Both the position numbers and the translations under genes were made by a program. From positions 1 through 32,640 of the forward strand of contig JAHDOA010000002.1 of the NCBI GenBank assembly GCA_018435055.1: 32,640 nt of DNA, written 5' to 3'. The DNA is from Pelotomaculum sp. (lineage in GTDB: Bacteria > Bacillota > Desulfotomaculia > Desulfotomaculales > Pelotomaculaceae). Below are positions 1 through 32,640 of the stretch, one piece after another (position 1 is the stretch's first letter; each line of letters opens with the position of its first letter). The notes beneath the pieces are model-generated. The model was not told where the DNA came from and ran no database searches. It saw only the letters and a list, made by a program, of their open reading frames with translations.

Positions 1-345
1 AAGTGTACCAATTTTAGCCCATTGATCACCAAAAAGTTGACCACCTGATCAAACCAGTCCTGTACACTGTAACTGGAAATTAACAGGCGTACAGGAGGAA
101 AGGAAATGATCAACGTGGTCGATAAAGAGACTATCAGAAAAATCTATCATGTGCAAGGCAAATCCATCCGTTGGATTGCCAGGGAACTTGGTTTTGCCAG
201 GCAAACAGTAAAAAAAGCGATACAAGACTCCTCACCCCCAAAATATGACTTGGTCAAGCCAAAACCAAAGCCGGTGATCGGTCCAATCAAAAGTATCGTA
301 GAACAATGGCTCAAAGAAGACAAAGAAAGGCCTCCAAAACAACAC
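1..345 (+). mobile_element. IS21-family insertion sequence remnant, left end
   Basis: The first 105 bases precede a truncated istA-like reading frame and look like an IS21-type terminal region with GATCA-containing repeats (near 24 and 48). The similarity to IstA stops near position 345, after which the sequence is unrelated, so only the left end plus the first quarter of the transposase gene remains. The window starts here, so the outer end cannot be located and no target duplication could be checked. Confidence 0.55.
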
Positions 346-369
346 CAACTAATTATTGCCCTATTTTGA
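106..369 (+). pseudogene. istA: IstA transposase N-terminal fragment (IS21 family)
   Basis: An 87-residue frame starting at ATG 106 behind a clear AGGAGG site. Residues 10-45 form the helix-turn-helix typical of IstA N-termini (KSIRWIARELGFARQTVKKA), followed by the proline/lysine-rich linker and the segment before the DDE domain. Full IstA proteins are about 400-500 residues, so the whole catalytic domain is missing. Similarity fades at about residue 80 and the frame then runs into unrelated sequence, ending at 369. It is a dead fragment, not a functional transposase. Confidence 0.7.
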
Positions 370-410
370 CGTAATACCCCGAGAATATCGCAATAAAATG
401 TCCTACCATA

Positions 411-439
411 TTGACGCCGTAGGATGTACGTGTTATTCT
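411..439 (+). promoter_or_regulatory. Candidate sigma-A promoter for the small gene at 462
   Basis: TTGACG at 411-416 and TATTCT at 434-439 are separated by 17 bases, and a GGAGGG ribosome site with ATG 462 follows about 20 bases later. It lies just beyond the IS21 remnant and would also serve the SLH gene downstream. Confidence 0.45.
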
Positions 440-461
440 GACACTAATGTGGAGGGATAAT

Positions 462-668
462 ATGGCATTTGATAAAGGCATCTCCGACCAGAAACTTGTT
501 ATTAACTTGAGCCCATTAGCTACAAGTATCATGGGCGAAGATATGATTACCTTCAATGAGCAAAAACCTGCTGGCTATTTGAATTATGTTTTTGAAGTGT
601 TCCATGCAGATGCAAAAGCGTCTATCGAAATTTCCATCAAGCATTACATAGATCAACTGCGTTTTTAA
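462..668 (+). CDS. Small hypothetical protein (68 aa)
   Basis: I do not recognise this gene with confidence. GGAGGG at 451-456 fixes the ATG at 462 as start. The product is soluble, 68 residues, with an N-terminal stretch (DQKLVINLSPLATSI) that looks like a beta-strand followed by a helix, vaguely ribbon-helix-helix-like, then a helical C-terminus. It resembles the N-terminal part of longer clostridial hypothetical proteins, so it could be a truncated form. It sits between the IS21 relic and the SLH gene, 23 bases before the latter's TTG start, and may share its transcript. Confidence 0.45.
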   Translation: MAFDKGISDQKLVINLSPLATSIMGEDMITFNEQKPAGYLNYVFEVFHADAKASIEISIKHYIDQLRF

Positions 669-691
669 ATAAATTAACGGGAGGAAAAATA

Positions 692-3600
692 TTGAAAAAG
701 GACAAAAGGGTTTCCTGGATCCTTACGTTGGTATTTATATTCAGCATAATATTTAGCGGGCCAGTATCCCCGGCAATAGCCGGATGCCATGATATAAGCG
801 GCTACTGGGCCCAGCAACAGATTGAGTCTTTAATTGCCCGGGAAATTGTAACGGGGTATCCGGATAACACCTTTAAACCGGACAACCCTATCAGCAGAGC
901 TGAATTCATGGTGATGACAAATAAGGTCTTTGGCTATACTGTCAGTACACCAATTAATTACACTGATGTTAAGGCCAGTGATTGGTTTGCAGCCGATATA
1001 GCCAGGGCCCAAGCAGCCGGATACATAACAGGCTATGAAGACGATACTATGCAACCTAATAAACAAATTAGCCGACAAGAGGCAGCAAGCATAATATCCC
1101 GGATTCTATCACTGGAACCAGCTGATACTACTGCTACCCTGCAGAGGTTTTTGGATGTCAGTGGCTTTGCTGACTGGAGTAAGGATTCAATAGCTGCTAC
1201 GGTAGAAAAGGGTTATCTCAAAGGTTATCCTGACAATACCTTTAAGCCGGCCAATAATATAACGAGAGCGGAAGCAGCCGTAGTATTTTATGCTGTATTC
1301 CCTAAGCAGGATGATAAGATAATAGAAGAACCTAAACAGTTTGATAAAGCCGGAACCTATGGTCCGGAAACTGGAAAACAGACCATTGATGAAGATGTTA
1401 CAATAAGCGCCAGTGGAGTAATACTGGAAAATACCATAATAACAGGTGATCTCACTATAGACGAAGCAGTTGCCAATGGCGATGTAGGCCTAAACAATGT
1501 TAAGGTTGAAGGGACCGCCTATATTAATGGAGGTGGGCAAAACAGCATCACCCTTAACCAGTGCGAGCTAAACAAAGTCATTGTCAACAAAAAAGATGGG
1601 AAAATAAGAATAGTACTATCCGAAAACAGTAGTTTTAAAACCCTGGTGGCTGATTCGGGGCTCAAATTAGTAGGCCGGGGCAAGATAACCGACCTGACCA
1701 TTAACAGTTCCGGGGTAGAAGTAGAGCCTAAACCGGTTAATAAACCATCCCTTAGGAGCGGAATTAGCGCCAAGGTTGGCGGTGTAACCATAAGCAATTC
1801 CTCCTCAGGCGGGGGAGGTGGCGGCAAAACAGTAACCACAGCCAAAGTAAGCACTGCAGCCGAATTAGGCACTGCATTAGACAATAGCAATATCACTACA
1901 ATTACCCTGACGGGAAATATCACTGCAAGCCCTACCGTTAACCGTTCTCTTACCATTGATTTTGGCGCATATACCTTAACTGGTGATGTAATATTTAGAC
2001 ATCCCGAAACAGGAACATCCGTCCTGACTGGAAATGCAGAAGCCAGAATTACAGGTAACTTAACCGTAGATACTGCTAATGCATCCTTCGATAATGGTGT
2101 TACTGTTGACGGAACAGTTAACATAGTGAACGTAAAACCTGGAACTTGGACAGAGTCTGCAGACGGGAATACGCTGGACGTTACTGACAAAGACGGAGCA
2201 ACTATTACTATAATTGGAAATCCTGGCTCAGTAACAATTACCCAGGCTGCAGGTGGGAACTTGACATTAACTGTAAACCCCGGTGCAACAGTAAACAGCA
2301 TCATCAGTAATGCCCCGGTGAATATTGTGGTTGCGGCAGACGCAACGGTAACGAATATCGCCGCTGAAGCAGGCGCCAATGGCACAACCATTACCAACAA
2401 CGGAACTATAGGTATTCTATCAGTTAATGCATCTATAAACCTGGTAGCCAATGTGGCTCCAACCAATACAATAGTCGGAGCAAGTGGCAGTATGGTAATT
2501 ACCGGTGACGATGCTGGTAGTGTAGCGCCTGAGCTAAAAGTCTTTGGAGTAAACGGCAAAAAATATGCAGACAGGGTATATGCCGAATTCAAGTTAGAAA
2601 ACGCCACCATGTCAGACCTGAAATCTGTAGCAATAACGCTGTATGCAGAAGACACAGAGTTAGGCACCATCACAGCAACGGACAAACTGTTTAAGGATGA
2701 TGCCACTAAAGATACCAGCGTGCAAGGTGGAACCATAGCTTTAGAAGAAGGAGCATTTAACTATGAAGAAGATAGTTTCTGGAAATTTAGTGGTAATTAT
2801 GCAGGTGAAGGACAAGAACCGACGCACTTTGTAGTAAAGCTTACTTCTAAAGCAGGAGTCAAAGCGGAAGTCGGCGCATCAATCTCTGACGCGCCGGAGG
2901 GCGTCGCAGCTTTGTGGGATGCCGGCGACACAAGAGACAAGATCGTCGTCATAAGCGACATCCATCTCGGCATTGAAGATAGCTATACCGAAACCTTGCA
3001 AAACCGTCCGCTGCTTATTGAATTTTTGCAGCGCCTGCAAAGCACTACGGATGTGCGCGAGCTGGTGATCGCCGGTGATTTTCTGGACGAGTGGTTTCTG
3101 CCGGTCTATTATCCCAGCTACACGGATGAAAGACAGTTTTACAAGGACGTGATAGCCAACAATCGGGCCGTGATCGACGAGTTGAACAATGTGATCGGCA
3201 AAGGAATAAAGCTAGTTTACGTGTACGGGAACCATGACATGACGCTGGAGGCCGGCGTTTTGCAGGAAGCGATCCCTAACATCGTTCTGGCCAGGGATAC
3301 CGAAGGACTCGGCGCTTATTACACAGGCGAACGAAACGAGATTGTAATCGAACACGGTCACCGTTACGACGTGTTTTCCGCTCCGGACACGGTCACCAAC
3401 GCGGAGCTGTGCGGTAATGACGACACCATTTTGCCCGCGGGGTATTTTTACGCCCGCTATGCCGCGACCTGGGTGCTGGAGGGACGTCCGACGGTAGAGA
3501 AAAAACTGCCGGTGGTAACGGACGTGCCGGATAAGACCGATACAGACCAGTACGGCGCTTATATTTATTACTCGCTTCTCAAAAAAATCTCTATGCGGAT

Positions 3601-4114
3601 GACGCCCAAAGAGGGCCTTGACGAGAAAATATTCGATATGCACATCGCCGGATTTGACGATGCGTATACTTATCTTGATTTCTACCCGGCTCAGCAGGAG
3701 GACGGAACTATTTCCGCGCCAGTGCTGTTCAAAAATATTCAGCGCACATGGGGCGAGCGCCAAAATGTCAATAACGTCAAGGTTCCGAACTGCTTTATCG
3801 AGGCGGTAGCCGGAGCCTTGGAATGGGAGTACTATTTCAGGCAAGCAAGGGCGCAGTATCTGGATAACCCGAACGAAAGCGTGGATGTGGTCGTGTTCGG
3901 CCATACCCATGTGCCCAGATATCTGGACATGGGCGACGGAAAATACTACCTGAACGACGGAACCTGGATCGACAATAATACCGACTATACGGATGCCACC
4001 AGAACCTTTGCGGTCATCACTACCGGAAATAAGGATACAGCTGCGCTCTACAGGTATGCGGAGGACGGCACTGTTATCGATATTGGCGCCAGCGTCAGCA
4101 AGGAAGCGGACTGA
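692..4114 (+). CDS. SLH-domain surface protein with C-terminal calcineurin-like phosphoesterase
   Basis: TTG start behind GGGAGG. The 1140-residue product has a signal peptide (1-31), three SLH domains (about 33-81, 90-141 and 152-202, each with the GYxDxTxxPxxxISRxEA-type core) that bind cell-wall polymers, then beta-rich repeats like a beta-helix or polymer-forming segment (about 216-360), a Gly-rich linker (SSGGGGGGK, about 371), more beta repeats and an Ig-like segment to about 740. From about 749 there is a complete metallophosphoesterase: VVISDIHLG, IAGDFLDEW, YGNHD, EHGH and GHTHVPR, i.e. the D-x-H, GD, GNHD, GH and GHTH metal ligands. It is probably an S-layer-anchored phosphoesterase; the substrate is unknown (the fold includes UDP-diacylglucosamine hydrolases and nucleases). 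The phosphoesterase part appears visibly GC-richer than the SLH part, suggesting a fusion near 2880-2930. Confidence 0.85.
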   Translation: MKKDKRVSWILTLVFIFSIIFSGPVSPAIAGCHDISGYWAQQQIESLIAREIVTGYPDNTFKPDNPISRAEFMVMTNKVFGYTVSTPINYTDVKASDWFAADIARAQAAGYITGYEDDTMQPNKQISRQEAASIISRILSLEPADTTATLQRFLDVSGFADWSKDSIAATVEKGYLKGYPDNTFKPANNITRAEAAVVFYAVFPKQDDKIIEEPKQFDKAGTYGPETGKQTIDEDVTISASGVILENTIITGDLTIDEAVANGDVGLNNVKVEGTAYINGGGQNSITLNQCELNKVIVNKKDGKIRIVLSENSSFKTLVADSGLKLVGRGKITDLTINSSGVEVEPKPVNKPSLRSGISAKVGGVTISNSSSGGGGGGKTVTTAKVSTAAELGTALDNSNITTITLTGNITASPTVNRSLTIDFGAYTLTGDVIFRHPETGTSVLTGNAEARITGNLTVDTANASFDNGVTVDGTVNIVNVKPGTWTESADGNTLDVTDKDGATITIIGNPGSVTITQAAGGNLTLTVNPGATVNSIISNAPVNIVVAADATVTNIAAEAGANGTTITNNGTIGILSVNASINLVANVAPTNTIVGASGSMVITGDDAGSVAPELKVFGVNGKKYADRVYAEFKLENATMSDLKSVAITLYAEDTELGTITATDKLFKDDATKDTSVQGGTIALEEGAFNYEEDSFWKFSGNYAGEGQEPTHFVVKLTSKAGVKAEVGASISDAPEGVAALWDAGDTRDKIVVISDIHLGIEDSYTETLQNRPLLIEFLQRLQSTTDVRELVIAGDFLDEWFLPVYYPSYTDERQFYKDVIANNRAVIDELNNVIGKGIKLVYVYGNHDMTLEAGVLQEAIPNIVLARDTEGLGAYYTGERNEIVIEHGHRYDVFSAPDTVTNAELCGNDDTILPAGYFYARYAATWVLEGRPTVEKKLPVVTDVPDKTDTDQYGAYIYYSLLKKISMRMTPKEGLDEKIFDMHIAGFDDAYTYLDFYPAQQEDGTISAPVLFKNIQRTWGERQNVNNVKVPNCFIEAVAGALEWEYYFRQARAQYLDNPNESVDVVVFGHTHVPRYLDMGDGKYYLNDGTWIDNNTDYTDATRTFAVITTGNKDTAALYRYAEDGTVIDIGASVSKEAD

Positions 4115-4126
4115 TCAACGCCTATT

Positions 4127-4249
4127 ATGAGGCAGCCTTGTCCCAACGATGACCTGATCGCCACGGCGGAGCAGCTCTGCCTGCTTTCGGCGGTCATCAG
4201 CCGGACAGATTACAGCTTAACGGAAAAATACCCCTGCATTCCCGCCTGA
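4127..4249 (+). CDS. Possible 40-aa ORF in mobile-element debris
   Basis: An ATG frame just after the phosphoesterase stop, encoding 40 residues beginning MRQPCPNDDLIATAEQ, with three cysteines. No good ribosome site is visible. It is GC-rich like the neighbouring frameshifted gene and the recombinase tail, so it is probably cargo or debris of the same element. No function can be assigned. Confidence 0.25.
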   Translation: MRQPCPNDDLIATAEQLCLLSAVISRTDYSLTEKYPCIPA

Positions 4250-4263
4250 GGGAGCGTGATGGA

Positions 4264-4610
4264 ATGGAAAAGCGCAGGCGTGAGGATGCGCCGCTTAAAG
4301 CCCCCAATACCGAGGGTAATGTTTGGCCAAAGCAGGTTTGCCCTGCCTTTGAACCGAGAGCCGATACTCCCGAAGGGCTGCGGCAGTACTGGTATTGCCG
4401 GTATGCCGACTTTCATCTGGACAAGCCCCGCGCACTGGATGTAGGCGTATGCTACTGGCCGAAAAGGATTCTGGGCTAGAGAGCGGCACGGTGGAAAACA
4501 ACAACTACGGCAAGGTGGTAAGCAACCACGGCACGGTGAGCAACCAGTACTACAAGGTGACGGTGTCAGGTGAAGAGAACGCCAGGCACTCTACGTCAAA
4601 TTTTCCGTAG
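4264..4610 (+). pseudogene. Frameshifted small gene of a mobile element (unknown function)
   Basis: One frame (4264-4479) encodes a protein with the segment LRQYWYCRYADFHLDKP and then VGVCYWP, after which it ends quickly. The next frame continues sensibly with EKDSGLESGTVENNNYGKVV, so a one-base shift in the A-run near 4459-4463 seems to have split a gene of about 110 residues. The tail contains N/G/V-rich repeats (GTVENNNYGKVVSNHGTVSN). It is followed by a rho-independent terminator and faces the convergent serine-recombinase relic, so it is likely element cargo. I do not recognise the family. Confidence 0.4.
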
Positions 4611-4629
4611 AGTGCCGTTTTCGTTTTTT
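4585..4629 (+). terminator. Rho-independent terminator
   Basis: An 11-bp perfect stem (GGCACTCTACG at 4585-4595 with CGTAGAGTGCC at 4606-4616) followed by a T-rich tract (GTTTTCGTTTTTT). It ends the frameshifted gene on the plus strand and lies just beyond the 3' end of the convergent recombinase relic. Confidence 0.8.
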
Positions 4630-4633
4630 ATAG

Positions 4634-4973
4634 TTATCCTTCAACATCCACAGTCACGCCGGACTTGAATTCCACGGTAAACTTTTCCTCGTAAACAGTG
4701 ACTTTTTTCAATCAGCCGCCGGATAAGCAGCTCGTCGTATTCGGCGATGGATGTGGGCTGTTCCCAAAGAAAATCGCCCATATCAGAAATCCGTTTTTTC
4801 AGCTCATCCCGCCCGACGTTTTCCAGCTGTACCTTCTGCTTTTCCTCGCGCAAGCGGTAAATCTCATCGGCGACATCCTCGTAGTCAGCTTTGGAGCTGG
4901 CGAGTTTCAAAAAGCTCTGTCTGGAGTTCCTCCAGTCGCTTATCGATATCGGCAAGTGTCTGGCCATTTCCAT
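4634..4973 (-). pseudogene. Serine site-specific recombinase, C-terminal fragment (frameshifted)
   Basis: The minus strand encodes the coiled-coil end of a large serine recombinase: a helical segment (YRLREEKQKVQLEN) and then EYDELLIRRLIEK. After this the open frame goes wrong, but dropping one A from an A-run near 4702-4708 restores the usual family ending (VTVYEEKFTVEFKSGVTVDV) and a TAA at 4634. The catalytic serine domain and the recombinase domain are absent upstream, where the RAYT element begins. It is a relic of an integrated element, probably the one that brought the GC-rich sequence between about 2880 and 4600. Confidence 0.75.
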
Positions 4974-5003
4974 GGCTTAAGACAGTTTCGATGTTGTTCT
5001 GGG

Positions 5004-5032
5004 GGAAGCAGGGGGACGTTCCTTTTGCTTCC
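5004..5032 (+). repeat. REP-like 29-bp palindrome, RAYT left end
   Basis: GGAAGCA at 5004-5010 pairs with TGCTTCC at 5026-5032 around the core GGGGGACGTTCC. The right arm also supplies the -35 hexamer of the transposase promoter. Confidence 0.8.
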
Positions 5033-5053
5033 ATAATTATTGTTTGATATAAT
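5025..5053 (+). promoter_or_regulatory. Sigma-A promoter of the RAYT gene, -35 inside the terminal palindrome
   Basis: TTGCTT (5025-5030) and a perfect TATAAT (5048-5053) are 17 bases apart. The -35 box lies in the right arm of the terminal palindrome. Transcription would begin near 5060, about 30 bases before the ATG at 5090. Confidence 0.6.
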
Positions 5054-5089
5054 ATGCAAAAACAGTGGATGTGGTATATAATGGCAAGA

Positions 5090-5854
5090 AAAGCGAGAGA
5101 AAAGTGTGAGAGTGGTATTTACCATGTTGTTTTAAGAGGAATCAACAGACAGGATATCTTCTGTGACGAGGATGATTTTAAATGTTTCCTGGAAACATTG
5201 TTACAGAAGAAATCGGAAAAACAATTTGCAGTATATGGTTATTGTTTAATGAACAACCATGTTCATTTATTGTTACGAGAAAATACCGATAAGATTTCAC
5301 GAATTATGAGCAGGATAGGGACCAGTTACGCATGGTGGTACAACCGTAAATATGGTAGAAGCGGCCACGTATTTCAGGGGAGATATGGAAGTGAATGTGT
5401 AGAAGATGATGCTTACCTGTTGACAGTAATTAGATATATACATAACAATCCGGTTAAGGCGAAAATGGTTATTACAGCCGAAAACTACCGCTGGAGCAGT
5501 ATTCAGGCATATTATGAAGGCAGGGAGTATCCCGACGGACTGACAGAACCAGAGTTCATTCTGGGAATATTTCATAAAAAGAGAACGGAAGCAATAAAAG
5601 GATTTAGAGAATTCATGCAGCAGAAGAATCAGGACCAATGCCTTGATGATCAAATCAAACTGCAGAAAACTGATAGTGAAGTGAAAGCCGAAATACAAAC
5701 CATTATGAATGGTGTGCCAATAGAAAAGCTAAAAGGGTTGGAAAAGTCACAACGTCAGGAAATTTTGCAAAAAATCAAGAAAAGCGAAGGGGTAACACAA
5801 CGTCAAATAGCGCGTGTAACGGGAATCAGTCAGAACATTGTGTTTAAGGCATGA
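5090..5854 (+). CDS. REP-associated tyrosine transposase (Y1/HUH family)
   Basis: A 254-residue single-strand DNA transposase of the IS200-like Y1 superfamily. It cuts and rejoins single-stranded DNA at REP hairpins through a catalytic tyrosine. Visible family features are the N-terminal GIYHVVLRGINRQDIF, the HUH-type motif NNHVHLLL near residue 57, the segment around SYAWWYNRKYGRSGHVFQGRY, and YIHNNPVKA. The C-terminus (GVTQRQIARVTGISQNIV) is a helix-turn-helix often found on RAYTs. An ATG at 5054 lies directly at the predicted transcription start, so the ATG at 5090, which begins the conserved ARKAREK segment, is preferred; its ribosome site is weak. The gene is intact and bracketed by REP palindromes. 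Confidence 0.85.
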   Translation, partial: KAREKCESGIYHVVLRGINRQDIFCDEDDFKCFLETLLQKKSEKQFAVYGYCLMNNHVHLLLRENTDKISRIMSRIGTSYAWWYNRKYGRSGHVFQGRYGSECVEDDAYLLTVIRYIHNNPVKAKMVITAENYRWSSIQAYYEGREYPDGLTEPEFILGIFHKKRTEAIKGFREFMQQKNQDQCLDDQIKLQKTDSEVKAEIQTIMNGVPIEKLKGLEKSQRQEILQKIKKSEGVTQRQIARVTGISQNIVFKA

Positions 5855-5859
5855 CAATA

Positions 5860-5888
5860 GGAAGCAAAGAGAACGTCCCCTTGCTTCC
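5860..5888 (+). repeat. REP-like 29-bp palindrome, RAYT right end
   Basis: Inverted counterpart of the left-end copy: GGAAGCA at 5860-5866, core GAACGTCCCC, TGCTTCC at 5882-5888. It begins 5 bases after the transposase stop codon. Confidence 0.8.
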
Positions 5889-6068
5889 GTCAGCGGGGTA
5901 ATTGACCTGTGAAATAAGATGCTCATGGGTGTCCCGCCACTACAGAGCGTTTATGTTGAGGACATTGTTGCTTCAATGCGTAGCGTAAATGATCCCAGGC
6001 TGGGCTCCTTGAGTATTTAGAAGAAAGATATGGATTATAGGTGATTCGATTGAAAGGAGTTGAGCCAG

Positions 6069-6353
6069 GTGTACTTGTCACTTCAACAGAAAAGGCAGAT
6101 ATTAAAATCATTCCCTGAGCTAACCGAGTATGTTGATAAGTCTGGCCGGTATGGCTACAACTTTGAGGGCAGTAAACATAAAAGAAAAAACATAGCCAGG
6201 GAATTTACTCATACCGGTAACGGCTATATCTTTGGGGAGAATTTAGTTGACTATTATCATACGGCTGATGAACGCGGCTGGGTCAATGTAAGAGATTTTA
6301 CCGCTACCCAGTTGAAGGATATCGTGAGGAGGGCAATAGATTCATTGAAATAA
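6069..6353 (+). CDS. Small hypothetical protein (94 aa)
   Basis: Unrecognised. A TTG at 6060 lies too close to the AAAGGAG site at 6053-6059, so GTG 6069 is the better start. The protein is charged and soluble, with an N-terminal helical part (QQKRQILKSFPELTEYV), an aromatic, Asn/Gly-rich middle (KSGRYGYNFEG, HTGNGYIFGENL) and a C-terminal helix (ATQLKDIVRRAIDSL). It has no membrane segments and no motif I can tie to a function. It stands alone between the RAYT element and the transporter gene. Confidence 0.5.
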   Translation: MYLSLQQKRQILKSFPELTEYVDKSGRYGYNFEGSKHKRKNIAREFTHTGNGYIFGENLVDYYHTADERGWVNVRDFTATQLKDIVRRAIDSLK

Positions 6354-6782
6354 TTACCAAGAAATGAAAAAGGAGTGAGTCAATAGTGGAGTTACTAGTA
6401 GACCGTTGCGTAAAACACTATGACACCATTATATATTCATAGGGAGGTTGTACGAATGGTTGAATCATCACAAACCCACGAATGTGACCTATTTCTGTTT
6501 TCAAGCCACCAGAATCTGATGACGTCAATCTGATTAACTACAATGGCGATAGAAGATAAGACTTGGAAAGTTTCGTGGTTACTCATGACGAGGAGGACAC
6601 CAGGTTTCTGGGAGAAAAGATTATTTTTCTTAAGAAGGGTATATCAATGAAAGTTGATAAGCCTGCCGTTTCATTTGGCTGATGAAAACTTTAAAAAATG
6701 GGGTTCGTATATAGACCTGCTTATCTTTCTAATCCTGACTGCGCCAAAGTGACTTTCAGGTTTTAAAAAAGAGGCTGTGTTA
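6354..6782 (+). other. Gene-poor stretch with tiny frames, probably decayed genes
   Basis: Two very short frames have plausible ribosome sites: GTG 6387 (18 residues after AAGGAGTG) and ATG 6456 (25 residues after GGGAGG). Both stop early and the remaining sequence has no open frame of useful length. It looks like one or two degraded genes; no homology is recognisable. Confidence 0.3.
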
Positions 6783-7322
6783 ATGTCAATATTCTTTTAT
6801 ATTTTTTCCATCCTATTGGCGAACTTCCTGTCTGCACAAATTCCCCCTCTGCAAATTGGGCTGTTTCTTATTTCGCCGGGTACGTTTACAATCGCGGCCA
6901 GCTTTATCCTCCGTGATTTGGTCCAGAACAGGTGTGGGAGGAGGAAAACATATTATTTTATTTTCCTTGCCCTAGTCCTTTCCGCCATTGCAGCCAAGGC
7001 CCTTGGAGATCCGCTTACAATAGTATTAGCCTCGGCCTGTGCATTTGCAGCCAGCGAGTCATCCGATACCGAAATCTATTCAAGGCTGAAATTACCCATG
7101 GCATGGCGGGTGTGGTGGTCCGGCCTGGCGGGTGGAATTCTGGATTCCGGCATATTCGTAATAATTGGCTTAAGCCCGCTCGGGATGAACTTTATACCCT
7201 GGCAGTCCGTACCAATTGCTGTTATTGGCCAGGCACTTTTTAAGATTGCTATGCAGGGCTTGGGAGCATTGGCAATTGCAATATATGTGAAAGCTCTGCA
7301 GATTAGCCTTAAGCTTATATAA
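6783..7322 (+). CDS. VUT-family (queuosine-precursor/YhhQ-like) membrane transporter
   Basis: A 179-residue integral membrane protein with about six hydrophobic segments and the family's early AANFLSAQ-like and later GGILDSGIFVIIG features; ILRDLVQNRCGRRK is a charged loop after helix 2. VUT (YhhQ-type) proteins move 7-deazaguanine queuosine precursors or related vitamins across the inner membrane. GAGG at 6771-6774 supports ATG 6783 rather than the upstream GTG 6777. The gene is a single unit; a REP palindrome plus T-run sits 4 bases after its stop. The substrate is inferred from the family only. Confidence 0.75.
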   Translation: MSIFFYIFSILLANFLSAQIPPLQIGLFLISPGTFTIAASFILRDLVQNRCGRRKTYYFIFLALVLSAIAAKALGDPLTIVLASACAFAASESSDTEIYSRLKLPMAWRVWWSGLAGGILDSGIFVIIGLSPLGMNFIPWQSVPIAVIGQALFKIAMQGLGALAIAIYVKALQISLKLI

Positions 7323-7324
7323 AA

Positions 7325-7367
7325 AGCGTTTCAGGAGAACCGTCCCCTTGACACGCTCGGGTTTTTT
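7325..7367 (+). terminator. REP-like 29-bp palindrome acting as terminator of the transporter gene
   Basis: The 29-bp unit at 7327-7355 (arms CGTTTCA/TGACACG, core GAACCGTCCCC) belongs to the dispersed REP family. Flanking A/T and G/C pairs extend the stem, and CGGGTTTTTT follows, so the copy can serve as a rho-independent terminator for the gene ending at 7322. Confidence 0.7.
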
Positions 7368-7427
7368 GTAAGAAATTAGGAGTTTATTAAAAAGAAAAAA
7401 TAAATATAAAAAAACATGGTTAAACCA

Positions 7428-7455
7428 GGAAGGCTGCCGTTACTGGCAGCCTTCC
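7428..7455. repeat. Perfect 11-bp hairpin
   Basis: GGAAGGCTGCC (7428-7438) and GGCAGCCTTCC (7445-7455) form a strong stem with a 6-base loop. No T-run follows on the plus strand; on the minus strand it is followed by an A/T-rich region (Ts opposite the A-tracts at 7389-7415), so it may terminate minus-strand transcription. Confidence 0.5.
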
Positions 7456-7460
7456 AATGT

Positions 7461-7575
7461 AAATTCCCGGGCGAGTTTGCTGATCGTCCTTTTTTCTATG
7501 AGCGATGAGTGTGATATGCCGAAGCTGCGTGCTATCTCCCGCTAGGACTTGTGATTCCCGTACTTCAGGTTCGAT
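7461..7575 (-). pseudogene. Sporulation sigma factor (SigK/SigE-type) region-4 relic, copy 1
   Basis: On the minus strand the sequence reads as the end of a sporulation sigma factor: YGNHKS, a stop where Gln/Thr-Gln is expected, then REIARSFGIS and, after a small deletion, IEKRTISKLA. This is the DNA-binding helix-turn-helix that recognises the -35 box. It parallels a second, better-preserved relic at 22914-23035. Only about 35 codons remain, with an in-frame stop, so it cannot be functional. Confidence 0.6.
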
Positions 7576-7592
7576 TCCTGCCAGGCGCACCA
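7565..7592 (+). other. tRNA 3'-end fragment (T-arm, acceptor strand and CCA)
   Basis: The T-loop TTCGATT (7570-7576), the T-stem 3' strand CCTGC, seven acceptor bases CAGGCGC, a discriminator A and CCA follow one another at exactly tRNA spacing. The T-stem has 4 of 5 pairs. No matching 5' half (GCGCCTG) is present upstream, so it is a fragment, the kind left at an attachment site of a tRNA-targeting integrase. It abuts the sigma-factor relic, whose similarity partly overlaps it, so chance resemblance is not excluded. Confidence 0.45.
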
Positions 7593-7605
7593 GCTACAAA
7601 ATGAA

Positions 7606-7740
7606 AAACCCTTTATTTGCAAGGGTTTGAGGCCCAGTAAAATAAAGAGAGACTAGGCTTAGGGTTCCGTAAGGAACCCTAAATTTACGGAGTTTTCTCT
7701 ACCTAGTAGGACAAAATGGAGGACAAAATGGAGGACAAGT
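7606..7740 (+). repeat. Hairpins and short direct repeats downstream of the tRNA fragment
   Basis: AAACCCTT (7606-7613) pairs with AAGGGTTT (7621-7628). TTAGGGTTCC (7659-7668) pairs with GGAACCCTAA (7673-7682) across a GTAA tetraloop. A short tandem repeat, GGACAAAAT-type with GGAGGACAA units, covers about 7708-7740. No gene is evident. The mix of a tRNA end, strong hairpins and direct repeats suits a former integration site, which is inference. Confidence 0.4.
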
Positions 7741-7961
7741 CCGACAAAAAAGTCCGACAAGATTTTAGGTTTAATCCTATACATAAGCTATATAAAATTT
7801 ATTTACGGTGCAGAGAACACCGTTTTTTTAGTGGATTTTTGTTCAAAAATTCTTCTTATACATACATGTACAATGATACAAATCCAAAAGAAGTGTTTTT
7901 TTTGTACGTTTTTAATTCGAAGGTGGCTTCCACGCTATACGCGTACAATATCGCCCTCCAT

Positions 7962-8037
7962 GGGAGTTTAGCTCAGCTGGGAGAGCGCTTGCCTTACAAG
8001 CAAGATGTCGGCGGTTCGATCCCGTCAACTCCCACCA
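7962..8037 (+). tRNA. tRNA-Val (anticodon TAC)
   Basis: A 76-base gene with a full cloverleaf: acceptor GGGAGTT/AACTCCC, D-arm TAGCTCAGCTGGGAGAGC, anticodon stem CTTGC/GCAAG enclosing CTTACAA (anticodon TAC), T-arm GGCGG-TTCGATC-CCGTC with one G-T pair, and encoded ACCA. It stands alone and is followed at once by a strong terminator. Confidence 0.97.
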
Positions 8038-8088
8038 GAAAAAGCAATAGCACCGTAGATAACCTACGGTGCTATTGCTTTTTCTGTG
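8037..8088. terminator. Strong bidirectional terminator after tRNA-Val
   Basis: A long perfect stem of about 22 bp, with GCAATAGCACCGTAG (8044-8058) pairing with CTACGGTGCTATTGC (8064-8078) and continuing into flanking A-run/T-run pairs, loop ATAAC. Runs of T on either strand make it work in both directions. It separates the tRNA from the convergent kinase relic and regulator gene. Confidence 0.9.
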
Positions 8089-8091
8089 CCT

Positions 8092-8300
8092 AGAACATAA
8101 AGAGAATCTGTAATAGATAAATTAGCCATTTCCAGTTGTTCTATCATTACATTAAAGTACTCCCTGTCCTGTTCATACCCGTCTTTATCTTTTAATAATT
8201 ACAGAAGATCTTTTACCGTGATCAATAGATCCTAATTTCATGAGCAATGGTAGTCGCCATTTTACTTAAAAGATTTAACCGGTCCAGGCGAGACCTTCCC
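8092..8300 (-). pseudogene. Histidine kinase HisKA-domain relic downstream of the AraC-PAS gene
   Basis: Reading the minus strand directly after the regulator's stop, but in another frame, gives DLKQSDKGRSRLDRLNLLSK, then MATTIAHEIR, which is the H-box of a histidine kinase (phospho-acceptor His in HEIR). After another frame change it continues ITVKDLL, a TAA codon, then LLKDKDGYEQDREYFNVMIE and QLEMANLSITDSL, the second HisKA helix of the Spo0A-kinase-like type. The ATPase domain is missing; the sequence runs into the tRNA terminator. At least two frameshifts and a stop show it is decayed. Confidence 0.75.
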
Positions 8301-10397
8301 TTATCCGACTGTTTTAAGTCGGTAATAATCAGTAATAAAACTGAACAAGACCTGCTCACCGTCAAGGCAGGTTTTTTCTGCAGATAATAGTACGATACTT
8401 ACCTCACCTGACTTTTTGCGAATGAGGATTTCATAATTGCTGCAACTGCCATGCAGCAAAACCTTTTGCACCACCTCATTGATTGACCAGGAGTTGAAAA
8501 CATCTAATTTTGTAAGTGTTGTGCCAATTAACTCCTCACGGCTATAGCCGGTATAGCGCAGGAAGTTATTGTTTACATCAAGGCAGCGCATATCATTGAG
8601 CGAACTGAAGATCATTTGTGCGGGACTGTCATAGAACGCTTTTAAAAATCTTCCCCCTGATAATCGTATATTATCTTCCATGTGCTTGGGTTCTGTTATT
8701 TCCACCATCAGCTCAAGCGCAAGTATAGTTCCATCAATATCATGAAATGGGTATTGAAAAATCTGGAAAATTTCACCCCCCGGAGATACCCACTCCCATT
8801 CTAATTGAGTCCCATTTTGAAAAGCAGCCTGAACTGGACAATTCTGACAGGGCCGACACATGCTGAAGTAAAGCTCGTAACACGATCTTCCTTTAACTTC
8901 CCCAAAGCGCTTGCGATGGTTGATGTTAGTAAAGCGTATTGTGTAATCCGGTGCAATCAAGCTGACATAGGCCGGCAGCCTTTCAAGAAGTGAAAACAGC
9001 CTGTCCCTCTCTGAGATAAGATTCTCCTCCGCCAGCTTTCGCTCGGTTATATCTCGCCCGACTGACTGGTATTCCACCAATTGGCCAAGCTTGCTAAAAA
9101 TAGCGCTGTTAGTCCACTGCTGCCACCTGATACTGCCATCAGACAGTATAACACGGTGTTCGATGGTTGACGCAGGATTTTCATTGCAGAGAGAAGCAAT
9201 ATGATTTCCGAATCTTTCCCTATCGGAATCAAGGATCATAGTGATGAATTTTTTTCCAAGCATTTCTTCACGGCTTTTTCCGTAATAGCGGCTGTATGCT
9301 TCGTTTACAAAAGTAAGCGTGGTATCCGGCAAATAGCGGCATATCAGTTCGGTCTGGTTTTCCACTATGGCCTGATAGCGCCTGTCACTAAGCTCCAGAG
9401 CCTGCTCGGATAGATTTTTGCCGAGCACCTTAATCTGACTAACTTTCTTGCGATACTCCATTGGAGATATTCCCATGAAAATTTTAAATGCAGCTGCGAA
9501 TTTACTTGGGCTATTATAGCCAACTTCCCGAGCTACATCAGATATATTTATTTGGGGTTGGCTAAGTAGAGTGCAAGCATGCTTCATTCGATTTGCCCTT
9601 ATATAAGCTGCTATAGGTATACCGTAAATTTTCTTGTAATAGGTTTTTAAAGTCGTTGAACTGATACAATTCTGCCGTGCCAATGCATCAATTGTAAAGT
9701 TAGCCTTTGGGTTTTCCGTAATTTGTTTATTTATGTGTTTTATAATGTCAACCTGTTGTTGGAAATATAATTTTCGCTGTTCTTCAGAGGAAACTTCAAA
9801 AAAGTTCAAAAAAACCAGCAATTCTAGCAACTTTAACTTAAAGTAGGTTTTTCGCGAGGCTTTTGGCGCAGAATACATAGCATTGAATATTTGATCAATT
9901 TTATCTCGCGAGTATATCATTAAATGTTGAGTATTCGCAAGCAACTTTTCGCATAGGGCATAAAAATCAATGTTTAGATCATTTAATAATTTTATTCGTG
10001 AGATTTCTTCAGCAAATTTGTCAATATAAAAGATAACAGTGAAGCCCTTGTAATGTTTGAGTGGGAATTCTATGTTATCACTATGATTGCGCATGGTATT
10101 TATAATCATATCGCCTTCACCCAGATAAATTAAACTTCCATCCTTCATCCTGTATTCGGCTCGGCCTTCATGACAGTAATTTAATTCGATAATATTATCG
10201 TCTGTATGTGTCATGACCGCACAAGAAGCAGATTCAAATTCTTGGTATATCAAATCGATGCCAGGAAATACATTATAGACCGTTAACACTCCCGATCCAT
10301 CCTTACAATTCATATGATAAACGGTTGTGTCACGATCTGGTTTTTCAATTGATGTCGCATTTTTAATGAACGGATGTGTGTGGTTCGTTTTTTTCAA
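8301..10397 (-). CDS. AraC-family regulator fused to three PAS domains
   Basis: TTG start (complement of 10395-10397) behind GGAGAGGG; 698 residues. Residues 1-210 are an N-terminal sensor region of the AraC type (LNYCHEGRAEYRM, IYLGEGDMII). Residues about 212-320 are the double helix-turn-helix (INISDVAREVGYNSPSKFAAAFK, then GISPMEYRK). PAS domains follow at about 337-462 (ending GRDITERKLAEE), 463-575 (with a cysteine cluster CRPCQNCPV) and 576-698. Placing PAS domains after the DNA-binding domain with no output domain behind them is unusual. The last PAS ends abnormally and a kinase relic continues in another frame, so the gene seems to derive from a fusion with a PAS-kinase. It is transcribed away from the hydroxylase operon and is its likely regulator, through the CGGAC repeats at 10614-10690. 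Confidence 0.85.
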   Translation of the reverse strand: MKKTNHTHPFIKNATSIEKPDRDTTVYHMNCKDGSGVLTVYNVFPGIDLIYQEFESASCAVMTHTDDNIIELNYCHEGRAEYRMKDGSLIYLGEGDMIINTMRNHSDNIEFPLKHYKGFTVIFYIDKFAEEISRIKLLNDLNIDFYALCEKLLANTQHLMIYSRDKIDQIFNAMYSAPKASRKTYFKLKLLELLVFLNFFEVSSEEQRKLYFQQQVDIIKHINKQITENPKANFTIDALARQNCISSTTLKTYYKKIYGIPIAAYIRANRMKHACTLLSQPQINISDVAREVGYNSPSKFAAAFKIFMGISPMEYRKKVSQIKVLGKNLSEQALELSDRRYQAIVENQTELICRYLPDTTLTFVNEAYSRYYGKSREEMLGKKFITMILDSDRERFGNHIASLCNENPASTIEHRVILSDGSIRWQQWTNSAIFSKLGQLVEYQSVGRDITERKLAEENLISERDRLFSLLERLPAYVSLIAPDYTIRFTNINHRKRFGEVKGRSCYELYFSMCRPCQNCPVQAAFQNGTQLEWEWVSPGGEIFQIFQYPFHDIDGTILALELMVEITEPKHMEDNIRLSGGRFLKAFYDSPAQMIFSSLNDMRCLDVNNNFLRYTGYSREELIGTTLTKLDVFNSWSINEVVQKVLLHGSCSNYEILIRKKSGEVSIVLLSAEKTCLDGEQVLFSFITDYYRLKTVG

Positions 10398-10444
10398 TGT
10401 GTCCCTCTCCTTTGTTTCTAAATACGCTCTGGGAAACCAGGGGT

Positions 10445-10473
10445 ATTATAAAGAAGATTATTTATGGAACGAA
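10445..10473 (-). promoter_or_regulatory. Weak candidate promoter for the AraC-PAS gene
   Basis: The minus strand carries a perfect TATAAT (complement of 10445-10450), with TTCGTT 17 bases upstream as a poor -35 box. A weak -35 would fit an activated or low-level promoter. The start codon lies about 47 bases downstream. Confidence 0.35.
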
Positions 10474-10613
10474 AGACAAAACTCACATATCAAACTATCC
10501 ACGTAAAACTATTCACAAATAATTACTTTCACTCCCTTAATAAAACAAATTGCCGAAATTATCTGCAAAAAGAATTATATTATTTTAGCTATCAAAAGAC
10601 AACATAAATCCTG

Positions 10614-10690
10614 CCCCAAGCGGACTTGGTTATAGCCCATACGGACATATCCGCCCCGAGCGGACTTAGTTTTAGCCTAAACGGACACAG
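10614..10690 (+). promoter_or_regulatory. Putative operator: two 34-bp direct repeats holding four CGGAC sites
   Basis: Two near-identical repeats begin at 10614 and 10654 (40 bp apart), reading CCCCRAGCGGACTTRG, then TATAGCC or TTTAGCC, then a second ACGGACA. CGGAC occurs at 10621, 10642, 10661 and 10682, so the steps are 21, 19 and 21 bp, each about two helical turns. AraC/XylS-type activators typically bind direct repeats about 21 bp apart upstream of the -35 box. The block ends about 18 bases before the -35 hexamer of the hydroxylase promoter, so the AraC-PAS protein is the obvious candidate to bind it. Confidence 0.7.
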
Positions 10691-10704
10691 TTGCTTTGGG
10701 TTTA

Positions 10705-10733
10705 TTGACTACATATTTTGCGATTCGTATACT
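10705..10733 (+). promoter_or_regulatory. Sigma-A promoter of the molybdenum hydroxylase operon
   Basis: TTGACT (10705-10710) and TATACT (10728-10733) with a 17-base spacer, close to consensus. Transcription would start near 10740, giving a leader of about 57 bases before ATG 10797. It lies just downstream of the CGGAC operator block. Confidence 0.75.
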
Positions 10734-10796
10734 TAATAAAAGTGTTTCGACAAAATGCGAGGGAGGATTCACTTAAATTAGCAAAGGAGAGATTGT

Positions 10797-13070
10797 ATGA
10801 AAAGCCTGAAAATTGTCGGCGTCAGTCATCCCATCCACGATGCCAAAGCCAAGGTCCGTGGCAATGCGAATTACGCCGGCGACATGCAGCTTGCGGGAAT
10901 GCAGTATGCCGCAATGCTGTTGAGCCCCAAACCTCATGCATTGATTAAATCCATTGACGCTTCCGAAGCGCTAGCTCTGGAAGGCGTGGAAACGGTGTTG
11001 CATTGCTTCAACACCACGGAGCGCACGTTCAGCCGTTTCCGCACAGTGTCGCGCCAGCCTGGTATTATGAATCAGGAGCGAGTGTTCAACCGCGAGTTGA
11101 GACAAGTTGGTGACCGTGTGGCTTGTGTGGTGGCAGATACGCCAGAAATTGCCCGCCAAGCGGTGAGATTGATCAAAGTGGAATATGAAGATCTACCTTT
11201 CACAACGGATGTGTATGAGGTGCTGGACGGCGCCTTAGCGGACATGCATCCCGAGGGCGCCTTCTTTGAATTTGAGAGGGAGATGGGCGATAAGAGCCTG
11301 GTAGCTCAGGATTGCGTGGAAACAGTCACCCATAGCAGTTTGGACCGTATGTCCCACACTGCGATGGAGCCTCATGCTTGCGTGGCTTACTACAACAAGA
11401 GCATGGATGAAATGACCATTTGGAGTCCCAACCAGACCGTTTTTGGTATACGTACTGTGGTCGCAGATCTGTTTGAGATGCAGTATCACAAGGTGCGAGT
11501 GATCAAATCCACTATGGGCGGTTCCTTTGGCTGCAAACAAGACTGGATATTGGAACCTATAGCCGCTTGCGCAACCCTGGCTACAGGTAAACCGGTGAAG
11601 CTGGTCTATAGCCGGGAGGAAGTCATGCTTAACACCTCATGCCGCGCCCCGTTTATAGCGGATGTGAAGTCCAAGTTTACGCGGGACGGTGTGCTGCAAA
11701 GTTTAGATGCCGACGTGATTGCAGACGCGGGTGCTTATCTGGGTAACACCATGGCTTATCTCGGGTATCAATCCGCATTGATGCCCCGCACCTACAAATA
11801 TCCCTATGCCAGGTACCGTGGGCGGGGTGTCTGTACCAACGGCACGACTTCCGGCGGGCTAAGGGGTTGGAGCTCAGGGGAATTGTGTCTCTTTGTGGAT
11901 CATAACTTCAACATGGCCGCCCGTAAGCTGGGTATTGACCCGTTGGAACTGCGTCTTAAGAATGTTTATAAGCCGTGGGAAAAAGAGATGGCCGACAATA
12001 TTTCGCTGGAAGAGATTCGCACTAAGGAGTGTATTGAACTGGGCCGGGAAAAATTTGCCTATGATGAGAAAAAGCGGGCGGATGCGGATTTCAACAGTAA
12101 AAATGAACGCTACCAGCGTGGCGTAGGGGTTTCCTGCGGCGGTCACTTTAATGGCTATTTCCCACACGCTCTTGATTTTTCGGGTGTTGAGATGCGTTTT
12201 ACTGAAAGCGGCAGCGTTATTGTCAACGTTGCTGTGCATGACCACGGTTGCGGTACGGTGCAGGCTATTAAAATGATTGTGGCGGAAACGTTGGGCCTGC
12301 CGGTGGATATGATCTGGTGCGCGGAAGGGGATTCAACTTATAACCCCTTTGATACCGGCTGTTATGCCAGCCGATCCATTTATGTGATAGGACGGGCTGT
12401 CAAGGATTGTTGTCACAAGCTGCAGGAGCAACTACTGCAAGATATGGCTAGTGCGCTGGGATTGCCCGAGGAAGATCTTGAGATCGTCGATGCGCAGGTG
12501 CGCTCCAAGAATGATCCCTCCATCTGCTTCAACTACACCGAGGCGGTGCACAAGATCTTATTCACTCTCGTAAAAGAAGTCTGGGTTAAGCATGAATATG
12601 CCAATACAACCAACTGCGGCGTAACGGGCACACATTTCGCCCATGTAGAGGTGGATACCTGGACCGGTATGACCAAAATACTGGACTATATGGCCGTGCA
12701 TGATATCGGCAGAGCCATCAACCCGGAGATATGCAGAGCACAAGTCCAGGGCGCGGCGCTGATGGGCAGCGGTGTTGCCCTGATGGAGTCGTTGCATACC
12801 AATCCTAAGAATGGCAAGAGCGTTTCCAGTTTGAAAAATTATCACGTGATCAACGCTTGGGAGGCGCCGCAGGTTCAAGTGTTATTTGTTGAGGACGGCC
12901 TCACGGGAGGACCGTACGAATCAAAATCTATCGGCGAGGTTGCGCTTGTGCCGGTGGCGGCCGCTATCGTAGGTGCTGTCAATGAGGCGCTGCAGAGCGA
13001 TTTTTGCGAGTGCCCGCTGAACCCGGATAAAATCGTTGCCATGATGCAGGAAAGGAGGACAAAAGCATGA
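10797..13070 (+). CDS. Molybdenum hydroxylase large subunit (xanthine dehydrogenase family, molybdopterin-binding)
   Basis: AAGGAGAG precedes ATG 10797; 757 residues, close to E. coli XdhA. It holds the aldehyde oxidase/xanthine dehydrogenase a/b hammerhead domain (about 18-125) and the two-lobed Mo-cofactor domain. Visible motifs: MGGSFGCKQDW (about 239), SREEVML, the GGLRGW loop with the conserved active-site Arg, and KSIGE with the base Glu at 714. The GQG loop that normally places a Gln over the Mo reads HGCGT, with Cys at 485. It binds the Mo centre and hydroxylates the substrate with water as oxygen donor, passing electrons to the 2Fe-2S subunit. It overlaps the next gene by ATGA. The substrate is not determined; purine or N-heterocycle is likely. 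The yqeB/yqeC neighbours suggest a selenium-dependent enzyme. Confidence 0.9.
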   Translation: MKSLKIVGVSHPIHDAKAKVRGNANYAGDMQLAGMQYAAMLLSPKPHALIKSIDASEALALEGVETVLHCFNTTERTFSRFRTVSRQPGIMNQERVFNRELRQVGDRVACVVADTPEIARQAVRLIKVEYEDLPFTTDVYEVLDGALADMHPEGAFFEFEREMGDKSLVAQDCVETVTHSSLDRMSHTAMEPHACVAYYNKSMDEMTIWSPNQTVFGIRTVVADLFEMQYHKVRVIKSTMGGSFGCKQDWILEPIAACATLATGKPVKLVYSREEVMLNTSCRAPFIADVKSKFTRDGVLQSLDADVIADAGAYLGNTMAYLGYQSALMPRTYKYPYARYRGRGVCTNGTTSGGLRGWSSGELCLFVDHNFNMAARKLGIDPLELRLKNVYKPWEKEMADNISLEEIRTKECIELGREKFAYDEKKRADADFNSKNERYQRGVGVSCGGHFNGYFPHALDFSGVEMRFTESGSVIVNVAVHDHGCGTVQAIKMIVAETLGLPVDMIWCAEGDSTYNPFDTGCYASRSIYVIGRAVKDCCHKLQEQLLQDMASALGLPEEDLEIVDAQVRSKNDPSICFNYTEAVHKILFTLVKEVWVKHEYANTTNCGVTGTHFAHVEVDTWTGMTKILDYMAVHDIGRAINPEICRAQVQGAALMGSGVALMESLHTNPKNGKSVSSLKNYHVINAWEAPQVQVLFVEDGLTGGPYESKSIGEVALVPVAAAIVGAVNEALQSDFCECPLNPDKIVAMMQERRTKA

Positions 13071-13537
13071 GATTAGAATTTACGGTAAATGACAAGAAGC
13101 GCGTTCTGGAAGTGTCGGCGGATAAGCGATTGATCGATATACTGCGTGAAGACCTTGGTCTTATGGGCACTAAGGAGGGCTGTGGCGAAGGCGAATGCGG
13201 CGCTTGCACCATCCTCCTGGATGGGAAAGCCATCCATTCCTGTTTGCTGGTGGCTGCCCAAATGTCTGGCAGAAATGTGACAACGATCGAAGGGCTGGAA
13301 AAGAACGGTAAGCTTGATCCGCTTCAGTCGGCTTTTGTGGAAGAAGTGGCTATACAATGCGGATACTGTACACCGGGTATGATACTCTCTGCCAAAGCGC
13401 TCCTACTGGAAAATCCTGCGCCGACTGAAACAGAGATACGACGGGCACTGGCTGGTAATATCTGCCGGTGTTCCGGATACACCCAAATTATACGCGCTGT
13501 AGAACGCGCGGCACGGGAAGGGGGAGCTGCAATATGA
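13067..13537 (+). CDS. Molybdenum hydroxylase 2Fe-2S subunit
   Basis: A 156-residue small subunit with two [2Fe-2S] clusters. The plant-ferredoxin-like N-terminal domain has CGEGECGAC plus a later Cys (SCLL), and the C-terminal helical domain has CGYCTPGM and ICRCSGY. It relays electrons from the Mo centre to FAD. ATG overlaps the large-subunit stop (ATGA) and its own stop overlaps the FAD-subunit start, so the three subunits are translationally coupled. Length and all eight cysteines match intact family members. Confidence 0.95.
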   Translation: MRLEFTVNDKKRVLEVSADKRLIDILREDLGLMGTKEGCGEGECGACTILLDGKAIHSCLLVAAQMSGRNVTTIEGLEKNGKLDPLQSAFVEEVAIQCGYCTPGMILSAKALLLENPAPTETEIRRALAGNICRCSGYTQIIRAVERAAREGGAAI

Positions 13538-14382
13538 GCGTGAAATGCTATGCGCCTAAGAATATGGAGGAATTGTTCTCAGAACTGGCAAAAATGACTC
13601 CGGAAAGCAAAATTATCGCCGGTGGCACGGATTTGAACATCCGTATGCGTATGGGCTTAACCAAAGCGGACGCTCTGCTTTTTGTGGGTGGTATTAATGA
13701 AATGCGTCAAATTGTCGAGAAGGACGGGAAGGTTGAGATCGGTGCTGCGGCCACCATGAGTGAAATAGCGAAAAGCCCGCTCCTGCAGGGCGGCCTGGCT
13801 GCTATCGCGGACGCGGCTGGTGATGTGGGCTCTGCCCAGATCCGAAACAATGCCACCATTGGCGGCAGTGTGGCCAATGCTTCGCCGGCCGGTGATATAA
13901 TAGTTCCCTTATTTTTGTTGAAGGCGGAAGCGGTAATTGCTAACAGCAAGGGCGAGTTGCGGTGTTTGCCTATTTCGGAAGTGGTATTAGGACCGAGTAA
14001 AAACTGCCTTAGCTATGACGAAGCCATCGTGAAATTCGTACTGCCATTGGCCCTGCCAGGCCGCAGCAGTGCTTTTGTTAAGTTAGGCTTCCGCAAAGCG
14101 GTGACCATTGCCCGGATCGGTTTGACTGTCAGCCTGAATGTGGGTGCGGACGGTCTCATAAAGGAAGCGGAAATGATGGTGGGCGCTATCTCACTTGTAC
14201 CGCTGCGCATGGAAGCGGCAGAACAGTATATGCTTGGTAAGCGGCCGGATGAGGCAGTGGAGACAGTGGGCCGGATGCTTTCAGATTTGATAATGGAAAA
14301 AACCCCGGAGGAATTTGACCGGGATTATAAAGTGGGTGCCGCTCGTGGTGCAGTTGACGATCTGTTGAAGCGTTTTTGCTAA
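13534..14382 (+). CDS. Molybdenum hydroxylase FAD-binding subunit
   Basis: Start at ATG 13534, overlapping the small-subunit stop and preceded by GGGGGAG; 282 residues. The FAD_binding_5 domain shows IIAGGTDLNIRMRMG (pyrophosphate loop) and ATIGGSVANASPAGD (second FAD motif), followed by the CO-dehydrogenase flavoprotein C-terminal domain (about 170-280). It accepts electrons from the iron-sulfur subunit and passes them to NAD(P)+ or another acceptor. It completes a large-small-medium gene order; a strong hairpin follows its stop. Confidence 0.95.
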   Translation: MSVKCYAPKNMEELFSELAKMTPESKIIAGGTDLNIRMRMGLTKADALLFVGGINEMRQIVEKDGKVEIGAAATMSEIAKSPLLQGGLAAIADAAGDVGSAQIRNNATIGGSVANASPAGDIIVPLFLLKAEAVIANSKGELRCLPISEVVLGPSKNCLSYDEAIVKFVLPLALPGRSSAFVKLGFRKAVTIARIGLTVSLNVGADGLIKEAEMMVGAISLVPLRMEAAEQYMLGKRPDEAVETVGRMLSDLIMEKTPEEFDRDYKVGAARGAVDDLLKRFC

Positions 14383-14390
14383 AATATCAT

Positions 14391-14427
14391 TGCTTTATCA
14401 CCGCCCTTAAAGGGCGGTGATAAAGCA
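14391..14427 (+). terminator. Strong hairpin at the end of the hydroxylase operon
   Basis: TGCTTTATCACCGCCC (14391-14406) pairs with GGGCGGTGATAAAGCA (14412-14427) in a perfect 16-bp stem. There is no T-run afterwards, so it may protect the mRNA 3' end or partly attenuate read-through rather than terminate efficiently. The 180 bases up to the next gene show no other clear element. Confidence 0.55.
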
Positions 14428-14611
14428 GGATAACCAAAGAAGCAAGAGGGTATTTCAGTTAATATGCCAATGTGCTAGACAGTAGTAGGTATAAGAACCG
14501 TAACGCCAAAAGATTTATAAATAGTGCATTTCTTTTTACGCACAATTGAATCGTGTTTCTGGAAACATTTGATCATTGAGTGAAAATGTCTAGTCGGAAG
14601 GGGAATATTTG

Positions 14612-15130
14612 ATGAAAGCATATTTAGTGAAATTTTCCGCGGTAGTCGGTGTAACGTGTTCCGTTTTGATGGTGCTTTATTTTTCGTTTATGCCCGCTCC
14701 ATTAAGTAATTATTTATGGGTATCTTTTTTCGCATGTGCAACAACTGTAGCTCTAGGTGCAAAAATAGAAGAAATCCCCAACTATTATTTAAGTGCACTA
14801 GTGGGTTCAATTTGGGCCGTGGCTTACTTTGTTAGTACACCGTTCGTGATGCAATGGGGAGTAAGCTTTAATGTAGCCTTATTAATTTCTATAACTATCG
14901 TTACATTCGCCCTGGTATTTGTCCATGCAATTCTTACTGGTGGAACTTGGTTTAATAAGATTCCTCTTATGTTCACAGCTGTAGCTGCAATTTATGGTAT
15001 AGGTGGAACAGGAGAATTTAGTTGGTTGCTGCCTGTGTATGTGTTTATCCCTATGTGTGTAGGAATAACCTTAGGGCTTTCTTGGGCGCCGCTAACAAAT
15101 CTATTCCACAAGGAAAAAGTGGAAGCTTAA
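14612..15130 (+). CDS. DUF1097-like membrane protein
   Basis: ATG 14612 follows GGAAGGGG at good spacing; 172 residues. About five or six hydrophobic helices, for example VVGVTCSVLMVLYFSFM, ALLISITIVTFALVFVHAIL and LLPVYVFIPMCVGITLGLSW. The pattern, length and the GGTGEFSWLLPVYVFIPMCVG ending region (shown in part here) resemble the DUF1097 family (E. coli YcdZ), whose function is unknown. Lying between the hydroxylase and its maturation genes, it could be a transporter for the substrate or a cofactor precursor, but nothing in the sequence proves this. Confidence 0.6.
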   Translation: MKAYLVKFSAVVGVTCSVLMVLYFSFMPAPLSNYLWVSFFACATTVALGAKIEEIPNYYLSALVGSIWAVAYFVSTPFVMQWGVSFNVALLISITIVTFALVFVHAILTGGTWFNKIPLMFTAVAAIYGIGGTGEFSWLLPVYVFIPMCVGITLGLSWAPLTNLFHKEKVEA

Positions 15131-15236
15131 GCTCAAAAATTACAAATGTTGTTAAGTGTTCTTAACATTCGTTAGACAATTGAAATTTAAAATAAGTATA
15201 CATCTCATAAAAACTACTTTACCTTTCTTTTCTTTC

Positions 15237-15305
15237 CCTTGACATGGGTACTTGATGTTTAAAATGTCTTGAATCAGAATTGTATCCATTACAAGGTAAT
15301 TTTTT
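15237..15305 (+). promoter_or_regulatory. Long-stem hairpin with T-run (element C), upstream of the HD gene
   Basis: CCTTGACATGGGTAC (15237-15251) pairs with GTATCCATTACAAGG (15282-15296), about 13 of 15 positions including a wobble, around a 30-base loop and followed by TAATTTTTT. The left arm shares TTGACATGG with two larger hairpins at 19641-19931. A pyrimidine-rich tract precedes it. It could be a terminator or attenuator for the maturation genes. No other feature is evident in the rest of the 315-base gap. Confidence 0.5.
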
Positions 15306-15445
15306 AAAAAGAATCATCATCACTATAGCGTTAATCAGCCGGTTAAAACTTTTTACGGTTTAACAATTCGTATCTTTAACTTGGTATAAATCACAATAGC
15401 CGAATAACAAACCGATAAAAATGAAGCTGGAGAGAGGAGCAGTTT

Positions 15446-16036
15446 ATGCAACAGGATATGGACACACCGGAAGACTATCTTTATTTACAAAGCTGCCATA
15501 GAAGAAAATCCATACCAACCCTTGATCAATGCAGGCGAATTTTATTTGAAAACGGGGTGGGGGAACAAGTTATAGAACATTGCTCCATGGTTACGGTTAT
15601 AGCTATGGAAATGGCCAGCCGGCTGAATAAAGCCGGGGCGGAATTAGATATGGACTTAATACTAACCGGCGCCCTGATGCATGATGTTGCCTACGGTAAA
15701 CCTGACCACGCGCAGGCCGGGGCAAGACTGCTGGAATCCAGGGGCTACCCCCTACTGGCGGAAGTTGTGAGCGTTCACACGGATATCGAAGTAAGCGAGT
15801 CACACCCTCTTACCGAATCTGAAATTGTCTTCCTGGCGGGCAAAATGATCAAAGGGAGACATATAGTCTCCGTAAAAGATCGCTTTGCCGTGGAATTGGA
15901 GAAATATAAAAACAACCCGCAGGCGTCCACCGCTGTTGTAAAAAGGTGGAAACAAGCTGAGCGGATTATGCTGAAGATAGAAAAAATAACAGGAGGTCCT
16001 GTTGAGAGTGTACCGGTGTCGGACTTTCATCTTTAA
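15446..16036 (+). CDS. HD-domain phosphohydrolase of a molybdenum hydroxylase cluster
   Basis: GAGAGGAG precedes ATG 15446; 196 residues. HD motif residues are visible: the first His in EHCSMVTV, the HD pair in ALMHDVAYGKPDHAQAGA, and the later His in EVVSVHTDIEV. HD proteins hydrolyse phosphomonoesters or nucleotides with bound metals. In some anaerobes a similar HD domain is fused to, or adjacent to, MocA-type nucleotidyltransferases, which fits its position at the head of the maturation genes. The C-terminal tail (about 150-196) is helical and basic. Its substrate is unknown. Confidence 0.75.
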   Translation: MQQDMDTPEDYLYLQSCHRRKSIPTLDQCRRILFENGVGEQVIEHCSMVTVIAMEMASRLNKAGAELDMDLILTGALMHDVAYGKPDHAQAGARLLESRGYPLLAEVVSVHTDIEVSESHPLTESEIVFLAGKMIKGRHIVSVKDRFAVELEKYKNNPQASTAVVKRWKQAERIMLKIEKITGGPVESVPVSDFHL

Positions 16037-16064
16037 AATGGATTTTTCGAGGGAGATGAAATGT

Positions 16065-16124
16065 ATGCTTATGCTGCCGGTCGAAAATGTGGTGGGCTTG
16101 ATATTTAAGGGGTGCGAACGATGA
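16065..16124 (+). CDS. Possible 19-aa leader peptide overlapping the MoeA-like gene
   Basis: GAGGGAG at 16049-16055 precedes ATG 16065, which opens a 19-codon frame whose TGA overlaps the ATG at 16121 (ATGA), the arrangement used for translational coupling. The peptide (MLMLPVENVVGLIFKGCER) resembles the start of the MoeA-like protein itself (VEDAVGKVL), so it may be a duplicated and decayed N-terminus instead of a working gene. Confidence 0.3.
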   Translation: MLMLPVENVVGLIFKGCER

Positions 16125-17155
16125 GAATACAGACAATCAAGGTGGAAGACGCTGTCGGCAAGGTCTTGAGCCACGACATCACCAAAGTCGTTAAGGGAGA
16201 GTCCAAGGGAGCTTCTTTTAAAAAAGGGCACATCATCAAGATCGAAGATATCCCGGAGCTTTTGAAGCTGGGCAAAGAAAACATCTATATCTTGGAGCTT
16301 GAGAAGAGCGACGTCCACGAGGATATCGCCGGGGTGCGGCTGGGCACAGCTGTCGCGGGCGAGGGCACAGTCTGGAGCGGCCCGAAGGAAAGCCGCGTCA
16401 ACCTGCACGCCGAGTACAAAGGGCTGCTCAAAGTCAATATCCCCGCCTTAGAGGCCGTTAACGACCTGCCGGAAGTAATACTTTCCACCCTGCCGAACAA
16501 CACGGTCGTAAAAAAAGGCGACCTTTTAGCCGGCACCAAGGTGATCCCTTTGGTAGTGCCGGAGCAGACAGTCCTGACGGCGGAAAACATCTGCCGGCAG
16601 GCCGGCTGGGTGGTCAAAGTGCTTCCGTTTCAAAGCCATAAAGTAGGCGTGGTAATAACCGGCAACGAGGTTTACAAAAAGCGCATCCGCGACGGTTTCG
16701 GACCGGTAATTACCGAGAAGGTGGAATCATACGGCTCTACCGTACTGGGCGTGGACTTCGCGCCTGACGACGTGGATGTTATATCAGGCAAGATCAAAAA
16801 AATGGCTGGCGACGGGGCGGACATAATATTCGTAACCGGCGGCATGTCGGTAGACCCCGATGACGTCACCCCCAGGGCCATTCGCCTCACCGGGGCCGAT
16901 GTCATAAAATACGGCGCTCCGGCGCTGCCCGGGGCGATGTTTATGCTGGCCTACCTGGATGATATACCTGTCATGGGCGTGCCGGCCTGCGGCATGTTTT
17001 TCAAAACAACCATCGTCGACCTGCTGCTGCCCAGGCTGCTGGCGGGCGAGGTGATAACCCGCAGGGATATCGTGGCCCTGGCCAACGGCGGGCTGTGCCG
17101 TTCCTGTCCCGAATGCAGGTATCCCAACTGCACATTTGGTAAAGGCTCAAATTAA
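16121..17155 (+). CDS. MoeA-like molybdopterin-binding protein
   Basis: AAGGGG supports ATG 16121; 344 residues. The N-terminal part (IKVEDAVGKVLSHDITKV) and the central MoaB/Mog/MoeA-type domain (VGVVITGNEVYKKRI, then IIFVTGGMSVDPDDVTPRAI and GAPALPGAMFMLAYL) are those of molybdopterin-binding proteins that help insert molybdate into the pterin. It is shorter than canonical MoeA (about 400) and ends with a cysteine-rich tail CRSCPECRYPNCTFG, four Cys in a row of motifs that may bind a metal or take part in sulfur/selenium transfer. This MoeA-like form commonly accompanies yqeB and hydroxylases. The following 60 bases carry GGAGGA and a small frame leading to yqeB. Confidence 0.8.
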   Translation: MRIQTIKVEDAVGKVLSHDITKVVKGESKGASFKKGHIIKIEDIPELLKLGKENIYILELEKSDVHEDIAGVRLGTAVAGEGTVWSGPKESRVNLHAEYKGLLKVNIPALEAVNDLPEVILSTLPNNTVVKKGDLLAGTKVIPLVVPEQTVLTAENICRQAGWVVKVLPFQSHKVGVVITGNEVYKKRIRDGFGPVITEKVESYGSTVLGVDFAPDDVDVISGKIKKMAGDGADIIFVTGGMSVDPDDVTPRAIRLTGADVIKYGAPALPGAMFMLAYLDDIPVMGVPACGMFFKTTIVDLLLPRLLAGEVITRRDIVALANGGLCRSCPECRYPNCTFGKGSN

Positions 17156-17216
17156 TTGTCTTTGTTTGTACTTGTCTTGAGATAAAATATCGGTCCCCCG
17201 GAGGATTAATAAAACA

Positions 17217-17321
17217 TTGGAAAGTAACCTGCAGCAAGGGAAAACCATCATCACCGTAATAGCACAGGACAAGCTGGTAAGCACCTTTGCCAAAGCCTTT
17301 GACGGCGGTGAAGCACAGTGA
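17217..17321 (+). CDS. Possible 34-aa ORF coupled to yqeB
   Basis: GGAGG at about 17199-17203 precedes TTG 17217. The frame encodes 34 residues (ESNLQQGKTIITVIAQDKLV and on) and its TGA overlaps the GTG start of yqeB. It reads like the C-terminal end of a longer protein, so it could be either a real small coupled gene or the tail of a deleted one. I do not recognise it. Confidence 0.35.
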   Translation: MESNLQQGKTIITVIAQDKLVSTFAKAFDGGEAQ

Positions 17322-18166
17322 GACCGTTGGTTATCATCAAAGGCGCGGGCGACCTGGCAACCGGAGTCGCTTACCGCCTGTACCAGTGCGGGATTGATGT
17401 GGTCATGACCGAAATAAGCCGGCCGCTGGTGGTCAGGAGAAAAGTTGCCTTTGCCGAGGCCGTCCACGACGGCACGGCCACAGTTGAGGGGATTACAGCC
17501 AGCCTGGCTTTTAGTGCAGAGCACGCCTGTGAGCTGCTTGACGGCAGGATTATCCCGGTCCTGGTAGACCCGGAAGCCAAGGTGATTAAAATTATGCGCC
17601 CGCAGGTGGTAATTGACGCCAGGGTGGCCAAGCGCAACATGGGCACCACCATGGACGAAGCACCGCTGGTGATCGGGCTGGGGCCAGGCTTTACAGCCGG
17701 TCAGGACGTCCACGCCGTAATTGAAACCTGCCGGGGGCACCGTTTGGGAAGAGTAATCTACAGCGGCGGCGCTATTCCTAATACAGGGAATCCCGGAAAT
17801 GTAGGCGGTTATACAGTAGAAAGGCTTTTAAGGGCTCCAGTGGAAGGTGTTGTGATGACGACCCGAGCTATCGGGGATCAGGTAGAAAAAGGCGAAGTGG
17901 TGGCTATTGTGGAAAACACCCCGGTCTGCGCCCAAATCAGCGGGCTGCTCAGGGGCATGATCAGAGAAGGCGTCCGGGTGCCCCAGGGGACTAAGATCGG
18001 TGATACCGATCCGAGAAAAGACGCCGAGTGGGATACCATATCAGATAAAGCCCTGGCCGTGGGCGGCGGCGTGCTGGAAGCTGTGTTCAATTTTATGGCA
18101 AAACCGGGTAAAACATGGCCTCAGCCCGGTTCATTAAAAACAAATGAGGAAATTATAACAGGATGA
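17318..18166 (+). CDS. yqeB: YqeB, selenium-dependent molybdenum hydroxylase maturation protein
   Basis: GTG start overlapping the stop of the small upstream frame; 282 residues. The N-terminus carries the family signature IKGAGDLATGVAYRLYQCG, a Rossmann-type loop, then MTEISRPLVVRRKVAFAEAV. The C-terminal half (about 165-260) is a lipoyl/biotin-like hammerhead (GVVMTTRAIGDQVEKGEVV). YqeB is known as a marker of selenium-dependent molybdenum hydroxylases, which carry a labile selenium ligand on Mo without using selenocysteine; its exact reaction is unsettled. Its stop overlaps the yqeC start (ATGA), so the two are co-translated. No selD gene is visible in this window. Confidence 0.85.
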   Translation: MRPLVIIKGAGDLATGVAYRLYQCGIDVVMTEISRPLVVRRKVAFAEAVHDGTATVEGITASLAFSAEHACELLDGRIIPVLVDPEAKVIKIMRPQVVIDARVAKRNMGTTMDEAPLVIGLGPGFTAGQDVHAVIETCRGHRLGRVIYSGGAIPNTGNPGNVGGYTVERLLRAPVEGVVMTTRAIGDQVEKGEVVAIVENTPVCAQISGLLRGMIREGVRVPQGTKIGDTDPRKDAEWDTISDKALAVGGGVLEAVFNFMAKPGKTWPQPGSLKTNEEIITG

Positions 18167-18912
18167 GAATCTGTGAAGCCCTGGACCTTAAGGAAAATGA
18201 AATCGTTTCCTTTGTCGGAGGGGGCGGCAAGACCTCCCTGATGTTCCGGCTGGCGGAGGAAATACCTCTGCCGTATAACGTTGTTATTACCACCACGACA
18301 AAAATATATCGGCCCTCGCCTGAAAAATACCCCCTGGTCCTTTTAGGAAAAGAAGATCAGGTGGAAAAAGAGCTGGCTGGATATCTTAAGTCGGGTTTAA
18401 GGCCGGTGGTCGGAAGCGGGCTTTTGGAAAACAATAAAGTAAACGGAATTTCACCCGGGCAGGTAAGCCTGCTGCAGGGCTGCGCGGACTATATACTGGT
18501 AGAAGCCGACGGCTCCAAGGGACTTCCCCTGAAAGGGCATTTGGATTATGAGCCCGTAATTCCCGGGGCGACAACAGTGCTGGTGGTTGTGGTAGGAGCT
18601 GACATCCTGGGCAAAACCCTCGACAAAAAGCATGTGCACCGGCCGGAGATAGTTTCACAGCTGACCGGCCGTGAAATTGGGACTGTGATTGACGCCGGGC
18701 TTATAGCCGAACTCATTGCACACCCGCGGGGAATGCTGAGGGAGTGCCCGCCCGGAGCGAGGGTAGTGCTGTTTATAAACAAGATGGACCTGCTGCCGAA
18801 CCCGGATGAGGGCTGCAACCTGGACGGTCTGTTGCCGGGGAAGAATATTGAAAAAGTAATACTGGGCTCAGCGATAGGGGAAGAGCCTGTGCGCGTTGTT
18901 CTGGAACAGTAA
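18163..18912 (+). CDS. yqeC: YqeC, putative selenium-dependent hydroxylase accessory NTPase
   Basis: Starts at ATG 18163 inside the yqeB stop; 249 residues. A P-loop (VSFVGGGGKTSLMFRLAEE) lies near residue 15, followed by VVITTTTKIYRP, VEADGSKGLPLKGH and VLFINKMDL, consistent with the YqeC family of P-loop proteins. It is thought to act with YqeB in making or inserting the selenium-modified Mo cofactor. Length is normal for the family. Confidence 0.85.
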   Translation: MRICEALDLKENEIVSFVGGGGKTSLMFRLAEEIPLPYNVVITTTTKIYRPSPEKYPLVLLGKEDQVEKELAGYLKSGLRPVVGSGLLENNKVNGISPGQVSLLQGCADYILVEADGSKGLPLKGHLDYEPVIPGATTVLVVVVGADILGKTLDKKHVHRPEIVSQLTGREIGTVIDAGLIAELIAHPRGMLRECPPGARVVLFINKMDLLPNPDEGCNLDGLLPGKNIEKVILGSAIGEEPVRVVLEQ

Positions 18913-19038
18913 AAGTCGCTGCGAGACAAAAGTCCTTTTAGGAATTAAAGCAGTACAATATGAGGCGTTAACAAAGCCGTTATCAAAGTTTTCATAAAAG
19001 GGTTTTTGTGTCGCCGCAGGGGCGGTGGTAATGCAAGT

Positions 19039-19626
19039 ATGATCTCAGCAATCATTTTAGCAGCGGGGATGTCTGTAAGGATGGGCAGGCCCAAACAACT
19101 GCTCAAAGCGGGAAACAGTACAATGATCAGGATTGCAGTTGAAAACGTGCTGCTTTCAGGTGTTGATGAAGTAATTGTTGTGACAGGCTGCCAGCAGAAA
19201 AAGGTCAGCGGCGAGATCAGCGACCTGCCTGTCAGAGTGGTTTTCAATCCCCGCTATAAAGACGGCCAGGGTACTTCCCTGTCCCTGGGGGTAAAATCAA
19301 TTGATGGCGGCGCGTCAGCATTCATGGTTTTCATGGTGGACCAGCCATTAATCTCCGCTTCATTGATTGACATCATTATCGAAGAGTTTCAAAAAAGGCG
19401 CTGCCTGGTACTCCGCCCGGTCTGCAAAGACCTGCCCGGCCACCCTGTAATATTCAGCAGCACCCTGCGCGATGAACTGAAAAACATTAGCGGGGATGAG
19501 GGTGCGCGACAGGTGTTGAAAAAGCTTGACGACCGGGTAGAATATCTTGAGGTGCAGGATGAAGCAGTGGTTTTTGACGTAGATACCCCCGGGGACTTTA
19601 AAGAATTGGTGAAGAAGCTGAACTAG
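19039..19626 (+). CDS. mocA: MocA-like molybdenum cofactor nucleotidyltransferase
   Basis: ATG 19039 is preferred because the signature ISAIILAAGMSVRMGRPKQL begins there; upstream codons are not conserved in character. The 195-residue protein has the MobA-like NTP-transferase fold: LAAG loop with RMG and K, VVTGCQQ, and MVDQPLIS (metal-binding Asp). MocA adds CMP to Mo-molybdopterin, giving the cytosine dinucleotide form used by xanthine-dehydrogenase-family enzymes. It sits 126 bases after yqeC; two long hairpins follow it. Confidence 0.85.
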   Translation: MISAIILAAGMSVRMGRPKQLLKAGNSTMIRIAVENVLLSGVDEVIVVTGCQQKKVSGEISDLPVRVVFNPRYKDGQGTSLSLGVKSIDGGASAFMVFMVDQPLISASLIDIIIEEFQKRRCLVLRPVCKDLPGHPVIFSSTLRDELKNISGDEGARQVLKKLDDRVEYLEVQDEAVVFDVDTPGDFKELVKKLN

Positions 19627-19640
19627 ATATTTTTTAAATA

Positions 19641-19752
19641 TTAACCCCAACTACATTAACTCTCTCATAGCCTTTGACATGGACAATGCCCTCATGCGGG
19701 GCCAACATGTCCCTGAATTTAAATAGCCGTCCATGTCAAGGACACCTTTTTT
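19641..19752 (+). promoter_or_regulatory. Long-stem structured element A with T-run
   Basis: A leading box ACCCCAACTACATTAACTCT (about 19643) is followed by CCTTTGACATGGAC (19671-19684), which pairs with GTCCATGTCAAGG (19729-19741) in a 13-bp stem with one bulged T. The 44-base interior has its own small stem (GCCC/GGGC). ACACCTTTTTT follows. It resembles a terminator with an elaborate loop, or a cis-acting RNA. A related element B follows after about 65 bases. Confidence 0.55.
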
Positions 19753-19817
19753 AAAATTAACGCGATATACGTTTGTTTAAAATAAATTTTAAAACTGAAA
19801 AATTAAATTTATATAAA

Positions 19818-19931
19818 TTTACCCCAGCTAAATGTACTCTACCTCTCTAACCCTTTGACATGGATACCTTCCATAATATAAAGGGACGCAAAAGTCACCT
19901 GGCAGTTATTCATGTCAAAGGAACCCTTTTT
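19818..19931 (+). promoter_or_regulatory. Long-stem structured element B with T-run
   Basis: Tandem relative of element A: the box ACCCCAGCTAAATGTACTCT (about 19820), then CCTTTGACATGGAT (19852-19865) pairing with ATTCATGTCAAAGG (19908-19921) around a 42-base interior of different sequence, then AACCCTTTTT. Conserved box and stem with a diverged interior imply selection on structure or descent from one repeat. It lies 80 bases before the ThiS/MoaD-like gene. Confidence 0.55.
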
Positions 19932-20007
19932 CATTGATTGCGGTTAGTTAACCAGACTTCGTCAAGCGGTATCATTGAATAAAGTATTTTTTTGGGGGTG
20001 CTAGTAT

Positions 20008-20208
20008 TTGATAATTACCGTCAACGGAAAGTAAGAAATTTTAAATGAAGGAGTGACATTAGCCGAGTTTATCAGTTTTAAAGGGTTTAATCCTTATACC
20101 ATCATTATTGATCATAACTATAAACTGGTTAAGTCAGAAAACTGGGCGGTCATCGTGTTGAAGGATAACGACAAAATTAACATTATTAATTATATTGGGG
20201 GAGGTTAA
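20008..20208 (+). pseudogene. ThiS/MoaD-like sulfur carrier, interrupted by an in-frame stop
   Basis: TTG 20008 follows GGGGGTG and opens a 66-codon frame of ThiS/MoaD-type (MITVNGK, then EILNEGVTLAEFISFKGFNP) ending in Gly-Gly-Gly (INYIGGG), the C-terminal tail that is adenylated and thiocarboxylated. Codon 9 is TAA (20032-20034), where a Gln, Lys or Glu is expected. All later codons remain in frame and the C-terminal tail is intact, so this is a very recent inactivation, a sequencing error, or translation from the GTG at 20053. Its partner E1 enzyme lies at 20484. Confidence 0.75.
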
Positions 20209-20214
20209 ACCAAA

Positions 20215-20400
20215 CGAGAGAAAGTTTTAAAATTGTCTTCTGTATCCATTATGCCATCCAGTAAGAAGTGGTTTAGGCTTTCCCGTTGATAAAGACAATG
20301 GGTAAACGCTTGCCCAAAGTGCTTTTAGGGAGTGCCTGTTACCGCTTTTTTTTCAGCCAAAGATAGAAGTCATCAAGTATCGGCTTGCACAGCTCATCCT
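20215..20400 (-). pseudogene. IS66-family transposase relic
   Basis: The minus strand shows the C-terminal part of an IS66 transposase scattered over frames: DELCKPILDDFYLWLKKK, then ALPKSTLGK, then AFTHCLYQRESLNHFLLDG. These match the family pattern of a DEF-W helix, LPKSxLGKA, and NQxExLxxFLxDG. At least two frameshifts and a stop make it inactive. The relic lies between the carrier gene and its E1 enzyme, so an IS insertion once split this operon. Confidence 0.55.
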
Positions 20401-20483
20401 TTTTTCATACCCCTTGAAGGCCGTAAGGTTATTTTAATTGAAAAAGCCGGTGACAGATAAAGGATGCTGGAAGAAGGAGGGAA

Positions 20484-21275
20484 ATGAAGGCAGGGGAGGC
20501 AGGTGTTTTGAAATTCGGTGAAGATCAAATTGCTAGATACAGCAGGCATTTCATAATTGATGAAGTAGGCCCAAAGGGCCAGGAAAAAATATGTAAAGGT
20601 AAAGTTTTAATCGTAGGCGCCGGGGGCCTTGGCTCTCCCGCAGCTTATTACCTGGCGGCCGCTGGAGTGGGCACGATCTGTGTAATTGATGAAGATGTGG
20701 TTGATTTAAGCAATTTGCAGCGGCAGATCCTGCACACAACCGGAGATCTCGGCAAGCCCAAGGCTGAATCGGCCAGGGATAAGCTGACAGCACTTAATCC
20801 CGACTGCCGGGTGAAACCAATCTGTGCAAGGCTGACGGCCGGAAACGCGCCGGAGATAATCAAAGAATACGACGCCGTGGTAGACGGAACAGATAATTTC
20901 ACTACACGTTTTTTAATCAATGATGCATGTGTCATGCTTGGGAAGCCTTTTTTTCACGGGGGTGTCCTCAGATTTTTCGGGCAGGCGCTGACAGTGATAC
21001 CGGGGCAGGGGCCGTGTTACCGCTGTATATTTGGTGAACCGCCTGTTCCAGGCACCGTGCCCACTTGCGCAGAGGCAGGTGTGTTGGGTGTGCTGCCGGG
21101 CATCATAGGGGTAATTCAGGCGACAGAAGTTTTAAAATACTTGTTGGGGCTGGGAGATTTGCTAGTGGGCCGACTGTTGACCTATGACGCTCTATCCCTG
21201 CAATTCAGGGAGATTCAAGTAAAGAAAAACCCTGACTGCCCCGTTTGTGGCAAAAATCCACCAGAAACGGATTAG
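20484..21275 (+). CDS. ThiF/MoeB/HesA-family E1-like adenylyltransferase
   Basis: GGAGGG precedes ATG 20484; 263 residues. It has the E1 nucleotide-binding loop VLIVGAGGLGSPAAYYLAAA, the adenylation segment (VDLSNLQRQILH), VVDGTDNFTTRFLINDAC, two zinc-binding Cys pairs (CYRC and CPVC), and the catalytic-type Cys in PTCAEAGVLG (residue 195). It activates the Gly-Gly tail of a MoaD/ThiS carrier with ATP. With the carrier just upstream and XdhC downstream, a role in the dithiolene sulfur of molybdopterin is more likely than thiamine synthesis. Confidence 0.85.
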   Translation: MKAGEAGVLKFGEDQIARYSRHFIIDEVGPKGQEKICKGKVLIVGAGGLGSPAAYYLAAAGVGTICVIDEDVVDLSNLQRQILHTTGDLGKPKAESARDKLTALNPDCRVKPICARLTAGNAPEIIKEYDAVVDGTDNFTTRFLINDACVMLGKPFFHGGVLRFFGQALTVIPGQGPCYRCIFGEPPVPGTVPTCAEAGVLGVLPGIIGVIQATEVLKYLLGLGDLLVGRLLTYDALSLQFREIQVKKNPDCPVCGKNPPETD

Positions 21276-21360
21276 TGGACATGTTGATGGTGTAACAGGA
21301 CTTGTCTTGAGGTAACTCTGATATAAAAAATAAACTGATTTGAGAAGGTGACTATAGGAT

Positions 21361-22467
21361 ATGGATGCCGAGGTATTAAAAAAATTGCTATATTTCGGAG
21401 AGACGGGAGTAGACGCGGCGCTGATAACGATTATACACACCTCGGGTTCCACGCCGCGCAAACCTGGCGCAAAAATGCTGGTGCTTCCTGACGGCAGTAT
21501 ATACGGAACAATTGGCGGTGGCTGTGGGGAAGCTGAAGTGCGGAGAGAAGCCTTGGACGTGCTCCTTTATAAAAAGGCTTCAAGGAAGTTCAGGTTGGCG
21601 CTGACTAATGATGTTGCTGCCGGAGACGGCATGATCTGCGGGGGTGTTTTTGAAGTATTTATCGACTACATCGGCCAGGATGACATTATGTCAAGAAAGG
21701 TGTTCACCAAGTACCTTGACTCTCTCCAAAAAAAAGAGAATCCCGTACTGGTTACCATAACCGGCGCAGGTGAAACGAAAAAAAAGGTCCTGGGGAGGAA
21801 AATAGTCTTTCTTCCCGGTAAAGAAGTAATGGGGGACCTGGTAATTCCGGAAATTACAGAGCAGGTTCGCAGGCAGGCTGAAATGTTTCGGGGTGAGAAG
21901 GAGAGCAAACTTCTGACCGTCACCGCAGGTAAAGAAGGCAGTGTGGAGGTTTTATGCGAACCGGCCAACCAGACACCGAGGCTGATGGTATTAGGCGGCG
22001 GTCATATAGCCATGCCGCTGGTAAAAATGGCTTCAATACTTGGCTATCATACGACTGTAGTGGATGACCGGCCTGTTTTTGCCAATGCCGGCCGTTTCCC
22101 GGAAGTGGACCAGGTTGTCTGCCAGGATTTTGAAACCTACCTGCAAAACCTGAGGATCGGCCCCGCTGATTTTGTTGTGATTGTCACCAGGGGGCACCAG
22201 CATGACCTGGAGTGCCTGCGGGAGGTGGCCGGCAAGCCCGCCGCTTACATCGGCATGATCGGCAGCCGCAGGAAGGTCAAGGCAGTATTTAAGCAGCTGG
22301 AATCCGAAGGAGTTTCTGTTGAAAAACTAAATGAGATTTATTCCCCCATCGGCATTAATATAGGTTCGGAGACACCGGAGGAAATAGCCCTGAGCATCCT
22401 GGCTGAAATAGTAGGTGTCTGGCGCGGCGCGGAAACCGACGTATGCATCTCCTTTGGCCTAAAATAA
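21361..22467 (+). CDS. xdhC: XdhC/CoxI-family molybdenum cofactor sulfuration and insertion protein
   Basis: AGGTGA and ATG 21361; 368 residues. The N-terminal XdhC/CoxI domain has TIIHTSGSTPRKPGAKMLV and GTIGGGCGEAEV; the C-terminal Rossmann domain has MVLGGGHIAMPLVKMASILG, VDDRPVFANAGRFP and YIGMIGSRRK. XdhC binds the cofactor, protects it and oversees sulfuration before insertion into the hydroxylase. Both domains are full length. It ends the maturation cluster, 85 bases after the E1 gene. Confidence 0.9.
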   Translation: MDAEVLKKLLYFGETGVDAALITIIHTSGSTPRKPGAKMLVLPDGSIYGTIGGGCGEAEVRREALDVLLYKKASRKFRLALTNDVAAGDGMICGGVFEVFIDYIGQDDIMSRKVFTKYLDSLQKKENPVLVTITGAGETKKKVLGRKIVFLPGKEVMGDLVIPEITEQVRRQAEMFRGEKESKLLTVTAGKEGSVEVLCEPANQTPRLMVLGGGHIAMPLVKMASILGYHTTVVDDRPVFANAGRFPEVDQVVCQDFETYLQNLRIGPADFVVIVTRGHQHDLECLREVAGKPAAYIGMIGSRRKVKAVFKQLESEGVSVEKLNEIYSPIGINIGSETPEEIALSILAEIVGVWRGAETDVCISFGLK

Positions 22468-22542
22468 AAAATTGCCGGAAGCATGGGAAGTCTTTGTTTC
22501 GGAGGGGCTGCATATACTTTGCAGCTATTTGGAGGAATCAAA

Positions 22543-22566
22543 ATGACTATGTTTACGCCCCAATAA
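22543..22566 (+). other. Seven-codon frame behind a strong ribosome site, probable gene stump
   Basis: GGAGG at 22531-22535 precedes ATG 22543, whose frame stops after MTMFTPQ. Just upstream is a small stem (GCTGCA/TGCAGC). It looks like the 5' stump of a deleted gene rather than a real peptide gene. Confidence 0.25.
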
Positions 22567-22623
22567 ATGAATTCATTATAAATATAATCTAGTTGTTATC
22601 TTTATTGTCCTCATCTTCAAAAA

Positions 22624-22900
22624 TGGGTTTAGTTACTGTTTGGTGTAATTTATCAAAACCTTTACCGACGGGGATGAGGTTATTATGGCCGTAAAGGATC
22701 ATGGAAAAGGAATAGATCCCGAAGTACTTAAAAAAATAGGCACTCCCTTTTTTACTACCAAAGACAATGGGACGGGTTTAGGTTTGGCAGTATGTTACAG
22801 CGTTGCAGCCAGGCATAACGCTGTTATAACAGTGGATACAGGTGCAACAGGGACAACATTTTATGTCAGGTTTAAAACCATTGAAAGCAAAACAGAATAA
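22624..22900 (+). pseudogene. Histidine kinase HATPase_c C-terminal relic
   Basis: The open part (from ATG 22685) encodes AVKDHGKGIDPEVLKKIGTP, then FFTTKDNGTGLGLAVCYSV (the G1, F and G2 boxes of a kinase ATPase domain) and GATGTTFYVRF. Upstream the same frame gives FIKTFTDGDEVIM after a stop, and traces of the N-box (NGF) near 22624. The sensor and HisKA parts are gone. The type matches the Spo0A-kinase-like relic at 8092-8300, which lacks exactly this domain, though nothing shows they were one gene. Confidence 0.75.
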
Positions 22901-22913
22901 TAAGTTTTATTCC

Positions 22914-23035
22914 GGGCGATCTTGCTGATCGCCCTTTTTTCTATGGCGAGACATACGAGCGCGATATGCCGAGGCTGCGGGCTATCTCCCGCTGAGTCTT
23001 GCGGTCGCCGTCCTCCAGGCCGAACCTGAGCTTAA
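22914..23035 (-). pseudogene. Sporulation sigma factor (SigK/SigE-type) region-4 relic, copy 2
   Basis: The minus strand reads LRFGLEDGDRKTQREIARSL, GISRSYVS and, after a one-base deletion, IEKRAISKIAR. This is the conserved C-terminal end of a sporulation sigma factor. About 40 codons survive. It sits immediately after the kinase relic and is closely related in sequence to the copy at 7461-7575, sharing even the stretch that gives CTTTTTTCTATG on the plus strand. Confidence 0.7.
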
Positions 23036-23180
23036 GACTTCTTTATGTGCGGCATAAGTAAGAATCTTTTTTCTTAAGCTATTTTGTAGAATATACTAAT
23101 TGAAAATTAAACAAAATTGAAAGAAACTCTATAGATAGTATCATTCTCAAAATTTGCGAAATAAAAGCCAGTTTTTCAGA

Positions 23181-23243
23181 ATGTCAGGGGGGTGTCAGGG
23201 GGGTGTCAGGGGGGGGTGTCAGGGGGACGGGGTTGTTGACAAC
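23181..23243 (+). repeat. REP-like palindrome with amplified left arm
   Basis: The unit at 23215-23243 (arms GGTGTCA/TGACAAC, core GGGGGACGGGG) is 29 bp like the other family members. It is preceded by three partial tandem copies of the left arm (TGTCAGGGGGG). A nearly identical unit with the same flank (AACATTTCCAATT-like) occurs at 26769-26813. Confidence 0.65.
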
Positions 23244-23361
23244 ATTTCCAATTCAAGGCAACATTGAAATTGAAAGGTGTTTTCAACCGGAAACGGCACA
23301 GTGAGGAGATGTTCCGCCTGTCCAGCCGGCCCTTTTTTCTATGGGGGTTTTATATCATTAC

Positions 23362-24483
23362 CTACACATATTTCTTTTCAATCAGGTACTCCTCAAATTT
23401 TGCCAGGCATTCAGCAAAATTTTTCCTGCCAAATCCCATTCGGAAGTATTGTCCCGGGAACAAGTAAATATTTGCTGGTAACAGCAAGACACCTTTTTCT
23501 TTAACCAGGATGTCACAAAACTCTTCTATCTGCGTTGTGATATTCATCCTAATGAAGGCAACAGGGCCAGCCATTGGTTTATTGAATTCAAACAAGTCCG
23601 GATACCTGTTAAAAAAAGATTCTGCATTTTTCAAATTATCCTCAATAATCTTCACATTCCTATCCAGTATTTTATCGCCGTGCCGCAAAGCAACGATCGA
23701 CAAGAACTCCGCCGGGCCGCTGCTGCATATGCTGGTGTAATGTTTCATTTTGATTAACTCTTCTATAAGATCCATATCTCGCGTTGCCAGCCAGCCAATT
23801 CTCAGACCTGCCAGTCCATACGCTTTGGACATAACACCGAGGGAGACCCCTTTTTCATAACGATCAGCAAACCATGGCCGCTTGACACCGTCTAGCTCCA
23901 GGCTCTTGTAGACTTCATCGCAGAACACATAAATGTCATGCCTTTTTGCTATTTCTGTAATGGCTTCAATTTCTTCTTTTTTCAAGGTGTGACCGGTAGG
24001 ATTATTGGGACTGTTTAGAACAATGAGTTTTGTATTGGGTTGAACCAGCTGTTCCAGTTTATTAATATCGACTCGCCAGCCACTTTCCGACTGCTCAATG
24101 TTCCACCTTGATACCTTGCACCCAATGGCATTTGCCACTTCGAATAGTGACTGGTAAATGGGAAACTGGCTGATTACATGATCGCCCTTATCTAGTAAGA
24201 CATTCATAAAGTTAAATATTGGCTCCTGGGCGCCGGCATGAACGATAATGTTTTTTTGTTTCATCGTGGTGTACAGTCCTGAAATAACCTTTCTGAGCTC
24301 TGGATGCCCAGGCACTTCAGTATATCCTAGCCAGCCTTCCAAAAATTGCTTATCCGCGCCTTTTTCATAACCAAGCAATTCTTTAATCGACATTGACTCG
24401 CAATCGGACTGACTCAATAAATATGGGGCAGTGAATTCGTATTTATTGAAAAAAACCTCCAATTTAAAATCTCTTATTTTCAT
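23362..24483 (-). CDS. PLP-dependent class I/II aminotransferase
   Basis: 373 residues on the minus strand, ATG at 24481-24483. Fold-type I motifs: NSPNNPTGH (around 157-165, Asn for the PLP ring), the aspartate in VFCDEVYKS (Asp189), Lys220 in SKAYGLAGLRIGW that forms the Schiff base, and a C-terminal FRMGFG with the carboxylate-binding Arg. It transfers amino groups between an amino acid and a keto acid; the substrate cannot be told (class includes aspartate, aromatic and capreomycidine-synthase-like enzymes). It stands alone, and its 3' end borders the kinase/sigma relic region. Confidence 0.85.
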   Translation of the reverse strand: MKIRDFKLEVFFNKYEFTAPYLLSQSDCESMSIKELLGYEKGADKQFLEGWLGYTEVPGHPELRKVISGLYTTMKQKNIIVHAGAQEPIFNFMNVLLDKGDHVISQFPIYQSLFEVANAIGCKVSRWNIEQSESGWRVDINKLEQLVQPNTKLIVLNSPNNPTGHTLKKEEIEAITEIAKRHDIYVFCDEVYKSLELDGVKRPWFADRYEKGVSLGVMSKAYGLAGLRIGWLATRDMDLIEELIKMKHYTSICSSGPAEFLSIVALRHGDKILDRNVKIIEDNLKNAESFFNRYPDLFEFNKPMAGPVAFIRMNITTQIEEFCDILVKEKGVLLLPANIYLFPGQYFRMGFGRKNFAECLAKFEEYLIEKKYV

Positions 24484-24745
24484 ATGAGCACCTGACCTTT
24501 TTTGTATTAATTCTCATTGTGTTTCTGCTGCGGGACTCGTTGTTTAATCTCCCTTTTAGTCAAATTAGCTTATGTTTGCTCTTAATACCTTTGCAATTCG
24601 ACTTAAGGGAAACTATCTCCTTCCCGGTTGCTAATTATCTAAACGATGGGCTTGATATTTTTTTACAAAAAAATCAAAAAAATAGGTTGTTTTTTTTGGG
24701 ACAAATTTAGTAAAATTATTATAGATATCCGCCAGAGGAAAGAAG

Positions 24746-24871
24746 ATGAAGTTGAATTATGGGAAGGCGATTCAAAACCCTATACAACACGACGAAGGGC
24801 GCCGTAAAAGTAGAATAATAGACTTAATTGGAATCCCGGCCTGTTGGCGGAGGGGGAAAACTGAAAAGTAG
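24746..24871 (+). CDS. Possible 41-aa basic ORF
   Basis: AGAGGAAAGAAG precedes ATG 24746; 41 residues, rich in Arg and Lys (HDEGRRKSRIIDLIGIPACW). No relation is recognised. It lies in the 720-base gap before aspartase and may be chance. Confidence 0.2.
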   Translation: MKLNYGKAIQNPIQHDEGRRKSRIIDLIGIPACWRRGKTEK

Positions 24872-24908
24872 TTATAGTACAGCATTGAATGGAATACGTT
24901 TGAATTTT

Positions 24909-24945
24909 GACGTGAGAGGTGGTGGCTTTCACGTTTTTCTGTTTT
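24909..24945 (+). terminator. Rho-independent terminator
   Basis: ACGTGAGAG (24910-24918) pairs with CTTTCACGT (24926-24934) with one non-pair, followed by TTTTCTGTTTT. It would end any transcript of the small ORF at 24746. Confidence 0.6.
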
Positions 24946-24969
24946 AGAAAAACAAAAATAGATTAATAG

Positions 24970-25006
24970 CTCACCTGCAATTTGTTTTACGTGAAAAGCA
25001 GGTGAG
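24970..25006. repeat. Hairpin upstream of aspartase
   Basis: CTCACCTGC (24970-24978) pairs perfectly with GCAGGTGAG (24998-25006) across a 19-base loop. There is no T-run. It lies about 125 bases before the aspartase promoter; its role is unclear. Confidence 0.4.
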
Positions 25007-25129
25007 AATAATTATGTTTGGAAGTGATGAATAGTATAAGTAAAAAAATGTATTATACATCCCCAGTGGAATAACGATTAATTGCTGTATAGAGGATTAC
25101 ACTACCCGGATTGCGAAGAAAGACAAGTA

Positions 25130-25157
25130 TTGATATTTGGCTAATGAGTATTATAAT
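25130..25157 (+). promoter_or_regulatory. Sigma-A promoter of aspartase
   Basis: TTGATA (25130-25135) and a perfect TATAAT (25152-25157) with a 16-base spacer. A start near 25164 would give a leader of about 43 bases to the ATG at 25207. Confidence 0.65.
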
Positions 25158-25206
25158 AGTTTATTATTATATCGCATATATTCTGAGCTGCGAAGGAGAG
25201 TTTTTA

Positions 25207-26658
25207 ATGAAAAATCACAAAACGGATCAGCCGAATGGGTACAGGATTGAACAAGATTTTATTGGAGAAATGGCGGTCCCCACCGAAGTTTATTATGGCG
25301 TTCAAACTGCCCGGGCGTTGGAAAATTTCCCGATAACCGGCTATCATTTGGATGAGGCCTTGATCAGCGCTATGGGAATCGTGAAGAAAGCGGCCGCCCT
25401 GGCCAATATACAAGCCGGCTTGCTGGATGAGCGGCGTGGGCAGGCCATCGCCGGCGCTTCACAGGAAGTTATGGAAGGGAAGTTTAATGATCAGTTTGTG
25501 GTAGATCCTATCCAGGGCGGCGCGGGGACCTCCATCAACATGAATGCCAACGAAGTCATCGCCAACCGGGCGATCGAGATGCTCGGCGGAAAACTAGGCG
25601 ACTACAGCCTGGTCTCGGCCAATAACCATGTGAATATGTCCCAGTCAACCAATGATGCTTTCCCCACAGCCCTGCGCATCGCCCTGATCAACAAGGCCGG
25701 GGGCCTGCTGCAGGCCACGGGGGAAGTGGAGAAAGAGCTGAGGCTCAAATCCGTTGAGTTTGATGATGTCCTGAAAATAGGACGCTCCCATCTGCAAGAT
25801 GCCGTACCTATCCGGATGGGACAGGAATTCGGGGCATACGCAGACGTGGTGGCCCGCTTCATACAGCGGTTGCGGCAGGCCTGCGAGGGGTTGCTTTCGG
25901 TCAACATGGGGGCAACGGCTGTCGGCACCTCTCTCAACGCCGATTCTACCTATGTTGAACTGGTAATTGAGAGGCTGCGGGAAATCACCGGAATGGACCT
26001 GCGCCTGGCCGACAACCTGGTCGATGCCACGCAAAATACCGATGCTTTCGTTGAATTTTCCTCTTCCATGAAAAACCTGGCCACCGCATTGTCTAAGATT
26101 GCCAACGACCTGCGGCTTCTAGCATCGGGACCTTACTGCGGACTGAAAGAGATTAACCTGCCGCAGATGCAGCCCGGCTCTTCCATAATGCCCGGCAAGG
26201 TAAATCCGGTCATACCTGAAGTAGTCAACCAGGTAGCCTTCCAGGTTACGGGCAATGATTTGGTGGTAACCCTGGCATCGGCTGCCGGCCAGTTTGAACT
26301 AAACGTCATGGAGCCGGTCATGGCCTTTAATCTTTTGCAATCTGTCAACATCTTGACCAATGCGCAGCACGTTTTTGCCAGTCGTTGTATCCGGGGGATC
26401 ACCGTCAACCGGGATCGTTGCCGCGAGTTGGTGGACAGCAGCGTTTGCATCGTGACTGCGCTCAGTCCGCACCTGGGATACGGGGCGTCCAGCGCCATTG
26501 CCAGGGAAGCCATGCAGCAGGGACGCAAGGTCCGTGATATTGTGTTGGAGAAGCAACTAATGTCTGAGGAAAAATTGGATAAGATCCTTGACGCCTATGG
26601 AATGACCAGGATGGGTATCTCCGGTAGGGAATTCCTGGGGAAATGTGAACGTGCATAA
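25207..26658 (+). CDS. aspA: Aspartate ammonia-lyase (aspartase)
   Basis: AAGGAGAG supports ATG 25207; the open frame reaches further upstream but across the promoter. 483 residues, close to the 478 of E. coli AspA. The fumarase/aspartase signature GSSIMPGKVNPVIPEVVNQV lies at about 323-342; other conserved blocks are NMNANEVIANRA, QSTNDAFPTALRI and GRSHLQDAVPIRMGQE. MEPVMAFNLLQSVNIL favours aspartase over fumarase. It interconverts L-aspartate with fumarate and ammonia in the cytoplasm, useful for ammonium release or fumarate supply in an anaerobe. It is monocistronic with its own promoter and terminator. Confidence 0.92.
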   Translation: MKNHKTDQPNGYRIEQDFIGEMAVPTEVYYGVQTARALENFPITGYHLDEALISAMGIVKKAAALANIQAGLLDERRGQAIAGASQEVMEGKFNDQFVVDPIQGGAGTSINMNANEVIANRAIEMLGGKLGDYSLVSANNHVNMSQSTNDAFPTALRIALINKAGGLLQATGEVEKELRLKSVEFDDVLKIGRSHLQDAVPIRMGQEFGAYADVVARFIQRLRQACEGLLSVNMGATAVGTSLNADSTYVELVIERLREITGMDLRLADNLVDATQNTDAFVEFSSSMKNLATALSKIANDLRLLASGPYCGLKEINLPQMQPGSSIMPGKVNPVIPEVVNQVAFQVTGNDLVVTLASAAGQFELNVMEPVMAFNLLQSVNILTNAQHVFASRCIRGITVNRDRCRELVDSSVCIVTALSPHLGYGASSAIAREAMQQGRKVRDIVLEKQLMSEEKLDKILDAYGMTRMGISGREFLGKCERA

Positions 26659-26703
26659 TCCGCTTATATTTTAGCTGATTAAACATATAGACCGGAATGA
26701 GTA

Positions 26704-26764
26704 AGAGTGGATAGACAGGCGCTTATCGACATTTGCCTGTTGATATTTCCACTCTTTTGCTTTT
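26704..26764 (+). terminator. Rho-independent terminator of aspA
   Basis: AAGAGTGGA (26704-26712) and ACAGGC pair with GCCTGT and TTCCACTCTT (to 26757) with small internal loops, followed by TTGCTTTTG. It closes the aspartase transcript. Confidence 0.7.
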
Positions 26765-26768
26765 GCCG

Positions 26769-26813
26769 GGGGTGTCAGGGGGGGGGTGTCAGGGGGACGG
26801 GGTTGTTGACAAC
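26769..26813 (+). repeat. REP-like palindrome, near-duplicate of the 23181 copy
   Basis: The 29-bp unit (26785-26813; arms GGTGTCA/TGACAAC, core GGGGGACGGGG) is preceded by one extra left-arm copy (GGGGGTGTCA). The unit and its right flank are almost the same as at 23215-23255, so one is a copy of the other. Confidence 0.65.
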
Positions 26814-26913
26814 ATTCCCAATTAAGAGAACCTATTTACCAATATTATTTTAATAGCCCTGCCAACACCTCACTTTGAAGCTAAGGCAGATTACCGGCTT
26901 GACTGAGCCGGGT

Positions 26914-27008
26914 GCACGGGGGATTATCAAACAGCGAAAATAACATTTGCCGACGAGCCAGCCGGAAACCTGTACAGTAAGGACAACGGGGCCTCAGGCA
27001 ATATCTAA
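26914..27008 (+). pseudogene. ABC transporter ATPase relic
   Basis: A short stretch reads ARGIIKQ in one frame and AKITFADEPAGNLYSKDNG in the next: the Walker B region of a LolD/MacB-like exporter ATPase (usual form ILADEPTGNLDSK). Only about 30 codons remain, with a frameshift and a stop at 27006. The rest of the 345-base gap upstream holds the aspA terminator and a REP copy. Confidence 0.5.
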
Positions 27009-28105
27009 AAAAGCGTGTCAAGAGAACCGTCCCCTTGACACGTTTTTTGCCAAAACTGAGTATCTTCATACCCTAGCCTCCATAAATAAAATCCAGCCAA
27101 CCTGTATCGGTTAATAAGCGCTATTTTGTGCGCGGCGCTGGCGCTGTTTTCAAACCATATTTCCCTGTCCCCGCCCTGTGAGTTCCTGTATTTCACAAAT
27201 GGGGTTTGGCTTGGTTCGTCCCACCCCACTGTAAAACCATCCTGCCCGGTTTTTTGCATAACATCCCGGGCTGTCACGACATTCGCCCTGGTACCGCCGG
27301 AAAGCCAGTCATAACCGTAAGACGCGATCCCCAGGGAAATTTTTTCAGTGGGAACCCCCAGCAGCAGTGCCGCTTTAATATTTGCCTCCACCCACGGGAG
27401 GGGCGCCACCGGCCCGGCCTTCGTACCGTCGTGGCTGTAGTCATATGCCATAAGGACCAGCCTGTCCGCCAATCGGGACAGCGCCGCCAGGTCATATATC
27501 TCCGCCAGATTCACAGGCGACTGCACAGGAGGCAGGACGCATATATCCAGCCGCTTGCCTGAAGCGGCCATTTTCTCACTGAGCCCCTCTGCAAAACGTG
27601 TAAGCCCTTCACGCTCAGCCTGGTAGTCCCTGCCCGGCGTCTTTACCAGTTCAAAATCAATGTTGATCCCGCCGTAGCTGTTTTCTTCCACCGCGCGGGC
27701 GATGCTGGTTATAGCCGCTTCCCCCGGCGCTGCCTCAGTCAAAACAGCGCTGCTTCTGTTGGAAGGGAAAGCCACCAGGGGGATCACATTTACCCCGCTG
27801 TCCCTGGCCAGTTCTAAGGCTTCATGGTCTATTTCTTCCTGCAGGCTCCCGTCTTCCCGGACATAATACCAGAGGGGCGATACCTCGCTAATCAGGTCCC
27901 TGTTGTGGTAAAAGGATCCATAGGAAGCTCCCGCGCCCCTGCCGTTGACATAGAACGCGCCAACAACAGGCCTGTGAGGCGCTGTTTGCTCCGGCGCGCT
28001 GCCTGGGGATGAGTCATGTCCCCGCATGCATCCGGCAGTAAGGACCGGGATCATAATTAACAAAACTAATAGATAAATTTTGTGATTTTCTTTGAATCTG
28101 CTCAT
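27005..28105 (-). CDS. GH18-family lipoprotein (spore peptidoglycan hydrolase-like)
   Basis: GGAG with good spacing and an ATG at 28103-28105; 366 residues. A type II signal peptide ends in the lipobox LTAGC (Cys26), so the protein is lipid-anchored outside the membrane. The glycoside hydrolase 18 barrel shows GGINIDFELV, the catalytic DxxDxE-type strand with the acid Glu, plus LVLMAYDYSHDG, GIASYGYDW and FYLWRLGYED. Such proteins cleave N-acetylglucosamine-containing glycans, often spore cortex (YaaH/SleL-like), though no LysM domain is present. The last dozen codons (TCQGDGSLDTLF) come from a REP palindrome, so the native C-terminus was replaced after the barrel. Confidence 0.85.
   Translation of the reverse strand: MSRFKENHKIYLLVLLIMIPVLTAGCMRGHDSSPGSAPEQTAPHRPVVGAFYVNGRGAGASYGSFYHNRDLISEVSPLWYYVREDGSLQEEIDHEALELARDSGVNVIPLVAFPSNRSSAVLTEAAPGEAAITSIARAVEENSYGGINIDFELVKTPGRDYQAEREGLTRFAEGLSEKMAASGKRLDICVLPPVQSPVNLAEIYDLAALSRLADRLVLMAYDYSHDGTKAGPVAPLPWVEANIKAALLLGVPTEKISLGIASYGYDWLSGGTRANVVTARDVMQKTGQDGFTVGWDEPSQTPFVKYRNSQGGDREIWFENSASAAHKIALINRYRLAGFYLWRLGYEDTQFWQKTCQGDGSLDTLF
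27014..27042 (+). repeat. REP-like 29-bp palindrome overlapping the GH18 gene 3' end
   Basis: Arms CGTGTCA/TGACACG, core GAACCGTCCCC, flanked by AAAAAAG and TTTTTT. It codes the C-terminal tail of the GH18 protein on the minus strand and, with the A/T-runs, can act as a bidirectional terminator. Confidence 0.8.
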
Positions 28106-28195
28106 TGATTTACTCCAATGATAAAAAGTATTGCAATGGTATTACACGTTGTTGTATGGTTTTAGAACTCTAGGCTGGAGGGGGGAAGTTCTATC

Positions 28196-28372
28196 ATGAA
28201 GTATACCACGCTTGTGGGAATTGTTGTGTTCAAAGATAAACTGGGAAAAGAAACAAGAGGCTCCTTTGTTCCTATGCTCCCCATTGAATACAGAAGCATT
28301 AGGATTTGGTCATCCAATTTAAAATACTGGCCTGCAGCAAGAACCGGGAGAGACGTACAACATGTGGCGTAA
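28196..28372 (+). CDS. Possible 58-aa ORF with strong ribosome site
   Basis: GGAGGGGGG (28178-28185) precedes ATG 28196; 58 residues (MKYTTLVGIVVFKDKLGKET and on), with a short hydrophobic start and basic, Trp-containing end. I do not recognise it. It lies between the divergent GH18 and XRE genes and may be a real small gene or a stump; the rest of that 400-base gap shows only the promoter at 28452. Confidence 0.35.
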   Translation: MKYTTLVGIVVFKDKLGKETRGSFVPMLPIEYRSIRIWSSNLKYWPAARTGRDVQHVA

Positions 28373-28451
28373 AACATGGGGTAAGAATGCATGACAAATT
28401 GCATTTCAAAACTATCCAGGTAAAAGATATAAGATAATAAGTAAAATATAT

Positions 28452-28487
28452 TTGACATTTAGTAAAATAAATGATACTATTCATTTA
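28452..28487 (+). promoter_or_regulatory. Sigma-A promoter with palindromic operator over the -10 box
   Basis: TTGACA (28452-28457) and TACTAT (28475-28480) with a 17-base spacer. TAAATGA (28468-28474) and TCATTTA (28481-28487) form a perfect inverted repeat that straddles the -10 hexamer, a typical repressor site. The XRE protein made from this promoter is the natural candidate for autorepression. Confidence 0.7.
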
Positions 28488-28511
28488 AACCAGCAGAACC
28501 GGGGTGACATA

Positions 28512-28721
28512 TTGAGTAAAAATTTAAAACTGAAGTCTGCGCGGGCGGCAAAGGATATGTCACAGAAAAACGTTGCCGATGCTGTAGGTGTGACCAGGCA
28601 AACCATTAATGCCATAGAAAATGGAGATTACAATCCGTCCATTAACCTTTGTATCGCGATATGCAAAGTATTAGGGAAAACCCTTAACGATATTTTTTGG
28701 GAGGATGATACCAGTGATTAG
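28512..28721 (+). CDS. XRE-family transcriptional regulator (69 aa)
   Basis: TTG 28512 behind GGGGTG. A minimal single-domain Cro/CI-type helix-turn-helix: KLKSARAAKDMSQKNVADAV, then GVTRQTINAIENGDYNPS (recognition helix) and VLGKTLNDIFWED. This YozG-like type usually represses its own operon, which carries a small membrane protein. Its end overlaps the next gene by 8 bases, so the two are coupled, and a palindrome overlaps its promoter. Confidence 0.9.
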   Translation: MSKNLKLKSARAAKDMSQKNVADAVGVTRQTINAIENGDYNPSINLCIAICKVLGKTLNDIFWEDDTSD

Positions 28722-29172
28722 AAAAGGTTTAGATGAAATGCAGCTTCATAGAAGGAATAAAATCGGGAATCAGGCATTCCTGATGCTTTTATATCTATTG
28801 ATGCTTGACGCCGGGCTTTATGGTTTCGGATTCAGGTGGGTTAATTATCCGGCCAATATCATGATTATTTTGACAGTGTGTTCAGGCATCTATGTGGTCA
28901 GGTTAATAGCAGGTAATGCCTACGTGGGACCCTCTGCTGATGAAGAAAAACCACTATTAAAAGCTTTACTTACAGTTATCTTTACCACTTTTGTCGCTGT
29001 AGCAGTAGCGGGCGCCATTTTAGTTTTAGTTAGAACTGCGAATTTCAGCAATAATAATCAAATCGATGATATGGCTCCGCAAATTTTATTTATATCGGCT
29101 GCCGTTGCAATTATTATCGCCGTGACAACGGCTATTATAAAAAACATACAAAATAAAAATGACTCCGATTAG
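28714..29172 (+). CDS. Small four-helix membrane protein paired with XRE regulator
   Basis: GGGAGG at 28698-28703 is too close to ATG 28705, so GTG 28714 is preferred; 152 residues. Four hydrophobic helices: AFLMLLYLLMLDAGLYG, IMIILTVCSGIYVV, LLTVIFTTFVAVAVAGAILV and ILFISAAVAIIIAVTTAII. The layout resembles the DUF6773-like membrane proteins found beside small XRE regulators in Clostridia. Function unknown; possibly sensing or resisting membrane stress. Confidence 0.65.
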   Translation: MIRKGLDEMQLHRRNKIGNQAFLMLLYLLMLDAGLYGFGFRWVNYPANIMIILTVCSGIYVVRLIAGNAYVGPSADEEKPLLKALLTVIFTTFVAVAVAGAILVLVRTANFSNNNQIDDMAPQILFISAAVAIIIAVTTAIIKNIQNKNDSD

Positions 29173-29338
29173 CTCTGTTCTTTCATGGACCGAGGGATAA
29201 TACAGGCCTTGGAGGAATTCATAATCTATCTTAAACTAGAAATTATTAACCTTTAGCAATCTCCTAAACAAGCGTTAGATACAAGAGATAATCTCACGCT
29301 GGAGACGAGACACCTGTATTTTTGAAGGAGGGTTTTCT

Positions 29339-29485
29339 TTGACAAACGTATGGCGTACCCTTTTGAGGTTTTCCGGCCTTGCTCTTATTTTGGCTGGGAT
29401 TTTTGCACAACTCCCATCTCCCTGGCCTATGGCAATCGGGTTTTTAGGGCTGGTTATGTTCCTGGCGGCAGGCGGCTTTGGCTGA
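29339..29485 (+). CDS. Tiny two-helix membrane protein (48 aa)
   Basis: AAGGAGGG (29324-29331) lies at ideal spacing from TTG 29339. The 48 residues are mostly hydrophobic: FSGLALILAGIFAQLP, a short PSPWPM turn, then AIGFLGLVMFLAAGGFG. That is a helical hairpin in the membrane. The good ribosome site and clean hydrophobic pattern argue for a real gene; function unknown. It is followed by 90 bases with a REP copy. Confidence 0.5.
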   Translation: MTNVWRTLLRFSGLALILAGIFAQLPSPWPMAIGFLGLVMFLAAGGFG

Positions 29486-29576
29486 AAGAGTTGCTAGGAG
29501 TTGGTCAACTCCGGGAAGCGAGTGAGGTAGTCCTTGCTTTGTAGTTTGGCCCGAAATTTTTCGAGGTTTTGATGAT

Positions 29577-29605
29577 TGGGACAAGGGACCTGTCCCCCTG
29601 TCCCC
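29577..29605 (+). repeat. REP-like 29-bp palindrome
   Basis: Arms GGGGACA-type (TGGGACA/TGTCCCC), core AGGGACCTGTCCCC. It belongs to the dispersed family by length and core, with different arms. It lies about 30 bases upstream of the truncated DUF1287 gene, where that gene's N-terminal half should be. Confidence 0.6.
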
Positions 29606-29635
29606 TCGTAACTTTAGTCTTTTGTAGTCCAGACA

Positions 29636-29926
29636 ATGATAAAAATCTGCCGCGTCCAGAGGCCGGACCTGGAGGCGAAGCCTTTATATAAGGACGCTTA
29701 TTACGCCGATGGGTATCCGCCGGAGAACCTGAAGCAGTGGCAGGGCGGTGACATAGTTGTATTTGGTCCGCCCTATGACCATGTGGGAGTGGTTTCGGAC
29801 AAGAGGCGGGCGGACGGAGTTCCCCTCCTGATCCACAACGCCGGTCCCTGTACCAGGGAAGACAACAGCCTGCTGACCTGGCCTTCCCCTTTGACATACC
29901 ATTTCCGCTACCCCAAGATAGGGTGA
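29636..29926 (+). pseudogene. DUF1287-family protein, C-terminal fragment
   Basis: The frame encodes about 95 residues with the DUF1287 C-terminal pattern: WQGGDIVVFG, DHVGVVSDKR, DGVPLLIHNAG and HFRYPKIG, an NlpC/P60-like fold of unknown function, usually secreted. Full-length members are about 200 residues with a signal peptide; here the N-terminal half is missing and no ribosome site precedes the ATG. REP copies lie on both sides (29577-29605 and 29924-29952), the second starting at the stop codon. Confidence 0.65.
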
Positions 29927-29952
29927 GACAAGGAGACGTTCTTTTTGTCTCA
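29924..29952 (+). repeat. REP-like 29-bp palindrome beginning at a stop codon
   Basis: TGAGACA (29924-29930) pairs with TGTCTCA (29946-29952) around the core GGAGACGTTCTT. Its first three bases are the TGA of the DUF1287 fragment. Confidence 0.7.
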
Positions 29953-29982
29953 TTAGCTAAAGCCGTACCTGCAGTCTTGTAG

Positions 29983-30000
29983 GGCGGGATTTATCCCGCC
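29983..30000. repeat. Small GC-rich hairpin in a gene-free stretch
   Basis: GGCGGGAT (29983-29990) and ATCCCGCC (29993-30000) form a tight hairpin. The remaining sequence from 29953 to 30281 shows no gene or clear motif beyond the ribosome site for the next gene. Confidence 0.4.
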
Positions 30001-30281
30001 AACCCAACCGGGGACATACCTTGACCCCAAAGTAATACCAATCGGATACATCTCGATTCAAAAGGAATACCCGTTAGAGAGGTGTGCTTCCATTCCGCTG
30101 TGCGGCTAAAGCTGCACTTACAGTTGGGCCCGTGTTTATGCTTCAGGCAACCTGTCTTGCAGGATATACTGACAATCTGCGTTCACGAAGAGGAAAATCA
30201 GCCATGTATATCTAAAAGAAGGTACATTCCCTTTGATAACGGGTCAAAAACGTTTTAATACCAGGAAGGAGTGTCGAGGTC

Positions 30282-32066
30282 ATGATGAGAAGGTTGTTTT
30301 TGGCAGGGGTAATTATTTCATTGATTCTGTCAATACCCGCATGCGGTTTTGCGGCAACTGACAGCCAGCCTGCTATCGTGCTGGGCGGTACTAAAATTGA
30401 AGCCGCCGCCTATATTGACGGAGGAAATGTTTATCTGCCGCTGCGGGCGGTTGGTGAAGCGCTCGGCTATGAAATACAGTGGTCCGGGACGGATAAGGCG
30501 ATTTCCGTCACCAGGCCCGGGAAGAACATAATAATTGATTTGAACAACAATAAAATAACCGCAAATGACCATGTCAGTTACATGGGAGGAGATTACACAA
30601 ACATCAAAGATAGTACATACATGGGGACAGACTTCTTCTCCGGCAACTTTGGGCTTGAAGTCCGCTGGGACAGGCAAAACGAAATAGTTCAACTTGAAAG
30701 AGTAACAGAGAACTCAATTTCCATAAAAACAATAAAAGAAGCTTCTGAGACCGATATAATCAAGATAACCCTGCAGTATCCGCAGATTGACGGTTTAACT
30801 GACAAAACCGTGCAGGACAGTATAAACTCATTCTTCAGAGAATCAGCCATGGAGGCCAGGAATGAAGGATTGCAAAATGCGGATGAAATGGAAAGGGATA
30901 GGGCTTCTGGATATGGCAGCCCAAACAAGTATGAGACCTATTTCGACTACAGTCTGAAATACAACCAGAACGGACTGCTTAGTGTTGTCTTCAGGAATTA
31001 TCAATACACCGGAGGGGCACATGGCCTGACGGTGCAAAGCTCCTTTACCCTTGACCTTAAAACAGGCGGAGAATACAAGCTTAAGGATCTGGTGAAGGTT
31101 GACGCGGACTATGTTTCCCTTATTAGCGATACCATCAGGAATATGATAGTTGAGAGGGTGAAGGAAGGAATATTGCCTGATTATTCGATTGCACCCTTCC
31201 ATACCATCAGGGACGACCATGATTTTTACCTTTCCAATAACGGAGTCGTGGTCTACTTCCAGCAGTACGAACATTGGCCTTATGCCGCCGGCATACAGGA
31301 GTTTCCGGTTGAATTTTCAGCCTTGAAAGATATGCTGAAACCCGAGTTTAGCTTTTTAAATGACAGCATCGTTGTAGGCGACAATTTTATATTGGTAGAG
31401 AAGGGAACATCCGGCGAGCACGATTACTATCTCGATCACCCGTCATTTAATGGCATGAAACACATCGTCAGCTTTATTGAAACTGCTGAATTTAAAGAAT
31501 ACAAAGACGGGGAACTCTGGTTTACCGCCAGGGGAGGCGATGACACCGGCAACTACCAGTTTCCCTACCTGTTAGCTTACAATCCTAACACCAAAGAATT
31601 ACGAAGAGAGGATTTTTTCCTGCCCTTGAATGAAAAAGAAGATATTGCTTTCGGGAAGGATGGCTGGAAGCAAACTCTAAACGACATTAAAATTCAGGAC
31701 GGGGCAGTTGTTTTTGAGTTTAAGCCCGCGGCGGGAGAAGTCCTTGCCGGCGGCAGGAGGCTGCCGTATACAACAGTCCGGTACGATGAACAATCAAATA
31801 ATTTGGAGTTTAGCTTTTTGAATGCAGAAGTGGGAGACAGCTTAAAAGAGATACCAATTATCGAAAGCCCTGGTCTCAAATATGTAAAAGAGATAGTAAC
31901 CGAACAGATTCCGGAGCGCCCGGGCAATGAACAAAACCCCGCCCAACCGCCCACGGTCAAGGCAAGGATAGCGCTGGACGGAAAACCCCTGTATAACGCT
32001 AAAACGTCATATCTCAAAGAAGGCATTTATGAAGACATTGACATTTGTACGGTAAGCTTTAAATAA
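30282..32066 (+). CDS. Secreted copper-amine-oxidase-N domain protein with DUF4163/DUF3298
   Basis: AGGAGTG and GAGG precede two ATGs (30282, 30285). 594 residues with a signal peptide (1-25, FLAGVIISLILSIPACGFAA). Residues about 30-118 are the copper amine oxidase N-terminal-like domain (VYLPLRAVGEALGYEIQWSG), a cell-surface module common in Clostridia. About 145-355 match a DUF4163 plus DUF3298 pair (YTGGAHGLTVQSSFTLDLKT, then VVVYFQQYEHWPYAAG), as in RsiV-like proteins. The C-terminal 240 residues are beta-rich and unrecognised. It is exported and probably binds wall polymers or other ligands; it has no catalytic motif. Confidence 0.75.
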   Translation: MMRRLFLAGVIISLILSIPACGFAATDSQPAIVLGGTKIEAAAYIDGGNVYLPLRAVGEALGYEIQWSGTDKAISVTRPGKNIIIDLNNNKITANDHVSYMGGDYTNIKDSTYMGTDFFSGNFGLEVRWDRQNEIVQLERVTENSISIKTIKEASETDIIKITLQYPQIDGLTDKTVQDSINSFFRESAMEARNEGLQNADEMERDRASGYGSPNKYETYFDYSLKYNQNGLLSVVFRNYQYTGGAHGLTVQSSFTLDLKTGGEYKLKDLVKVDADYVSLISDTIRNMIVERVKEGILPDYSIAPFHTIRDDHDFYLSNNGVVVYFQQYEHWPYAAGIQEFPVEFSALKDMLKPEFSFLNDSIVVGDNFILVEKGTSGEHDYYLDHPSFNGMKHIVSFIETAEFKEYKDGELWFTARGGDDTGNYQFPYLLAYNPNTKELRREDFFLPLNEKEDIAFGKDGWKQTLNDIKIQDGAVVFEFKPAAGEVLAGGRRLPYTTVRYDEQSNNLEFSFLNAEVGDSLKEIPIIESPGLKYVKEIVTEQIPERPGNEQNPAQPPTVKARIALDGKPLYNAKTSYLKEGIYEDIDICTVSFK

Positions 32067-32111
32067 AATCAAATATAATTGCATTGGGAATTCACGGGGG
32101 TGGCGCTTACT

Positions 32112-32399
32112 ATGAAAGCAGCCTGTTTTATAATTGCCTTAACATTGACGGTCCCCGCCAGTGGTTGCGTCACGGAAAAAAGGGAGCTGCCTGAAAATCA
32201 GGGAAAAAAAGCCGCTGTTACTATGGACCAGGCGATAACTGAATACCTGGAAAACGATATTATTCCTATCCCCCCTCCTCCGGGGGTTAAGACATTCGTG
32301 GCCTACGACCTTCTCGGGGTATCCGAAAACGGAAATAAAAAAACAGCCCACCTGTTGGCGGACATACGGACTTATGGAGTGGGTGTGAACATTCTTTAG
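32112..32399 (+). CDS. Small lipoprotein (95 aa)
   Basis: GGGGGTGG precedes ATG 32112. A short type II signal peptide (FIIALTLTVPASGC) with lipobox Cys, then a charged segment and a folded part (ITEYLENDIIPI, FVAYDLLGVSENG). The protein ends soon after RTYGVGVNIL and may be C-terminally truncated, because similar lipoproteins continue with a longer beta domain. It is 45 bases after the larger exported protein and may be co-transcribed. Function unknown. Confidence 0.55.
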   Translation: MKAACFIIALTLTVPASGCVTEKRELPENQGKKAAVTMDQAITEYLENDIIPIPPPPGVKTFVAYDLLGVSENGNKKTAHLLADIRTYGVGVNIL

Positions 32400-32501
32400 T
32401 GTAAATGGAATAATCATCCTAAGATTTGACGATAATATTATTGCAGCATAAATCGGGCAACGCTGAGGAGCGACCCAACGCTTGCTGTGGCTTATACGAT
32501 G

Positions 32502-32532
32502 AACGGCGGTCTTTATTGCCCGCCGTTTTTCA
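32502..32532 (+). terminator. Rho-independent terminator
   Basis: AACGGCGG (32502-32509) pairs with CCGCCGTT (32520-32527) and TTTC follows. It closes the exported-protein/lipoprotein transcript. Between the lipoprotein and this site only a smaller GGG-CGCT/AGCG-CCC stem (about 32457-32475) is visible. Confidence 0.7.
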
Positions 32533-32570
32533 TTTCACCGGCAAGCCCTGAGCGGGTAAACCTCGGGAGT

Positions 32571-32589
32571 TTGAGGGCAGAGCCCTCAA
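32571..32589. repeat. Perfect 8-bp hairpin near the window end
   Basis: TTGAGGGC (32571-32578) and GCCCTCAA (32582-32589) with a 3-base loop. No gene is visible from 32400 to the window end. Confidence 0.4.
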
Positions 32590-32640
32590 GATCTTATGCC
32601 ACAAACCTGTCTGCAAAGAATATCATAATCTGGCTGTACG

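Follow-up and report, generated by a model that had tools for sequence, protein, structure and literature searches.

Here we describe a gene that joins a complete AraC-type regulator to three PAS domains in one reading frame. It lies in the window, the whole stretch of 32,640 nucleotides of Pelotomaculum sp. DNA that was analysed, and encodes a product of 698 residues (Table 1). Directly behind it, two other frames carry the broken remnant of a kinase HisKA domain. Comparison with related proteins suggests that an AraC regulator was joined to the PAS array of a histidine kinase, that the transmitter of the kinase decayed, and that the product is a working one-component regulator; we consider this reading probable. 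A more specific account, in which an AraC protein took over the kinase PAS array and was kept by selection as AraC-PAS3, with the dead transmitter attached as a fossil, has about an even chance of being right.

In the course of events that we propose, a gene of the stand-alone AraC type would have been fused in frame to the three final PAS domains of a multi-PAS kinase of this family, the join falling in a helical linker. After the fusion, frameshifts and a stop codon would have broken down the HisKA domain, and the ATPase domain would have been lost. The break after this loss would now be filled by a copy of a tRNA-Val gene and its terminator.

Table 1. Features of the fusion locus and its surroundings (positions in the window)
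Feature	Position	Strand	Evidence or remark
tRNA-Val(TAC) and terminator, copy of a tRNA cluster end, at the place of the lost kinase catalytic end	7962..8101	+	
HisKA remnant, pieces 2 and 3, LITVKDLL*LLKDKDGYEQDREYFNVMIEQLEMANLSITD (LITVKDLL*LLKDKDGY...NLSITD), another frame	8088..8225	-	
HisKA remnant, piece 1 with H-box, DLKQSDKGRSRLDRLNLLSKMATTIAHEIR (DLKQ...MATTIAHEIR), shifted frame	8231..8320	-	
AraC-PAS1-PAS2-PAS3 fusion gene, 698 aa	8301..10397	-	ORF, Pfam, AlphaFold
PAS3, complete fold, stops just before the first frameshift	8328..8669	-	Pfam PAS_9 4-100/103
PAS2, including CRPCQNCP at 8858-8835	8673..9044	-	Pfam, kinase alignment, fold model
PAS1	9045..9401	-	Pfam, kinase alignment, fold model
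Fusion junction, helical linker: AraC homology stops, kinase linker homology (SEQALELSDRRYQAIVE) starts	9402..9437	-	
HTH_18 / AraC DNA-binding domain, residues 239-317	9447..9683	-	Pfam PF12833, E 4.3e-19
Complete AraC-type regulator part, residues 1-320: N-terminal beta-rich (cupin-like) domain and double HTH	9438..10397	-	
Promoter-like site TTGTCT-17-TATAAT, reads into the fusion gene	10574..10602	-	
Putative operator: 35-nt direct repeat, twice, 86% identical	10613..10692	+	
Promoter-like site TTGACT-17-TATACT, reads into the xdh-type operon	10705..10733	+	
Xanthine-dehydrogenase-family molybdenum hydroxylase operon (large, FeS, FAD subunits), divergent from the fusion gene	10797..14382	+	
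HATPase_c 3' fragment of a same-family PAS kinase, 75 aa	22652..22876	+	Relation to the fusion gene uncertain

AraC part, PAS array and their junction

The open reading frame starts at a TTG codon preceded by a good ribosome-binding site, AAGGAGAGG, and has no lesion over its 2,094 nt. An AraC domain followed by three PAS domains, as read in the first-pass annotation, is borne out in a single frame by the ORF, Pfam and AlphaFold. Pfam places HTH_18/HTH_AraC at residues 239–317 and the PAS domains from 339 to 690, and PF00165 also matches the AraC part (E 2.4e-12). DNA-binding and PAS domains are located on one polypeptide that contains no transmitter domains, as in HTH-PAS one-component regulators. 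The Pfam scan found no receiver domain in the protein, and the AraC part is N-terminal, an arrangement other than the sensor-HisKA-receiver-AraC order of hybrid two-component regulators. The product would most likely be a working one-component regulator of the HTH-PAS-like kind.

AlphaFold models the AraC part at a pLDDT of about 90–97, with a fold like that of ToxT, Rns and CsvR. The part keeps 27 of the 28 nearly invariant columns of its stand-alone homologues. Residues 13–320 have 23 homologues in the order and phylum (25–39% identity). All 23 stand alone, nearly all of their frames stop 1–13 residues past the match, and none carries a C-terminal extension like that of the fusion. An HTH at or near the C-terminus is usual in the AraC/XylS family, not required, and Rob-type members differ. 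Here the HTH ends at residue 317 of 698, away from the usual position. The fusion protein is an AraC-family DNA-binding protein, departing from its family in this non-C-terminal HTH.

PAS1, PAS2 and PAS3 are all modelled as complete folds (mean pLDDT 86) when the alignment holds PAS sequences only; the model from a mixed alignment was poor in PAS1 and PAS2. The array is colinear with the kinases of the family and corresponds to the sensor part of a PAS histidine kinase. An intact kinase of a sister genus (L004, G008:C132, 891 aa) is colinear over PAS1-PAS2-PAS3-HisKA at 42% identity. In a joint alignment, the identities of PAS1, PAS2 and PAS3 to the kinases are 37%, 25% and 31%, within or near the range of the intact kinases. 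Conserved columns are kept at a normal level in PAS1 and PAS2. PAS3 keeps only 16 of 25, below most colinear kinases, so the constraint on this domain may be relaxed.

A cysteine cluster, CRPCQNCP, had been pointed out in one PAS domain in the first-pass annotation. It is present, as residues 514–521 inside PAS2; its distinctiveness did not hold, and we rejected it as a special feature, since at least 13 other kinases carry a cluster at the same place and it is common to this PAS subfamily. The cluster may serve the subfamily as a redox or metal site, and it is not peculiar to this protein.

The two homologies meet within a few residues. The ends of the AraC homologues map to residues 317–321, and the alignment with the kinases begins at about residue 320–333. 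GC3 steps at the junction, from 33% in the AraC part to 47% in the PAS part. The AraC gene is A+T-rich and was probably acquired by transfer. In the model from the mixed alignment, a single helix runs from the last helix of the HTH into PAS1, although PAS1 and PAS2 of that model are of low confidence. We speculate that the PAS array, being joined by this continuous helix to the last HTH helix, would serve as a second input. This input might act through dimerisation, or through domain contact with and holding of the HTH, rather than through phosphorylation.

Transmitter remnant and lost kinase end

The first frameshift occurs at 8328–8321. Behind it, DLKQSDKGRSRLDRLNLLSKMATTIAHEIR is read in a frame that differs from the fusion ORF and overlaps its last 20 nt. 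A third frame contains LITVKDLL at 8225–8202, then a stop codon, then LLKDKDGYEQDREYFNVMIEQLEMANLSITD. An H-box, MATTIAHEIR, in the next frame with further frameshifts beyond it had been noted at first reading, and the remnant indeed occupies two other frames with one stop codon. The H-box is present out of frame, so that an intact, in-frame HisKA domain is lacking. With X placed at the breaks, the joined pieces matched dozens of family kinases over residues 2–74 (best E 1.5e-17, 49–52% identity). Because the X-joined pieces match HisKA domains family-wide, the remnant is not a chance match. HATPase_c is absent behind the remnant, and the only such piece in the window is a detached 75-aa fragment on the other strand. 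The product is not a histidine kinase, because in-frame HisKA and HATPase_c were both tested and both found absent.

The decay is uneven along the locus. The HisKA remnant shows 47% identity to kinases that share 64–75% among themselves in the joint alignment, and it keeps 22 of 37 conserved columns, which is clearly low. Three lesions fall in about 230 nt. At this rate the PAS part would be expected to carry about 14 lesions, or, counted more cautiously, about 10 if the lesion that ends the ORF is left out. The simplest reading of this pattern would be that constraint continued to act on AraC-PAS once the transmitter had been freed from it. Alternatively, the whole locus is a dying gene, an accidental fusion whose AraC-PAS frame has been open through a short time only. 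Such a gene would be at home beside 7293–8100, which is gene debris (the 3' end of a sigma-factor gene, a tRNA-Arg fragment and the tRNA-Val copy), and the dead kinase end and the somewhat lower conservation of PAS3 agree with it. However, HisKA has lost about 20 identity points and gained its three lesions, whereas the adjoining 2,094 nt have none; the AraC invariants are intact, and the first lesion sits at the PAS3/HisKA boundary. We regard a dying gene as rather unlikely.

The junction or the frameshifts could also be errors of assembly or sequencing, given a genome in 70 contigs with an estimated contamination of 4.4%. Against this, the join keeps the frame and falls in a helical linker, at a natural boundary between domains. 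Three separate lesions together with the loss of the ATPase domain are not all base-call errors; two further independent lesions follow the first frameshift within about 130 nt, so sequencing error explains the whole poorly. Artefact is, in our estimate, highly improbable.

HisKA homology can be followed to about 8100, where it gives way to the tRNA-Val terminator copy. Sequences like this copy also stand at the end of a tRNA cluster that follows a sigma-factor gene, both elsewhere in the genome and in relatives. The tRNA-Val with its terminator is 83% identical to G000:C42, whose tRNA cluster end is the apparent source type of the copy beside the kinase remnant. The sole Rfam match was the tRNA. 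On G000:C42, an IS200/IS605-like transposase ORF (L165, 1460–2108) lies directly after the tRNA-Val terminator of the cluster.

The detached HATPase_c fragment raises the question of whether an inversion of 8.1–22.65 kb split one fused kinase, of which this fragment would be the other half. Inverting 8088–22650 sets HisKA before the HATPase piece, so that order and orientation fit, and both pieces find their best match in the same G008 kinase. In G008, however, the HD gene comes directly after Vut_1, oriented as in the window, so no inversion is needed. The HATPase piece, unlike HisKA, is undecayed, with a mean identity of 67.5% to its relatives, the level seen among intact ones. About 72 residues are missing between the two pieces, and the window holds other 3'-end-plus-terminator fragments, one of which, a copied sigma-factor 3' end, adjoins the HATPase piece. 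On the G008 synteny and the unequal decay we rejected the inversion as unlikely, and we hold it to be quite improbable. The undecayed state, the gap, the orientation in G008 and the neighbouring sigma-factor end lead us to take the fragment as probably separate, unrelated debris.

Several detached gene 3' ends, some with terminators, are found in the window (7421–7570, 7566–7738, 7962–8101, 22652–22876 and 22912–23030), and they may result from a process that disperses 3' ends. Two copies of a sigma-70-region-4 gene end are 79% and 93% identical to the copy on G000:C38, and a tRNA-Arg 3' end with its downstream flank is 73% identical to G000:C28. A Y1 (IS200-like) transposase at 5054–5854, with a possible HTH end, and a short repeat around GGGGACGGTTCTC (7317–7359), which recurs many times in this genome and in its genus, look like a REP-associated transposase pair.

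Relatives and known regulators

We searched for relatives of the fusion in 150 related genomes, 113 of the order, 398 of the phylum and 395 of a second phylum, usually with up to about seven candidates scored per genome. Neither an AraC-PAS fusion nor an intact AraC-PAS-kinase appeared in about 890 genomes, among the matches listed, and plasmid records contained no AraC-PAS fusion. No orthologue of the locus is present in the relatives compared. In the sister genus G008, about 1.2 kb separates Vut_1 from the HD gene, and the AraC-PAS block is missing between them. Among the relatives, none was found that has AraC-PAS-PAS-PAS but lacks the kinase remnant, nor is there a separate intact kinase at this place.

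These results bear on how much of the kinase was taken. The first-pass annotation had proposed the fusion of an AraC regulator with a PAS kinase whose catalytic end then decayed. The stand-alone AraC homologues, the colinear PAS-HisKA order and the decayed HisKA support the two sources and the decay. The order AraC-PAS-HisKA that it expected in relatives did not turn up, and since an intact AraC-PAS-kinase was not found, we infer rather than observe fusion with the whole kinase, as against capture of the PAS end alone. In the latter case, the PAS domains came from a kinase already truncated or decaying, and an AraC-PAS-HisKA-HATPase hybrid never existed. The lack of an intact hybrid in the genomes searched is in keeping with such a capture. 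A kinase that decayed before the fusion should, however, show lesions in its PAS domains too, and none are seen; moreover, the genome sample contains no close sister with the locus. We consider capture of the PAS end alone possible, though doubtful, and prefer fusion followed by decay.

Of the two presumed parents, the acceptor resembles the stand-alone AraC/XylS regulators of the ToxT/Rns fold (L005, L007, L063, L064 and others). They share the beta domain and double HTH over residues 13–320, are 32–39% identical to the AraC part and keep the conserved columns. They end at residue about 320, whereas the fusion adds 370 residues with three PAS domains. The inspected ones adjoin ABC or nickel-type transporter genes, while the fusion adjoins a molybdenum-hydroxylase operon. 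The donor resembles L004, a multi-PAS kinase with the same PAS1-PAS2-PAS3-HisKA order and a CxxCP cluster in a PAS2-type domain. Compared with L004, about 300 N-terminal residues are replaced by the AraC regulator, HisKA is broken and HATPase is lost, so the fusion protein cannot be a kinase.

The HTH of MltR is XRE-like, and PpsR carries its PAS domains N-terminal to a Fis-type HTH. The closest functional parallels to the fusion combine an N-terminal HTH and a C-terminal PAS in one protein, as do FG214 (PMC13060918) and MltR/MmyB-like proteins (PMC3406030). In FG214 the C-terminal PAS can release or sequester the N-terminal HTH (PMC13060918), and a comparable control of the HTH by PAS was proposed for MltR (PMC3406030). 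These proteins have a LuxR- or XRE-like HTH and one PAS, whereas the fusion has an AraC double HTH, an N-terminal domain of its own and three kinase-derived PAS domains. PpsR, a triple-PAS repressor (PMC3949515; PDB 4hh2), is the top structural match of the PAS part; three PAS domains control an HTH there as in the fusion, but it has no kinase remnant. A Rob-type regulator of this genome (L002) likewise places an AraC HTH before a C-terminal ligand-binding domain, which is GyrI-like rather than PAS, and Rob-type regulators lack the N-terminal AraC domain. In the open literature we found no described AraC-PAS fusion, only HTH-PAS precedents with other HTH types. HTH-PAS one-component regulators are known, and an AraC-type member with three kinase-derived PAS domains would be a new variant within the scope of our genome and open-literature searches.

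Moves of sensors between one- and two-component systems are usually deduced long after they happened, from scattered architectures. At this locus the donor type, the acceptor type, the junction and the discarded catalytic remnant can be read together, so that the direction (from kinase sensor to DNA-binding protein), the fusion linker and the order of decay can be stated. The locus offers a clear, if modest, case of a sensor moved from one kind of signalling protein to another, and its product is a testable natural sensor swap on an AraC scaffold. If the more specific account, with AraC-PAS3 kept by selection, is true, a two-component sensor array has been caught directly during its re-use in a one-component regulator.

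Divergent operon and putative operator

Direct repeats spaced by about two helical turns are the DNA sites to which AraC/XylS regulators bind. The promoter-like sites of the divergent genes enclose four CGGAC motifs, at 10621, 10642, 10661 and 10682, with a spacing of 21, 19 and 21 bp. They belong to a 35-nt repeat that has its two copies here and none elsewhere in the genome. A run of four phased CGGAC motifs occurred in 0 of 2,000 dinucleotide shuffles, but the duplication makes two of the four dependent; since the array is largely one 35-nt duplication, the four-fold periodicity counts as about one independent event. The promoter-like sites themselves are close to chance (2 found, 1.4 expected from shuffles). 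Taken by position, sites and array would match what is expected where an AraC-type regulator controls a divergent operon, and the xdh-type operon is the probable target. The N-terminal and HTH parts may bind the phased repeats, and the fusion protein would control both the molybdenum-hydroxylase operon and its own gene. The domain architecture, the junction, the remnant, the uneven decay and the geometry of the promoters can be seen in the sequence; expression of the gene, DNA binding by its product, the target and sensing by the PAS domains are what we infer.

The closest homologue of the operon (G022, 88%) has a different upstream region that lacks an AraC-PAS regulator. The block 10796–14420 is 88% identical to G022:C102, from a different genus; the unrelated flanks start exactly at the start codon, and the similarity stops just after the last gene. 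The operon looks like a horizontally moved block. Downstream of it, at 17318–18912, are homologues of yqeB and yqeC, which serve in the maturation of the selenium-dependent molybdenum cofactor, so the hydroxylase may itself depend on selenium.
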